Shown here: piece after piece, positions 1 through 64,000 of the stretch
Position numbering within the stretch: the stretch's first letter is position 1
Layout: every line of letters starts with the position of its first letter
Assembly (NCBI GenBank): GCA_016875915.1
Contig: VGOM01000004.1
Coordinates: 1 to 64,000 of the forward strand
Length of the DNA: 64,000 bases
DNA from: Chloroflexota bacterium
Lineage (GTDB): Bacteria > Chloroflexota > Dehalococcoidia > UBA2247 > RBG-13-53-26
Reading direction: 5' to 3'
The notes under the pieces: model-generated
What the model was told of the DNA's origin: nothing
Seen by the model: the letters and a program-made list of their open reading frames with translations, nothing else
Database searches by the model: none
Position numbers and translations under genes: made by a program

Positions 1-1063
1 CTTCGAGCGTGTATTCCCACTCACACACAATGTCGGTCTTGGTGCGCGGCGGCAACCTCAGAGGACGGCACTTGATGTCCTTATTCAGCATCTCGCCGGA
101 GAGCGGCATGCCCAATACACAAAGGTCGCAGCAGTGTTTGAGCCGATGGTCATCGTAGTTCTCGAACCTGTCGACGGCGGGACAGGTCCGGTGGTGGAGA
201 ATGCCATGATTCGGGCTCTTCAGCTCGAATTCCACATTGAGTATGCCGACTTCCCCCGGGGCGAACTGGAAACCACGGAAGAGAGATTCGACATCCTTCC
301 CGGCTACGCCTAGGGCTGCCATTCCTATTTGGAGATCGTATTCGGCAGCGCCCCTCGGGTTCCAGACGTCCTTTTCCATATCCTGAGCCACGTCAACCCC
401 ATACTTGTCTTTCACGGCTGCGTACCAGCCGTAGGTGACCATCATGTACGCGATGGCGGTGATATTCCATAACTGCGCCAGGGCGCTGGTGTCCAACTGG
501 TTCACGCCCAATACCTCGTCAATATTCACAGCGGTCTCCCTCTTGCTCGGCTTTTCACGCTTGTCGGAGAAGTGCCAAGCCCTAAGAAGAAGCCTGCGGC
601 TGGTGTCCATACCCTTCGCCCTGAGATACCCCAGTGGGGCCAGCCTCTTGCGGTTCAGCGGAGGGGCATTCAATGGTCGCGGCCTGCGTCCGAGACCGGA
701 GAGGGCCCTGAAGACACGGAGCCAGGTCCAGGAGCAGCGCAGGGGATCGGGGATCAGCCTGTTGTCGAGTTCCACGACCGTGAGCAAGGTCGGCATGAGC
801 TGCACCGCGGCGACGCCCAGCTTCAGGTCATCGAAGAAGAGCTGGCGCATTGGGAAGCCCGGGTGATACTGCGGCCATGCCCTAGCCGCAAAAGCTTCGG
901 CCACCTCCGGCCCGAAACGCTCGGTTACAGCGCCATGCCAGGTTCGGAACAGATTCTCGTGGGCCGCAATGGTGCGATGCCAAAGGTCGATCAACACAGA
1001 CTTCGGTAGATCCTTGGCTCGCAAGGATGGGTCGAAACCTTGATCCGTTTTCTCTTGTGCCAT
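1..1063 (-). CDS. DUF6125 / L-2-amino-thiazoline-4-carboxylate hydrolase-like protein, C-terminus truncated by window edge
   Basis: Open frame on the minus strand from ATG (rc of 1061-1063) to the window edge: MAQEKTDQGFDPSLRAKDLPKSVLIDLWHRTIAAHENLFRTWHG... Cys-rich C-terminal part (HHRTCPAVDRF...HCCDLC). Absent from the ORF track because the stop lies outside. Family call from memory. Confidence 0.5.
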   Translation of the reverse strand, partial: MAQEKTDQGFDPSLRAKDLPKSVLIDLWHRTIAAHENLFRTWHGAVTERFGPEVAEAFAARAWPQYHPGFPMRQLFFDDLKLGVAAVQLMPTLLTVVELDNRLIPDPLRCSWTWLRVFRALSGLGRRPRPLNAPPLNRKRLAPLGYLRAKGMDTSRRLLLRAWHFSDKREKPSKRETAVNIDEVLGVNQLDTSALAQLWNITAIAYMMVTYGWYAAVKDKYGVDVAQDMEKDVWNPRGAAEYDLQIGMAALGVAGKDVESLFRGFQFAPGEVGILNVEFELKSPNHGILHHRTCPAVDRFENYDDHRLKHCCDLCVLGMPLSGEMLNKDIKCRPLRLPPRTKTDIVCEWEYTLE

Positions 1064-1154
1064 GTCATCCACCTCCCTCGACCCAGTTCGCGTGTGTGTT
1101 GTCACATCGGCCTGTTGGTCCGTGCGAGCGAATTCCCTGCAAGTAAACATAGTC

Positions 1155-1230
<76 letters not shown>

Positions 1231-1443
1231 ATGATCGCCGCCTGGAGCGGGCGGCGACAGCCCGGCGCTCCCTGTGCTGAGCCCCGGCTGTCTGGATTGT
1301 AGCACCGCCCGCCACAGGGGTCAACGACGTCCCCGTTCAACTGCTGCCTCATGGTCCGGCACTTGTGTCGTTCGCGACCCAAGCGCGGCTGTGAGCGCGG
1401 GGCCTGTGATATACTTAGTCGGCATCTCGGGAGCGATGCAACT

Positions 1444-3462
1444 ATGAGTCAGCAGGACGACGCAGCCGCCAGTGCCCGGGAGCTGCGCACCCTCATCAAC
1501 TACCACGCTCACCGCTACTACGTGCTGGACAGCCCAGAGATCAGCGATGCCGAGTATGACGGCCTGATCCGCCAGCTGGAGCAGATAGAGGCTGAGCATC
1601 CCGAGCTGGTCACGCCCGATTCCCCCACTCAGCGTGTAGGCGCGGCTCCGGTGGAGGCCTTCGGGGTGGTGGAGCACCGTCTGCCCCTGCTCAGCCTGGC
1701 CAACGTGTTCTCCGGCGAGGAACTGCTGGCCTGGCACAAGAGGGTCCTGAATCTGGCGGAGGGACAGGACCTCGATTTCGTCTGCGAGATCAAGATGGAT
1801 GGGCTGGCCATTGCCCTGACCTACGATGAGGGCCGGCTGGTCACCGGGGCCACCCGCGGCGATGGCTACCGTGGTGAGGATGTCACCCAGAACCTGCGCA
1901 CCGTCAAGAGCATCCCCCTCTCCGTCCCGAAGGACGCCCCGCCCCGGTTCGAGGTCAGGGGCGAGGTCTTCCTTCCCCGGGCGGGCTTCAAGAGGCTGAA
2001 CGAGGACAGGGCCCGGGAGGGATTGCCCCTCTTCGCCAATCCCAGGAATGCCGGCGCCGGCTCGGTGCGCCAGCTTGACCCCCGGATCACCGCCCAGCGT
2101 CCCCTCGATATCTACGTCTACGCTCTGGGCTACGCCGAAGGAAAGGCGGTTCCGGACACCCACTGGGAACGCATGGAGTACCTCAAGTCCCTGGGGTTCA
2201 AGGTCAATCCCGGCAACCGGCTGTGCCGGAGCATTGCCGAGGTGGAGGCCTACCGTCAGGAGTGGGAGGAGAAGAGGGCCGGCCTGCCCTACGACGCCGA
2301 CGGCATCGTGGCCAAGGTCAATTCCATCGAGATGCAGGACCGGCTCGGCTTCGTGGCCCATGAGCCCCGGTGGGCCGTGGCCTACAAGTTCCGGGCCGTG
2401 CAGGCCACCACCGTCCTCAAGGATATCGGCATCAACGTGGGCCGCACCGGCAGCCTCAATCCCTATGCCATTCTGGAGCCCGTCTTCGTGGGCGGAGTCA
2501 CCGTCAAGCAGGCCGCCCTGCACAACGAGGATGACATCAGGCGCAAGGACATCCGCGTCGGCGACACGGTCATCGTTCAGCGCGCCGGCGAGGTCATCCC
2601 CGAAGTCGTCGGGCCGGTGGCCAGCAAGCGCACCGGCGGCGAGAGGGTCTTCTCCATGCCGTCCCGTTGCCCCACCTGCGGGGCCGAGGTGATCAAGACC
2701 GAGGCCATGCACCGCTGCACCAACGCTGCCTGCCCCGCTCAGGCCCTGGAGAAGCTGAAGCACTTCGTCAGCCGCGGGGCCATGGACATCGACGGCGTGG
2801 GGGAGAAGCTCTGCGCCGCCCTCTTCGAGAAGGGCCTGGTCCACGATGCCGGCGACCTCTACTACCTTACCCGTGAACAGCTCCTGGAGCGGCTGGACCG
2901 TGTGGCCGACAAGAGCGTGGCCAATATCCTGGCCTCGATAGAGGACAGCAAGCAGCGCCCACTGTCGCGGGTCATCTTCGCCCTGGGCATACTCCACGTG
3001 GGCGGAGAGACGGCTGACCTCCTGGCCTCCCGTTTCTCCAGCCTGGACGGCTTGGCCGGGGCCAGCGAGGAGGAGTTGCTCAGCATCCCCTCCGTCGGAC
3101 CCAGGATCGCCGAGAGCGTCATGGCCTTCTTCAGGCAGGAGGGGAACCGGAACATCATCCGCAAGCTGAGGGAGGCCGGCGTCAGGCTGACCGACGCCGC
3201 ACCGGCCCAACGTGGTGCAGCGCCTCTGGCTGGGCAGGAGTTCGTCCTCACCGGCAGGCTGGAGTCCCTCACCCGCCAGGAGGCGGAGGACCGCATCAGG
3301 AGGCTGGGGGGCACGGCCGGATCGAGCGTCACCAGGAAGACCGCCCGGGTCGTGGCCGGAGCCGATCCGGGCTCCAAGCTGGACAAGGCCCGCAAGCTGG
3401 GCGTCCCCGTCATCTCCGAAGAAGAGTTCCTCAGGTTGATCTCGTCGGGGACTGAGGCATAG
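1444..3462 (+). CDS. ligA: NAD-dependent DNA ligase LigA
   Basis: YHAHRYYVLDSPEISDAEYD, CEIKMDGLAIALTYD (KxDG), four-Cys zinc finger, HhH and BRCT regions. Start ATG 1444 preferred over the upstream ORF extension. Confidence 0.97.
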   Translation: MSQQDDAAASARELRTLINYHAHRYYVLDSPEISDAEYDGLIRQLEQIEAEHPELVTPDSPTQRVGAAPVEAFGVVEHRLPLLSLANVFSGEELLAWHKRVLNLAEGQDLDFVCEIKMDGLAIALTYDEGRLVTGATRGDGYRGEDVTQNLRTVKSIPLSVPKDAPPRFEVRGEVFLPRAGFKRLNEDRAREGLPLFANPRNAGAGSVRQLDPRITAQRPLDIYVYALGYAEGKAVPDTHWERMEYLKSLGFKVNPGNRLCRSIAEVEAYRQEWEEKRAGLPYDADGIVAKVNSIEMQDRLGFVAHEPRWAVAYKFRAVQATTVLKDIGINVGRTGSLNPYAILEPVFVGGVTVKQAALHNEDDIRRKDIRVGDTVIVQRAGEVIPEVVGPVASKRTGGERVFSMPSRCPTCGAEVIKTEAMHRCTNAACPAQALEKLKHFVSRGAMDIDGVGEKLCAALFEKGLVHDAGDLYYLTREQLLERLDRVADKSVANILASIEDSKQRPLSRVIFALGILHVGGETADLLASRFSSLDGLAGASEEELLSIPSVGPRIAESVMAFFRQEGNRNIIRKLREAGVRLTDAAPAQRGAAPLAGQEFVLTGRLESLTRQEAEDRIRRLGGTAGSSVTRKTARVVAGADPGSKLDKARKLGVPVISEEEFLRLISSGTEA

Positions 3463-3472
3463 AATCGGGGCA

Positions 3473-4048
3473 ATGAGAGTCATCATCGGACTGGGCAATC
3501 CGGGGAGGGACTACGCCCGCAACCGCCACAACGTCGGCTTCCGCTGCGTCAATCATCTGGCCCGGAAGCACGGCATCTCCCTGGGACAGCGGAACTGCCA
3601 GGCGCAGCACGGCACGGGCCGGATAGAGGGCACTGAGGTGGTCCTGGCCAAGCCGCGGACCTTCATGAACCTCAGCGGCAGGTCGGCCGGACTTCTCCTC
3701 CGTCGCTTCAGGGCCGCGCCCGCCGATCTGGTGGTCATCCACGATGACCTCGACCTGGCCCTGGGCCGGATCCGCCTCTACTCCAACGGCGGGTCGGGAG
3801 GCCACAAGGGCATCGAGTCCATTGTCGCCGCCCTGGGCAGCTGCGACTTCCTCCGGGTCCGGGTCGGCATCGGACGCCCCCGGCCGGAGACCGACGCCGT
3901 GGATTACGTGCTGGGCGACTTCAGCCCCTCGGAGCTGACTGTGGTCGAGGAAACGGTGGCCCGCGTCGGTGAGGCGGTGTCCTGCCTTCTGAAGGAGGGA
4001 CTGGCCGCCGCCATGAACCGCTACAACCAGTCTCCCGGCCAGGGCTAG
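3473..4048 (+). CDS. pth: peptidyl-tRNA hydrolase
   Basis: [23 protein letters not shown]...FMNLSGRS...VIHDDLDL...[12 protein letters not shown]. Confidence 0.97.
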
Positions 4049-6930
4049 CCGGAGCCGATTCCCGCCGGGAGCCGCCCCGTCCTCTCCATGAAGGGCCGCA
4101 GGTACCGGCCAGTGAGGCAGCCCACTTCCCGGGCGATCTCCTCCGGCGTGCCGGTGGCCACCACGTAGCCCCCCTTGCCCCCCGCCCCCGGACCGAGGTC
4201 GATGACGTGGTCCGCGTTCTTGATCACGTCCATGTGGTGCTCGATGATGATCACCGTGTTGCCCCCCTCCACCAGCCTCTGCAGCACGGCCAGCAGGGCG
4301 GCCACGTCGTGGAAGGAAAGGCCGGTGGTCGGCTCGTCGAGGATGTACAGTGTCCTCCCCGTGGATCTCCGGGACAGCTCGGACGCCAGCTTCACCCGCT
4401 GGGCCTCCCCTCCGGACAGGGTGGTGGCCGGCTGGCCCAGCCTGATGTAGCCCAGCCCCACGTCGCTCAGGGTCCGCAGCTTGGACTTCACCCTGGGTAT
4501 GTGCTCGAAGAAGGCCAGGGCCTCTTCCACGCTCATGTCCAGCACCTCGGCGATGCTCCTCCCCTTGAAGCGGACCTCCAGCGCCTCCCTGTTGTACCGT
4601 TTTCCTTTACATAACTCGCAGGCCACAGTCACGTTGGGCAGGAACTGCATCTCGATCTGGATGTAGCCCTGACCCTGGCAGGCCTCGCAGCGGCCTCCCT
4701 TCACGTTGAACGAGAAGCGGCCCGGCGTGTAACCCCGCATCCGGGCCTCGGGCACCTGGGCGAACAGGTCGCGGATGGGGGTGAAGACCGTGGTGTACGT
4801 CGCTGGATTGCTCCTGGGGGTCCGTCCGATGGGCGACTGGTCGATGTTGATCACCTTGTCTATGTGCTCCAGCCCCAGTATGGCGTCGCATTCCCCCGGC
4901 CTGTCCTTCGCCTTGTAGAACAGCTGCGCCAGCCGCTTGTAGAGTATCTCTCCCACCAGGGTGCTCTTGCCGCTCCCCGATACCCCGGTGATGCAGACCA
5001 GCATCCCCAGGGGGATGTGTACGTCGATGTTCTTCAGGTTGTTGTGCCGGGCTCCCTTGATGACCAGCGCCTTTCCCGAGCCGCTGCGCCGCCGGTCGGG
5101 TAAGGGGATCTCCCTCCGGCCGCTCAGGTACTGGCCGGTCAGCGAGCCGGGACAAGCCATGATCTCCTCCAGCGTCCCGGCCACGACCACCTCCCCGCCG
5201 TGCTCCCCGGCCCCGGGGCCCATGTCGATGATGTGGTCCGCCGCCCGCATCATGGCCTCGTCGTGCTCCACGGCGATGATGGTGTTCCCCAGGTCTCTCA
5301 GCCGCTCCAGGGTGGTGATCAGCCGGTGATCATCGGCCGCGTGCAGTCCCACCGTCGGCTCGTCGCAAATGTAGACCACCCCCATCAGTCCGCTGCCGAT
5401 CTGGGTGGCCAGCCGGATGCGCTGCGATTCGCCCCCGCTCAGCGTGGCCGAGGGCCGGTCCAGGGTCAGGTAGTCCAGCCCGATGTCGATCAGGAAGCCC
5501 AGTCGCGCCCGGATCTCCTTCAGTATCTGCTGGGCGATGGTGAACTCGCGCTGGCTCAGCCTGGCCCTGCCCTCGCCGGTCTGGCCGATGCCCTCGATCC
5601 ACTGCTGCGCGTCGGCTATGGACATCGAAGTCACTTCGATGATGTTCCTGCCGTCCACGGTCACCCCCAGCGATTCCGGCTTCAGCCTCTTCCCCTGGCA
5701 GGTGGGGCAGAGATACGAGGTCATGTAGCGTTCAATCTCGTTCCGGATGTAGTCCGACTCCGTCTCTCTGTAACGGCGCTCTAGGTTGGGGATCACCCCT
5801 TCATAGCTCCAGTAGTAGTCCCCGCCCCTCCCGTAGCCGTCCCGGCGGACTGCCCTCTCCCCTTCTTCGTTGCCGTAGAGGACGTAGTTCAGCTGCTTCC
5901 GCGACAGGCTGCTCACCGGGGTGCGGGTGGAGAAGCCGTAGTGCTGGGCCGCCGTCTCCACCATGTCTTCGTACCAGGAGCTCATGGCGCCTTCCCTGGA
6001 CCATGGCAGAATGGCCCCCTCCGCCAGGCTGAGGGCCTTGTTGGGGATGACCAGCTCCGGGTCGATCTCCAGCTTGTTGCCCAGCCCGGTGCAGTCCGGG
6101 CAGGCGCCGTGGGGACTGTTGAAGCTGAAGGTCCGCGGCGCTATCTCCCCCAGGCTGATCCCGCAGTGGACGCAGGCGAAGTGCTCCGAGAACAGCAGTT
6201 CCTCTCCGTCCTCCACGGAGACCAGCACCACGCCGGCCCCCAGCTTCAGGGCGGTCTCCACCGAGTCGGCCACCCGGCCCGCGTCCATGGTCTCCTCGAT
6301 GACCAGACGGTCGACCACGGCCTCGATGGAGTGCTTCCGGTTCTTGTCCAGGTGGAACTCCTCTGAGAGGTCCCAGATCCGCCCGTCCACCCTCACCCTG
6401 ACGAAGCCCGCCTTCTGCAGGTCCTCGAAGGTCGCCTGGTGCTCCCCTTTGCGGTCCCTGATCAGCGGGGCCATGATCATCATCCGGCTGCCCGCCGGCA
6501 GCGCCAGAATGGAGTCCACGATCTGCTGCACCGTCTGCTGGGCGATCTCCCGGCCGCACTGGGGGCAGTGGGGATGCCCTATCCGGGCGAACAGCAGCCT
6601 GAGGTAGTCGTAGATCTCGGTCACCGTGCCCACGATCGACCGCGGATTGCGCGACGGGCCCTTCTGGTCGATGGATATGGCCGGGGAAAGCCCGTCGATG
6701 TAGTCCACGTCGGGCTTCTCCATCTGCCCTAGGAACTGCCGGGCGTAGGCGGAGAGCGACTCCACATAGCGGCGCTGGCCTTCAGCGTAGACGGTGTCGA
6801 AGGCCAGAGAGCTCTTGCCCGATCCGGACACCCCCGTGATCACCACCAGCTTGTCGCGGGGTATGACCACATCGATGTTCTTCAGGTTGTGCTCACGGGC
6901 ACCCTTGACGAAGATGGCGCTTGTGGGCAT
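4045..6930 (-). CDS. uvrA: excinuclease ABC subunit A
   Basis: [12 protein letters not shown], two Walker A ([10 protein letters not shown]), zinc fingers, ABC signatures LSGGESQRI and LSGGEAQRV. Confidence 0.98.
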
Positions 6931-6962
6931 GGCTCTGGGTCAGACTGGAGAAAAGGAAAAGC

Positions 6963-7083
6963 CCCCTGGCAGTGGCTTATTTTCCCAAGGAGTTGCCCCC
7001 TCAGTATCGTCGGCGCTGAAGCGTTTCACTTCCGTGTTCGGGATGGGAACGGGTGGTTCCACTCCGCTCAAACCACCAGAAGG
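6963..7083 (-). rRNA. rrf: 5S ribosomal RNA (solo)
   Basis: rc CTGGTGGTTTGAGCGGAGTGGAACCACCCGTTCCCATCCCGAACACGGAAGTGAAACGCTTCAGCGCCGACGATACTG...GCCACTGCCAGGG; canonical 5S core with closing terminal helix. Ends approximate. Confidence 0.93.
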
Positions 7084-7286
7084 CAAACAGAATTATAGCA
7101 CACCCCCTGACCGTCCCGCAATTGCCGCAACCACAAAGCCCGCCGGTTGTTGGACATCCCCGCAGCGCTGTTATACGATAGTGTCCTCTATCACTCCGCA
7201 CGGGGAATGCCCTGCGCGCTCAGGCAGGCGGGCCGTCAGGCGCCTTCGGGCCCGGCACTGTCCCGCGCCGCGATGGGAGGCAGGCT

Positions 7287-9020
7287 ATGGTCTCTGAAGT
7301 CAATCTGATCATCGGCGGTGAAGCCGGTCAGGGAGTGCAGTCCGCGGGCTACCTCATGGCCAGGGCTCTGGCCCGCGACGGCTATCACCTCTTCGCCGAC
7401 CAGGACTACGAGTCCCGGGTCAGGGGCGGGCACAACTTCTTCCGCATCAGGATCGCCGGCGCCGAAGTTGGGGCCGTCTCCGAAGGGGTGGATCTGCTCC
7501 TGGCCTTCAATCGGGAGAGCATCGATCTCCACCGGGGGGAGATGGCCGCCGGTGGCGTCATCGTCTTCGACCACCGCAGGATCAACGACGCCGGCGTTGG
7601 AGAGGGCCTCTTTGGGATGCCCCTGGAGGGGCTGGCTCAGGAGTCTGCCGGCAACAAACTGGCCGCCAATACCGTGGCTCTGGGGGCCATGATGCGGCTT
7701 CTGGGCTGTCCGCCCGGCTCCTGGCGCGGCCTCCTGCTGGAGCACTTCGGCTCCGGTGAACCGGGCCGGTCCAACGCTGCCGCCGCCGATGCCGGCTATG
7801 AATACGCCGCGGCCAATTTCAAAGGGGTCTTCCCCCAGCTCGTCCGCCCTTCGGGAAGTTCCCGGCGGATGCTCCTGAACGGGAATGAGGCCATCGCCCT
7901 GGGGGCCATGGCCGCGGGCTGCAAGTTCGTGGCCGCCTACCCCATGACCCCGTCCACCTCCATCATGGAGTACATGGCCGGCAAGGCCGATGAGCTGGGC
8001 TTGGTGGTTGTCCAGCCCGAGGACGAGATCGCCGCCATCAACATGATCATCGGCGCCGCCTTCGCCGGGGTGCGGACCATGACGGCCACCTCAGGAGGCG
8101 GATTCTGTCTCATGGTCGAGGGACTGGGGCTGGCCGGGATGACCGAGACGCCCATCGTGGTCGTCGATGGACAGCGGTCCGGGCCGGCCATCGGGCTGCC
8201 CACCAGGACGGAGCAGGGCGATCTGGAGTTCGTCCTTCACGCTGCGCACGGCGAGTTCCCCAGGGCGGTGCTGGCCCCCGGCACCGTGCCGGATGCCTTC
8301 TGGCTGACCGTCAAAGCCTTCAATCTGGCCGAGGAGTATCAGGTCCCCGTGGTCATCCTCCACGATCAGCACCTGGCCAGTTCCTACGCCACCGTGGAGC
8401 CCTTCGACCTCTCCCGGGTGGAGGTGAGGCGGGGGCGGCTTCTCTCCGCCGAAGAGTTGGCCGCGCTGGGCGAACGCGGGTACCGCAGACACGAGATCAC
8501 CCCGTCCGGCGTGTCGCCCCGAGCCCTGCCCCTCCAGAAGGGTGCTCTGGTGGTCACCGACTCCGATGAGCACGATCAGGAGGGCCACATGATCGAGGAT
8601 GCCGCAACCCGGACGGCCATGATGCTCAAGCGCCTCCGCAAACTCGATGGCCTGAGGCAGGAGATCGCCGCCCCGGCCACCTACGGCCCGGAAGGGGCGG
8701 ACATCACCCTCATCGGCTGGGGCAGCACCCGCGGCGCCATCAGGGAGGCCGTGGATCTGGCCAATCGCCAGGGGCTCCGGGCCAGGATGATTCACCTCGC
8801 CGAGATCTGGCCCTTCCCCGCTGCGGCGGTGACTCGCGCTCTCGAGGGAGCCGGGACCACCTTCGCCGTGGAGAACAACGCCACCGCCCAGCTGGCCCAT
8901 CTCCTCCGCGCCGAAACGGGCCATCAGGTCAAAGGCAGGATCCTCAAGTTCGACGGCCGCCCCTTCTCCCCGGGCTACATCATCAGCAAGCTCAAGCAGG
9001 AGGTGGACCGGTCATGGTGA
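7287..9020 (+). CDS. korA: 2-oxoacid:acceptor oxidoreductase, fused gamma-alpha subunit
   Basis: N-terminal gamma domain (IIGGEAGQGVQSAGYLMARALARDGYHLFADQDYESRVRGGHN) followed by alpha domain (NGNEAIALGAMAAGCKFVAAYPMTPST). Confidence 0.93.
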   Translation: MVSEVNLIIGGEAGQGVQSAGYLMARALARDGYHLFADQDYESRVRGGHNFFRIRIAGAEVGAVSEGVDLLLAFNRESIDLHRGEMAAGGVIVFDHRRINDAGVGEGLFGMPLEGLAQESAGNKLAANTVALGAMMRLLGCPPGSWRGLLLEHFGSGEPGRSNAAAADAGYEYAAANFKGVFPQLVRPSGSSRRMLLNGNEAIALGAMAAGCKFVAAYPMTPSTSIMEYMAGKADELGLVVVQPEDEIAAINMIIGAAFAGVRTMTATSGGGFCLMVEGLGLAGMTETPIVVVDGQRSGPAIGLPTRTEQGDLEFVLHAAHGEFPRAVLAPGTVPDAFWLTVKAFNLAEEYQVPVVILHDQHLASSYATVEPFDLSRVEVRRGRLLSAEELAALGERGYRRHEITPSGVSPRALPLQKGALVVTDSDEHDQEGHMIEDAATRTAMMLKRLRKLDGLRQEIAAPATYGPEGADITLIGWGSTRGAIREAVDLANRQGLRARMIHLAEIWPFPAAAVTRALEGAGTTFAVENNATAQLAHLLRAETGHQVKGRILKFDGRPFSPGYIISKLKQEVDRSW

Positions 9021-9865
9021 AGATCTCTGACTACGGCGGAAGGCCCACTGCCTGGTGTCCGGGATGCGGCAACTTCGGCATCCTCACCGCGGTCAAGAGG
9101 GCCCTGGTTGAGCTCGAAATCGAGCCCCACAGGGTGCTCCTGGTCTCTGGCATCGGGCAGGCAGGCAAGCTGCCCCACTACCTCAACTGCAATGTGCTCA
9201 ACGTCCTCCACGGCCGGACCCTTCCCGCGGCTGCCGGGGCCAAGATCGCCAATCCGGAGCTGACGGTCATAGCCGTTGGCGGCGATGGCGACGGCTACGG
9301 CGAGGGCGGGAACCACTTCCTCAACTCCCTGCGCCGCAATCATGACATCACCTATCTGGTCCACAACAACCAGGTCTACGCCCTCACCAAGGGGCAGGCC
9401 TCTCCCACCAGCGACCAGGGCTTCGTCACCAAGACCACCCCACACGGGGCCGGGCAGCCCCTGAACTCACTGGCGGTGGCCATCGCCGCCGGCGGGACCT
9501 TCGTGGCCCGGGGATTCGCCGGGGACGTGGATCACCTGGTCGGACTGATCAAGGAGGGCGTCCGGCACCGGGGTCTCTCCCTGATCGACATCCTCCAGCC
9601 TTGCGTCACCTTCAATCACCGCAACACCCATGCCTGGTACAAGGAGAGGGTCTACCGGCTGGACGCTGCGGGCCACGATCCGGCCAGCATGGCCGCCGCC
9701 TTCGAGAAGGCCCACGAGTGGGGGGACAGGATACCCGTCGGAGTGATCTACCGGACCCGGAAACCCGCCTTCGAGGAGCAGCTCTCTGCCCTGCGGAACG
9801 GCCCTCTGGTGAAGCAGGGGATAGATCCGGGACGGGTTCAGGCCTTGTTCCGGGAGTTCCAGTAG
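9014..9865 (+). CDS. korB: 2-oxoacid:acceptor oxidoreductase, beta (TPP) subunit
   Basis: WCPGCGNFGIL, GDGDGYGEGGNHFLNSLRRN TPP motif; 7-bp overlap with korA. Confidence 0.93.
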   Translation: MVKISDYGGRPTAWCPGCGNFGILTAVKRALVELEIEPHRVLLVSGIGQAGKLPHYLNCNVLNVLHGRTLPAAAGAKIANPELTVIAVGGDGDGYGEGGNHFLNSLRRNHDITYLVHNNQVYALTKGQASPTSDQGFVTKTTPHGAGQPLNSLAVAIAAGGTFVARGFAGDVDHLVGLIKEGVRHRGLSLIDILQPCVTFNHRNTHAWYKERVYRLDAAGHDPASMAAAFEKAHEWGDRIPVGVIYRTRKPAFEEQLSALRNGPLVKQGIDPGRVQALFREFQ

Positions 9866-9882
9866 TCCCTCAGGCCGCGGGG

Positions 9883-10539
9883 CTACTTCGGTGCTGCTTC
9901 CTGGGCCAGCCTGGTCAGCCGCCGGAAGCTGGCCGCCGGGTCGGGCTGGAGGAAGACGGCGCTTCCCACGCAGATGGTGTTCACTCCCAGCCGGGCCATC
10001 TGGGCCACGTTGCCTTCCTTGATCCCGCCATCGACACCGATCTCGGTGTCCGGCATGGCCGCCCGCAGCTGCGTCACCTTGTCGAGCACCTCGGGCAGGA
10101 ACTTGGCGCCGTAGAATCCGGGGTGGACCGTCAGGAAGAGTACGCTGTCCACCGTGCCCGCCAGAGGCAGGAAGGCCGGGACCGGCGTCTCCGGATTGAT
10201 GGCCAGCCCTACCCCCAGCCCGGCAGCCCTGGCCCGGGCGATGACCGCTTCCGGCGATGGCGCAGCCTCGAAGTGGAACACCACCCTGCGGGCCCCCGCC
10301 TCGCGGAGGCAGTCGAAGTGTTCCTCGGGGCGCACCGTCATCAGGTGGGCCTCCCACTTCAGCTTCTTGGGTACCGCGGCCAGTTGCCCGCAGGTCACGC
10401 TGTGTGAGGGCACGAACCGGCCGTCCATGATGTCGAACTGCACGTAGTCTGTGAATGACTCCGCCTGGCGCACCATGGCCTCAAGGGCCTTGGGGTCATC
10501 GGTGAGAACGGCGGGGACTATCGTGGAGCCTTTCCTCAT
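9883..10539 (-). CDS. rpe: ribulose-phosphate 3-epimerase family
   Basis: VQFDIMDGRFVPSHSVTCGQL, VHPGFYGAKFLPEVLDKV, IGVDGGIKEGN. Confidence 0.9.
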   Translation of the reverse strand: MRKGSTIVPAVLTDDPKALEAMVRQAESFTDYVQFDIMDGRFVPSHSVTCGQLAAVPKKLKWEAHLMTVRPEEHFDCLREAGARRVVFHFEAAPSPEAVIARARAAGLGVGLAINPETPVPAFLPLAGTVDSVLFLTVHPGFYGAKFLPEVLDKVTQLRAAMPDTEIGVDGGIKEGNVAQMARLGVNTICVGSAVFLQPDPAASFRRLTRLAQEAAPK

Positions 10540-10583
10540 TCGGGCTGCCTCTCCGGGACTGGCTCAAACCACGGCTGATTGTA

Positions 10584-11624
10584 TCACAGAATGAGCATGG
10601 CGTCGCCGAAGCTGTAGAACCGGTAGCCCTCCCTGATCGCCTCCTCATAGGCCGTGTCGATCAGCCCCTTCCCGGCGAAGGCGGACACCAGCATCAGCAG
10701 CGTGGAGCGGGGCAGGTGGAAGTTGGTGATCAGGCTGTCCACCAGCCGGAAGCGGTGCCCAGGCAGGATGAACAGGGTCGCCCAGCCCCGGAAGGGCTTC
10801 ACTGCACTATCGCCATCCTCATTCCAGGCCGCCGCCTGCTCCAGCAGCCTGGCCGTGGTTGTCCCGGCGCAGACCGCCCGTCCGCCCCTTGCTCTGGCCG
10901 CGTTGATCCTGGCAGCGGTCTCTTCCGAAAGCTCGCCGTACTCCCGGTGTATCCGGTGGAGATGGGGGTCTTCCTCGGAGAGGGGACGGAACGAGTCCAG
11001 TCCCACGTGCAGAGTGACGAAGGCGGTCTCGATGCCCTGCTGCCTGATCTGCGCCAGCAGCTCCGGAGTGAAGTGCAGCCCCGCCGTCGGCGCAGCCACG
11101 CTGCCCTTCTCCCGCGAGTAGACCGTCTGGTAGCGCTCCGGGTCCCCCTGGTAGCCGTGGACGTATGGCGGCAGAGGGACCTCGCCCAGTTCCTCCAGCA
11201 CCGCCTCGCTGTCCAGCCTGACGATCCGCAGGCCCTCTTCGTCTGGGCCCAGTACCTCCACTGAGGCCGGCGCTCTGTCGGGCCGGCGCTTGTCGATCAG
11301 ATTGACTGTCTCGCCAGCCTTTACCCTTCTTGATGGTTTGACCAGGGCCTCCCACACCCCTGGCTCCGAGCGCCGGAGCAGCAGGATCTCCACCATTCCC
11401 CCGCTCCGGCGTCTTCCCGTCAGCCGGGCCGGAATCACCCTGCTGTCGTTCAGCACTAGCAGGTCGCCCGGCCTCAGGTAGCGGCCCAGTTCGTGGAAGC
11501 GGCGGTTTTCGATGGCCCCGTCTATCCTGTGCAGCACCATCAGCCGTGAGTGGTCCCGGGGCTCGGCCGGGGTCTGGGCGATCAGTTCATGCGGCAGATG
11601 GTAGTCGAAGTCGGCGGTTCTCAT
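10584..11624 (-). CDS. queA: S-adenosylmethionine:tRNA ribosyltransferase-isomerase
   Basis: MRTADFDYHLPHELIAQTPAEPRDHSRL...PTAGLHFTPELL...TNFHLPRSTLLMLVSAFAG; start chosen at the conserved MRTADFDY. Confidence 0.96.
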   Translation of the reverse strand: MRTADFDYHLPHELIAQTPAEPRDHSRLMVLHRIDGAIENRRFHELGRYLRPGDLLVLNDSRVIPARLTGRRRSGGMVEILLLRRSEPGVWEALVKPSRRVKAGETVNLIDKRRPDRAPASVEVLGPDEEGLRIVRLDSEAVLEELGEVPLPPYVHGYQGDPERYQTVYSREKGSVAAPTAGLHFTPELLAQIRQQGIETAFVTLHVGLDSFRPLSEEDPHLHRIHREYGELSEETAARINAARARGGRAVCAGTTTARLLEQAAAWNEDGDSAVKPFRGWATLFILPGHRFRLVDSLITNFHLPRSTLLMLVSAFAGKGLIDTAYEEAIREGYRFYSFGDAMLIL

Positions 11625-11721
11625 ATGGTGCTGTCCCGCGCTTGGCCTGAGCAGAAAGACTAGCACAGGGCGGATCGCTCCGTCCATTGAGGGGCGGCCG
11701 TGCCTCCGCCGGACAAGACAG

Positions 11722-11753
11722 ACAGGGGGTGGCTCCGCCGAGCCACCCCCTGT
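11722..11753 (-). terminator. strong hairpin downstream of fhs
   Basis: 14-bp perfect stem ACAGGGGGTGGCTC/GAGCCACCCCCTGT with a 4-nt loop; followed on the minus strand by a moderately T-rich CTGTCTTGTC. Confidence 0.7.
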
Positions 11754-11780
11754 GGTTCCCTTGTCGTCCGTCGAGCCAGG

Positions 11781-13544
11781 CTAGAAAAGCCCGCTCACCT
11801 TCCCCGTGTTCACGTCCACATCCACCCTCCTGAAAGCGGGATCGGACGAAGTCCCCGGCATCAGGCTGATGGTCCCCGCCATGGGGCAGAGGAACTTCGC
11901 GCCGGAGTAGATCAGGACGTCTCGAATGGGCAGGTTCCAGCCCTTGGGCACGCCCTTCCGGGCGGGATCGTGGGTCAGGCTGAGGTGCGTCTTCACCATC
12001 ATTGTCGAGTATTCATCGTACTTGGCGTCCTTCTCAAACGCCTTGGCCTTCTCCTCGGCCTCGGGGGTCCAGGCCACGCCGTCAGCCCCGTACACCGTCT
12101 TGGCGATCTTGGCTACCCTGTCCCGCAGCTTCATCTCGCTGGGGTAGAGGAACCTGAAGTCGTTCTTGTCCTTGGTGGCTGCTATGACGGCATCGGCCAG
12201 CTCCAGGGCTCCGTCGCCGCCGTTGGCCCAGTGCGACGAGAAGGCGCAGCGTGCCCCGGCCGCCTCGGCTGCCTTGCGGACCAGGTTGATCTCATCCTTG
12301 CTGTCCGTGTGGAAGGAGTTGATGCACACCACCGGGTTGATGCCAGCCGTCTTGATGGTATTGATGTGGTGCAGCAGATTGGGCAGGCCCTTCTCCAGCA
12401 GCTTCAGGTCTTCCTTGGTGTAGGACTCGGGCAGCGGCAGTCCCGCTACCACCTTCGGTCCGCCGCCGTGCATCTTCAGCGCTCGGATGGTGGCCACCAG
12501 CACCGACACCTGCGGTATCAGGCCGCTGAGGCGGCACTTCACGTTCCAGAACTTCTCGAAGCCGATGTCTGCAGCGAAGCCGCTCTCGGTGACCACGTAG
12601 TCGGCCATCTTCAGTGCCAGACGGTCCGCGATGATCGAGTTCTGGCCCACGGCGATGTTGGCGAAGGGGCCGGCATGAACCAGGACCGGCTGGTACTCCA
12701 CCGTGCTGCACAGGGTGGGGTTGATGGCGTTGCGCATGAAGGCCGTCATGGCCCCGCCCACCTCCAGGTCCCCTGTGGTCACCGGGTTGCCCTTCTTGTC
12801 GTAGGCCACTGTGATCTTGTCCATTCTCTCCCGCAGGTCCTTCAGGTCCCTGACTATGGACAGCATGGCCATCAGTTCGGAGCTCACGGCGATGCCGAAC
12901 CTGGACTGCATGGTGTAGCCGTCCATCCGCCCGCCCAGGCCGATGATGATGTTCCGCAGGCTCTGAGCGCAGAAGTCGATGATCCAGCCCATCTCTACCC
13001 TGGTGGGGTCAACGTCCAGGCGGCGCATCCCGGTCAGCCGCTGCAGTTGCTCGTCAGTGTAGTTGCGTTCGTGCTGCATTCTGGAGGTCAAGGCTACCAT
13101 GGCCAGATTGTGGGCGTTCATCAGGTCGTTGATGTCGCCCGTCAGCCCCATGGAGAACTCCGTCATGGGGATCAGCAGGGCGTTGCCGCCGCCGGCCGCC
13201 GTCCCCTTGATGTTCATGGTGGGGCCGCCGGATGGCTGGCGGATGCAGCCCAGCACGCTCTGTTTGCGCTTGCCTAGGCCCTCGACCAGACCCAGCAGAG
13301 AGGTGGTCTTGCCCTCACCCAGTGGGGTGGGCGTGATGGCCGTCACCTCAATGTACTTGCCGTCTGGCTTGCTCTTGAGGCGGTCAATGACCCTGAGGAA
13401 GTCGAGCTTCGCTATCCTCCCATACTGAATGACCTCGTCCTTCTTCAGCCCGAGCGTCTTCTGCCAGTCCTCGGCGCTTGGCATACTCTCTTCCGCCGCC
13501 TGTGCGATCTCCCAGTCCTTCATCTTCGTTGCATCGTACGCCAC
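11781..13544 (-). CDS. fhs: formate--tetrahydrofolate ligase
   Basis: [54 protein letters not shown]. Confidence 0.96.
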
Positions 13545-13649
13545 ATAGACCTCCTGATTCTTTCGTTCACCCGAATATCAGCCCCGTTCAGGGCAGTATT
13601 CCACAACCGGCGTCCTGACCTCCGCCTGAGCCGCTCCTTCCCGAACCGC

Positions 13650-14537
13650 CTAGTGCGACTTAGCCTGCATCTCAGCGGCCCGGACCGTGTTCTGCATCAG
13701 CATGGTGATTGTCATCGGGCCTACCCCGCCGGGCACCGGAGTGATGGCCTTGGCCTTTTCCTTGATGGCGTCGAAATCGGTGTCGCCCACCAGCCGGAAC
13801 CCCGCCTTCTTGGTCGGGTCGGAGATCCGGTTCACTCCCACGTCAATGACCACGGCGCCGTCTTTGACCATGTCCGCTGTGATCGCCTTCGGGCTGCCCA
13901 TGGCGGCGATGACGATGTCCGCCTGGCGGACGATCTCGGCCATGTTCTTTGTCCCGGTGTGGACCATGGTCACCGTGGCGTTGGCCCCCTTCTTCTTCTG
14001 TATCAGGATGGCCAGCACTGGCTTGCCCACGATGTTGCTCCGGCCGCAGACCACCACATGCTTCCCTTCGGGACTGTTGCCGCTGCGCACCAGCAGCTCC
14101 TGGACGCCGTGCGGTGTGCAGGGCATGAAATACGGCTCGCCGATGAGCAGCTTGCCCACGTTCACTGGATGGAATCCGTCAACGTCCTTCTTTGGCTCGA
14201 TCAGGTTGAGCACCTTGTCGGCATCTATGTGCTTCGGCAGCGGGAGCTGCACCAGGATGCCATGGAACTTGGGGTCCTTGTTGAGCTGTTCCACCTTGTG
14301 CAGCAGCTCCTTCTCCGTGGTCTGTTCGGGGAACACTATCGTCTCTGAGTAGATGCCGATCTCCTCCGAGGCCTTGGTCTTGCCCGAGACGTAGGAGACT
14401 GAAGCCGGGTCCTCACCCACCCGCACCATCACCAGCCCCGGGGTGATGCCCTTCTTCTTCAGCTCGGCTACCTTGACCTTCAGTTCCTCGCGGATTTCCT
14501 CGGCTACCTTGGTCCCACTTATCAACTCTGCCGGCAT
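13650..14537 (-). CDS. folD: bifunctional methylenetetrahydrofolate dehydrogenase/cyclohydrolase
   Basis: GILVQLPLPKHID, KDVDGFHPVNVGKL, CTPHGV, VCGRSNIVGKP, TPVPGGVGPMTITML. Confidence 0.97.
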   Translation of the reverse strand: MPAELISGTKVAEEIREELKVKVAELKKKGITPGLVMVRVGEDPASVSYVSGKTKASEEIGIYSETIVFPEQTTEKELLHKVEQLNKDPKFHGILVQLPLPKHIDADKVLNLIEPKKDVDGFHPVNVGKLLIGEPYFMPCTPHGVQELLVRSGNSPEGKHVVVCGRSNIVGKPVLAILIQKKKGANATVTMVHTGTKNMAEIVRQADIVIAAMGSPKAITADMVKDGAVVIDVGVNRISDPTKKAGFRLVGDTDFDAIKEKAKAITPVPGGVGPMTITMLMQNTVRAAEMQAKSH

Positions 14538-14954
14538 TTCTGTTGTCCCTCCTCTTCCGTTTTGTCCGGGATGGCAGTCCTTCGCTGTTCTATCCTATCG
14601 CCTGCAGGGCGCTTGTTCGTCCGGTCTGCTCGCGCAGGCGCCCCGGCGGAGCCCTATCTTGCTTGGAACGGGGGCGTTCCCCGCCTGATGGTCTGAGGTT
14701 GCCGCTGGGTCACGGTAGGGCGCTGGGTTTCTGGGGGACAAAGATCAGTGTCGAGGGCGGAATGTGAGTGCCAGACAAGGTCATTCAGAGGTACTTGCAC
14801 CAACTCACCCCTGGACAACTCCAGATTATATCATCGCCAATTGACGCCCTGCAAATGGTGCCGTCGGCGCTGCCGCGGCAGACGTCGCCACGCCGCCCTC
14901 CGATGGTGGACTGGCCACAGGTCGTGTAGTATCCTTGGGCCGCAAGGGAGGCGT

Positions 14955-15386
14955 ATGAAGAATCCCACGACGCTGCTTCGCATCAGCTACTGGCTCGGGG
15001 CCATTGTCGACGGATTCATGGTCGTTCCGATGCTGTCTCCCAGGGTCGCCGGAATGCTATTCGGCATCGAGGATTTCGATCCTGGCGATGAGTACAGATA
15101 CGCCATGATGATTGGAGCGTCTCTGATGCTTGGTTGGACAACCCTGCTCATTTGGGCCGACCGGAAGCCTCTCGAAAGAAGAGGGGTCCTTCTGATCACG
15201 GTTCTTCCAGTGATCATCGGACTGGCCCTGGCAGGTGTTTTTGCCGTGAAGGTTGGCATGATCGGAGTGGAAAGGATGATCCCTGTATGGGCACTCCAGA
15301 CCATTATTGTCGTGTTGTTCTGCTGCAGCTACCGCTCTGCCACGAGATCCAATGATAAGCTCGCTAGGACCGGGGACAAACCCTAG
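14955..15386 (+). CDS. hypothetical multi-pass membrane protein
   Basis: MKNPTTLLRISYWLGAIVDGFMVVPML...; about four hydrophobic segments. Confidence 0.6.
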   Translation: MKNPTTLLRISYWLGAIVDGFMVVPMLSPRVAGMLFGIEDFDPGDEYRYAMMIGASLMLGWTTLLIWADRKPLERRGVLLITVLPVIIGLALAGVFAVKVGMIGVERMIPVWALQTIIVVLFCCSYRSATRSNDKLARTGDKP

Positions 15387-15433
15387 CCCCGTGTCTCCAG
15401 TGGGAGACAGGATAACAGAACGCCCGGCGGAAC

Positions 15434-16472
15434 CTACCAGGTTGAGGTGTGGTCCTCCGCCAGTCCGAAGGCCTTCTCCACGCTGTGTCTTCTCCCTTCG
15501 GAGTCCGTCAGCGTCCCCGAGTACAGGCCGTAGGGCTGGTCGTAGGCTGACCGCACCAGGCAGAAGTTGACCCGCTCCCGGCGCAGCCCCTGGGGCACCA
15601 GTTGGAGGTCAACCCTGCCGTCCTCCGTCCGGATGGCCCATGGTTGCCTCGTGTCCCTTGGAATCTCGAAGCGGGCCGGTCCCACCAGCGAGATCTGATT
15701 CCCGTGCCAGATGCAGTTCTCATTGAATCGCGCGTCATCCCGGATCACATTGTGCGTCAGGTTGACGCCGAGGATGCCCCCCCGCGGAGTCCATGGTGGC
15801 GAAGGTGGCCCACCTCCAGAAGGTGTGGCGCGGGTAGTACGCCTTGTGGTAGTCCAGCAGGCCCACGCAGCGGTCCGGGGTGAACACCACCCGCTCGCCG
15901 CCCACCTCGAGCACTCCGTTGGCTGGGCAGGCTGACTTGTGGGTGAACATGGGGCGGTTGGCGCTCAGCGGCAGCAGCGCTGACAGCGGCTGCGTCCGGG
16001 CGGGGTCTTCATGCAGCACCAGGCTGCCCGCCACCGCGGGCAGGCCGTGCCTCTCCCCGACCTCGATGTCGAAGCGGTGCACCTGCCTGCCGAGGTGATT
16101 GTGCACCGAGACGCGGTAGCCCCGGGCCTCAAATCGCCCTGAGTGGTCCCACACGTTGGCCGGGGCGCGGAACCTGCCCGGTGGCAGCTTCCACTCGTGC
16201 TCGAAGGCCTTGCCCGTCCGCCGGTCGTACAGATGCAGCCACGAGGTCGCCAGGAAGCCCAGATCCACCACAGCCAGGCTGAGGTACCACTCGTCGTGGA
16301 CCACGGCGATGTGCACCCACTGCTTCAGACGGAAGCGCCGCAGCCCCGGGAGACGGGGGATTCCGCACTCTGCGTCCAGCAGGTTCAGGTCCCGGAACGT
16401 CCGCCCGAAGCGGCCGAACTGTACTTCTCCGTTGATGACTGCCTTCTCGGGTGGTTCCGGCAATACCGTCAT
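15434..16472 (-). pseudogene. DUF2804-like protein, reading frame interrupted by +1 in a G7 tract
   Basis: ORFs 15735..16472 and 15434..15748 fuse into one protein (...FATMDSAGG|ILGVNLTHNVIRDDARFNENCIWHG...) if one base is removed from the C7 run at 15777-15783. Confidence 0.7.
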
Positions 16473-16617
16473 CGCCTGCCCTCGGATGGTGGAATCCCTT
16501 TCGCGTGTGGATGCGCTGAGGCATTATACCATCCGGCCGCTGCCCGGAGGCTGGCCGGAGCCTGACGTGCTGAGGTTGGACAGGCGGGAACCCCTGCCGT
16601 ATAATGCCCTCACTCCA

Positions 16618-17835
16618 ATGTCCTCCGGATTTCGCGCCGTCGTCGATGGCACGGTCACTTCCCCTGCCGGCTTCCTGGCCGGCGCTGTCCACGCTGGCAT
16701 CAAGACCCGGGGTGAGGCCCCCCTGGACCTGGGCATCCTCTATTCCGAGTCCCCCTGTGTGGCGGCCGGAGTCTTCACCACCAACAAGGTGCAGGCCGCT
16801 CCTGTGCTCCTCTCTCAGGAGAGGATAGCCCGGGCAAGCGCCCGTGCCCTGGTGGTCAATGCCGGCTGCGCCAACGCCTGCACTGGAGAGCAGGGGTTGG
16901 CCGATGCCCGGGAGATGGCCGCACTGGCTGCCCGGAAGGTCGGGGTTGTGCCGGGGCAGGTCCTGGTGGCCAGCACCGGCGTCATCGGCGTTCCTCTGCC
17001 CATGGATCGGATCAGGGGGGGCATTCCTCGGATCAGCCTGGCCCGCGATGGCGGACACAGGCTGACGCAGGCCATCATGACCACTGACACCTTCCCCAAG
17101 GAAGTCGCCCTGAGCGTCCGGGTCGGCGGGAAGAGGGTCACCGTTGGCGGCGTGGCCAAGGGGGCTGGCATGATCTACCCCAACATGGCCACCCTGCTCT
17201 CCTTCATCACCACGGACGCCGCCATTGATCCCGGCTTCGCCCGGTTTGTGCTGCGCCGGGCGGTGGGCGATTCCTTCAACATGATTGCCGTTGACGGCGA
17301 TACCAGCACCAACGACATGGTTCTGTTGCTGGCCAACGGGCTGGCCGGCAACCCGCCGCTGCGATATGGCACCACGGACGGCCGGCTCTTTGAAGCGGCT
17401 CTCCGCGAGGTCTGCAGCTTCCTGGCCAAGTGCATTGCCCGGGATGGCGAAGGCGCTACCAGGCTGATCGAGGTTGAGGTCGCCCGCGCTGCCACCAAGG
17501 AGGATGCTCGGCTGGCGGCCCGGGCTGTGGTCAACTCCTCACTGGTCAAGGCCGCGGTGCACGGGGCGGACCCCAACTGGGGGAGGATAGTGGCCGCCGT
17601 GGGTCGGAGTGGCGCCGAGGTGGATCAGTCAAGGATCGGCCTCTACCTTGGGGACCTCTGCCTGCTCAAGGCAGGCTCTCCTGTGGACTTCAGTCACGAG
17701 GAAGCCAGGCGCCTCCTCAGCGGCGGTGAAGTCCGCTTCACCGTTCAGCTTAATCTTGGCCGTAGACGGGCCGTCGCCTGGGGCTGTGACCTGTCACAAG
17801 AGTACGTGGTCATCAACAGCGCCTACGCCACCTGA
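16618..17835 (+). CDS. argJ: bifunctional glutamate N-acetyltransferase/amino-acid acetyltransferase
   Basis: VTSPAGFLAGAVHAGIKTRG, GCANACTGEQG, GVAKGAGMIYPNMATLLSF (autocleavage KGAGM-I-PNMAT), NPNW-like DPNWGRI. Confidence 0.97.
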   Translation: MSSGFRAVVDGTVTSPAGFLAGAVHAGIKTRGEAPLDLGILYSESPCVAAGVFTTNKVQAAPVLLSQERIARASARALVVNAGCANACTGEQGLADAREMAALAARKVGVVPGQVLVASTGVIGVPLPMDRIRGGIPRISLARDGGHRLTQAIMTTDTFPKEVALSVRVGGKRVTVGGVAKGAGMIYPNMATLLSFITTDAAIDPGFARFVLRRAVGDSFNMIAVDGDTSTNDMVLLLANGLAGNPPLRYGTTDGRLFEAALREVCSFLAKCIARDGEGATRLIEVEVARAATKEDARLAARAVVNSSLVKAAVHGADPNWGRIVAAVGRSGAEVDQSRIGLYLGDLCLLKAGSPVDFSHEEARRLLSGGEVRFTVQLNLGRRRAVAWGCDLSQEYVVINSAYAT

Positions 17836-17929
17836 CCCCGTTGGGCTCCCCGCCATCGTCCGGACCGACCCCTCAACAACGTCACGCCCGCCTCTCACCG
17901 ACATGCCAAGGCCCATACCCCTCGATGTC

Positions 17930-17950
17930 ATGCCGCACTTGATGCGGCAT
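17930..17950. repeat. short palindromic (REP-like) element
   Basis: ATGCCGCA-CTTGA-TGCGGCAT, perfect 8-bp stem in the intergenic region between argJ and argB. Confidence 0.5.
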
Positions 17951-18092
17951 CCAGGTGGGGTTGCGGGCTGCCCAACGGCTCAGGCCCCCTCCGGCCTGTC
18001 TCACAGGATAGGTGCTCGGACGCGGCTGTCCGCGCTTGTGGTGCAGGAATCACGATTGATATCGGCCTGCACTTCTGTTATTCTTGTCCACT

Positions 18093-18902
18093 ATGAATGC
18101 GGGGAAGGGAGGCCGGAAGCCCCTGGCCGGCACCATTGTGGTCAAGCTGGGCGGCAGCACCCTGGGCAGTCACGATCCCACCCTCGATGACCTGGTCGAG
18201 CTGCAGAGACGGGGACTGCGGCCCGTCGTCATCCACGGCGGCGCCAACGTGGTCACCGACTGGCTCAAGCGGCTCGGCATCCCCACCAGATTCGTCAAAG
18301 GGCTGAGGGTCACCGATGCCGAGACCCTCAGGGTGGTCATCGCCATCCTGGCCGGACTGGTCAACAAGGAACTGGTGGCGGCCATCGAAGCCGCCGGTGG
18401 CCGGGCCGTGGGCCTCTGTGGCATCGACGGCGGCCTTCTCGAGGCCTCGGTGAAGGACTCCGACATGGGCTATGTGGGTGAGGTATCGAAGGTGAACCCC
18501 GCCCCGCTCCTGGCCCTGCTGGAGGCCGGCTTCATCCCGGTCATCGCCCCCTTGAGCCTGGAGGCCTCCCGCCAGCCGGGCGACAACGGCTACGTGCTCA
18601 ACGTCAACGGCGACACCGCCGCCGGCATGATCGCCGCGGCCTTGCCTGCCGAGAAGCTGATCTTTCTGACTGATGTGGCCGGCATCCTCGGTGCCTCGGG
18701 CGGGTTGATGTCCCACCTGTCCTGTGCCCAGGCCAGGGGACTGCTCGACTCCGGGGTGGCCTCCGGCGGGATGATCCCCAAGATAGAGGCCTGCCTGGCC
18801 GCCATGGACGGCGTCCGCGCCGCCCGTATCATCGACGGCACATCGCCCCACGCCCTGATCCGGGAGGTGGAGGGCAGCATGGTGGGGACCACCATCGGCT
18901 GA
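18093..18902 (+). CDS. argB: acetylglutamate kinase
   Basis: VVKLGGSTLG, VIHGGANVVTDWLKRLGI, GLRVTDAETL, NVNGDTAAGMIAAAL, GGMIPKIEACLAAMDGV. Confidence 0.95.
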   Translation: MNAGKGGRKPLAGTIVVKLGGSTLGSHDPTLDDLVELQRRGLRPVVIHGGANVVTDWLKRLGIPTRFVKGLRVTDAETLRVVIAILAGLVNKELVAAIEAAGGRAVGLCGIDGGLLEASVKDSDMGYVGEVSKVNPAPLLALLEAGFIPVIAPLSLEASRQPGDNGYVLNVNGDTAAGMIAAALPAEKLIFLTDVAGILGASGGLMSHLSCAQARGLLDSGVASGGMIPKIEACLAAMDGVRAARIIDGTSPHALIREVEGSMVGTTIG

Positions 18903-18920
18903 GCACTTGCGGAGTTGGAA

Positions 18921-20114
18921 ATGACTGACTGGCCTGAACTGGAACAGAAGTACTTCATGCGCACCATCAAGCGTCTGCCGCTGACCCTCGTCCGCGGGCG
19001 CGGGGCCAGGGTCTGGGACGACGCCGGCAGGGAGTACCTCGACTTCGTCGGTGGCTGGGCCGTGAACAGCCTGGGCCACTGCCACCCGGCGCTGGTTCAG
19101 GCGCTGGCTGAGCAGGCGGGGACACTGATCCAGGCTTCGAACCAGTTCTATACCGTGCCCCAGATACGCCTGGCGGAGCTCCTGGTGCAGCACAGTTGCT
19201 TCAACAAGGTCTTCTTCTGCAACAGCGGTGCCGAGGCCAACGAGGGCGCGGTGAAGTTGGCCCGCCGCTACGGCAAGCTGCATCTCCAGGGTGCCTTCGA
19301 GGTGATCACCACCTTCAACTCGTTTCACGGCCGGACCCTGGCCATGGTGGCCGCCACCGGACAGAAGAAGTTCCAGGAGCCCTACACGCCTCTGCCCGCC
19401 GGCTTCGTCAACGTGGACTATGACAGCATCGAGGCCATCAGGGCGGCCACCACCGCCCAGACCTGCGCTGTCATGCTGGAGGCCATACAGGCCGAGGGCG
19501 GCATCAATGTCCCCTCGGATGGCTATCTGCGGCAGGTGCGCCAGTGGTGCGATCAGAAAGGGATACTGCTCATACTGGATGAGATCCAGACCGGGCTGGG
19601 CCGGATCGGCACGCTCTTCGGCTATCAACAGTACGGCATTGAGCCGGATGTCATCACCCTGGCCAAGGGACTGGCCAGCGGAGTGCCCATCGGCGTCCTC
19701 TTGGCCCGGAAGAAGGCCGATGTCTTCCAGCCCGGGGAGCATGGCTCCACCTTCGGCGGCAATCCCCTGGCCTGCGCAGCGGCCTATGCCACCCTGAAGT
19801 ATGTCATCGACAACGATATCCCCGGCAATGCCGACAGGGTGGGGCGCTACCTCAGCGCTCGACTGGAGGCCCTGAAGTCGAAGTTTGACTTCATTGTTGA
19901 TGTCCGGGGCCGGGGATTGCTCAGGGCCATAGAGTTCCGCCGGGACATGGCCGACGGTGTGCTCACGGGCTGTCTGGAGAAGGGCCTGCTGGTCAACAGG
20001 GTCAAGCCCAATGTCCTCCGCTTCATCCCCCCGCTGATCATCGGCGAGGCAGAAGTGGATCAGGCCATGGATATCCTGGCCGAGGTCCTTGGCGGCGCGG
20101 CCAGGACGGAGTGA
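18921..20114 (+). CDS. argD: acetylornithine/succinyldiaminopimelate-type aminotransferase
   Basis: FCNSGAEANEGAVKLARRYG, LILDEIQTGLGRIGTLFGYQ, LAKGLASGVPIG (PLP Lys), GSTFGGNPLACAAA. Confidence 0.95.
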   Translation: MTDWPELEQKYFMRTIKRLPLTLVRGRGARVWDDAGREYLDFVGGWAVNSLGHCHPALVQALAEQAGTLIQASNQFYTVPQIRLAELLVQHSCFNKVFFCNSGAEANEGAVKLARRYGKLHLQGAFEVITTFNSFHGRTLAMVAATGQKKFQEPYTPLPAGFVNVDYDSIEAIRAATTAQTCAVMLEAIQAEGGINVPSDGYLRQVRQWCDQKGILLILDEIQTGLGRIGTLFGYQQYGIEPDVITLAKGLASGVPIGVLLARKKADVFQPGEHGSTFGGNPLACAAAYATLKYVIDNDIPGNADRVGRYLSARLEALKSKFDFIVDVRGRGLLRAIEFRRDMADGVLTGCLEKGLLVNRVKPNVLRFIPPLIIGEAEVDQAMDILAEVLGGAARTE

Positions 20115-20138
20115 TAGGCTGATTCGTAGTCTAGAGGT

Positions 20139-21356
20139 GTGAAGGAAATGGCGCAAAGTGTAGTTCTGGCCTACAGCGGTGGACTCGACACCTCTGTGGC
20201 CATCAAGTGGATCAAAGAGAAGTACGGCATGGACGTCATCGCGGTGACCGCCGATGTCGGCGGGGACCGGGACCTGGAGGCCGTCCGGGAGAAGGCCCTC
20301 AAGGTCGGTGCGGTTAAGGCCGTGGTGGTTGACGCCCGGGACGATTTCGTCAGGCACTACGTCTTTCCGTGCCTCCGGGCCGATGCCATCTATCAGGGCG
20401 TCTATCCCCTGGCCACCGCCCTGTCCCGTCCCTTGATCGCCCGGCTGCTGGTGGACGTGGCGGAGAAGGAGGGGGCCACAGCCGTGGCACACGGCTGCAC
20501 CGGGAAGGGCAACGACCAGGTGCGCATCGACGTGGGTGTGGCCGCCCTGGGCCCGCATCTCAAGGTCATCGCCCCCGCCCGCGAATGGGGCATGACCCGC
20601 GAGCAGACCATTGCCTATGCCCAGAGGCATGCCATCCCCATTCCGGTCACCTCGGCCAGCCCCTATTCCATCGACCAGAACCTCTGGGGCCGGAGCATCG
20701 AGTGCGGCGTGCTGGAGGATCCCTGGGCGGAGCCGCCGGAGGACGTCTTCGCCTGGACAGCCTCGGCTCAGGATGCCCCCGACCGTCCTGGCTACGTGGA
20801 GATCGGTTTTGAGCAGGGACTGCCGGCCAGCCTCGACGGACGGGCCCTGGATGGCATCACTCTGATTCAGGAGTTGAACGGTCTGGCCGGACAGCACGGC
20901 GTGGGCCGGATCGACCACATAGAGGACCGGCTGGTGGGCATCAAGTCCCGGGAGATCTACGAGGCTCCGGCGGCGACGGTGCTGTTCACCGCCCATCAGG
21001 CGCTGGAGGCCATGACCCTCTCCAGGGAGCAGTTGAAGTTCAAGCAGAAGGTGGCCGCCGAGTATGCCGACCTGATCTACAATGGACTGTGGTTCAGTTC
21101 GTTTCATCAGGATCTTGCCGCCTACGTGGGCAGCACGCAGCGGTATGTCGCCGGCACGGTGCGACTGAAGCTGCACAAGGGCACCTGCAGGGTGGTGGGC
21201 CGGAAGTCGGCCCACTCCCTCTACCGTCACTCGCTGGCCACCTACGACAAGGGTGACCAGTTCGACCAGGGCGCTTCGGTGGGTTTCATCCACATCTGGG
21301 GGCTGCCGGTCAAGGTCCAGGCCGAGGCCCAGCCCGAGAAGGAATGGAAGCAGTAG
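20139..21356 (+). CDS. argG: argininosuccinate synthase
   Basis: VVLAYSGGLDTSVAIKWIKEKYGMDVIAVTADVG, AHGCTGKGNDQVR, SIDQNLWGRSIECGVLEDP. Confidence 0.97.
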   Translation: MKEMAQSVVLAYSGGLDTSVAIKWIKEKYGMDVIAVTADVGGDRDLEAVREKALKVGAVKAVVVDARDDFVRHYVFPCLRADAIYQGVYPLATALSRPLIARLLVDVAEKEGATAVAHGCTGKGNDQVRIDVGVAALGPHLKVIAPAREWGMTREQTIAYAQRHAIPIPVTSASPYSIDQNLWGRSIECGVLEDPWAEPPEDVFAWTASAQDAPDRPGYVEIGFEQGLPASLDGRALDGITLIQELNGLAGQHGVGRIDHIEDRLVGIKSREIYEAPAATVLFTAHQALEAMTLSREQLKFKQKVAAEYADLIYNGLWFSSFHQDLAAYVGSTQRYVAGTVRLKLHKGTCRVVGRKSAHSLYRHSLATYDKGDQFDQGASVGFIHIWGLPVKVQAEAQPEKEWKQ

Positions 21357-21371
21357 TCTGGAGAGCGACCG

Positions 21372-22751
21372 ATGAGCACTGAGCACCTGCGGGGCCGCTT
21401 CCAGAAGGACACGGACAGAGTGGCCGCCCGGTACATCGCCTCGATCCCGTTTGACCAGCGGCTCTATCGCCAGGACATCGCCGGCAGCATCGCCCATGCC
21501 CGGATGCTGGGCCGTCAGGGCATCATCCCGGAGGGCGAGGCGGAGGCCATCATCTCGGCCCTGGCCGAGATCCGGGAAGAGATCGACCAGGGGCAGTTCC
21601 ACTTCAAGGTGGAGCTGGAAGACATCCACATGAACATCGAGGCCCGGCTCATCGAGAAGATCGGGGATGTGGGCGGGAAGCTGCACACCGCCAGATCCCG
21701 CAACGACCAGGTGGCCCTGGACTTGCGCCTGTTCTGCAAGGAGGCCATCGGGGAGACGGTCCGCGGGCTGAAGGGACTGCAGGCCGCCCTGCTGGACGTG
21801 GCCGAGGCCAATATCGATGTCATCATGCCCGGCTACACCCATCTGCAGCGGGCGCAGCCGGTGCTGCTGTCCCATCACCTGCTGGCCTACTTCGAGATGC
21901 TCCAGCGGGACGTCCTCAGATTCCGGGACTGCCTGGCCCGGACCGACGTCATGCCGCTGGGCAGCGGAGCCCTGGCTGGGGTCCCCTATCCCATCGACCG
22001 GGACTTCGTGGCCCAGCAGCTGGGCTTCAGCCGGATCAGCCAGAACAGCATCGATGCCGTCTCCGACAGGGACTTCGTCATTGAGTACCAGGCGGCGGCC
22101 AGCATGGCTATGATGCACCTGTCCCGCCTGGCGGAGGAACTGGTCCTCTGGTCGACCGAGGAGTTCGGCTATGTTGACATAAACGACTCATTTGCCTCGG
22201 CATCAAGCATCATGCCCCAAAAGAAGAACCCCGACGTCGCCGAACTGGCCAGAGGGAAGACGGGCCGGGTCTACGGACACCTCCTCGGACTGCTTTCCGG
22301 CATGAAGGGACTGCCCCTGTCGTACAACCGCGATCTGCAGGAGGACAAGGAGGGTCTCTTCGACACCGTGGATACCCTGCATGCCTCCCTAGAGGCGTTC
22401 ACCGGAATGGTCAGAACCCTCAGAGTCAATGCCCGGCGCGCCGGCCAGGCCGCAGAGGGAGGGTACCTGCTGGCCACCGATGTGGCCGACTACCTTGTCA
22501 GGAAGGGCTTGCCCTTCCGGCAGGCCCACAGCGTGGTGGGACGATTGGTGGCCTATGCCGCGGAGAAGAAACGGGCCCTGAGTCACCTCGGCCTTGAGGA
22601 GTACCGGCGGTTCTCGGACCTTTTCGAAGCGGATGTCTTGCAGATGACTGCCGGCGCCTCCGTGGCTGCCCGGAGTGTCCCCGGGGGCACTGCCCCGGAT
22701 CAGGTGCGGGCTCAGGTGGCTCGCGCCAGAAGGGCCGTCAACGACGAATGA
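21372..22751 (+). CDS. argH: argininosuccinate lyase
   Basis: HTARSRNDQVALDLRL, GYTHLQRAQPV, SSIMPQKKNPDVAEL. Confidence 0.97.
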   Translation: MSTEHLRGRFQKDTDRVAARYIASIPFDQRLYRQDIAGSIAHARMLGRQGIIPEGEAEAIISALAEIREEIDQGQFHFKVELEDIHMNIEARLIEKIGDVGGKLHTARSRNDQVALDLRLFCKEAIGETVRGLKGLQAALLDVAEANIDVIMPGYTHLQRAQPVLLSHHLLAYFEMLQRDVLRFRDCLARTDVMPLGSGALAGVPYPIDRDFVAQQLGFSRISQNSIDAVSDRDFVIEYQAAASMAMMHLSRLAEELVLWSTEEFGYVDINDSFASASSIMPQKKNPDVAELARGKTGRVYGHLLGLLSGMKGLPLSYNRDLQEDKEGLFDTVDTLHASLEAFTGMVRTLRVNARRAGQAAEGGYLLATDVADYLVRKGLPFRQAHSVVGRLVAYAAEKKRALSHLGLEEYRRFSDLFEADVLQMTAGASVAARSVPGGTAPDQVRAQVARARRAVNDE

Positions 22752-22791
22752 GGAGAGGGTACTGATCGGGATTCCTGCGCCCGGGACTGGC

Positions 22792-22977
22792 CTAGTGGCC
22801 CAGTTTCTGCTGGGTGCGCAGGCACTTCATACAGACGCTGAGCTTCCTGACGCTCCCGTCCATGGTCAGGGTGGTGGGGTGGACATTGGGCTGCCAGCGT
22901 CTCTTGGTGTGTCGCTTGGAGTGGCTCACGTTGTGACCGGTCTTGGGTACCTTCCCGCAGATTTCGCACTTTGCCAT
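22792..22977 (-). CDS. rpmB: 50S ribosomal protein L28
   Basis: MAKCEICGKVPKTGHNVSHSKRHTKRRWQPNV...CMKCLRT. Confidence 0.96.
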   Translation of the reverse strand: MAKCEICGKVPKTGHNVSHSKRHTKRRWQPNVHPTTLTMDGSVRKLSVCMKCLRTQQKLGH

Positions 22978-23074
22978 CGTCTGTGAACTGTCCTTGTCTG
23001 AATCCTGACTCTTTGATAAACCGGTGCTCTTTGCTGTAAGATTACCAGAACAATATACAGGGAGAATCGAAGGA

Positions 23075-24736
23075 ATGCAAGAATCGAAGGGAAAGGCTGC
23101 CGCCAGATCGCGGGCCTACAGTGGCCGCGATCTGAGGGAGATGTTTGCGGCGGCCACTGTCTGGCTTGAGAAGAGCGTCGCCGACATCAATGCTCTGAAT
23201 GTCTTCCCCGTGCCGGATGGCGACTGCGGCACCAACATGCTGCTCACCATGCGCTCCACCATGGAGGAGGCATACCGTGCCCCGGACAACAACGCCTCAG
23301 ATGTAGCCCATGCCATGGCCCGCGGGGCCCTGATGGGGGCCAGGGGCAACAGCGGCGTCATCCTTTCCCAGATCTTCCGCGGTCTGGCCCAGGGACTTGA
23401 GGGCAAGGAATCGTTCGGCGGCAGGGACTTCGCCGCGGCGCTGGACAAGGGTTCCACCATCGCCTACAAGGCCCTGACCCGTCCGGTGGAGGGCACCATA
23501 CTCACCGTGGCCAGGGATGCCTCAGCCGCCGGGATGGCCTCTGTCGACAACGGCGACCTCCTGCCGGTTATGGAAGCCGCCGTCAGGGCGGCCCGTGAAT
23601 CGGTGGCCAACACCCCCACGCTCCTGCCTGTTCTGCGACAGGCGGGTGTGGTTGACGCCGGAGGGCAGGGACTCTACGTTCTGTTCGACGGCGCCCTGCA
23701 TTACCTCAAGGGCGAGATGGAAGAGATGAAGACCCGCCGTCCGCAGGTGGTACCCAGCAGTATTCCCCTTGTCTCCAAGCTGCCCCAGTTGGTGGCCGAG
23801 AAAGAGGAGCCCTATGGCTACTGCACCGAGTTCGTCCTGAAGGGGCAGAAGAAGCTGGACCTGGAGAAGATCAGGAAGCGCCTCATCAACGAGGGGCAGT
23901 GCCTCATCGTGGTGGGCGACGATGACCTGGTCCACATTCACATCCACACCTTTGATCCCGGGAAGGCCATCCACTACGCCTCCTCCATGGGCACGCTGCA
24001 CGAGATCAAGATCCAGAACATGGATGATCAGCACAGGGACTACACCGAGATGGTCACCAATCAGGCTCCGCCGGCGGAGATAGCCACCGTGGCTGTGGTT
24101 GCTGGAGACGGCATGGCGCAGCTCTTTCGCAGCCTGGGGATCAGCACCATCGTGCCGGGAGGGCAGACCATGAATCCCAGCACCAGGGAGTTGCTGGAGG
24201 CCGTGGAGGCGCTTCCTCAGGACAAGGCCATCATCCTCACCAACAACAAGAACATCATCCCTGCCGCCAAGCAGGTGCCGCCACTGACCGGCAAGAAGGT
24301 CAGGATCGTGCCCACCGAGACCATCCCCCAGGGTGTCGCCGCTCTGCTGGCCTTCAACTACGACACGGACCTGAGGACCAATGTCTCCTTGATGAAGGAC
24401 GCCAGTGCGTCTGTGAAGACCATAGAGGTCACCCGTGCGGTCCGCGCTGCCAAGATCGGCAATCTGAAGATCGGCAGGAGGCAATCCATCGGTTTCGTTG
24501 ATGGCGAGCTGGCCGTTGTCGGCGACAAGCCCCCCAAGGTGCTCTACGATGTCCTCGCCGGTCTGGGCGAAGCTGTGGCCAGGAGCGAGATACTCACCAT
24601 CTACTACGGCAAGAACACCAAGCGCTCCGAGGCAGAGGTACTGGCCGATACGGTTCGGCAGGCATACCCTCATCTGGAGGTAGAGTTGGTCTATGGAGGG
24701 CAGCCGCACTATCACTACATCGCCTCAGTGGAATAG
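23075..24736 (+). CDS. fakA: DAK2/DhaL domain protein, fatty acid kinase FakA-like
   Basis: NALNVFPVPDGDCGTNMLLTMRS, MGARGNSGVILSQIFRG, followed by a DegV gene. Confidence 0.9.
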   Translation: MQESKGKAAARSRAYSGRDLREMFAAATVWLEKSVADINALNVFPVPDGDCGTNMLLTMRSTMEEAYRAPDNNASDVAHAMARGALMGARGNSGVILSQIFRGLAQGLEGKESFGGRDFAAALDKGSTIAYKALTRPVEGTILTVARDASAAGMASVDNGDLLPVMEAAVRAARESVANTPTLLPVLRQAGVVDAGGQGLYVLFDGALHYLKGEMEEMKTRRPQVVPSSIPLVSKLPQLVAEKEEPYGYCTEFVLKGQKKLDLEKIRKRLINEGQCLIVVGDDDLVHIHIHTFDPGKAIHYASSMGTLHEIKIQNMDDQHRDYTEMVTNQAPPAEIATVAVVAGDGMAQLFRSLGISTIVPGGQTMNPSTRELLEAVEALPQDKAIILTNNKNIIPAAKQVPPLTGKKVRIVPTETIPQGVAALLAFNYDTDLRTNVSLMKDASASVKTIEVTRAVRAAKIGNLKIGRRQSIGFVDGELAVVGDKPPKVLYDVLAGLGEAVARSEILTIYYGKNTKRSEAEVLADTVRQAYPHLEVELVYGGQPHYHYIASVE

Positions 24737-24878
24737 CCCCTCCAGCCGCCCTCAGCCACGAACCGCACCCTCTCCCGTCCGTATTCCCCGGGGGCCTTTG
24801 CGTTGGCTTCCGGAGATGCCGCCGGTGCATTGCCCCGGTCTTCCCGAACGGCGGATGGGGGACTGAAGGCGGGGATAG

Positions 24879-25832
24879 ATGGTCAAGATTGTCACTGACA
24901 GCACCTCGGATCTCCCCCCGGAGATAGCCGGCGCTCTGGGCATCACCGTTGTGCCGGCCTATGTCCATTTCGGGGACAAGTCCTACCGTGACGGGGTGGA
25001 TCTGGATACGGACGACCTGTACCGCAGAATGCTGGCCGGCCCGGTTCATCCCACCACATCGGCGCCGGCCCCCGGGGACTTCGCCGAGGTCTATCGCCGG
25101 CTGGCCCGGGAGACCGATGAGATCGTTGCCGTGACGGTTACCTCCAAGCAGAGCGCCGTCTACGATTCGGCGCTGATGGGCAAGGAGTCCCTGAAGGAGC
25201 GATGTCGCATCGAGGTGGTTGACTCCCAGTCGGTCACCATGGGACTGGGGCTCATGGCTATCATGGCTGCCAGGAAGGCTGAGGCAGGGGCTGGCATGGA
25301 CGAAGTGCTGGAGGCCCTACGCCAGGCCATCCCCAGGACCCACGGACTGGCCGTCCTCGAGACCCTGAAGTACGCTTTGAAGGGCGGCCGTCTGGGCAAG
25401 GCCGGCGCCCTGATAGGGGCCCTGGTCAAAGTCAGGCCCATGCTCACCATCAGGGCCGGGGTCATCGGGCCTTCCGGCGTGACCCGGACCCATGCCAGGG
25501 GCGTAGAGCGGCTGTGCGACTTCGTCAGGAAGCACCGCCCCATCGATGACACTGCCGTGGTTCACAGCAGTTCGCCGGAGGAGGCGCAGAGCCTGGCGGA
25601 GCAGCTGCGGTCCATCGTGCCCCAGAGCCGCCCCATTGTGGCCAGGCTGGGAGCCGCCTTGGGAGTGCACGCCGGGCCGGGTGCGCTGGTGGTGGTTGTC
25701 AGAGAGGGGACGGGCGCTGCAGACAGGGCCGTCGAGGGCCAGAAGAGGGGCAGGAGACTGGCGCTGCCCCCGTTGCGGATGCCTCACAAGGGGGGGGCTT
25801 CGATACCGGCAGAAGCTGCTGCCGGCCTCTAG
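24879..25832 (+). CDS. DegV family fatty-acid-binding protein (FakB-like)
   Basis: VKIVTDSTSDLPPEIA, HPTTSAPAPGDFAE, DSQSVTMGLGLM. Confidence 0.92.
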   Translation: MVKIVTDSTSDLPPEIAGALGITVVPAYVHFGDKSYRDGVDLDTDDLYRRMLAGPVHPTTSAPAPGDFAEVYRRLARETDEIVAVTVTSKQSAVYDSALMGKESLKERCRIEVVDSQSVTMGLGLMAIMAARKAEAGAGMDEVLEALRQAIPRTHGLAVLETLKYALKGGRLGKAGALIGALVKVRPMLTIRAGVIGPSGVTRTHARGVERLCDFVRKHRPIDDTAVVHSSSPEEAQSLAEQLRSIVPQSRPIVARLGAALGVHAGPGALVVVVREGTGAADRAVEGQKRGRRLALPPLRMPHKGGASIPAEAAAGL

Positions 25833-25838
25833 GGGGCT

Positions 25839-28250
25839 TTGTTGGCCGCCAAGGGCGCTGAAGCGTTGGCCAGGATCCTCGAACTGGAGCTGGCGGGCCG
25901 CTATGCTGACACCGCCGTGGTCGGGGGACTGGATGCCTACCTGCGGCGGCAACTGAACAGCGCCAAAGACCAAGGCACACCATCGTTTCTGTCCGCCGTT
26001 TGCCCCCGGGGTTTCCGCTACGCCCGTCTCACACCGGATCAGCGCCAGGAGTGGGTGGACAGAGTGCGTCGGCGCCTGAACGAAGCAGCGGTTGACCGCC
26101 ATGCCCCGACCGGACCGGCCAAGGCGGAGCCGGAAGCGCCATCATCCGGCACCCTTGATTCCCCCATCACGGTGCTCAGCGGCATTGGCCAGGCCACAGC
26201 GCAGCGTTTCGCCAGGCTGGGCGTGAGAGGCATCAGGGATCTCCTGTATCTCTTCCCCATCCGGCATCTCGACTATGCCCGGAAGAGGACCGTCTCGCAG
26301 CTTGAGCCGGGCACGGACCAGACCCTCATCGCCACCGTCTGGTCGGCCCGCCAGGTGCTCCTGGGCGGCAGGCCCGGCACGGAGGCTGTGGTCGGTGATC
26401 AGACCGGCACCGTGCGGGTGGTCTGGTTCAACCAGCCCTATCTGGCCCGGACCCTGACTCCCAACGCCCGGGTGGCCCTCTCGGGCAGGATCGGCCTCTT
26501 CAAGGGCCAGAAGGTCTTTGAGTCCCCGGAGTGGGAGATGCTGGGAGCTGAGGACCTGACCCACACCGGCCGCCTGGTCCCGGTGTATCCGCTGACCGAA
26601 GGACTGAATCGTCGCTCCGTCCGCAAACTGATGCGGCAGGCTGTCTTGGGGTGGGCGCCTCAGGTGGCCGACTTCCTGCCGTCTGACGTCAGGGCTCGCT
26701 GCTCGCTGATGGATCTGCCCCGGGCCATCCGTCAGGCCCACTTCCCCGACGATGAGCAGGCCAAGGAGGAGTCCAGGAGGCGGCTGGCCTTCAATGAGTT
26801 CTTCCTCATCCAGGCTGGCCTCTGCTCCAGGAAGCTGGAGTGGCAGGACAACCGGGCCACCAGCTTCAGGGACGGGGCGGGTCTGCGCAGCACGTTCGAG
26901 CGCAGTCTTCCCTTCGCTCTGACGCGGGCCCAGAGCCGGGCGCTGGATGAGGTTGTGGCGGGACTGGACAGCAGCACCCCCATGTCCCGTCTCCTCCAGG
27001 GGGACGTCGGCAGCGGGAAAACGGTCGTCGCCACGCTGGCCCTCCTGGTGGTGGCCGCCAACGGCGGCCAAGGGGCCTTCATGGTCCCCACCGAGGTCTT
27101 GGCCGAGCAGCACTTCCACAGCATCTCCAGACTCCTTTCCAGAATGGGGGAACTGCAGGGCGGGGAGGGATACATGCTCAGCTTCCCTTCCGTTCCTCCC
27201 TACCCCTTCACCATGGCCCTGCTCACCGGCAGCCTTCGCCAGGCTGAGAAGCGGCGGATACATCAGCTTGTCAGGCAGGGCGATGTCCACCTGGTCATCG
27301 GCACCCATGCGCTGATCCAGAAGGGGGTGGAGTTCGACAGGCTAGGGCTGGCCGTCGTCGATGAACAGCACCGCTTCGGGGTATTGCAGCGCTCTGCGCT
27401 GCAGAGAAAGGGCAACACCCCGCATGTGCTGGTCATGACCGCCACGCCCATACCGCGTACCCTGGCTCTGACCATCTACGGTGACCTGGATCTCTCGGTC
27501 ATTGACCAGTTGCCTCCGGGGAGGGTCGATATCGAGACCAGGTGGCTTGGACCCGGCCAGAGAGAGGTCGCCTATGCCTTCATCCGTCGGGCCGTAGCCG
27601 ACGGCCGGCAGGCCTTCATCGTCTGTCCCCTGGTGGAGGAGTCGGAGGCCATTGAGGCCACGGCAGCCGTCGCAGAGTACGCACGCCTCGCCCAGGGAGT
27701 CTTCCCTGATCTCCGCCTGGGGCTGCTCCACGGGCGCATGCCCGGAGCGGAGAAGGAGGCGGTCATGAGGAGCTTCAGAGACGGTCATCTTGACGTCCTG
27801 GTCTGCACCCCCGTGGTCGAGGTGGGCATCGATGTCCCCAATGCCGTGGTCATACTGATAGAAGCGGCCGAGCGGTTCGGCCTGTCCCAGCTTCACCAGT
27901 TCCGGGGCCGGGTGGGCCGGGGAGAGCACAAGAGCTACTGCATGCTGCTGTCGGACACACCCTCGATGGCGGGGCAGGAGCGTCTCAGGATCATTGAGCG
28001 GACCCGTGACGGCTTCCTGTTGGCCGAGGAGGACCTGAGGATGCGGGGTCCGGGGGAGTTCTTCGGCACTCAGCAGAGCGGCTTCCCGGAGCTGCGCATG
28101 GCCAGGCTGTCCGATGCGGCCCTGCTTGATGCCGCCCGTGAGCAGGCCATTCTCCTGCTGCGGAGCGATCCGGACCTGAAGCGGCCGGAGCACCATCTGC
28201 TGGCTGATGAAGTGGCCCGGCTGTGGACCCGGGGCGGCAAGGCCGCCTGA
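25839..28250 (+). CDS. recG: ATP-dependent DNA helicase RecG
   Basis: LLQGDVGSGKTVVATLA, VVDEQHRFGVLQR, MTATPIPRTLALTIYGDLD, QFRGRVGRGEHKSYC. Confidence 0.96.
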   Translation: MLAAKGAEALARILELELAGRYADTAVVGGLDAYLRRQLNSAKDQGTPSFLSAVCPRGFRYARLTPDQRQEWVDRVRRRLNEAAVDRHAPTGPAKAEPEAPSSGTLDSPITVLSGIGQATAQRFARLGVRGIRDLLYLFPIRHLDYARKRTVSQLEPGTDQTLIATVWSARQVLLGGRPGTEAVVGDQTGTVRVVWFNQPYLARTLTPNARVALSGRIGLFKGQKVFESPEWEMLGAEDLTHTGRLVPVYPLTEGLNRRSVRKLMRQAVLGWAPQVADFLPSDVRARCSLMDLPRAIRQAHFPDDEQAKEESRRRLAFNEFFLIQAGLCSRKLEWQDNRATSFRDGAGLRSTFERSLPFALTRAQSRALDEVVAGLDSSTPMSRLLQGDVGSGKTVVATLALLVVAANGGQGAFMVPTEVLAEQHFHSISRLLSRMGELQGGEGYMLSFPSVPPYPFTMALLTGSLRQAEKRRIHQLVRQGDVHLVIGTHALIQKGVEFDRLGLAVVDEQHRFGVLQRSALQRKGNTPHVLVMTATPIPRTLALTIYGDLDLSVIDQLPPGRVDIETRWLGPGQREVAYAFIRRAVADGRQAFIVCPLVEESEAIEATAAVAEYARLAQGVFPDLRLGLLHGRMPGAEKEAVMRSFRDGHLDVLVCTPVVEVGIDVPNAVVILIEAAERFGLSQLHQFRGRVGRGEHKSYCMLLSDTPSMAGQERLRIIERTRDGFLLAEEDLRMRGPGEFFGTQQSGFPELRMARLSDAALLDAAREQAILLLRSDPDLKRPEHHLLADEVARLWTRGGKAA

Positions 28251-28292
28251 AGATGACTGAACGCACGGAGAAGGAAACGCAGAAGGTGAGAC

Positions 28293-29951
28293 ATGGTTAA
28301 AGGCAAGATCGCCGGCGCGCTCAGGGAGGCTGTCATAGAGGCTCAGCGGCAGGAGTTGCTGCCCTCGGTGGCGCTGCCCGACATCGTCGTGGAACGGCCG
28401 CAGAGCACCGCCCACGGCGACTATGCCTGCAGCTCACCCCTGAAGCTGGCCCGGATCATGGGCCTCAATCCCCTGCAGATCGCCGAGAGGGTGGCCCATC
28501 TCATCGCCCCCCTCCCGGAGGTGGAGAAGGTTGAGGTGGCCCGCCCCGGCTTCATCAATTTCACCCTGAGGAGGGATTGGCTTGCCCGTGAGGTGGAGGC
28601 CATCAGGCACGCCGGCCGGGACTACGGCGGCGTTGACCTGGGCCGGGGCCGGAGGGTGCAACTGGAGTTCGTCAGCGTCAACCCCACCGGCCCGCTCCAT
28701 GTCGGCCATGGCAGGGGGGCCATCCTGGGCGATACCCTGGCCAATGTGCTGGCTGCCTCCGGCTACTCCGTTGAGAGGGAGTACTACGTCAACGACGCCG
28801 GCGGCCAGATAGATGCCTTCTACCGCTCCCTGTACGCCCGCTGTCAGCAGGAGGCCGGGCGGCAGGAGGAGATTCCCCAGGACGGCTACCGGGGCGACTA
28901 CGTGGTGGAGCTGGCCCGGCAGATCATGGCCGAGAAGGGCGACGCCCTTCTCGTGATGCCCCGGGAGGAAGCCGTGGCCGAGATAGGCCGGATCGGCCTG
29001 CTCCGGGTCATGGAATCGATCAGGGCCGACCTTGAGTTGCTTGGAGTGAACTTCGACGTCTGGTTCAGCGAGAAGAGCCTCTATGACACGGGACAGTACC
29101 AGCAGACCATGTCCCTGCTTCGGGCCGGGGGGCATATGGGGGAGAAGGAAGGGGCGGTCTGGTTCGCCTCTTCCGAGCTGGGAGATGACAAGGACAACGT
29201 CCTGGTCCGCAGCAACGGAGTGCCCACCTACTTTGCCTCAGACGTGGCCTACCACTACAACAAGTTCGTTGCCCGGCAGTTCGACACGGTGATCAACATC
29301 TGGGGTGCTGATCATCAGGGCCACGTCCCCAGGATGAAGGCAGTGCTCAGGGCACTGGACATCGACCCCGCCCGGCTTCAGATCATCATCACCCAGATGG
29401 TCACCCTCAGGCGCGGCGGTGTTGAGTTGCGCATATCCAAGCGCAGCGGGGAACTGGTCACCCTCAGGGAGGTGGTGGATGAGGTCGGCGCTGACGCCTG
29501 CCGCTTCGTCTTCCTGTCCCGCTCCACTGACAGCCAGATGGACTTCGATCTGGAGCTGGCCAAGAAGGAGTCGGCGGAAAACCCGGTCTACTATGTCCAG
29601 TACGCCCATGCCCGGATCGCCAGCATCCTGCGTATGGCGGCGGAGCGGAACATCGATATCAGCCGCGGGGATGTCTCGCTGCTGGTCACCGAGCCGGAGT
29701 TGGGCCTGATCCGGAGGATGATCGAGCTGCCGGAGGTTGTGGAGATCGTGGCCGCCAATCTTGAGCCGCACCATCTGCCCCACTATGCGCTGGAGCTGGC
29801 CACGGCCTTCCACGGCTTCTACAGAGACTGCCGGGTGATCTCCGAGGATGAGGCGCTGACCGCCGCCCGGCTGAAGCTGGTGGACGCGGCCAGGATAGTC
29901 CTGGCCAGAACCCTGTCCCTCATGGGCATGACCGCTCCGGAACGGATGTAG
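28293..29951 (+). CDS. argS: arginyl-tRNA synthetase
   Basis: VSVNPTGPLHVGHGRGAILGDTLANVL (HIGH-class), EYYVNDAGGQI. Confidence 0.97.
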   Translation: MVKGKIAGALREAVIEAQRQELLPSVALPDIVVERPQSTAHGDYACSSPLKLARIMGLNPLQIAERVAHLIAPLPEVEKVEVARPGFINFTLRRDWLAREVEAIRHAGRDYGGVDLGRGRRVQLEFVSVNPTGPLHVGHGRGAILGDTLANVLAASGYSVEREYYVNDAGGQIDAFYRSLYARCQQEAGRQEEIPQDGYRGDYVVELARQIMAEKGDALLVMPREEAVAEIGRIGLLRVMESIRADLELLGVNFDVWFSEKSLYDTGQYQQTMSLLRAGGHMGEKEGAVWFASSELGDDKDNVLVRSNGVPTYFASDVAYHYNKFVARQFDTVINIWGADHQGHVPRMKAVLRALDIDPARLQIIITQMVTLRRGGVELRISKRSGELVTLREVVDEVGADACRFVFLSRSTDSQMDFDLELAKKESAENPVYYVQYAHARIASILRMAAERNIDISRGDVSLLVTEPELGLIRRMIELPEVVEIVAANLEPHHLPHYALELATAFHGFYRDCRVISEDEALTAARLKLVDAARIVLARTLSLMGMTAPERM

Positions 29952-29975
29952 TCCCCGCCGGCACGCTCCTCGTGC

Positions 29976-31007
29976 TCAGAGCTTGTGGGCCTGCCTGACC
30001 TGCTGGATGACGGCCCCGGTGTCCGGCTCCCTGGTCCCGCCGGCGGGCTGCCCCAGGGGATCTTCGATCTCCGTCTTCCCCAGAAGAACGTCGAAGGTGG
30101 CCTTGACCGAGTAGGGCAGGGCCCTGAGGTGGTAGCCTCCTTCCAGGGTCAGGACCAGCCGGTCCTGGCACAGGTCCGCGGCCAGCTTCTTCAGCAGGGA
30201 GACCATCCGGGCGAAGCCGCTGACGGTGAGCTGCATGTAGGAGATGGAATCCGCCCAGTGAGCATCGTATCCCGCCGAGACCAGGATCAGCTCGGGCCTG
30301 AAGCGCTGTGCCAGAGGCAGGAGCACCTGCTGGAATACCTCGAGGTAGGACTCATCGCCGCAGCCCGGCGGCAGCGGCACGTTGGCGGTGGTCCCCGCCC
30401 CCTTCCCCGTACCGGTCTCGGTGATCCGGCCCGTCCCGGGGTAGAGCGGCCACTGGTGGACCGAGAAGAAGAACACCGACGGGTCATCATAGAAGATGTC
30501 CTGAGTGCCGTTGCCGTGGTGGACGTCGAAGTCGGCGATGAGCACCCGGCTCAGCCCATGCTTCCTCACGGCCTGCCGGGCCGCCACAGCGATGTTGTTG
30601 AAGAGGCAAAACCCCCCGGCGTCGCTGCCGGTGGCGTGGTGTCCCGGCGGCCTGACCAGCGCGAAGGCGCTCCGCACATCCCCTCTGAGAACTGTCTCCG
30701 CAGCCTGGAGCACTCCCCCGGCGGCATGGAGGGCCGCTTCATATGAGCGGGAAGACACCACGGTGTCGGCGTCCAGCCAGCCCCCGCCGGCGCGGGCGGC
30801 GGCCTCGATCTGCGAGATGTGCGCTGCTGAGTGCACCGCGAGAAGGTCGTCCATCGAGGCTGGCTGGGCGGGGATCTGAACTAGCTCCTCCTTGACGCCG
30901 CTCTGCTCCAGCAGTGCCAGGATGTGCTCCAGCCTGCTGGCGTTCTCAGGGTGCTGTCCGGTGTCATGCTCCAGGTAGACCGGATGGCAGACCATGCCTG
31001 CTTTCAT
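29976..31007 (-). CDS. histone deacetylase-family (class II/AcuC-like) amidohydrolase
   Basis: RPPGHHA, IADFDVHHGNGTQDIFYDDPSVFFFSVHQ, SAGYDAH. Confidence 0.93.
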   Translation of the reverse strand: MKAGMVCHPVYLEHDTGQHPENASRLEHILALLEQSGVKEELVQIPAQPASMDDLLAVHSAAHISQIEAAARAGGGWLDADTVVSSRSYEAALHAAGGVLQAAETVLRGDVRSAFALVRPPGHHATGSDAGGFCLFNNIAVAARQAVRKHGLSRVLIADFDVHHGNGTQDIFYDDPSVFFFSVHQWPLYPGTGRITETGTGKGAGTTANVPLPPGCGDESYLEVFQQVLLPLAQRFRPELILVSAGYDAHWADSISYMQLTVSGFARMVSLLKKLAADLCQDRLVLTLEGGYHLRALPYSVKATFDVLLGKTEIEDPLGQPAGGTREPDTGAVIQQVRQAHKL

Positions 31008-31056
31008 CAGGACCCCTCCCTCAGTCGCTCCCCCGGCGCTGCCGGCTGGCGCCTGT

Positions 31057-31929
31057 TCAATGGCTCGCCGTGCGGCCGGCGGCCGCCACCATCTCCCGGT
31101 AGGCGGCGGTCAGCCTGGCGGTGACCTTGCCCGGCACGCCCCGGCCCACGGCCTGCCCCCCGAACGACGTGATGGGCATGATCTCGATGAGCGAGTTGGT
31201 GCAGAAGGCCTCGTCGGCCGAGATGAACTCGCCGGGATCTATCCTGCATTCTGCGGCGTCCAGGCCCGCCGAGCGGGCCAGTTCCAGAACCGCGCCCCGG
31301 GTGATTCCGGGCAGGATGCCGCTGTCCTCTCCGGGGGTGCGCAGGGTGTTGCCGGAGACCAGGAAGACGTTGCTGGTGCTGCCTTCACCAACGAACCCCT
31401 GCTCGTTGAGCATGATCGCCTCGTCGTCCCCGGCCAGCCGGGCCTCCCTCCGGGCGAGCAGATTGTCCAGGCAGCTCAGCGACTTCAGCCCCGAGAGCGG
31501 GGAACGGGTGTTCCGTCTGATGGTGGACAGCACCGCCCGGAATCCCTGACGGTAGACGGCGTCGGCATGGGGCACGTAGTCACGGGCGGTGATCAACAGG
31601 GTCGGTTCCCGGCAGGCAGTCATGTCCGGCACCGGCTCTCCCCGCCCGCCCGAGAGGGTCAGCCGGATCCTGGCGTTGCCCAGGTGATTGGCCTCCATGG
31701 TCTCATGGATGGCCCGGGAGAGATCGGGCAGGTGGTCCATTCCCAGGCCGAGGAATGCCGCCGCGCGGCGCAGCCTGGCCAGGTGCGCCTCCAGGCGGAA
31801 GACGTGTCCCGAATAGGCCCGCATGGTCTCGAACAGGCCGTAGCCGTAGAGGAATCCGTGATCCATGGGGGAGAGGTGGGCCTCAGACAGGGGCACCAGG
31901 GATCCGTTCAGACAGACCATCTCTTGCAC
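31057..31929 (-). CDS. pabC: class IV PLP aminotransferase, probably aminodeoxychorismate lyase
   Basis: DHGFLYGYGLFETMRAY, LKSLSCLDNLLARREA, GFVGEGSTSNVFLV; adjacent to pabA/pabB. Confidence 0.78.
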   Translation of the reverse strand: MQEMVCLNGSLVPLSEAHLSPMDHGFLYGYGLFETMRAYSGHVFRLEAHLARLRRAAAFLGLGMDHLPDLSRAIHETMEANHLGNARIRLTLSGGRGEPVPDMTACREPTLLITARDYVPHADAVYRQGFRAVLSTIRRNTRSPLSGLKSLSCLDNLLARREARLAGDDEAIMLNEQGFVGEGSTSNVFLVSGNTLRTPGEDSGILPGITRGAVLELARSAGLDAAECRIDPGEFISADEAFCTNSLIEIMPITSFGGQAVGRGVPGKVTARLTAAYREMVAAAGRTASH

Positions 31930-31963
31930 GGGCTTGCCCCCACTTCGTTGTGCCGGGGTCAGT

Positions 31964-32536
31964 TCAACAGGGCGGCGACAGATTCAGGAAGTTGCTCAGC
32001 AGCTTGTGGCCGGCGCTGGTCAGGATCGACTCGGGATGAAACTGAACGCCCTCCACGATGCAGTCCCTGTGCCGCACCGCCATGATCTCTCCGCCGTCTG
32101 TCCTGGCGGAGACCTCCAGACAGGAGGGTACGGTATCCGTCTTGATGCCCAGCGAGTGGTAGCGGCCCGCCTCGATAGGGCTGGGCAGGTCCCGGAAGAT
32201 GGTCCGGCCGTCGTGGTGGATCAGGGAGGTCTTGCCGTGCATGGGATGGTAGCGGGTGATGGTGCCGCCGTACACGTGGCCGATGCACTGGTGCCCCAGG
32301 CAGACCCCCAGTATGGGGATGCGTCCGGCGAAACGGGAGATCACCTCGTTGGAGATGCCGGCGTCCAGGGGCGTGCCCGGTCCCGGCGAGATGACGATGT
32401 GGGTCGGTGACAGGCCCTCGATGTCTTCCAGGGCGACGCGGTTGTTGCGGTGGACGACGGAGTCCCAGCCCAGCTCGCCCAGGTACTGGGCCAGGTTGTA
32501 CACGAAGGAATCGTAGTTGTCGATGATCAGGATCAT
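31964..32536 (-). CDS. pabA: glutamine amidotransferase of aminodeoxychorismate/anthranilate synthase
   Basis: MILIIDNYDSFVYNLAQYL, ILGVCLGHQCIGHVYGG, VQFHPESILT. Confidence 0.94.
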   Translation of the reverse strand: MILIIDNYDSFVYNLAQYLGELGWDSVVHRNNRVALEDIEGLSPTHIVISPGPGTPLDAGISNEVISRFAGRIPILGVCLGHQCIGHVYGGTITRYHPMHGKTSLIHHDGRTIFRDLPSPIEAGRYHSLGIKTDTVPSCLEVSARTDGGEIMAVRHRDCIVEGVQFHPESILTSAGHKLLSNFLNLSPPC

Positions 32537-33993
32537 CCGGCCACCGCCAGCTCAGGGGACAGCCCCAGGGCCTGAAAGAGGGCCCTGGCCTTGTCCAGGG
32601 TCTCCTGGTACTCGGCGTCCGGGTCGGAATCGTAGGTCACCGCCCCGCCCACCTGGAGGAAGGCCCGGCCGTTCCTCACCAGTATGGTCCGGATGACGAT
32701 GTTCAGGTCCATGGTGTCGCCGAAGCCCAGGTAGCCGATGGAACCGGTATAGATGCTCCTCCGGGTGGGCTCCAGCTCGTCGATGATCTCCATGGCACGG
32801 ACCTTGGGCGCCCCGGTGATCGAGCCTCCGGGGAAACTGGCCTTGAGCAGATCGATGCGGTTCTTCTCCGGGCGCAGTCTGCCTTCCACGCAGGAAGTGA
32901 GCTGGAATACTGTAGCATACTTCTCCAGCGTCCACAATTCCCGCACCCTCACCGTGCCGGAGCGGCAGACCCGGCCCAGGTCGTTTCGCTCCAGGTCCAC
33001 GATCATCACATTCTCTGCTCTGTCCTTGGCGCTTGTCTGCAGCTCCCGGGCCAGGGCTTCATCCTGGGCGGGTGACTTGCCCCGGGGGCGGGTGCCCTTC
33101 ATGGGACGGGTTTCCACCAGGCCGCCATTGACCTTGAGGAACCTCTCTGGCGAGGCGCAGACCACGGTCACATCGTCGAGGTTGAGGTAGGCCGCGAAGG
33201 GGGCCGGATTGATCCCCTTGAGCCGCTGGTACAGCTCGTAGGGGGGCAGGGGCAGATCGGCGTCGAAGCGCTGGGACAGGTTGACCTGGAAGATGTCTCC
33301 CCTGGCGATGTACTCCCTGGCCGCCTCCACGGCCCTGAGGTAGTCGCCGCGGCTGAAGTTGGAGCGCAGCCTTATCTCCGGCCTGCCCTGGCTGCCGCCG
33401 GACGCGGGGTCGGCGGGAGACGGCGGTGACCGAAGGGGTGGGCCATGGGCGGACAGCAGCCGTTCCCTGGTCTCCTTCAGCCGGCGGTGGGCCCGTGCCA
33501 GCCTCTTCTCCTCGTCCTGCTCCGGGAAGCCGGTGGAGGCGATGTAGGCCCGGTTCTCCAGGTGATCGAAGGTGACCGCCAGATCGTAGAGGGCCATGCA
33601 GCATTCCGGCAGTGACAGGTCGTCCACGGCGGTGCGGGGCAGCTTCTCGATCAGATTGCAGAGGTCATAGCTGAGATAGCCCACCGCCCCGCCGGGGAAG
33701 GGCGTGGGGCACGGTCCGGGCTCAAGCTCGTAGCGGCGCAGCAGTGCGTCCAGGGTGTCGAAGGGGCTGGCCGCGGTCAACCGCTCGCCGCCGGGGCCGG
33801 TGATGCTCAGCCGGCTGTCGTGGCTCTTCAGGACCAGGAAGGGATTGCTGCCCATGAAGGAGTAGCGGCCCAGGTTCATCTCGTTCATGCCGCTGTCCAG
33901 GAAGAAGCTGAACGGCTCCTGGCGGAAGACCTCGAAGGGGCGGGTGGCGCCGACGGGGATATGGATCTCCTCGATGAGAGGGTAGCGTCTCAA
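32533..33993 (-). CDS. pabB: aminodeoxychorismate synthase component I
   Basis: ETRPMKGTRPRG carries the PabB-type Lys (PIKGT) rather than TrpE PIAGT; SFFLDS in place of the TrpE LLES. TTG start at 33993, 4 nt after the AOR stop. Confidence 0.88.
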   Translation of the reverse strand: MRRYPLIEEIHIPVGATRPFEVFRQEPFSFFLDSGMNEMNLGRYSFMGSNPFLVLKSHDSRLSITGPGGERLTAASPFDTLDALLRRYELEPGPCPTPFPGGAVGYLSYDLCNLIEKLPRTAVDDLSLPECCMALYDLAVTFDHLENRAYIASTGFPEQDEEKRLARAHRRLKETRERLLSAHGPPLRSPPSPADPASGGSQGRPEIRLRSNFSRGDYLRAVEAAREYIARGDIFQVNLSQRFDADLPLPPYELYQRLKGINPAPFAAYLNLDDVTVVCASPERFLKVNGGLVETRPMKGTRPRGKSPAQDEALARELQTSAKDRAENVMIVDLERNDLGRVCRSGTVRVRELWTLEKYATVFQLTSCVEGRLRPEKNRIDLLKASFPGGSITGAPKVRAMEIIDELEPTRRSIYTGSIGYLGFGDTMDLNIVIRTILVRNGRAFLQVGGAVTYDSDPDAEYQETLDKARALFQALGLSPELAVAG

Positions 33994-33997
33994 GCGG

Positions 33998-35920
33998 TCA
34001 GTCCCTCTGTCCCTTCGCCCCGGCCAGAAGTCCCCGCGTGCCCAGTTCGGCGGCGATGTCCCCCAGCCCCAGCTCCTCCAGCCTGGCCGCCGTCGGCAGG
34101 CCGGTGGCTGCATCCCAGCCCCGCAGCTGGTAGTACTCGTCCTTGGTCCTCTCGAATCCGGCCCGGTCCACCACCGTGCCCTTTCGAGAGATCAGCTTCC
34201 CCGCCTTGCCGGGCACCAGGCACTGCGCGTTGGTGGAGTTGGTCTTCAGGGGCCGGACGTGCCATTCGGCGGGCAGCTGGTCGTCCTCCCTGCCCCGGTG
34301 CCCTTCCTTGATCAGGATGGCCCTCTGCAGGTTGAGGACCCTCTCCCCCATCCGGTAGAGACCCTCTTCGTCAACCTCATCCCCGGTGACTGCGGAGAGG
34401 ATCTGGCTCTCCAGGGAGGGATCGCCGGTGTGGCCGGGGGAATCCTTGACCGTCAGGGCAGGCCACATCCAGTCGCACAGGATGAGGCATTCCTTGGCAT
34501 ATTCCCGGTCCTGGATTCTCCGCGCGGCCAGCGCCTTGCCCTTCCAGGTGGTGAAGTCGGCGGCCATCTCGCCCCCCCAGAACCTCCTGGCGATGCTCCG
34601 GAGCACCGGTGTGGATACATAGGCCCCGTCGACGCCCTTGATCCAGCTGACCCACTGGGCCAGGGGCAGGCCCACTTCGTGGAGCTGCTGTATGGGCTCC
34701 CGGGGCTCGGTGGCCCAGAGCAAGGCCGTGGTGATGTACAGTCTGGGGTCGTAGGGATCGATGTGTCTGATATGTGATTCCGCCTCAGGGCCCATGGAGG
34801 CGGCGGCCATGATCATGCCCCGGGCCAGGACATCGCCGAAGCCCTGCCGGAGAGAGATCATCTTCACCAGCGCTTCGATGAACTCCAGGCTGCCGATGCT
34901 GGACAGGGGCAGGCCCGTGCCGGCGTCGGTGAGCATGCCCGCCCTGCGGCCTCTGTTCAGCCAGCCGATCATGGCATCGACGGCCCAGGTGTCCAGTCCG
35001 AAGTCGTCGCAGAGCTTGTTGGCCTGGAAGGGCACCTCGTTCTTGCCGCCGTGGTGCTTGTAGGCCCAGGGTTGATAGAACAGGGCGGACTGGCACATGA
35101 ACTTGCCCTTCAACCCGCTCTCCGCCGAATACGTGGCCCTGAGGCAGTTGCCGATGCAGCCGTAGCAGGGGTCCTTCTTCATCCGTGGCCCGGCCACGCG
35201 GAAGTCCGTGCCCCAGGCCACGAACGCCCCCCTCTCCATGCCCCGGAAGCGCCGGGTCAGCTCCGCCAGTCTCTCTGGCTGAGCTACCCTGACCCCCTTC
35301 CCCGCAGCCCTGACGGCGACGGCCTTCAGCTTCTTCGAGCCCATGACCGCCCCCAGCCCGGCGGAGCCGCTGGCGTCGTTGTCGGCCAGTATGCTGGACA
35401 GGGCCACCAAATTCTCGCCGGCGGGCCCGATGGTGACCACCCTGACGCTGCTGCCCAGCCGTTCCTTGATCAGCCCCCTGGTCTCGATGGCCCCCTTGCC
35501 CCACAGCGCGGAGGCGTCCTGCAGTTCCACCGATCCGTCGTTGATGAACAGGCAGACCGGCTTCTCGGACTGGCCCAGAACCACCAGGGCGTCGTAGCCC
35601 GCGAACTTCAGCTCCGCCCCCCAGCGTCCTCCCAGATTGGAGTAGCAGAACCGCGGCGGGTCTGACAGTGGCGACTTGGCGCAGATGGTCCATCTGGAGC
35701 CGCCCAGAACGGGAATCCCGGCCAGCGGCCCGGTGGCGAAGATCAGGATGTTGGCCTCGTCGAAGGCGCCGGCCTGGGGCGGCACCGTATCCCAGTAGGC
35801 CCGGGCGGCGATGCCCCGGCCGCCCAGGAAGGCGGCGTAGTCGGAGGTGGGGATCACCCGGCTGTCGCCTGAGGACAGATCGACCGCAAGGATTCTGCCG
35901 GCGTAGCCGAAGTCGGACAT
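33998..35920 (-). CDS. aldehyde ferredoxin oxidoreductase (tungsten AOR family)
   Basis: MSDFGYAGRILAVDLSSGD, GSRWTICAKSPLSD, CYGCIGNCLR [4Fe-4S] motif, GLGAVMGSKKLKAVAV. Confidence 0.93.
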   Translation of the reverse strand: MSDFGYAGRILAVDLSSGDSRVIPTSDYAAFLGGRGIAARAYWDTVPPQAGAFDEANILIFATGPLAGIPVLGGSRWTICAKSPLSDPPRFCYSNLGGRWGAELKFAGYDALVVLGQSEKPVCLFINDGSVELQDASALWGKGAIETRGLIKERLGSSVRVVTIGPAGENLVALSSILADNDASGSAGLGAVMGSKKLKAVAVRAAGKGVRVAQPERLAELTRRFRGMERGAFVAWGTDFRVAGPRMKKDPCYGCIGNCLRATYSAESGLKGKFMCQSALFYQPWAYKHHGGKNEVPFQANKLCDDFGLDTWAVDAMIGWLNRGRRAGMLTDAGTGLPLSSIGSLEFIEALVKMISLRQGFGDVLARGMIMAAASMGPEAESHIRHIDPYDPRLYITTALLWATEPREPIQQLHEVGLPLAQWVSWIKGVDGAYVSTPVLRSIARRFWGGEMAADFTTWKGKALAARRIQDREYAKECLILCDWMWPALTVKDSPGHTGDPSLESQILSAVTGDEVDEEGLYRMGERVLNLQRAILIKEGHRGREDDQLPAEWHVRPLKTNSTNAQCLVPGKAGKLISRKGTVVDRAGFERTKDEYYQLRGWDAATGLPTAARLEELGLGDIAAELGTRGLLAGAKGQRD

Positions 35921-36257
35921 CGTACCGCCTGGATGATGCGCCCTGACGCTGCCAAACGGGTCGCGGGTCAGCACTGTCAGGATACCATATTCAGCCGGAT
36001 TCAGGGATTGTGGCCGTGCCTGAGTGGTTGCTGCCCCTGGGTGAAGCATGACGTACTGGCGGCGCAGGCGCATGTTGACTATTTCCCAGTCTCCAACTAT
36101 CATGCGCAGTGCCATCTGCAGCGCAGTGTGGCCGCAGCACCGAGATACGCGACCATCGGGCCCGTACCCGCGCATCTGGCCAACCGCGGAGAGCCTACAC
36201 ACCGCCTTTGACAATCAGGAGCGGCCCTAGCCGCATCTTCCAGAGGGAGGTGCCAAT

Positions 36258-37478
36258 GTGGCAGAGCAACCCGAAGGTGCTTTGAGCGTGTACCGCGTCC
36301 TGGATCTGGCTGATATCAAGGGGGCATACTGCACCAGGCTGCTAGCAGACCAGGGTGCTGAGGTCATCAAGGTCGAGAGGCCGGAAGGTGGGTCACCGAC
36401 CCGGAGCATTCCACCGTTTGCCGGTGATGAGCCTCACGTTGAGCGGAGTCTTCAGTTCCTCTACCGCGACGCCAACAAGTTTGGGATAACCCTGGACTTG
36501 GAGCCGCCGGATGGAAGACACCTTCTCAAGAAACTGGTGGAGACTGCAGACGTCCTGGTGGAAACCTATCCACCGGGCTATATGGAGAGCCTGGGGCTTC
36601 ATTACGAAGCGCTCAAGGAAGTGAACCCCGGCCTTGTCATGGCTAGCATCACAGATTTCGGCCAGACCGGCCCGTACCGGGACTGGAAGGGTTCCAGTAT
36701 GGTTCATTGCGCCCTGAGCACCACCATGATCAGCAGTGGCTACTCTGACGGAGCACCTATCAACCTGCCAGGCATGCCGTCCTACGACGCGGCTTCGCTG
36801 ATAGCTGCTACCTCCATAATGGCGGCACTCTACCAGAGAGCCACCACAGGCTCGGGTCAATACTGTGACATCTCGGTGCACGAATGCTCGCGCCTTGGCC
36901 TCTACCCCTGGATGGTCCCAATCTACTCGTATGGCCTGAATCCTGGCAGTCCACCCCCTCCGCCAGAAGGGCGACTGGGAGCTGCCATCTACCCCGTGTA
37001 TCCCTGCAAAGATGGCTTCGTTCGGATAGTGGCTATCACCCCACCTCAATGGAAGGCCCTGGTTCGGGTGCTCGGCGAGCCCGAAGTGCTGCGCCTGCCC
37101 GCGTGGCAGGAGTTCATGTACCGGATTGCCAATGCCGCCGATCTCTATGCTCTCATGCTGGAATTCACCACCAAATACACCATGGCTGAGCTCTTCGAGG
37201 CGGGGGACCGGGAGGGTGTGCCCATTGCGCCCATCTATAGCCTGGACGATTTTGCCAACAGCTCCAACGCCAAGGCCAGAGGATTCTTCGTCGAAATGGA
37301 CCATCCGGTGGTGGGCAAATTTGCCTGTCCCGGGCCGCCCTATAAGTGGACGGGCACATCCTGCAGTGTCCGCCGCCCTGCACCGTGCCTCGGCGAGCAC
37401 AATGAGAGAGTGTACTGCCAGGAAATGGGGTTGACGAAAGATGATATGGCAGCCCTGAGATTGGCCGGGATCATCTAG
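36258..37478 (+). CDS. CaiB/BaiF (class III) CoA-transferase, subunit/paralog 1
   Basis: VLDLADIKGAYCTRLLADQGAEVIKVERPEGG, DLEPPDGRHLLKKLVETADVLVETYPPGYMESLGL. GTG start with GGGAGG upstream. Confidence 0.92.
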   Translation: MAEQPEGALSVYRVLDLADIKGAYCTRLLADQGAEVIKVERPEGGSPTRSIPPFAGDEPHVERSLQFLYRDANKFGITLDLEPPDGRHLLKKLVETADVLVETYPPGYMESLGLHYEALKEVNPGLVMASITDFGQTGPYRDWKGSSMVHCALSTTMISSGYSDGAPINLPGMPSYDAASLIAATSIMAALYQRATTGSGQYCDISVHECSRLGLYPWMVPIYSYGLNPGSPPPPPEGRLGAAIYPVYPCKDGFVRIVAITPPQWKALVRVLGEPEVLRLPAWQEFMYRIANAADLYALMLEFTTKYTMAELFEAGDREGVPIAPIYSLDDFANSSNAKARGFFVEMDHPVVGKFACPGPPYKWTGTSCSVRRPAPCLGEHNERVYCQEMGLTKDDMAALRLAGII

Positions 37479-37491
37479 CGAGGAGGTCGGG

Positions 37492-38703
37492 ATGGCGAGT
37501 GCTCCGCTGGAAGGAATACGAGTCATAAGCTTCGGCACCGGGGCAGTAATCCCTGAATGGGGCAAGGCTCTGGGAGAGCTTGGTGCTGATGTGATCAAGA
37601 TCGAATCGAGGGAGAACCCCGATTTCGTGAGAACCATCGGGCCGGATATGAACAACATCCACGGCTTCAATGAGTCAAACCGGAGCCAGAGAAGCTTCGG
37701 GGTGAACCTCAAGAAGGAGAAGGGGAAGGAGCTTGTCAGGAGACTGATCAAGACAGCCGACATCGTGGGAGAGAACTTTCGCGGCGGCGCCGTGCGAAGC
37801 TTGGGCTTCGACTATGAAGATGTCCGCAAGACCAAGCCTGACATTATTTACATTAGCAGCCAGGGTTTTGGCCAGGGCACCCCATACACGAACTATCAAG
37901 CCTACGGTCCCATGCTGGCGGCTGCCTCCGGAGTGCTCTCTCTGTGGGCACAACCCACTGATCCCTACCCTGTGGGAGCCAACGTACCCCTCCCCGATCA
38001 CATGGCCAGCAAACAGGCGGTGTTTGCAGTTCTCGTGGCTCTCGACTATCGGCGTCGTACCGGCAAGGGGCAGTTCATCGATCTCTGCCAGGTTGAGGTA
38101 GCGGCCTGCATTATTGGCGAGTATTATCTGGACTACAGCATAAACCACCGGGTCGCCGCGAAGGTAGGCAACCGAAACCCCTTTGCCGCTCCATACAATG
38201 CCTATCGCTGCAGGGGTCAAGACCAATGGTGTGTCATAAGCGTGCTCACGAATGATGAATGGATGAGGTTCTGCGACGCAGTTGGGAACCCCGATTGGAC
38301 GAGGGATCCGAGATTCGCCGACACGGTGAGTCGCCTGAGAAATGTGGATGATCTAGACAAGCTCGTAGAGACATGGACGATCGAACACGAGCCGAGGGAA
38401 GTGATGAACACTCTGCAGGCTGCCGGGGTTGCCGCTGGAATGGCTCAGCGCGCTGCGGACACCATAGACGACCCCCACACAAAGGAGACGAAGGCACTGG
38501 TTGAACTTGATCATCCTGTGGCTGGCAGAAGGCTCTACACCAACGTGCCCTATAGGTTGTCCAATGCCACGCTTCCTCCCAGCCGGCGCGCGCCTCTTCT
38601 GGGGGAACACACTGACGAGATATGCCGCGAGTTGCTGGGAATGTCACCGGAGGAGATCCGGAAGCTGACAGAGGAAGGTGTCCTTGACGCCCCGTCCAGG
38701 TAA
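37492..38703 (+). CDS. CaiB/BaiF (class III) CoA-transferase, subunit/paralog 2
   Basis: LGADVIKIESRENPDFVRTIGP, KGKELVRRLIKTADIVGENFRGGAVRSLGFDYEDV, PLPDHMASKQAVFAVLVALDYR. Confidence 0.92.
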   Translation: MASAPLEGIRVISFGTGAVIPEWGKALGELGADVIKIESRENPDFVRTIGPDMNNIHGFNESNRSQRSFGVNLKKEKGKELVRRLIKTADIVGENFRGGAVRSLGFDYEDVRKTKPDIIYISSQGFGQGTPYTNYQAYGPMLAAASGVLSLWAQPTDPYPVGANVPLPDHMASKQAVFAVLVALDYRRRTGKGQFIDLCQVEVAACIIGEYYLDYSINHRVAAKVGNRNPFAAPYNAYRCRGQDQWCVISVLTNDEWMRFCDAVGNPDWTRDPRFADTVSRLRNVDDLDKLVETWTIEHEPREVMNTLQAAGVAAGMAQRAADTIDDPHTKETKALVELDHPVAGRRLYTNVPYRLSNATLPPSRRAPLLGEHTDEICRELLGMSPEEIRKLTEEGVLDAPSR

Positions 38704-38844
38704 CAGGCTGGTGTCCAGGCCTCATGCATTGGTGACACGCCCTACCACACGACGCACTGTGGAGGTGCAGCGACACCTGCCCCGGGTGTCAGGCGCGAGG
38801 GCTGCGGACAAGCCGCCTCTTGATCTGCACTCAGGAGAGTGAAC

Positions 38845-39687
38845 ATGGAGAAGAATGGAATCATTGCGCTGGTCAACAAATCGCCGGAGTTTGTGGACAA
38901 ACACGATCGAGCGGGATGGCTGGACCTGTTCTCATCGAATGCCGTCGTAGAGGACCCGGTGGGAGCTGGCCCTAACCGCAAGGGCAAGGACATACGCAAT
39001 GGGAAGGACGCCCTCGGACGTTTCTACGACATCTTCATCGGCCCCAACAAGATCAAACTCGATGTGCATCAGGACATCGTCGTCGCCAACGAGATGGTTC
39101 GAGAGGTCTCGATACATACCACTCTGCCCAACGGGGCCATCACCATAGTGCACTCCTATTTGGACTACAAGATAGTCGAGGAGAATGGGCAGCTCAAGAT
39201 CGACATGCTGCGCGCGCACTGGGATCTCGGTAGGAATGCCCTGGCGATGGTCCAGAACAGCGGCTTGAAAGGCATCATCGGCTCGACAGTCCAGTTTGGC
39301 GCCATAGTCAAGGCGCAGGGAGTAGGGCGGACTATCGAGTACGTGGGAGCCATGTACAAGGGCATCCGCAAGAAGGGGATGAAGGCCGCCGATGCCTTCG
39401 CCGCCGCGGTCAACGCCAGTGACGAGGGCGTTCTTGCGCGACTATTCGAGACCGGTGCTGCTGTCCACTTCCCTGTGGGCACGGAGCCAACATCTCCGGT
39501 CGATTTCCTCAGGGGGGCGGGCAGGGATGTGAAGCTGGAATTCGAAGGATTGAGATCAGGTGGCTGGTTCACCTCCAGCGCCTTCAGCGCCAGGGAGGCT
39601 GTAACGGACACGCACGGCGCAGTCTTCTTTGAGTTCAGCCCGAAGAGCCGGAAGATGGTCAACGTCCGGTTCTTCTGGAATCGGTAG
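38845..39687 (+). CDS. NTF2/SnoaL-like fold protein, probably two tandem domains
   Basis: ALVNKSPEFVDKHDRAGWLDLFSSNAVVEDPVG... and a second AFAAAVNASDEGVLARLFETGAAVHFPVG repeat of the fold. AGGAGAG RBS. Confidence 0.65.
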   Translation: MEKNGIIALVNKSPEFVDKHDRAGWLDLFSSNAVVEDPVGAGPNRKGKDIRNGKDALGRFYDIFIGPNKIKLDVHQDIVVANEMVREVSIHTTLPNGAITIVHSYLDYKIVEENGQLKIDMLRAHWDLGRNALAMVQNSGLKGIIGSTVQFGAIVKAQGVGRTIEYVGAMYKGIRKKGMKAADAFAAAVNASDEGVLARLFETGAAVHFPVGTEPTSPVDFLRGAGRDVKLEFEGLRSGGWFTSSAFSAREAVTDTHGAVFFEFSPKSRKMVNVRFFWNR

Positions 39688-39775
39688 GCTTCGTCCTTCG
39701 TCGACGAAACGGCCACGGACTCGGGGAACTCCGGCCTTGCTCTCACACGGTGACACCCTCAAGGGCACCACCTAT

Positions 39776-40705
39776 CTACCTGCCCACATCTGCCCTGATG
39801 CCATGAGATTCGACCAGTCTCTTCAGTGCCCCAATCCGCTCGTCGCTGACAGCGGGAATGCCTTTCCAGGGATACACCTTCCCGGTAGCCGCATACTTCG
39901 GCTCCCCGAACTTGTGGTACGGCAGGAGCGAGATCTTCTCCACCCGAGGTTCGAGGGCATGAACGAGCCTGCATAGCTGCTCCAGCTCACCCTCGGTGTC
40001 ACTGAATTGGGGAATCAGCGCATGTCGTATCCACACTTTGAGGCCTGGCTTGGCCACCGTCTTTCGCAGGTTCTCCAGAATCCGGTCATTCGGCACCCCG
40101 GTAGCTTCCTCGTGTCTGACTGAATCTGGGTGCTTGATGTCATACAGCACCAGGTCAACGTGGTCCAGTACCTTGTCCAGGGTTTCCCAGTCAGCATAGC
40201 CAGAGGTATCCAGGGCAGTATGGAAGCCTCTTCTCCTGGCCTCCCGGAGCAGTTCTAGGGCAAACTGCCACTGCACCAGAGGTTCGCCCCCGGAAACGGT
40301 CATCCCTCCCTCAGTGCGCCCATAGAAACTCGCGTCTCTCGCCACCGTGTCCATCACTTGGGCGACAGTCATGTATTCGCCGGCACGCCCTATGGCCCCA
40401 GATGGGCATGCCTCGGCGCATCTCATGCATTCGTTGCATTGCTCCCACAGGATAGTACGGGCATTCCCTGCTATGGCGATGGCCTCGCGTGAGCACGCTT
40501 CGATGCATCTGCCGCACCTGATGCACTTCGCGTCCCGGGTGATTATCTCGGGGCTTGGTCTCGTGGACTCTGGGTTGCTGCACCACCCGCAACGGAGGGG
40601 GCAACCCTTGAGGAATACCGTAGTCCTTATCCCCGGGCCATCATGAATCGAAAAGCGTTGGATGTTGAAGACAACACCCCTCGCTTCGGCGGTGTCGTAA
40701 GGCAT
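39776..40705 (-). CDS. glycyl-radical enzyme activating protein (radical SAM, PflA family)
   Basis: FSIHDGPGIRTTVFLKGCPLRCGWCSNPES (CxxxCxxC) plus two ferredoxin-like clusters CIRCGRCIEAC and CNECMRCAEAC; GGMTVSGGEPL. Confidence 0.95.
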   Translation of the reverse strand: MPYDTAEARGVVFNIQRFSIHDGPGIRTTVFLKGCPLRCGWCSNPESTRPSPEIITRDAKCIRCGRCIEACSREAIAIAGNARTILWEQCNECMRCAEACPSGAIGRAGEYMTVAQVMDTVARDASFYGRTEGGMTVSGGEPLVQWQFALELLREARRRGFHTALDTSGYADWETLDKVLDHVDLVLYDIKHPDSVRHEEATGVPNDRILENLRKTVAKPGLKVWIRHALIPQFSDTEGELEQLCRLVHALEPRVEKISLLPYHKFGEPKYAATGKVYPWKGIPAVSDERIGALKRLVESHGIRADVGR

Positions 40706-40724
40706 AGCCCCAGCTATGGGTTGA

Positions 40725-40755
40725 GAAAGGGATTCCCGTCTTCGGAATCCCTTTC
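40725..40755 (-). promoter_or_regulatory. intercistronic hairpin between GRE and activase genes
   Basis: GAAAGGGATTCC-CGTCTTC-GGAATCCCTTTC, 12-bp perfect stem in the 88-nt gap. Confidence 0.7.
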
Positions 40756-40793
40756 CCCGATCGCCCCGGCCAGGCTCAACTTCTGGAAACGGA

Positions 40794-43340
40794 CTAGCAG
40801 CGTAGGGATTGCTCCGTCCTGGCGATGATGCTGTCCTGGGTTTCCTTGGACAGGTCAATCCAGTAGGCGCTGTACCCCGCCACCCTCACCTGAAGATTGC
40901 TGTACCTCTCCGGGTGCTCCTGGGCATCCTTGAGTGTCTTGCTATCCCACACATTGAACTGGACGTGGGGAATGGTTCCCTTGGCGTGCCACTCCTTGAG
41001 GTACGCGGAGAACAAACTCCTGTTCTCTCCTTCCAGGTACTGGGGCATGAACCTCTGGTTCAGCAGCTGACTGTGCATGTACGGTATCTTGGCCACTGAG
41101 TTGAGCACCGCCGTCGGACCATTCTGGTCGGCCCCGGCCATAGGTGACAAGGTACCGTCAGCCAACGGGGTGCCGGCCCGCCTGCCATCGGGGGTGGCTC
41201 CGCACATAAGGCCAGACGATTGGAATGCCGCCGCTGTGCTCCCGTCAATGGTTACGGTACAACCCCAAGCATCTTTGACCTGATTCAGCGTGCCGTCATG
41301 CACTCTTGTCAGGACCTTCACCGCCCAGGTATCGGCATAGTCATCGTCATTTCCGTATTTGGGGGCCCTCAGGAATTCCTGGCGCATCACCTCGCGTCCT
41401 TCCCAGTTCGTCTTCAACGCCTCGATAAGCTCGTCCATGGTGTACTTCTTGTCATCAAAGACCAGCTTCTGAACAGCCGCGAGGGAGTCGGCGATGTTGA
41501 TCCCCCCCAGGAAGACCATGAAGGGCCAAGTATCATGCTCCTTGTGCAGCTCCGTGAGGTCGATCCCCCTTTCCACAGCCTCATCCAGGAGGAAGGAGTT
41601 GCAGGGGTCCGGGCTGTACTCGATCACTATCTGTTGTCCGATATTCCAGGAGCTTATCCCGATCTTCATGTAGAACAGCAGCCGCTCACAGAAGGCATCG
41701 AGGACCTCATCGGCAGACTTCATCTGCCTCGGGTCCTTGGTCTTGGGCTTGCCGGGCAAGGGAGGGGTTTCGAACAACCCGAAGACCTCGGACAGCAGCT
41801 TGGGACCGAATATGGCCCCGATGTTGGCAATACCCGAAGCTGTCACCGCCCTGCCGCGGATATGCGGATTGACGCAGCACCCCAGCTGCACCCTCTTGGC
41901 GTCTTCAGTGGACCAGCCCCTGGTGTAGCACCATTTCTCCAGCATGTCCTGATTGTGGAAAGCCGGCTGCCCGCTGCCCATCCGGTTCAGATCGATGGCC
42001 CTCTCTAGCACATCCGGCGAGATGTCCCGGTGGTAGAGCAGGCAAAGCGGCGGCTGGCAGAGGTGAAGATTGGCCAGCGCCTCCATGGCCATGCAACTCA
42101 AATCGTTGGATACGTCCTTGCCGTTCTCGTCTGCTCCGCAGATGTTCGGGGCCCAGCCTACATCGAAGCCGGCAGTGGCGCTGAAGATCGCCGGCCACTC
42201 CAGCGGAGACCCGATTTCCTGCGCCTTGATCCACAGGCACTCGACCAGCTCCAGTGCATCCTTCCTGGTGATCCGGCCCGCCTTCATATCGGCTTCGTAG
42301 TACGGCCACCACACCCGGTCGATCCTGACACCGCTGCCATTTCCGCACATCACCATGAAATGCCCCACAATCTCGACGATCCACATGAACTGCAGGGCTT
42401 CGTGGAAGGTCCGGGGCGGGTTGGCCGGGACCCAGTCCAGGATGTCGGCTAGATCCTCCAACTCCTTCTTGCGGGCCCTATCTTTCTCCGCCTTCGCCTG
42501 CTCTCTGGCGAGCTCAGCGTGTCTCTTGGCATAGCGGATAGTGGCCCGGCCGCATATCGCCATAGCTTCCCACTGGTGCTTCCTCGCCAGATACTCCGCA
42601 GGGCTCATTTCCCCCACTCTTGCTTCGAGGTCCTTCAGCTTGGCCTCGATCCTGTCGATCCTCGCCTGGAGACCTTCAGGGTAGAGCGTCTCGTAGTCGT
42701 ACCCGGGCAGGGCGCGGCTCTCTTCCCAGGTCTGCGGGTAGACGCTGACCGCGCTGGGGTCCTTGTCGACGATTGGCCTGAGGAATTGCGGTATGTGGTC
42801 ATATACTCGGTCCCTGACACACCTTCCCTTCCAGTATTCGCAGATGTCCTCGACGATCTCCTTCCTCTCCTCATCCGTAACCATGTTGGAGTAGCCACCC
42901 GTGGTGACCCCCTCTGGCATCCACCAGCAGCTGGCCTCGGGGTACCATCGTATCTCATCTGGCGACCCGTTGGCGTCACCCACTATGAGCTCTCCGGGCT
43001 TGATGAAGATGGGCATCTCGTCGCACATCTTCTCCACTGCCCTGGCCCTGCGGATGGCCCATGGCTGTCCCTCCGTCTCCCTGTAGGCCCTGGTCACCAG
43101 CCTGGCGCGGTCTAGGTCAACTCTGACTCCGCTACGGAATTCGCACTTGCCAAACCCGGCGGCAACCATAACCCACTCCTTGGTCACCGCTGCCTTCCAG
43201 CCCACTGAATCCCGGAGCTTGGCGGTGCGGGGCGTGGAGCCGTAGCCCCACTCGTAGGGCACGGTCTTGGTCACCCTGTCCTCAAAGGAAATACTGCCTG
43301 GCTTCGGTATGTCTGTTCTTGCCTTCACCGCGTGTGCCAT
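40794..43340 (-). CDS. glycyl radical enzyme of unassigned substrate (PFL/GRE superfamily)
   Basis: C-terminal glycyl radical motif LQVRVAGYSAYWIDLSKETQDSIIARTE; active-site Cys region VQLGCCVNPHIRGRAV; adjacent activase. Start ATG at 43340 preferred. Confidence 0.93.
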   Translation of the reverse strand: MAHAVKARTDIPKPGSISFEDRVTKTVPYEWGYGSTPRTAKLRDSVGWKAAVTKEWVMVAAGFGKCEFRSGVRVDLDRARLVTRAYRETEGQPWAIRRARAVEKMCDEMPIFIKPGELIVGDANGSPDEIRWYPEASCWWMPEGVTTGGYSNMVTDEERKEIVEDICEYWKGRCVRDRVYDHIPQFLRPIVDKDPSAVSVYPQTWEESRALPGYDYETLYPEGLQARIDRIEAKLKDLEARVGEMSPAEYLARKHQWEAMAICGRATIRYAKRHAELAREQAKAEKDRARKKELEDLADILDWVPANPPRTFHEALQFMWIVEIVGHFMVMCGNGSGVRIDRVWWPYYEADMKAGRITRKDALELVECLWIKAQEIGSPLEWPAIFSATAGFDVGWAPNICGADENGKDVSNDLSCMAMEALANLHLCQPPLCLLYHRDISPDVLERAIDLNRMGSGQPAFHNQDMLEKWCYTRGWSTEDAKRVQLGCCVNPHIRGRAVTASGIANIGAIFGPKLLSEVFGLFETPPLPGKPKTKDPRQMKSADEVLDAFCERLLFYMKIGISSWNIGQQIVIEYSPDPCNSFLLDEAVERGIDLTELHKEHDTWPFMVFLGGINIADSLAAVQKLVFDDKKYTMDELIEALKTNWEGREVMRQEFLRAPKYGNDDDYADTWAVKVLTRVHDGTLNQVKDAWGCTVTIDGSTAAAFQSSGLMCGATPDGRRAGTPLADGTLSPMAGADQNGPTAVLNSVAKIPYMHSQLLNQRFMPQYLEGENRSLFSAYLKEWHAKGTIPHVQFNVWDSKTLKDAQEHPERYSNLQVRVAGYSAYWIDLSKETQDSIIARTEQSLRC

Positions 43341-43450
43341 TGCCCCTTGCCACCTTTCATTTAGCCTAGATTGAATATCCTCAACCAACGCACAAAACCA
43401 TACACAGCGTGAACGTGAATTCTACGTCACCATCGCATGCCTGTATGTGG

Positions 43451-43494
43451 TCTGTATCTTGTTCCAGGTGAATGACAGTGGAACAAGATACAGA
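43451..43494. repeat. long perfect inverted repeat in divergent intergenic region
   Basis: TCTGTATCTTGTTCCA-ggtgaatgacag-TGGAACAAGATACAGA: 16-bp arms, 12-nt spacer, 0 mismatches. Confidence 0.9.
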
Positions 43495-43761
43495 ATAATC
43501 AGAAATCTCTCACACGGTTCTGGACACAAATACGAACTGACCCCTAGACGGATGGCGAGTTTTCACAACCGCCACATCTTCGACGAAGCCGCCCACCCTG
43601 CTATCCTCCCACTTGAGCCTAACATATCTCATTGGGATCCCGTTGGCAAGCGCTTTGACTTCAGGATGTGCGTCTTCGCCAGGAAAAGCACTCCGGTGTG
43701 AGTGGTACTTGACAATCACTTCATAAAGAGATAGGACTAGTGTACAGTATTGGCGAGCACT

Positions 43762-44754
43762 ATGATGACATTTGGGCAGCGGCTGAGGGAGCTTCGACAG
43801 GCCAAGGGTATGACACAAGGAGGATTGGCGCGGAGGACAGCCATCAGTTCCACATACGTTAGTAAGCTTGAAACCGGTGTTGTGTCTCCACCCAGGCAGA
43901 AGATCATCTTGGCCTTGGCCAAGGCTCTTGGTGTAGACGAATCGGAGCAGGATGAGCTATTTGGCCTTGCTAGGAAGATCCCTCCTGACTTGTTGGCACA
44001 CGTAGACACTGGAATGATAAGGACGTGGCGATCCCTTAGGGAGAATGAAGAGACGCCAGCCCACGAATCAGCAGCATTGCGGCGGCGAATTGGTGAGTCA
44101 GAAGCATTGGACACCCGCCAAACGCGGCTTATGGAGTTGCCTGAGAGGCAGAAGGACATCTTTCGAGCCCTGATTGAGACTTTTCCGGACGGCATCGTGA
44201 TTCTGGGCAGTGAGCTAGAAGTCATATACGAGAACCCGTCCATCTCACGCATTCTTGGCTATCAACCGGGTGAATTTACTGGTAGGGATACGTTTGCGGT
44301 CATTCACCCAGATGATATGCCTAGGGTAGCCCGCAGGCTCGCCAAGATGATACAGAATCCAGATGACACCGGAAGTCATACCCAGTGCCGTGTGAGGCAC
44401 AAGGACGGCACGTGGCGTGTGGTTGATGCAGTCGCCAACAACCTTCTCCAAGATGCCGCCGTGAAGGGCATCGTTGTGGTAATCCACAAGATCGGCAGGC
44501 GTCACCAGGGCGAACAAGCCTTGGCTGAAGAAGCAGCGGCTTTGGCAGTGGCGACGAAATACCGCCTGACAGGGAGTGAACGCAAAGTGCTCACTCTGAT
44601 TACTGAGGGGAAGAGCAACCCCCAGATAGCGGAGCAGTTGGTCGTCAGTCCGTCCACTGTGAGATTCCACGTCACCGGTATCCTCCGCAAACTGGGTGTC
44701 ACCAGCCGCACGGAGGCAGCCGCCGTCGCACTGCGCTGCCACCTGGTCGACTGA
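43762..44754 (+). CDS. transcriptional regulator with N-terminal XRE HTH, central PAS, C-terminal LuxR-type HTH
   Basis: FGQRLRELRQAKGMTQGGLARRTAISSTYVSKLETGVVSPP (XRE); DGIVILGSELEVIYENPSISRILGYQPGEFTGRDTFAVIHPDD (PAS); LTGSERKVLTLITEGKSNPQIAEQLVVSPSTVRFHVTGILRKLGVTSRTEAA (LuxR). Confidence 0.92.
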   Translation: MMTFGQRLRELRQAKGMTQGGLARRTAISSTYVSKLETGVVSPPRQKIILALAKALGVDESEQDELFGLARKIPPDLLAHVDTGMIRTWRSLRENEETPAHESAALRRRIGESEALDTRQTRLMELPERQKDIFRALIETFPDGIVILGSELEVIYENPSISRILGYQPGEFTGRDTFAVIHPDDMPRVARRLAKMIQNPDDTGSHTQCRVRHKDGTWRVVDAVANNLLQDAAVKGIVVVIHKIGRRHQGEQALAEEAAALAVATKYRLTGSERKVLTLITEGKSNPQIAEQLVVSPSTVRFHVTGILRKLGVTSRTEAAAVALRCHLVD

Positions 44755-44983
44755 TTGGCTCGCATGAAAACTCGCTATCCGTCCAGGGGTCAATCTCTCC
44801 TGATGTCCAGAGCTGCCTCTTGGATTCCCTGATCTATAATTCTTCCGTTCGACTCTGATGATCTTGCTGTCACGTCTTGGATCCCGGCGGCAACTCAAAT
44901 CGACGGGGGGAGCACAATCCATGCTTTGCCGCAATGTCGTTGTTCTGGCATAGTCGTTGCTCATAGAAAGGAGGGCATAGACC

Positions 44984-46078
44984 ATGAAGGCAGCCGTATC
45001 ATACGAGATCAAGGCTCCGATGCGCGTGGAGGAGGTGACCCTGGATGCACCACGGGACCATGAGGTCCTGGTGAAAATGGTCGCAGCCGGGACCTGCCAC
45101 AGCGACCTCCATTTCCTAAACGGTGACATTCCCGTGGCCATGCCAGTGGTAATGGGACACGAGGGGGCCGGGATTGTGGAGAAGGTTGGTCCCGGTGTAG
45201 CAACATTGAAGCCCGGTGACCACGTGGTGCTCATGGTGGCATTCTCATGTGGGAAATGCTTCTACTGTGCTGAAGGCCGGCCCACACTCTGCGTAGAAAA
45301 CCTCCCTATTCAGATCATGGGCAGCCTCCCCGGGGGCGGAATACGTTTGCACAAAGGCGGTCAAGACCTGCACCACCTCTTTGGTCTGGCCTGCTTCGCA
45401 GAATACGCTGTAGTTCATGAGCGTTCAGTAGTGAAGATCCGTGAGGATGCCCCGCTTGACGTGGCGTGCCTCCTTGGCTGTGGTACCAGCACCGGCATAG
45501 GCGCTGTTCTCAATACGGCAGGCGTCAAGGCTGGCCAGAGTGTAGCCGTTTATGGATGCGGTGGCGTTGGACTGAGTGCTGTCATGGCAGCCAAGCTGGC
45601 TGGGGCAGGTTTGATCATGGCAGTTGACACCCTGGAGCCGAAGTTGGAGATGGCCAAGGCCCTCGGGGCCGACTACGTTGTCAACGCCTCGAAAGAGAAC
45701 CCGCAACAGAAGGCCATGGAGCTGACTGCCGGCATGGGGCTGGACCACGCCGTTCCCTGCGTGGGCAACGCCGATGTAATCATGCAGGCCTTTGGTTCCA
45801 TCCGTAGCGGGGGGAAATGCATTGTGGTGGGACTGCCTCCCATTGGGGTCAATCTCAGCATCGCTCCCTACGAACTCCTTCAGGCCAAGGTCCTCACCGG
45901 CACTACCCAAGGCGACATAACGGCCTCAGTCGATATCCCAAGGTATGTTGACCTATTTATGAACGGCAAACTCGCCCTAGACAAGCTGATCACCAAGAGC
46001 TGCAGGCTGGACGAAATCAATGAAGCGTACGCGGCGCTGCAAAGAGGGGAGACCATCCGCACGGTAATCCGGTTCTAG
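44984..46078 (+). CDS. zinc-dependent alcohol dehydrogenase
   Basis: GTCHSDLHFLNGD, GHEGAGIVEKVGPGV, CGKCFYCAEGRPTLC structural Zn motif, VAVYGCGGVGLSAV Rossmann. Confidence 0.95.
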   Translation: MKAAVSYEIKAPMRVEEVTLDAPRDHEVLVKMVAAGTCHSDLHFLNGDIPVAMPVVMGHEGAGIVEKVGPGVATLKPGDHVVLMVAFSCGKCFYCAEGRPTLCVENLPIQIMGSLPGGGIRLHKGGQDLHHLFGLACFAEYAVVHERSVVKIREDAPLDVACLLGCGTSTGIGAVLNTAGVKAGQSVAVYGCGGVGLSAVMAAKLAGAGLIMAVDTLEPKLEMAKALGADYVVNASKENPQQKAMELTAGMGLDHAVPCVGNADVIMQAFGSIRSGGKCIVVGLPPIGVNLSIAPYELLQAKVLTGTTQGDITASVDIPRYVDLFMNGKLALDKLITKSCRLDEINEAYAALQRGETIRTVIRF

Positions 46079-46120
46079 TTCCATGGCCCGGGGTAAGGAG
46101 TCTCTCGAAAGGAGGTTGTC

Positions 46121-47854
46121 ATGCCGGACCAGACGTTTGATGCGGTGATCGTTGGAGGAGGGAACAAAGCCCTGTTCCTGGCTATGTACCTGGCCAGATA
46201 TGCCGGGATGAGCGTCGGCGTATTTGAGCGGAGGCATGAAATCGGCGGCTGTCTGGCCACTGAGGAGACCTCGGCGCCGGGGTTTCGCACCAATACCCAC
46301 GCCACGCTGCAGCTCCCCTTCTACTACCTGCCGCTCTGGCGCGATTTCCCTGAGTTCTGGGAATACGGTGCCAGGCTGGACCAGCATATCTGCGCGGACG
46401 GTGCTGTATTCAGGAAGAATCAGACGTGCCTGACTATCTACAGTGACAAATACGATATGAGCCAGGAGCGTACCGCCAAGGAGATCGCCCGGTTCTCTGA
46501 GAGGGACGCTGAGAAGTGGCTCAAGCTCAGGAAGGTGTGGTTGGGCAGGGAGATGCAGCATGTGCAGTTCGATCAGTTGTTCAGGCCCGCCGAGGATAGA
46601 TTCGACCCCAAAGTGCTGGAGAGGCAAATAGCCGTCTATCCCCAGTTGGTGGAGATCGGGGCCGGCGTGGAGCCGGACGCACTGGTCCTCATGTCCACCC
46701 ATACCCGGAATGTCCAGGAGTTGTGGGAGAGCAAGGAGCTGCAGTACATCAATCTCAGATTCATTCTCGGAGCGGCCATGGATGTCAATCAGGCAGGGGC
46801 CGGCGCCTGGACGTTCGGTTTCTGCGGCACCATGCCCAATGGAGGTTTCTGTCCGGGAGGAACCCATCAGGTCGCTCACGCCGCCCATCAGATTCTGGTC
46901 GCCGATGGATGCAAGTTCTTCACCCACGCCGAGGTGGACAAGGTCATCATCGAGGATGGAACTGCCAAAGGCATCCGCCTGATGGATGGCAGTCAAATCG
47001 GGGCCAGAAAGCTGGTGGTGAGCACGTTGAGTCCGTACCAACTCTGTTTCGATTTGATAGGCAGGGAACATATGCCTCCGCGGATGGCGCGGCGCATAGA
47101 GATCCTTGAGAACGTCTTCGGCTGCCTGATGTGGTACAGCTTCGCCGTCCATGAAGCGCCACGGTACGAAGCTGCCGCGTTCAACCCCGACGTCAATGAT
47201 ACTTTCTACCTTGCGTTGGCGGAGGACAACGACCCCATGCATGTTTCCAGGGAGTGCTATTGGACAAGGCTGGGGAAATGGCCTCCTCTGGAGGACTACT
47301 GCCCCACCGTCTGGTCTCACAGCATACCCGACCCCACCTACGCGCCCGCGGGGAAGCATATCGTCAATCATGAGCAGCTTGGTCCGCCGGCCACCGCCCA
47401 TACCGAGAAGGAGTGGATCGAGGTCAAGAAGCGGTACGCCGAAGAGCTGATGAGCATCTGGCAGAAGCATGCTCCGAACATGACCTGGGACAACGTCATC
47501 GACTGCGAGTTCAACACCCCCTATGATCAGCTCAAGCTGAAGAATCTGGCGCCAAACGGGTGCATGGCCCTCCTTGACCGCGTGCCGTACCAGACGGATG
47601 ACAAGAGGCCCATCCCCGAGTTGGCCAACCACAGGACCCCCATCAAGAACCTCTATGCCACCGGTTCTGCCTGGCATCTGGGGGCGAATTCAGGCTCAAC
47701 AGAGTCATACAACTGCTACAAGATCATTGCCAAGGACATGAATCTGGCCAAGCCGTGGGAGGAGCCAGGAAAAGAGGAGCCGGAATCCCTGTATCAGCTG
47801 TGGCTGACCATACTGAAGAGGGTGCAGGACCTGCCCAAGGTGAAACCGCCCTAG
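46121..47854 (+). CDS. phytoene desaturase-like FAD/NAD(P)-dependent oxidoreductase
   Basis: DAVIVGGGNKALFLAMYLARYAGMSVGVFERRHEIGGCLATEE; C-terminal IKNLYATGSAWHLGANSGSTESYNCYKII. Confidence 0.8.
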   Translation: MPDQTFDAVIVGGGNKALFLAMYLARYAGMSVGVFERRHEIGGCLATEETSAPGFRTNTHATLQLPFYYLPLWRDFPEFWEYGARLDQHICADGAVFRKNQTCLTIYSDKYDMSQERTAKEIARFSERDAEKWLKLRKVWLGREMQHVQFDQLFRPAEDRFDPKVLERQIAVYPQLVEIGAGVEPDALVLMSTHTRNVQELWESKELQYINLRFILGAAMDVNQAGAGAWTFGFCGTMPNGGFCPGGTHQVAHAAHQILVADGCKFFTHAEVDKVIIEDGTAKGIRLMDGSQIGARKLVVSTLSPYQLCFDLIGREHMPPRMARRIEILENVFGCLMWYSFAVHEAPRYEAAAFNPDVNDTFYLALAEDNDPMHVSRECYWTRLGKWPPLEDYCPTVWSHSIPDPTYAPAGKHIVNHEQLGPPATAHTEKEWIEVKKRYAEELMSIWQKHAPNMTWDNVIDCEFNTPYDQLKLKNLAPNGCMALLDRVPYQTDDKRPIPELANHRTPIKNLYATGSAWHLGANSGSTESYNCYKIIAKDMNLAKPWEEPGKEEPESLYQLWLTILKRVQDLPKVKPP

Positions 47855-47886
47855 GGGCCTCCATTGAGGCGAGGGACAGGTAGCAG

Positions 47887-48348
47887 ATGCAACTGAACGA
47901 TCACGGCGAGTCCCTTTGTGGGCAACACGTCCTCCAGTATCCCTACCGGCGAGCGACGGGGCCGATTCTCGGTCGCTTCTTCACTGAGATCCGCGACAAC
48001 GGGCGGTTCCTGGGCATCAAGACGTCCTCTGGCAGCGTATTGTGCCCACCGGTGGAAGTAGACCCGGACACGCTGGAGGACCTGTCAGTGGACGATCTCC
48101 AGGAGGTGGGGCCGGCGGGTTGTGTCACCAGTTGGACCTGGCTGAGCGAGCCACGTCCGGGCAACCCTGTGCAGCGACCGTTTGCGTGGGCGCTCATCAA
48201 GCTCGATGGCGCAGACTCGGCTCTGCTGCACGCCGTAGATGCCGGCAGCGAGTCTGTCATGCGAACGGGGATGCGAGTCATCCCCCGCTTCGCTGATGAG
48301 CGGAATGGCGGGATACGCGATATTGCCTGCTTCGTGCCGGAGGATTGA
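47887..48348 (+). CDS. DUF35 OB-fold protein, rubredoxin-like Zn ribbon lost
   Basis: FFTEIRDNGRFLGIKTSSGSVLCPPVEV: Zn-ribbon Cys positions replaced; OB-fold part FAWALIKLDGADSALLHAVDAG. Confidence 0.75.
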   Translation: MQLNDHGESLCGQHVLQYPYRRATGPILGRFFTEIRDNGRFLGIKTSSGSVLCPPVEVDPDTLEDLSVDDLQEVGPAGCVTSWTWLSEPRPGNPVQRPFAWALIKLDGADSALLHAVDAGSESVMRTGMRVIPRFADERNGGIRDIACFVPED

Positions 48349-48350
48349 CT

Positions 48351-48866
48351 ATGGCTGAAACAAGGAAGCCGGTCACCACCATCAAGACGCCCGTCGCCAT
48401 CCACTACAACTACTCGATTGGCGCGGGGCAAAGTGCATTCATGCGTGCCATCCGGGAAGGGCGGATTTTGGGGGTGCGCTGCCCGGACACCGGCAAGGTC
48501 TACGTCCCCCCCAGACTCACGTCCGTCGAGACCGCCTCGCCCATGACCGAGCTTGTCGAGCTTCCCGATCGGGGCGTCGTCTACACCTACTGTATCGTCA
48601 ACATCAAGTTCTACGACCAGGTCCTCGATATCCCCTACGCGTACGGCTACATCGTTCTGGACGGCGCTGACAGCGCCATCATGCACCTGATCCAGGAATG
48701 CCCGGTTGAAGAGATGCGGCCTGGGATGAGGGTGAAGGCCGTGTGGAAGGATCCCAAGGAGTGGACGGAATCGCTGGAGAACATCCGGTATTTCAAGCCG
48801 ACAGGGGAACCCGACCTGCCCATCGAGCAAATCATGAACGAGATCCGGAAGAAGTCATATGCGTGA
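48351..48866 (+). CDS. DUF35 OB-fold protein, degenerate Zn ribbon
   Basis: FMRAIREGRILGVRCPDTGKVYVPPRLTSVET (one Cys only), YGYIVLDGADSAIMHLIQECPVEEMRPGMRVKAVWK. Confidence 0.8.
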   Translation: MAETRKPVTTIKTPVAIHYNYSIGAGQSAFMRAIREGRILGVRCPDTGKVYVPPRLTSVETASPMTELVELPDRGVVYTYCIVNIKFYDQVLDIPYAYGYIVLDGADSAIMHLIQECPVEEMRPGMRVKAVWKDPKEWTESLENIRYFKPTGEPDLPIEQIMNEIRKKSYA

Positions 48867-49917
48867 GGTCGCCATTGTCGCCTTCGGGCAGACGCCGAAC
48901 CGGCGAAAGGAACTGCATCGCAACGATGCCGAGATGGTGGCCCCCGTCGTGGCGGAGCTGTTGAAAGGCGCAGGCCTGTCCCGCAGGGACGTGGACTTCA
49001 CCTGCTCCGGTTCCTCAGACTTCCTGGCGGGGTACTCATTCTCTTGGGTAATGGCTATCGACGCACTTGGAGCCTGGCCGCCGATCCAGGAGTCCCATGT
49101 TGAGGGCGAGGCGGCCTGGGCCCTCTACGAAGCATGGGTGAAGATGCTCTTCATGGACGAGATCGAGGTGGCTCTCGTCTACGGATTTGGCCGCCAGAGC
49201 ATGACTTCACCTCGCGATGTCATGGTCTTGATGAACGACCCCTATCTCGAGACGCCACTGTGGCCGGACGCGATCTCACAGGCCGCTCTGCAGGCACGGG
49301 CGCTTCTTGATGCGGGGCTCTGCACGGAGCGTGACTTCGCCGAGATTGCGGTGCGGAACCTGCGGCACGCGGAGGGCAATCCCTTGGCACAGTTGTCGGG
49401 TCGGCCGGATCCCGACGAGCTGCTGAAAGCGCCGACGATTGCGTCGCCTTTGCGGAAACACGACTGCCCGCCGATAACTGATGGGGCGTGTGCCGTCCTG
49501 CTTGCTGCTGGTGACCGGGCACGCGCGCTGTGCAGGCGGCCGGCGTGGATTCGAGGACTGGCTCACCGCATCGACGTTCAGGCGCTGGGTCGTCGCGACC
49601 TGACCCACTCCGTCTCGGCGCGGCTCGCCGCGGAGGCGGCGGGGGCGATCGGAACGCCGATCGACATCGCAGAGCTTCATGCTCCGTTTACTCCTCAGGA
49701 CTGGATCCTGCAGCGGGAGCTGGGGATCGCGAAACGCACCATTGTCAATCCCTCGGGCGGCATTCATCAGGGGAATCCCATGATGGCTACTGGCCTCGTT
49801 CGCTTCGGCGAGGTGGCTGCACGCATCATCCGCGGGGAGGCAGACCGGGGTGTGGCTCATGCCACACAGGGGCCCTGCCTGCAGCAGAACATGGTGTGCG
49901 TCCTGGAGGCTGAGTGA
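48859..49917 (+). CDS. thiolase-fold (SCP2/lipid-transfer-type) protein, module A subunit 1
   Basis: VAIVAFGQTP..., SGSSDFLAGYS, ITDGACAVLLA, NPSGGIHQGNPMMATGLVRFGE. No Cys at the usual nucleophile position (HVEGEAAWAL). Confidence 0.82.
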   Translation: MREVAIVAFGQTPNRRKELHRNDAEMVAPVVAELLKGAGLSRRDVDFTCSGSSDFLAGYSFSWVMAIDALGAWPPIQESHVEGEAAWALYEAWVKMLFMDEIEVALVYGFGRQSMTSPRDVMVLMNDPYLETPLWPDAISQAALQARALLDAGLCTERDFAEIAVRNLRHAEGNPLAQLSGRPDPDELLKAPTIASPLRKHDCPPITDGACAVLLAAGDRARALCRRPAWIRGLAHRIDVQALGRRDLTHSVSARLAAEAAGAIGTPIDIAELHAPFTPQDWILQRELGIAKRTIVNPSGGIHQGNPMMATGLVRFGEVAARIIRGEADRGVAHATQGPCLQQNMVCVLEAE

Positions 49918-51080
49918 TGGCCAGCCGTTGCGCCGTAATCGGCATAGGACAGACGAAGCACACGGACAAGCGCCTCGACGTCAATCACACCGGGATGGTC
50001 CGCGAGGCATGCAATCGTGCGCTGGAAGACGCCCGCCTGTCCTGGAAGGAAGTGGATGCCCTGGTCATTGGGAAGGCACCAGACACCATCGAGGGAGTCA
50101 TCTGTCCGGAGCTCTACATGGCCGAGGCTCTCGGCATGGTCGGGAAGCCGCTCTTCCGTGTTCACACGGCCGGGTCGGTGGGAGGGACAACGGCGATTGT
50201 AGGCGCCGAGTTGGTACGTGCGGGCGTACACGACAAGGTTCTGGTGGTGGGCTGGCAGAAGCAGAGCGAGTCGGATATTACGTGGGCCCTATCGCCGCAT
50301 CTGCCCTTTGACCCGCCGCTCATGGCAGGAGCGGGCGGCTTCTTTGCGCCCCATTTCCGGGAGTACATCCGTCGGTCTGCTGCGCCGGACCACGTCGGCA
50401 TCAAAGTGGCGGTGAAAGATCGCCGGCATGCCTTGAGGAATCCCTACGCTCATCTACATCAGCCAAAGGTCTGCTTTGAAGAAATCCGCGACACGCCCAT
50501 GCTCTGGGACCCGCTCCGCTATGGAGAGACTTGCCCCTCGAGTGATGGCGCCTGTGCTATGGTTCTTTCCAGCGAGAAGTACGCATATCATGGTGGCACT
50601 CGCCCCGCGTGGGTCCATGCCACGGAGATGCGTTCCGAGCCCACAATCATGCCGGGACGAGATGAGGTCAACCCGCGTGCCGGACGCGACTGCGCCGCCG
50701 CGTTGTACAAGCAGGCGGGAATCACCAATCCGCGCAGGGACTTCGACTGCGCCGAGATCTACGTGGCCTTTTCATGGTTCGAGCCGATGCTGGCTGAGAC
50801 CCTGGGTTTTGCCGAACCCGGCGAAGGATGGAAACTTAGCGACTCGGGCGCCACGTCGCTGGACGAGGGCGGAGACATCCCCTGGAACTGCTCCGGCGGC
50901 GTGCTCTCGTCCAACCCAATCGGTGCATCGGGCACCTTGCGCATGGCAGAGGCAGCGCTCCAGGTTCGAGGCCAGGCCGGGGCGCATCAGGTAGATGGAG
51001 CCCGGCTCGCCCTGGCTCATGCGCTGGGGGGTGCCTCCCAGTTCTTCGCCATGTGGATTGTGGGTAGCGAGAAGCCATAG
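49917..51080 (+). CDS. thiolase-fold protein, module A subunit 2
   Basis: CAVIGIGQTKH..., LFRVHTAGSVGGTTAI (no nucleophile Cys), SSDGACAMVLSSE, NCSGGVLSSNPIGASGTLRMAEAALQVRGQAG. Confidence 0.88.
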   Translation: MASRCAVIGIGQTKHTDKRLDVNHTGMVREACNRALEDARLSWKEVDALVIGKAPDTIEGVICPELYMAEALGMVGKPLFRVHTAGSVGGTTAIVGAELVRAGVHDKVLVVGWQKQSESDITWALSPHLPFDPPLMAGAGGFFAPHFREYIRRSAAPDHVGIKVAVKDRRHALRNPYAHLHQPKVCFEEIRDTPMLWDPLRYGETCPSSDGACAMVLSSEKYAYHGGTRPAWVHATEMRSEPTIMPGRDEVNPRAGRDCAAALYKQAGITNPRRDFDCAEIYVAFSWFEPMLAETLGFAEPGEGWKLSDSGATSLDEGGDIPWNCSGGVLSSNPIGASGTLRMAEAALQVRGQAGAHQVDGARLALAHALGGASQFFAMWIVGSEKP

Positions 51081-51147
51081 ACACGTCGTCATGTAGACCT
51101 ATTCCAGTGTGTTTGTGAAAGCACCGTATTCTGAGAGAGGAGATCGA

Positions 51148-51969
51148 ATGGACAAGAGAGATCCCAAGGCCGGACCCGTGGTGATTGTCGAGAGGGAGGG
51201 GGCAATCCTGATCGTGACCCTGAACCGGCCCGAGAAGAAGAACGCCATCAACAGCGAGGTCATGTGCCGACTCTATGATGCCTGGACCCAATTGAACGAC
51301 GACAACGATCTCCGCGTGGGCATCCTCACGGGTAGAGGAGACACCTTCTGTGCGGGAATGGACCTTGAAGACCTGAAGAAGCTTCGCGGAGACGAGAAGA
51401 CAGACGAGTGGGCTCACCGCGTCCTGAACACACCGGATCTCGCGTGGAAGGCCTGGCTCAAGGTCGGCCGGCCAAAGAAACCGATCATTCTGGCGGTCGA
51501 AGGCCATGCGCTCGCGGGCGGCACAGAGATACTGCAGGGAACCGACATTCGCGTGGCCGGAGAGAGCGCCGAGTTCGGAGTCACCGAGGTGCAGCGCGGG
51601 CTCTTCCCGCTGGCTGGTTCGACAGTGCGGCTACGGCGGCAGATGCCCTACGCGGTCGCGGCCGAGATACTTCTCGCCGGGGACGCCATACCTGCTTCGC
51701 GTGCCCATCAATTAGGGCTGGTCAACCATGTGGTGCCCGACGGGCAGGCCTTGGCCAAGGCCAAGGAGATCGCCCGGCGCATCGCGGACAACGGACCGCT
51801 CGCCGTTCAGGGCATTCTGGCGACGCTCCGCCAGACCGAGATGCTTCCCGAGGACAAGGCCTTCGAGATCGAACTGAGCTACGGCATGCCGGTGTTGATG
51901 TCCGAGGATGGGAGGGAGGGACCGCGCGCCTTCCTCGAAAAACGCAAGCCTATCTTCAAGGGCCGCTAG
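51148..51969 (+). CDS. enoyl-CoA hydratase/isomerase (crotonase) family
   Basis: ILIVTLNRPEKKNAINSEVM, GDTFCAGMDLEDLKKL, GHALAGGTEILQGTDIRVAGESAEFGVTEVQRGLFP. Confidence 0.94.
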   Translation: MDKRDPKAGPVVIVEREGAILIVTLNRPEKKNAINSEVMCRLYDAWTQLNDDNDLRVGILTGRGDTFCAGMDLEDLKKLRGDEKTDEWAHRVLNTPDLAWKAWLKVGRPKKPIILAVEGHALAGGTEILQGTDIRVAGESAEFGVTEVQRGLFPLAGSTVRLRRQMPYAVAAEILLAGDAIPASRAHQLGLVNHVVPDGQALAKAKEIARRIADNGPLAVQGILATLRQTEMLPEDKAFEIELSYGMPVLMSEDGREGPRAFLEKRKPIFKGR

Positions 51970-52095
51970 CACCTTTCCAATGCATGCAAGCAGAGAGTCG
52001 GACGTCATGATGTTTGGCGACAGCGCCATTCAATGTGGCAGCGGGGCAGGACCCCGGTCTCCGACGAACACCATCGATGACGCAGGAGGTAGCTC

Positions 52096-53253
52096 ATGAG
52101 TGCCGGGAGAGTAGCTATCGTCGGTGTTGGCTATACACCGTTCAGACCAATCACCCCTGATGTTTCATTCAGGGAGATGGTCTATGAGGCAGCTGCGAAG
52201 GCCTACGAGGATGCTGGAATTGAACCGCAGAAGGATCTAGATGCTTGTGTAACCTGCCAGGACGATTTTGAGCATGGGAGGAGCATCTGGAATGAGCAGA
52301 CGCCGGATAGTCTTGGTGCCGTTCTGAAACCGGTCGGTACTATCCCCGGAGATGGCATCTATGGTTTGATCGATGCCTATATGCAGATAAGAAGTGGGCT
52401 CAGGAACGTCGTGGTGGTGGAGACGCACAGCAAGGCATCCAATATGATCACACGGAACTACCTTCTGGCGCATGCACCAGATCCCATCTACAACAAACCG
52501 CTGTCACAGCATCCATACTACATCGCTGGTATGGAGATGAACCGGTTCCTGTATGAGACAGGAAACACGAAAGAGCAGTGCGCGATGGTGGCCGTGAAGA
52601 ACAGAAGAAATGCTCTGTCCAATCCCGTGGCGGCCTACGGACAAAAGAGCGCCGTAGAGGACGTGCTAGGATCAGAGATGATTTCCTATCCGCTTACCGA
52701 GCTCGACACAAGTAGCCATGCTGATGGAGGCATTGTCATGGTACTTGCATCCGAGGATAGAGCCAGAAGCCTTGCTGGCAAGCCGGTATGGATCAAGGGT
52801 GTGGGTTGGTGCTCCGAAACACCATGGTTGGAATCAAGGAACTGGGGAGAAGCAGTATATGCCAAGTTGGCGGCAGACATGGCGTACAGGATAGCCAAGA
52901 TCAACGAGCCGCGAGAAGATATCGATTTTGCGGAGGTCGATGACACGTTTTCCTACAAGGAGCTTCAACACCTGGAAGCACTTGGACTGTGTCAGCGCGG
53001 TATGGCTGGCAGGATGACCAGTGATGGAGTGACTCAAAGACAAGGGGAGCTTCCTGTCAACGTATCCGGCGGCAGTTTGGGAGTGGGTCATCTAGTGGAA
53101 GCCACTGGTCTTCAGAAAGTCCTCGAGGTGGTGTTGCAGCTAAGGGGCGAAGCGGGCAAAAGGCAACTGGACAACGCTAGGGTGGGTTTGGCTCAATCGT
53201 GGCGAGGTATCCCCTACGCAAGCGGCGCAGTAGCTATTCTCAGCCGTGAATAG
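52096..53253 (+). CDS. thiolase-fold protein, module B subunit 1
   Basis: VAIVGVGYTPFRP..., KPVGTIPGDGIYGLIDAYMQIRSG (no nucleophile Cys), SSHADGGIVMVLASE, NVSGGSLGVGHLVEATGLQKVLEVVLQLRGEAGKRQ. Confidence 0.88.
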   Translation: MSAGRVAIVGVGYTPFRPITPDVSFREMVYEAAAKAYEDAGIEPQKDLDACVTCQDDFEHGRSIWNEQTPDSLGAVLKPVGTIPGDGIYGLIDAYMQIRSGLRNVVVVETHSKASNMITRNYLLAHAPDPIYNKPLSQHPYYIAGMEMNRFLYETGNTKEQCAMVAVKNRRNALSNPVAAYGQKSAVEDVLGSEMISYPLTELDTSSHADGGIVMVLASEDRARSLAGKPVWIKGVGWCSETPWLESRNWGEAVYAKLAADMAYRIAKINEPREDIDFAEVDDTFSYKELQHLEALGLCQRGMAGRMTSDGVTQRQGELPVNVSGGSLGVGHLVEATGLQKVLEVVLQLRGEAGKRQLDNARVGLAQSWRGIPYASGAVAILSRE

Positions 53254-53271
53254 GGCAAGGGAGGAGACAGC

Positions 53272-54435
53272 GTGGGTATGCGGAAAGTGGCTATCGTTGG
53301 TGCCGGGATGACGAAATTCATGCGCCGTGCTCAGGAGACAGGCAAGGAGCTCGCTTGGGAGGCAGCCAGCATGGCTCTAGACAGCTGCGGGATGACTCTG
53401 GATGGCATAGACTGCGTTGTAATGGGTACTGCCCCGGATGCCTTCGATATGATCCACATGAAGGGCGAGAATCTGATCGATGGTGCAGGGGCATGGCGCA
53501 AACCGTACATGAGAGGCTTCGTAGGTGGTGGTACTGGGGTGTTTGTAGTGGATCAGGGTTGGTATCACGTAGCATCAGGGCTTTTTGACACGTGCCTCGT
53601 AGTGGCTGAGGAGAAGATGTCCAGTTGTCTGCCACACCCTCAAGGTGCATTTATTACCATCTGGGATCAATTCACGGAAAGCCCTCTTGGTCCGAGCCTA
53701 TTGTGGATGTTTGCCATGGAGATGACCCGCTACATGCACGTCCATGGGATAACCGAACGTGAGATCGCTATGGTATCAGTCAAGAATAAGAAGAATGCCA
53801 TGGATCATCCCGCTGCACAGCTGCCCGCAGAGATCACGGTGGAAGACGTACTCAATTCCGAGGTAATGGCTTGGCCGGTCAAGAGGCTCGACGTCAGTCC
53901 CTCGAGCGACGGAGCGGTGGCTCTAGTACTCGCTGCTGAACCTGCTGCAAAAAGGATAACGGACAAACCTGTATGGATAGAGGGTGTTGGATGGTGTCTA
54001 GATACCTTCTATATCGGGCATCGTGATCTGTACTACCCCCGATATGTCGAGTACGCAGCGAGGCAAGCCTATGAGATGGCAGGCATCAACGAACCTAGCA
54101 AGGAGATTGACATTGCCGAACCCTACGACCCGTTCGATTACAAAGAGCTACACAATGCGGAAGGACTGCTTCTATGTGGCAAGGGAGAGGCACCCAAGTT
54201 GCTTGCAGATGGTGTTACACAGAGAACAGGAAGGCAACCCTGGTGTCCGTCAGGTGGAGCGTTGGGTGTTGGTAATGCGATCGCTGCCACTGGAACAATG
54301 AAGGTGGCTGAACTCTTCTGGCAGCTTCGCGGTGAGGCAGGAAAGAGGCAAGTACCAGGAAAGCCTAGAAGGGGTGTAGCACAGGCTTGGGGGGATGAAC
54401 TGCAGGTAGGTACAGTCATCGTGGTTGGGATATGA
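53272..54435 (+). CDS. thiolase-fold protein, module B subunit 2
   Basis: VAIVGAGMTKFM..., YMRGFVGGGTGVFVVDQG (no nucleophile Cys), SSDGAVALVLAAE, CPSGGALGVGNAIAATGTMKVAELFWQLRGEAGKRQ. Confidence 0.88.
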   Translation: MGMRKVAIVGAGMTKFMRRAQETGKELAWEAASMALDSCGMTLDGIDCVVMGTAPDAFDMIHMKGENLIDGAGAWRKPYMRGFVGGGTGVFVVDQGWYHVASGLFDTCLVVAEEKMSSCLPHPQGAFITIWDQFTESPLGPSLLWMFAMEMTRYMHVHGITEREIAMVSVKNKKNAMDHPAAQLPAEITVEDVLNSEVMAWPVKRLDVSPSSDGAVALVLAAEPAAKRITDKPVWIEGVGWCLDTFYIGHRDLYYPRYVEYAARQAYEMAGINEPSKEIDIAEPYDPFDYKELHNAEGLLLCGKGEAPKLLADGVTQRTGRQPWCPSGGALGVGNAIAATGTMKVAELFWQLRGEAGKRQVPGKPRRGVAQAWGDELQVGTVIVVGI

Positions 54436-54445
54436 GGAGGTATCT

Positions 54446-54958
54446 ATGAGGAACGAAGTAGGTGAACTGCCCGGGGTGCCGCTGACCGAAAAGGACGTCC
54501 TCCACAAGAAGGTGCTATCGACAGAGTGGGATCCGAAACTGAAGTGGGCATGGGATACAGGGATAGGCTACGGTAGATACCTGAACGAGCTGAAGAAGGG
54601 TAGGATTGTTGGAAGTAAATGCAACAAGTGCAAACGTGTGTTGCTGCCCGCTCGAGCCTTTTGTGAGTTGTGCTTCCGACAGGTAGATGAGTGGGTTCAT
54701 CTCAAGGATACTGGTACGGTCAACACATTCTCTATCGCATACACTGATTGGGTCGCCAGGAGGATAAAGGAGCCACGCATTCCAGCTATGATCGAAATCG
54801 ATGGTTCCGGAGGTGTCGCAATTCTGCATTTGTTGGGAGCAGTTGATCCGAAGCAAGTAAGAGTTGGACTGCGAGTCAAAGCTGTATGGAAGCCAGAGAG
54901 CCAGCGGGAAGGCGCAATAACAGATATCCTTCACTGGCTACCGATGGGGGAGGGTTAG
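54446..54958 (+). CDS. DUF35 protein with intact Zn ribbon, OB fold
   Basis: IVGSKCNKCKRVLLPARAFCELCFRQVDEWVHLKDTGTVNTFSIAYTD (CxxC...CxxC). ATG 54446 with GAGGAGG RBS preferred. Confidence 0.92.
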   Translation: MRNEVGELPGVPLTEKDVLHKKVLSTEWDPKLKWAWDTGIGYGRYLNELKKGRIVGSKCNKCKRVLLPARAFCELCFRQVDEWVHLKDTGTVNTFSIAYTDWVARRIKEPRIPAMIEIDGSGGVAILHLLGAVDPKQVRVGLRVKAVWKPESQREGAITDILHWLPMGEG

Positions 54959-54961
54959 AGA

Positions 54962-55462
54962 GTGTCGGCAGAGAAGGTAACGCAGCTTAGTCAAACAAAA
55001 CGGATGTTTGGAGAGCTGTCATTCGGGCCTCAGGACGTCAAGCTATACGGTCAGTATACATACGGCATTGCTGGAGAACGCTTCTTCAGAGAGATCAAGG
55101 ACAATGGCCGAATCATGGGCACAAGATGTCAGAAATGCCAGCTAGTCTACTTGCCCCCTCGCATATACTGCGAACGCTGCTTTGCCGAATTGAAGGAGTG
55201 GGTAGAGGTAGAGGGCAAAGGTAGAGTACACAGCTACACAGCTGTTCATGTTGATCTCGATGGCAACAGATTGAACGAGCCAATACTAATGGCGATAGTG
55301 GAATTCCCTGGCATCTATGGTGGATTCGTTCATAAGCTCGGAGAAATCGAACCCAGGGATGTTCGTATTGGCTTGAAGGTTGAAGTGGTCCTAAAACGTG
55401 AAGAGGAGCGAGAGGGTTCCATCCTAGATATCGAGTACTTCAAGCCGGGGATGTTTGATTGA
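54962..55462 (+). CDS. DUF35 protein with intact Zn ribbon, OB fold
   Basis: FFREIKDNGRIMGTRCQKCQLVYLPPRIYCERCFAELKEWVEVEGKGRVHSYTAVHVD. Confidence 0.92.
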   Translation: MSAEKVTQLSQTKRMFGELSFGPQDVKLYGQYTYGIAGERFFREIKDNGRIMGTRCQKCQLVYLPPRIYCERCFAELKEWVEVEGKGRVHSYTAVHVDLDGNRLNEPILMAIVEFPGIYGGFVHKLGEIEPRDVRIGLKVEVVLKREEEREGSILDIEYFKPGMFD

Positions 55463-55516
55463 GTCGTGCTACTTGACCTGCCCCCCAAGAATGATCCTGT
55501 CCCATAGGCATACCGA

Positions 55517-56686
55517 ATGGCGTTGGATTTCGATCTCACAGAAGAACAGAACCTGACGCGTCGAGCCGTGCGGGAATTCGCTGAGACGGAGATAGCACCC
55601 GTCGCGCAGGAACTGGATGAGCGCGAGGAATTCTCGGTCGAGCTCACGCAGAGAATGGCCGGGATAGGCCTTCTGGGCTGCTGCGTTCCCGACAGGTACG
55701 GCGGGGCGGGAATGGGGTACGTATCGTACATCATCGCCGTGGAGGAACTGGCCAGGATTGACGGTTCGCAGGCAGCTACGATCGCCGCAGCGAATTCCCT
55801 GGGAGTTGGACCAATCTACCAGTTTGGCAACGAAACGCAGAAGAAGGAATGGCTCCCGGGGCTCTGTTCCGGGCAGATGTTGGCTGCCTTCGGCCTGACA
55901 GAGCCTGAGGCTGGTTCCGACGCTGGAAGCTCCAAGACCACAGCAGGGCTGCGCAACGGGAGATGGGTGATAAACGGAAGGAAGATCTTCATCACCAACT
56001 CGGCATGCCCGCTGACGGGAGTGGTAATAGTGCAGGGCGTGACCGGCTCTCGTGGCGATGGGAAGCCGGAACTGAGTTGCATACTTGTTCCCGCCGATAC
56101 CCCGGGCCTGACTGCGAGAGAGATGAAAGGGAAGATGATGTGGCGGGCATCCAACACCGGGGAGCTGTCTCTCGATGATTGCGCAGTGCCGGAAGAGAAT
56201 CTCCTGGGCCAGAGAGGAGACGGTCTGCATCAGATGTTGGCTACCTTGGACAGGGGGCGCCTCAGCATAGCTGCCATGGGGCTCGGCGGTTCCCAAGGTG
56301 CCTTCGAACTGGCTCTGCAGTATGCCAACTCACGGATCCAATTCGGCCGCCCAGTCAGCTCGTTTCAGGCAAATGCGTTCAAGCTGGCGGACATGGTCCT
56401 GGAGATCGAAGCAGCCAGGAACCTGCTCTACAAGGCATGCTGGCTTCTCGAGAAGAAGCGCTCCTTCACCGTGGAAGCGGCCATGGCCAAGCTCTACTGC
56501 TCTGAGGTGATGCACAGGTGCGCGCACAAAGCTGTGCAGTTGCATGGAGGGTATGGTCTGATGAAGGACTTCCGGGTCGAGAGACTCTACCGCGACCAGA
56601 GGCTTCTTGAGATCGGTGAGGGTGCATCGGAGATCTTGCGTATCGTGATCGCCAGGAACATCGGCGTTGCAGGCAGAGGCATGTAG
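55517..56686 (+). CDS. acyl-CoA dehydrogenase
   Basis: FDLTEEQNLTRRAVREFAETEIAPVAQELDE, FGLTEPEAGSDAGSSKTTA, NGRKIFITNSACP, QLHGGYGLMKDFRVERLYRDQRLLEIGEGASEILRIVIARNI. Confidence 0.96.
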   Translation: MALDFDLTEEQNLTRRAVREFAETEIAPVAQELDEREEFSVELTQRMAGIGLLGCCVPDRYGGAGMGYVSYIIAVEELARIDGSQAATIAAANSLGVGPIYQFGNETQKKEWLPGLCSGQMLAAFGLTEPEAGSDAGSSKTTAGLRNGRWVINGRKIFITNSACPLTGVVIVQGVTGSRGDGKPELSCILVPADTPGLTAREMKGKMMWRASNTGELSLDDCAVPEENLLGQRGDGLHQMLATLDRGRLSIAAMGLGGSQGAFELALQYANSRIQFGRPVSSFQANAFKLADMVLEIEAARNLLYKACWLLEKKRSFTVEAAMAKLYCSEVMHRCAHKAVQLHGGYGLMKDFRVERLYRDQRLLEIGEGASEILRIVIARNIGVAGRGM

Positions 56687-56701
56687 GAAGAAGGCAGCAA
56701 C

Positions 56702-57364
56702 ATGGAGAAGAGAAGAGGAAGGCGCAAAGACACAGTGGTCAAGGGTGAGGACTTCATAACCCACCCTGTCGATCTTGATCGCGCACGAACGGGGCCGAAA
56801 CTCCAGGGGACTCTGGGCGATAGGATCAGAAAGGCTCGCGAGACGCACGGCCTCACAATCAAGGAACTCGGCGATCAGACCGGGATAGACGCGGATATGC
56901 TCGATCGCGTGGAAGCGAATAGGGCGATCCCTCCGCTTGGGGACTTGGTGAAGCTCGGTAGGGCTCTGGAAACCGGAATGAGCTACCTCGTGTCTCCGGG
57001 GACTGACAGACCCATGACTGTGGTCCGCGCCGATCAGCGCAGGGAAGCCTCACGCCATATCGGCAAGAAGGGTGCGCGCCACGGCTATTCCTATGAATCC
57101 TTGGCCCCGGAGAAAGCGAACCGCTCGATGGAGCCCTTCGTGGTGACCCTCACACCCAGTGAAGCAGTCCGGCCATCCACTCACGACGGCCAGGAGTTCC
57201 TCTTCGTGCTTCAAGGACAGATCCTAGTACAGGTCGGTGGCCAGAGAGAGCACCTGGAGCCTGGTGATGCGGTCTACTACGATTCCACCGAGCCGCATTT
57301 CGTCGAATGCGTCGACGGCAGAGAAGCCAAGATACTGGCCGTAATCCATCCGGGGGGACAGTAG
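56702..57364 (+). CDS. XRE-family regulator with C-terminal cupin domain
   Basis: LGDRIRKARETHGLTIKELGDQTGIDADMLDRVEANRAIPPLGDLVKLGRALE; HDGQEFLFVLQGQILVQVGGQREHLEPGDAVYYDSTEPHFVE. Confidence 0.93.
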   Translation: MEKRRGRRKDTVVKGEDFITHPVDLDRARTGPKLQGTLGDRIRKARETHGLTIKELGDQTGIDADMLDRVEANRAIPPLGDLVKLGRALETGMSYLVSPGTDRPMTVVRADQRREASRHIGKKGARHGYSYESLAPEKANRSMEPFVVTLTPSEAVRPSTHDGQEFLFVLQGQILVQVGGQREHLEPGDAVYYDSTEPHFVECVDGREAKILAVIHPGGQ

Positions 57365-57495
57365 CCGTTGCCAGAGCGGGGGAGTGCTTCAGTATGCCAA
57401 GCTCTTAACCAAGGACGGCAAGGACACTGTGATGCAGGCGAGCAGTCGGGACAAACTCGAGGGGCCGAAAACGGAGTAGGTGAAGGAGGTTTCTC

Positions 57496-58545
57496 ATGGC
57501 CACAGTTGCTCGAACACTGCCGTGGTATCTCAATCGACACAAGGTCGCCAGCGCCCTGCGCTCGACGTGGAGGCTGCTCTTTCTTCCCAAGGAGCAGCAG
57601 AAGCGGTTCTTCGACTCCTTCGACGTCTTCTCGATGGAGTGGGAGGCACGGCTGGCAGACAACCCCGGGGACTTCCGGGAGACATCGAGGAAGGTGGCGG
57701 ACTGGTACTCGGTGGTGAACCTCTTGTGCTCGATCGGTCAGATCGAGAAGATGTACATCCCACCCCGGCTGGAGGCCGGCAAGAGCGTGCATCACAACCA
57801 GCTCCTCTACGAGCGCATGCTCGCGGAAGATCTCCGCGTGGGTCCCGGCGACACCGTGCTCGAGCTGGGCTGCGGGCGAGGGCGGGTGGCCTACCACGTC
57901 CACTCGTTGACCGGAGCCGGGCTCGTCGGTTACAACGTGGACGAGTCGCAGGTCAGGAGTGCCAAGGACTTCGCCCGGCAGCGCCGGGCTGACAGCCTGT
58001 GTCAATTCCATGTGCGCGACCTGAACGACGTGCCGTACCCGCTGCAGGACGGAAGCATCGCGGGTGTATACGAGATCGGGGCGATCTGCTACTCCACTGA
58101 TCTCAGCCGCCTCTTCAAGGACGTCCATCGAGTACTTCGACCGGGCGGGCGGGTGTCGCTGCTCGACATCTGCATGCACGACCAATACGACCCCGCCAAC
58201 CCCGAGCACGTGCGGCTCCTGAGCAAGACGAAGCCGCTGGTCGGGCTTCTCCGCGCGCTCCACTGGCATGACTACCAGCGTGCCTTCCACGAGTCGGGCC
58301 TGAAGGTGGTCAAGAACGAGAACCCCAGCATCGACGGCCTGATGGTCCCGATGATTGAGTACCTCAACAGGTACTTCGTCTTGGCGGAGCGGGTGACCAA
58401 GGTGGGGACACGGCTCAGGCTGCTGCCCGCCCACCTCTCCAAGCTGCTCACCAGGTTCAACGAGGAGGGGGAGGCCTTCGTTGCGTTTGACCGAGGCCGG
58501 CTCGGCACGATCGCGCAATACATCGTGGCCGAGAAGCCGCACTAG
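57496..58545 (+). CDS. SAM-dependent methyltransferase, sterol C-24 methyltransferase-like
   Basis: DTVLELGCGRGRVAYHVHSLTGAGLVGYNVDESQVRSAKDFARQ; HRVLRPGGRVSLLDICMHDQYDPANPEH. The SMT-like sub-assignment is an inference. Confidence 0.8.
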   Translation: MATVARTLPWYLNRHKVASALRSTWRLLFLPKEQQKRFFDSFDVFSMEWEARLADNPGDFRETSRKVADWYSVVNLLCSIGQIEKMYIPPRLEAGKSVHHNQLLYERMLAEDLRVGPGDTVLELGCGRGRVAYHVHSLTGAGLVGYNVDESQVRSAKDFARQRRADSLCQFHVRDLNDVPYPLQDGSIAGVYEIGAICYSTDLSRLFKDVHRVLRPGGRVSLLDICMHDQYDPANPEHVRLLSKTKPLVGLLRALHWHDYQRAFHESGLKVVKNENPSIDGLMVPMIEYLNRYFVLAERVTKVGTRLRLLPAHLSKLLTRFNEEGEAFVAFDRGRLGTIAQYIVAEKPH

Positions 58546-58661
58546 GCGCGGGCTTCGCCTTGGCCTTGTGGTGGGCGTCGGTGACCCTGCCACCATGGAA
58601 GCGGTTCAGAACGAGCACAGAGGCCCCCCGCCAAGCGGCCCCCGGCCGGCGCATGCGCATG

Positions 58662-58691
58662 TTGACAAAGGCATTATGAGCATTCTATAAT
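58662..58691 (+). promoter_or_regulatory. sigma70-type promoter for the trp operon
   Basis: TTGACA (58662-58667), 18-nt spacer, TATAAT (58686-58691). Confidence 0.85.
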
Positions 58692-58699
58692 GCTGCGCA

Positions 58700-58992
58700 A
58701 TTGAATAGGTGAAAGGCTGAGAACAGGGAGAGTAGGCTTCCAGCGAGGCACAGAGAGTCGGGGCAGGTGTGAGCCGACGCTGGCGCAGAAGCTGAATGGG
58801 CCTGGGAGCTGCAACCCCAAAGGCATTGCCGAGTAGGGTCTGACGGAAAGGGTACCGTAATCACAACCCAGGGTATAGGGCGTTCGCCGAGGCATTGCCC
58901 CTGTACCTGAGAAGAGATGGTCTCCGCTGGAGACCAAAGAGGGTGGCACCGCGGATGGAGCCCTCCGCCCCTCAATGGAGCGGAGGGCTTAT
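58700..58992 (+). promoter_or_regulatory. T-box leader, tryptophan specifier (UGG), upstream of trpE
   Basis: Stem I elements GGGAGAGTA and CAGGTGTGAGCCGA, specifier context CTGAA-TGG-GCCTGGGAGC (TGG 58797-58799), T-box sequence AGAGGGTGGCACCGCGG (58938-58954), then a GC-rich terminator. Confidence 0.93.
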
Positions 58993-58995
58993 TGT
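58959..58995 (+). terminator. T-box Rho-independent terminator
   Basis: AGCCCTCCGC (58959-58968) / GCGGAGGGCT (58980-58989), followed by TATTGTTT. Confidence 0.9.
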
Positions 58996-59012
58996 TTGGG
59001 CAGCGGAGAGCC

Positions 59013-60512
59013 GTGGACAGTCTGGAGACTTTACATAAAGACAGCCATCAGGGCAACCTGATCCCGGTGGTCAGGGAGCTGCCGGCCGACCTGGAGACGC
59101 CGGTCTCGGTCTTCCTCAAGCTGGGCAAGCGGGCGCCGTCCTTCCTGCTGGAGAGCGTGGAGAGGGGGGAGCAGCTGGGCCGGTACTCCTTCATCGGCAC
59201 CGACCCCTATTTGCAGGTCCAGACCAGCGGGGATGAGGGCCTGGTGCGCAGCAGGCGGGGGACTACGAGCATTGCCCTGGCCAGGGGCGGGAAGGGGCCC
59301 GACCCGCTGCACCTGGTGCAGTCGCTCCTCTCCCGCTACGGGGTGGTCCAGGCACCCGGGCTGCCTCACTTCTGCGGCGGGGCTGTGGGCTATCTGGGCT
59401 ATGACGTGGTGGGCTTCTTCGAGGACCTGCCCGGCTGTCGCCACGATGAACTCAGCCTGCCTGACTCGTCCTTCCTGTTCAGCGACACCCAGGTGGTCTT
59501 CGACCACGTGCAGCACAAGATGAAGGTGGTCTCCAACGTACCCGCCGACGGCTCTGGGATGGAAAGGCAGGCGGCCGCGAAGATCCAGGCTGTCGCCGAG
59601 GCCATGCGGAGCGACCTCGTCCCGGAGCCGCGGACCTCCTTTCCGGTGGGGGGGCAGGCCAACCCGGCCCTGGAATCGAACTTCTCCGCGGAGCGGTTCT
59701 GCGATGCGGTCAGAGCCGCCAAGGAGTACATCCTCAGCGGCGATGCCTTCCAGATCGTCCTCTCTCAGAGGCTGCGCCGCCGCACAGTGGCCCAGCCCTT
59801 CTCCATCTATCGGGCCCTGCGCATGCTCAATCCCTCGCCCTACATGTTCTACCTCGACTTCGGTCACTTCCAGTTGATCGGCTCGTCTCCGGAGATGCTG
59901 GTGAAGCTGGAGGGAGGCCTGGCCGAGACCAGGCCTATCGCCGGTACCAGGCCCAGGGGCAGCAGCGAAGAAGAGGACCAGGCCACCATCGCCCTCCTGC
60001 TGGCAGATCCCAAGGAGAGGGCAGAGCACAACATGCTGGTGGATCTGGGCCGGAACGACATCGGCCGGGTGGCCCGGCATGGCTCTGTCAAGGTGCCCCT
60101 GTACATGGGAATAGAGAAGTACTCCCACGTGATTCACATCGTGTCGTCGGTCAAAGGGGATTTGAACCAGGGCTGCAGTGCCTTCGATCTCCTCCGGGCC
60201 TGCTTCCCGGCGGGCACGGTCAGCGGTGCCCCCAAGGTGCGGGCCATGGAGATCATCGCTGAGCTTGAGGGGACCCGGCGAGGACCCTACGCCGGCGCGG
60301 TGGGCTACTTCGGCTTCGGGGGCAATATGGACACCTGCATCACCATCCGGACCATTGTCATGGTGGGCGACATGGTCTATCTGCAGGGTGGGGCCGGGAT
60401 CGTGGCCGACTCCGATCCGATGAGGGAGTACCAGGAGACCCTGAGCAAGATCCAGGTCCTGGACGATGCGGTCTGTCTGGCGGAGCGCTGGAAGTCCGAG
60501 GGCCGGGGGTAG
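59013..60512 (+). CDS. trpE: anthranilate synthase component I
   Basis: PSFLLESVERGEQLGRYSFIG (LLES), ETRPIAGTRPRG, DLGRNDIGRVARHGSVKV; GTG start after the T-box terminator, GGAGAG RBS. Confidence 0.96.
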   Translation: MDSLETLHKDSHQGNLIPVVRELPADLETPVSVFLKLGKRAPSFLLESVERGEQLGRYSFIGTDPYLQVQTSGDEGLVRSRRGTTSIALARGGKGPDPLHLVQSLLSRYGVVQAPGLPHFCGGAVGYLGYDVVGFFEDLPGCRHDELSLPDSSFLFSDTQVVFDHVQHKMKVVSNVPADGSGMERQAAAKIQAVAEAMRSDLVPEPRTSFPVGGQANPALESNFSAERFCDAVRAAKEYILSGDAFQIVLSQRLRRRTVAQPFSIYRALRMLNPSPYMFYLDFGHFQLIGSSPEMLVKLEGGLAETRPIAGTRPRGSSEEEDQATIALLLADPKERAEHNMLVDLGRNDIGRVARHGSVKVPLYMGIEKYSHVIHIVSSVKGDLNQGCSAFDLLRACFPAGTVSGAPKVRAMEIIAELEGTRRGPYAGAVGYFGFGGNMDTCITIRTIVMVGDMVYLQGGAGIVADSDPMREYQETLSKIQVLDDAVCLAERWKSEGRG

Positions 60513-60521
60513 GGATAGGAG

Positions 60522-61544
60522 ATGATCAAGGAGGCCATTGCCCGGCTGGTGGAAGGGGCGGACCTGGAACAGGGCCAGGCCGAGGTGGTGATGCACGAAA
60601 TCATGTCCGGAGAGGCCACACCGGTGCAGATCGGCGCTTTCGCCACCGCGCTGAGGATGAAGGGGGAGACGGCGGCGGAGATCGCGGGCTGCGCCCGGGC
60701 CATGCGGGCCAGGTGCCTCAGGGTGATCACGGCCACGAAGCCCCTGATGGACACCTGCGGCACCGGCGGGGACGGTGCGGGCACCTTCAACGTGTCCACG
60801 GCCGTGGCCCTGGTCATCGCCGGCGCGGGCGTGCCGGTGGCCAAGCACGGCAACCGCTCCGTGTCCAGCCGCTGCGGCAGCGCTGATGTGCTGGAGGCCC
60901 TGGGGGTGAAGATCGATCTCAAACCGGAAGAGATGGCCCGGTGCATCGACGAAGCGGGCATCGGCTTTCTCTTCGCCCCGTTGCTTCATCCGGCCATGAA
61001 ACATGCCGCCCTTCCCAGGCGGGAGATCGGCATCAGGACCATCTTCAACATCCTCGGCCCGCTGACCAATCCCGCCTCGGCCTCAAGCCAGTTGCTCGGC
61101 GTATACGATTCAAAACTGGTGGAGACCATGGCTGTTGTGCTGGACATGCTGGGCGTGCATTCGGCGCTGGTGGTCCATGGCGCCGGGGGACTGGACGAGC
61201 TGTCGCTCTCAGGCACCAACATGGTGGCCCGGCTCCGGGACGGCCGGGTGGACAGCTTCCCGCTCGATCCCCGGGACCTGGGGCTGCCGCCGGCCCGGCC
61301 GGATCAGATAAGCGGGGGATCGCCGGAGCACAACGCCGCTATGATGAAGGCCGTGCTCGGAGGAGAGAGAGGCTCCGTGCGGGACACGGTGCTGCTCAAC
61401 GCCGCGGCCGGACTGGTGGCCGCCGGGAGAGCGGGTGGATTCAAGGAAGGAATGGGACTGGCTGTGCAGTCGATAGACAGCGGCGCAGCGCTGGGTCGGC
61501 TGAATGCCTTGGTCAATCTTACCCAGAGTATGGGGCAGGCATGA
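60522..61544 (+). CDS. trpD: anthranilate phosphoribosyltransferase
   Basis: DTCGTGGDGAGTFNVSTAVALVIAGAGVPVAKHGNRSVSSRCGSADVLEALG. Confidence 0.97.
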   Translation: MIKEAIARLVEGADLEQGQAEVVMHEIMSGEATPVQIGAFATALRMKGETAAEIAGCARAMRARCLRVITATKPLMDTCGTGGDGAGTFNVSTAVALVIAGAGVPVAKHGNRSVSSRCGSADVLEALGVKIDLKPEEMARCIDEAGIGFLFAPLLHPAMKHAALPRREIGIRTIFNILGPLTNPASASSQLLGVYDSKLVETMAVVLDMLGVHSALVVHGAGGLDELSLSGTNMVARLRDGRVDSFPLDPRDLGLPPARPDQISGGSPEHNAAMMKAVLGGERGSVRDTVLLNAAAGLVAAGRAGGFKEGMGLAVQSIDSGAALGRLNALVNLTQSMGQA

Positions 61545-62317
61545 CCATCGTCGATGACATAGCCGCGGACGTCCGCCGGGGGCTGGCCGAAAGGAAGCAC
61601 CGCGAACCGCTCGCCGGCTTGGCGGGGGGATTGAACATCCATGGGATGCCGCGGGACTTCGGGGCCGCGCTGTGCGGTGACGGGGTGAGGCTCATCGCCG
61701 AGATGAAGAGGGCCTCGCCCTCCAAGGGCTGGCTCTGTCCCCGGCTCGATGCTGGCATGATGGCGCTGAGATACGCCAGGGGAGGCGCGGCGGCCGTCTC
61801 GGTGCTGACGGAGCGCACACGCTTCAAGGGCGACCGGGCCGACCTGACCGCGGCGCGTCTGGCCACGGAGCTGCCGGTGCTCTGCAAGGATTTCATTCTG
61901 GACGAGTACCAGATCCACGAAGCCAGGTTTTGGGGCGCTGACGCCGTGCTGCTCATAGCCTCACTGCTGTCCTCGGACGAGATGAGGGCGTTCATCGGCA
62001 TGGCCGAGGGCCTGGGCATGGCTGCCCTGGTTGAGGTGCATACAGAGGCGGAGGTGGAGAAGGCCCTGTCCGCCAAAGCCGCCATTGTGGGCATCAACAA
62101 CCGCAGTCTGGCCGATTTCAGCGTGGATCTGGGGACGACGCTGACGCTGCGCCCCCTGATTCCCGACGGGATCACCGTGGTCAGCGAGAGCGGGATACGG
62201 TCGAGGGCGGACATCTCGGCCCTCAGGGCCGCGGGGGTCAACGCCTTCCTGGTAGGCGAGGCTCTGGTGACCAGTCCCGACCCCGAGGCCAGGCTGCAGG
62301 AGCTGGTGAAGGGCTGA
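61541..62317 (+). CDS. trpC: indole-3-glycerol-phosphate synthase
   Basis: LIAEMKRASPSKGWL, LCKDFILDEYQIHEARFWGADAVLLIASLL, VGINNRSLADFSVDL, VSESGIRSRADI; ATGA overlap with trpD. Confidence 0.96.
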   Translation: MTIVDDIAADVRRGLAERKHREPLAGLAGGLNIHGMPRDFGAALCGDGVRLIAEMKRASPSKGWLCPRLDAGMMALRYARGGAAAVSVLTERTRFKGDRADLTAARLATELPVLCKDFILDEYQIHEARFWGADAVLLIASLLSSDEMRAFIGMAEGLGMAALVEVHTEAEVEKALSAKAAIVGINNRSLADFSVDLGTTLTLRPLIPDGITVVSESGIRSRADISALRAAGVNAFLVGEALVTSPDPEARLQELVKG

Positions 62318-62961
62318 TGGAGAGACGGGGAATGGTCAGGGTCAAGATCTGTGGCATCACCAGCGCCGATGATGCCCTGGCCGCCGTTGAGTTCGGGGCG
62401 GACGCGCTGGGCTTCGTCTTCGCCCCCAGCCCCAGGCAGGTGACGCCGGAGCAGGCGGCCCGCATCGTGGCGATGCTGCCCCCCTTCGTCTGCACGGTGG
62501 GGGTCTTTGTGGACCGTGACGTTGCCGGGGTAGAGGCGGTGATGAAGCTGTGCCATCTCGACCTGGCCCAACTGCACGGCGAGGAGACCCCGGCCGACTG
62601 CCGGGCCCTGGCCCCCCGGGTCATCAAGTCCTTTGCGGTCAGGGACGAATCGGTCCTGGCCGCGCTGCCCGGGTACAGGGTGGCCGCCTATCTGCTCGAT
62701 ACCCACCATGCGGTGCTCAAGGGGGGCACCGGCCGGACCTTCGACTGGAGCATCGCCCGGCGGGCTGCCGCCTGCGGCCCGGTGATCATCTCCGGCGGCC
62801 TGACCGCCAGCAACGTGGGACAGGCCATCGCCATCGGACGGCCCTGTGCCGTGGACGTGGCCAGCGGCGTGGAGTCGCGGCCGGGTGTCAAGGACCACGC
62901 CAGGCTGAAGGCCTTCATAGAAGCGGCCAAGAGCAGCCCGGTTCCCTCAGGGACGGACTGA
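62317..62961 (+). CDS. trpF: phosphoribosylanthranilate isomerase
   Basis: [65 protein letters not shown]. Confidence 0.96.
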
Positions 62962-62977
62962 GAAAGGGGCAGGCAAA

Positions 62978-64000
62978 CTGAAGCTACCTGACGAAAAGGG
63001 CTACTTCGGCTCCTATGGGGGCAGGTTCGTCCCCGAGACGGTGATGAGCGCCCTGGAGGAGCTGGACAGGGCCTATGGGGCGGCCTGCGCCGACCCCGCC
63101 TTCTGGAGCGAGTTCGATCTGCTCTGCCGTGACTACGCCGGCCGTCCCACCCCTCTGTATCATGCCCGGGGGCTGTCGGCCAGGGCGGGTGGGGCCAGCC
63201 TGTTGCTCAAGAGGGAGGACCTGCTGCACACCGGGGCCCACAAGATCAACAACGCCCTGGGTCAGGGCCTGCTGGCCCGGCGGATGGGCAAGGAGAGGAT
63301 CGTGGCCGAGACCGGTGCCGGACAGCACGGAGTGGCCGTGGCCACGGTCTGCGCCCTGCTCAAGGTGAAGTGCGTCATCTACATGGGCGACGAGGACGTG
63401 CGGCGGCAGTCCAGCAACGTCTTCCGGATGAAGCTCCTCGGCGCCGAGGTCTGCCCGGTATCCAGCGGCAGCCGGACGCTGAAAGACGCCGTCAACGAGT
63501 CCATCCGTGACTGGGTGACCAATGTGAGGCACACCCATCTCCTTCTGGGCTCGGCGGTGGGGCCGCATCCCTATCCCGACATGGTGGCCAACTTCCAATC
63601 GGTCATCGGCCGGGAGACCCGGGATGAGATGCTGGCCCGGTACGGCCGGCTGCCGGACTGCGTAGTGGCCTGTGTCGGCGGCGGCAGCAACGCCATCGGC
63701 ATGTTCCGTCCCTTCGTGGAGCACCTGTCGGTGCGGCTCATCGGCGTCGAGGCGGCTGGGAAGGGACTCGACGGCAGCAGCCATGCGGCCTCCCTGGTCC
63801 GGGGCAGGCCGGGCGTGCTGCACGGGACGAAGTCCTATGTCCTCCAGGATGAAGCCGGTCAGATCGCCTCCACCTTCAGTATCGCCCCGGGACTGGACTA
63901 CCCGGGCGTGGGGCCGGAGCATGCCCACTACCGGGACAGCGGCCGGGCCACCTATGTGGCCGTCACCGACGGCCAGGCCCTGGAGGGGTTCAAGCTCCTC
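62978..64000 (+). CDS. trpB: tryptophan synthase beta chain (3' end beyond window)
   Basis: [29 protein letters not shown]...[29 protein letters not shown]...[19 protein letters not shown]...[12 protein letters not shown]. Not in the ORF track; apparent CTG start. Confidence 0.94.

Follow-up and report, generated by a model that had tools for sequence, protein, structure and literature searches.

Which reaction is catalyzed by a glycyl radical enzyme (GRE) whose active-site loop carries two adjacent cysteines, as pyruvate formate-lyase (PFL) does, and does this doublet define the enzyme? The question is raised by a minus-strand gene at 40794–43340 of the window, by which we mean the whole 64,000-nucleotide stretch of a Chloroflexota contig that was analyzed. 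As described below, the gene represents a real GRE lineage, and its interest does not lie in the Cys doublet.

The Enzyme and Its Activase

The frame running from 43340 to 40794 is open and intact, and its product is an 848-residue GRE. A TTG at 43388 is a possible alternative upstream start; the ATG at 43340 agrees with the start of an 83% identical ortholog (L036). Pfam finds a PFL-like domain (PF02901, the PFL-like barrel, residues 74–699, E = 1.6e-141) and a Gly_radical domain (PF01228, E = 8.5e-25), with the RVAGYS motif and Gly822, the glycyl radical site, in the C-terminus. Alignment places the codon of Gly822 at 40875–40877, that of the catalytic thiyl cysteine, Cys489, at 41874–41876 and that of Cys488, the first residue of the doublet, at 41877–41879, all on the minus strand and exactly where the first-pass annotation had put them. 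Gly822 and Cys489 are invariant in all 63 aligned GREs. An AF2 model built on the 63-sequence alignment reached a pLDDT of 89.2 and a pTM of 0.91; this alignment was used in place of an 8-sequence clade alignment, which gave a pLDDT of 38. When the model was compared with the PDB by Foldseek, all 50 of the top matches listed were GREs, the highest query TM-score among them being 0.87, for benzylsuccinate synthase (BSS; 4pkf).

Directly downstream lies a GRE-activating radical SAM enzyme with a ferredoxin-type [4Fe-4S] insert (39776–40708, minus strand), recognized by profile and homologs (TIGR02494, 346 bits against a cut-off of 174). Its reading frame is open to 40858, and the start was placed from the homologs. 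The activase adjoins the GRE in every relative whose flanking DNA permits checking. The GRE identity of 40794–43340, proposed in the first-pass annotation, is confirmed far beyond chance, with the open 848-residue frame, the two Pfam matches and the adjoining activase all in agreement. Two other features to which that annotation drew attention turn out to be unremarkable: the N-terminal half, thought to be odd, is covered by a PF02901 match at residues 74–699 that is ordinary for PFL2/GD-type GREs, and a length of about 848 residues, noted as greater than that of PFL, is usual for XSS-type enzymes.

Placement Within the GRE Superfamily

The protein scores below every curated equivalog cut-off, reaching 86.8 of the 994 bits required by TIGR01255 (pyr_form_ly_1), 399 of 1100 for IAD and 274 of 1150 for HPAD. 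To place it, we built a maximum-likelihood tree of 37 GREs under a mixture model; PhdB, HPAD and IAD sequences were left out of it, and its GD-, HypD- and CutC-type labels come from Cys-loop motifs and tree position, not from curated annotation. The window GRE and six relatives form a clade with 100/100 support on a long stem of 0.6 substitutions per site. With 100/100 support, this clade falls in one branch together with BSS, (1-methylalkyl)succinate synthase (MASS; PDB 9o8u and L022) and a second, Arg-bearing group from Dehalococcoidia; the glycerol-dehydratase-type enzymes, HypD, CutC, IslA and YbiW all fall outside this X-succinate synthase (XSS)-containing branch. A quick tree with PflB added gave the same placement. 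Profile and tree thus agree with the earlier suggestion of a GRE subclass apart, since no equivalog cut-off is reached and the clade stands on its own, separate within the BSS/MASS branch.

The window enzyme resembles BssA/TutD and MasD, the α-subunits of BSS and MASS, in its branch, in a Glu-less Cys loop of similar length and in its fold (query TM-scores of 0.84–0.87), and the two best solved matches to its stretch from the Cys loop to GND are BSS (TutD) and MASS. It differs from them in sequence, with 29–31% identity to BSS and MASS, and in the long stem of its own clade. The glutamate two residues after the catalytic cysteine is absent in every sampled row of the XSS-containing branch and present in the GD-, HypD-, CutC- and IslA-type rows. 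In the window enzyme this position is Asn491, and across the clade it is Asn, Thr, Ala or Ser. The first-pass annotation had therefore rightly set the enzyme apart from the Glu-bearing dehydratases, with the tree likewise placing it away from dehydratases and CutC, and its further suggestion of a possible addition enzyme agrees with the grouping beside the X-succinate synthases.

The Arg-bearing group (L028, L031, L007 and others) belongs to the same superclade, likewise has a Glu-less Cys loop and shares about 36–42% identity with the window enzyme. However, its Cys loop is 2–3 residues shorter, an arginine aligns with BSS R508 in most members, and in the one case read, the paralog L028 from the same genome, the gene surroundings are unlike those in the window. 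That genome (2.16 Mb in 115 contigs) encodes three further GREs. L028 (G000:C5:12788-15091) has the Cys loop SNCMSWIIPGK and the arginine aligned to BSS R508; its neighbors are an AFOR gene, a ThiF-family protein and an amidohydrolase. GREs are numerous in some Dehalococcoidia, with on the order of 20–25 candidates per genome in G040, G058 and G138, and many Cys loops in this class are of no described type (CMRW, CMSW, CMVP, CGNI). L022, also from a Dehalococcoidia genome, is a MASS/AssA-type enzyme that groups with MasD (100/100), has the arginine and is followed by two small open reading frames with CxxC motifs.

The window clade occurs mainly in Dehalococcoidia, in several families. The class includes single-contig genomes of 1.4–1.9 Mb in which the reductive dehalogenase domain has 21–30 matches, a trait that points to Dehalococcoides and Dehalogenimonas and suggests Dehalococcoidia as the class of the window's own genome. 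A contig search of the genomes gave a single match, an incomplete relative in a Desulfuromonadales MAG; members of the clade are found in two genomes of that MAG's class. The match (L005:6-479) is an 84% identical C-terminal GRE fragment at a contig end whose last residues diverge, as if frame-shifted or misassembled, and it reflects either horizontal transfer or misbinning. The nearest orthologs of the window gene are in other families of Dehalococcoidia rather than in the two congeners searched (63–68% complete).

The Active Site and the Cysteine Doublet

To our knowledge, structures have been solved for two X-succinate synthases, BSS and MASS. In these enzymes R508 and R492, respectively, 15 residues after the cysteine, hold one carboxylate of fumarate (PMC12358834), and this is the only fumarate-anchoring side chain common to both. 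The equivalent position in the window enzyme is Ile504 (codon 41829–41831, minus strand, by alignment), and it is Ile, Ala or Leu in all clade members; the AF2 model is uncertain precisely at residues 502–504. The same comparison recovers the arginine in the controls L090 (BSS) and L022 (MASS-like). The position of BSS Q707 and MASS E690 is Ser or Gly in the clade, and the pocket columns of BSS I384, F385, V709 and L711 are mostly occupied by small residues, so a bulky hydrophobic substrate would be admitted. The mapping of BSS W613 shifts by 1–2 columns between alignments and was dropped as a test. Ten residues are invariant in the clade and private to it (R131, W132, W382, P383, C401, S564, W565, K600, E601 and W672); speculatively, they could form a different acceptor site.

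No HiPIP- or rubredoxin-like Fe–S small subunit was found beside the GRE in the window or in L056, by a scan that finds these subunits at L090 and L022. The window enzyme thus differs from the BssA/TutD and MasD systems, which have R508/R492, Q707/E690 and the small Fe–S subunits. Because the fumarate arginine and the small subunits are both missing, we do not class it as an X-succinate synthase.

The Cys doublet had been taken in the first-pass annotation as the PFL-like feature that defines the enzyme. This was not supported: position 488, which corresponds by alignment to PFL C418 and BSS L492 beside the catalytic cysteine, is Cys in the window enzyme and L036 only, and Gly or Ala in seven other clade members, the relatives at 54–60% identity. 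L019, a member of a different GRE group, has a doublet of its own (NCCV; NCCVLP), which indicates that such doublets arise repeatedly outside PFL. The doublet was accordingly rejected as a family marker. With Cys488 limited to one ortholog and the L019 doublet separate, it is a recent local state, and Cys488 probably lines the pocket and does not act as a second catalytic thiol.

The Gene Neighborhood

The GRE lies within a set of putative catabolic genes. An AFOR-family gene (aldehyde:ferredoxin oxidoreductase; 33998–36214, minus strand, by domain match, with the true start inside the reading frame) is followed on the plus strand by two adjacent class III CoA-transferase subunits. The first (36258–37478) is of the BbsE type and lacks the catalytic Asp, with chain A of benzylsuccinate CoA-transferase (9fn0_A) as its best PDB match; the second (37492–38703) is of the BbsF type, has the Asp and matches 9fn0_B best. 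Such an arrangement, with the catalytic Asp in the F subunit only, is that of a BbsEF-type pair, and the CoA-transferase tree puts the first gene with BbsE and the second with BbsF (100/99 in both cases). In a genome that carries bss, the two corresponding genes of a bbs-type cluster are 33/27% and 35/27% identical to them, the BbsE/BbsF identity of these reference genes (L104) being given by their position in a bbs-like cluster on a bss-bearing contig. A SnoaL-like domain protein (38839–39687, plus strand) precedes the activase.

On the other side of the GRE, all on the plus strand, are a regulator with HTH, PAS and LuxR-type domains (43750–44754), a Zn-dependent alcohol dehydrogenase (44984–46078), a CrtO/phytoene-desaturase-like FAD oxidoreductase (46121–47854), two DUF35 genes (ChsH2 OB-fold/Zn-ribbon; 47887–48866), two thiolase-fold genes (48859–51080; 48859–49917 and 49914–51080, the latter SCP2-thiolase/BbsB-like), an enoyl-CoA hydratase (51109–51969; 35% identical to its counterpart in a bbs operon), a second thiolase pair with a second DUF35 pair (52096–55462), an acyl-CoA dehydrogenase (55517–56686; 29% identical to the corresponding bbs-operon dehydrogenase) and an HTH-cupin regulator (56702–57364). 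One of the thiolases matches BbsB among others. The gene set resembles the β-oxidation route of succinate adducts (PMC10818641). Like the BssA/TutD and MasD systems, the locus has genes similar to BbsEF, BbsG, BbsH and BbsAB near the GRE; unlike in those systems, no BbsCD-like SDR pair was recognized in the island.

The order of the GRE, activase, CoA-transferase pair, alcohol dehydrogenase, FAD enzyme and DUF35/thiolase genes is kept in G134. The relatives L061, L062 and L063, at 54–56% identity, show no CoA-transferase pair within the sequence stretches examined; they carry FAS1-DH/MaoC genes, type I CoA-transferases (in two of the three) or HgdD genes. CoA-transferase pairs with thiolase/DUF35 genes also occur in aerobes that have no GRE (Variovorax and Rhodococcus plasmids), and we have therefore down-weighted the argument that the BbsEF-like pair proves a succinate adduct. 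The CrtO-like gene was likewise given little weight as a functional link, because this family, multi-copy in Dehalococcoidia and with essentially no solved relative, is present in 4–19 copies in six of the eight genomes checked.

The island (36258–57364) has a GC3 of about 0.54–0.78, compared with mostly 0.84–0.90 in the genes on both sides, and it is flanked on both sides by genes for anthranilate synthase component I (32533–34113 and 58917–60512), so that it looks inserted among trp genes. The low GC3, together with nearest orthologs in other families, suggests horizontal acquisition. Elsewhere in the window, a gene of the histone-deacetylase family was observed at 29976–31007 (338 bits).

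Proposed Reaction and Alternatives

We tentatively propose that the window GRE is a divergent, XSS-related radical-addition enzyme that acts on a bulky hydrophobic substrate and has an altered acceptor site. By homology, the neighboring activase would install the radical on Gly822, which would relay it to Cys489. The Cys489 thiyl would then take a hydrogen atom from the substrate, and the resulting carbon radical may add to an unsaturated acid, either a different enoate or fumarate bound in another way. The substituted dicarboxylate could be charged with CoA by the BbsEF-type transferase, and the CoA adduct handled by the dehydrogenase, hydratase and DUF35-thiolase enzymes.

Radical addition is favored because of the tree position and the absent glutamate, and the CoA-transferase pair, dehydrogenase, hydratase and DUF35-thiolase genes are those that further conversion of a substituted succinate would call for. 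We count in favor of this reading the 100/100 XSS branch, the Glu-less loop, BSS and MASS as best matches, the BbsEF pair, the synteny in G134 and the small pocket columns. Against it we count the missing R508/R492, the Ser or Gly at Q707/E690, the lack of small subunits, the lack of a CoA-transferase pair in L061–L063 and the presence of such pairs in GRE-less aerobes. In its fullest form, this would be hydroalkylation of a bulky alicyclic or aromatic substrate with a non-fumarate acceptor, or with fumarate bound through new residues; the Dehalococcoidia concerned would be fermentative or syntrophic, and no BSS-type small subunits would be needed. That would constitute a new GRE reaction type, and we regard this more specific version as possible, though somewhat unlikely.

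An unlikely competitor is C–C chemistry other than addition, in which a radical C–C lyase or decarboxylase acts on a hydrophobic acid and the products enter the neighboring CoA pathway. The Glu-less Cys loop and the small residues lining the pocket would suit such an enzyme, and the solved arylacetate decarboxylase 7e7l comes fairly close behind in score (325–426 bits). However, HPAD and IAD have a Cys-x-Glu dyad (PMC6181972) that is absent here, Asn taking the Glu position, and the IAD and HPAD scores given above are far below their cut-offs; the tree on which the placement depends holds neither decarboxylase sequences nor PhdB.

It is improbable that the enzyme is an X-succinate synthase proper, needing no small subunits and holding fumarate by a different set of residues (K600–E601, S564–W565 or R131–W132, for instance). 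The grouping with BSS and MASS, the BbsEF-type pair nearby and the clade-private invariant charged or aromatic residues K600, E601, W565, W382 and R131 are consistent with this possibility, but both the arginine common to BSS and MASS and the small subunits are missing.

Equally doubtful is an aldehyde-forming eliminase (a C–O, C–N or C–S lyase) that works without the glutamate and feeds the AFOR and the alcohol dehydrogenase, the acid then being activated with CoA. An AFOR gene is indeed found near the GRE both in the window and in L056, and also near the paralog in the window's own genome. These AFORs are non-orthologous, though, and only about 28% identical to the window counterpart; at Cys+2 a Glu is found in each eliminase family checked (GD-, HypD-, CutC- and IslA-type), against Asn, Thr, Ala or Ser in the clade, and the tree position also argues against elimination.

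Finally, PFL chemistry is unlikely from the sequence, and acyl transfer in which both cysteines take part, on the PFL model, is very improbable: a Cys-Cys-Val-[SN]-Pro loop (CCVNPxIxGR, resembling CCVSPMIVGK of PFL) and the glycyl radical domain are shared with PflB, but identity to PflB is 22.8%, the pyr_form_ly_1 score is 87 of 994 bits, R176, W333 and R435, the pyruvate residues of PFL, align with L211, G395 and A509 (the N-terminal mapping being loose), and the first cysteine is conserved no further than one ortholog, with the doublet not kept in the other relatives.

Implications

Dehalococcoidia are widespread in marine sediments. AssA-type and BSS/NMS-related GREs have been reported in Dehalococcoidia MAGs by Dong et al. 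2020 (PMC7673041); those that cluster with BssA/NmsA come from the same bacterial class and the same side of the GRE tree, and they may include the window lineage. Wasmund et al. 2016 described putative benzylsuccinate CoA-transferases in Dehalococcoidia single-cell genomes (PMC4959651), of the same two-gene kind as 36258–38703, and a word search of that text finds no mention of glycyl radical enzymes. In the literature outside subscription papers and supplements, we came across no account of a sister lineage that lacks the fumarate arginine.

The lineage described here is a sister lineage from which the fumarate-gripping residue common to the solved BSS and MASS is missing. If it still forms C–C bonds, radical hydroalkylation would follow a broader acceptor rule than thought, and Dehalococcoidia would possess a new route of anaerobic activation. 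If it does not, the lineage would mark the point among the Glu-less GREs at which addition chemistry arose. In both cases, a check for Arg508 would have to be added to surveys of Chloroflexota MAGs in which any BssA-like GRE counts as "fumarate addition".
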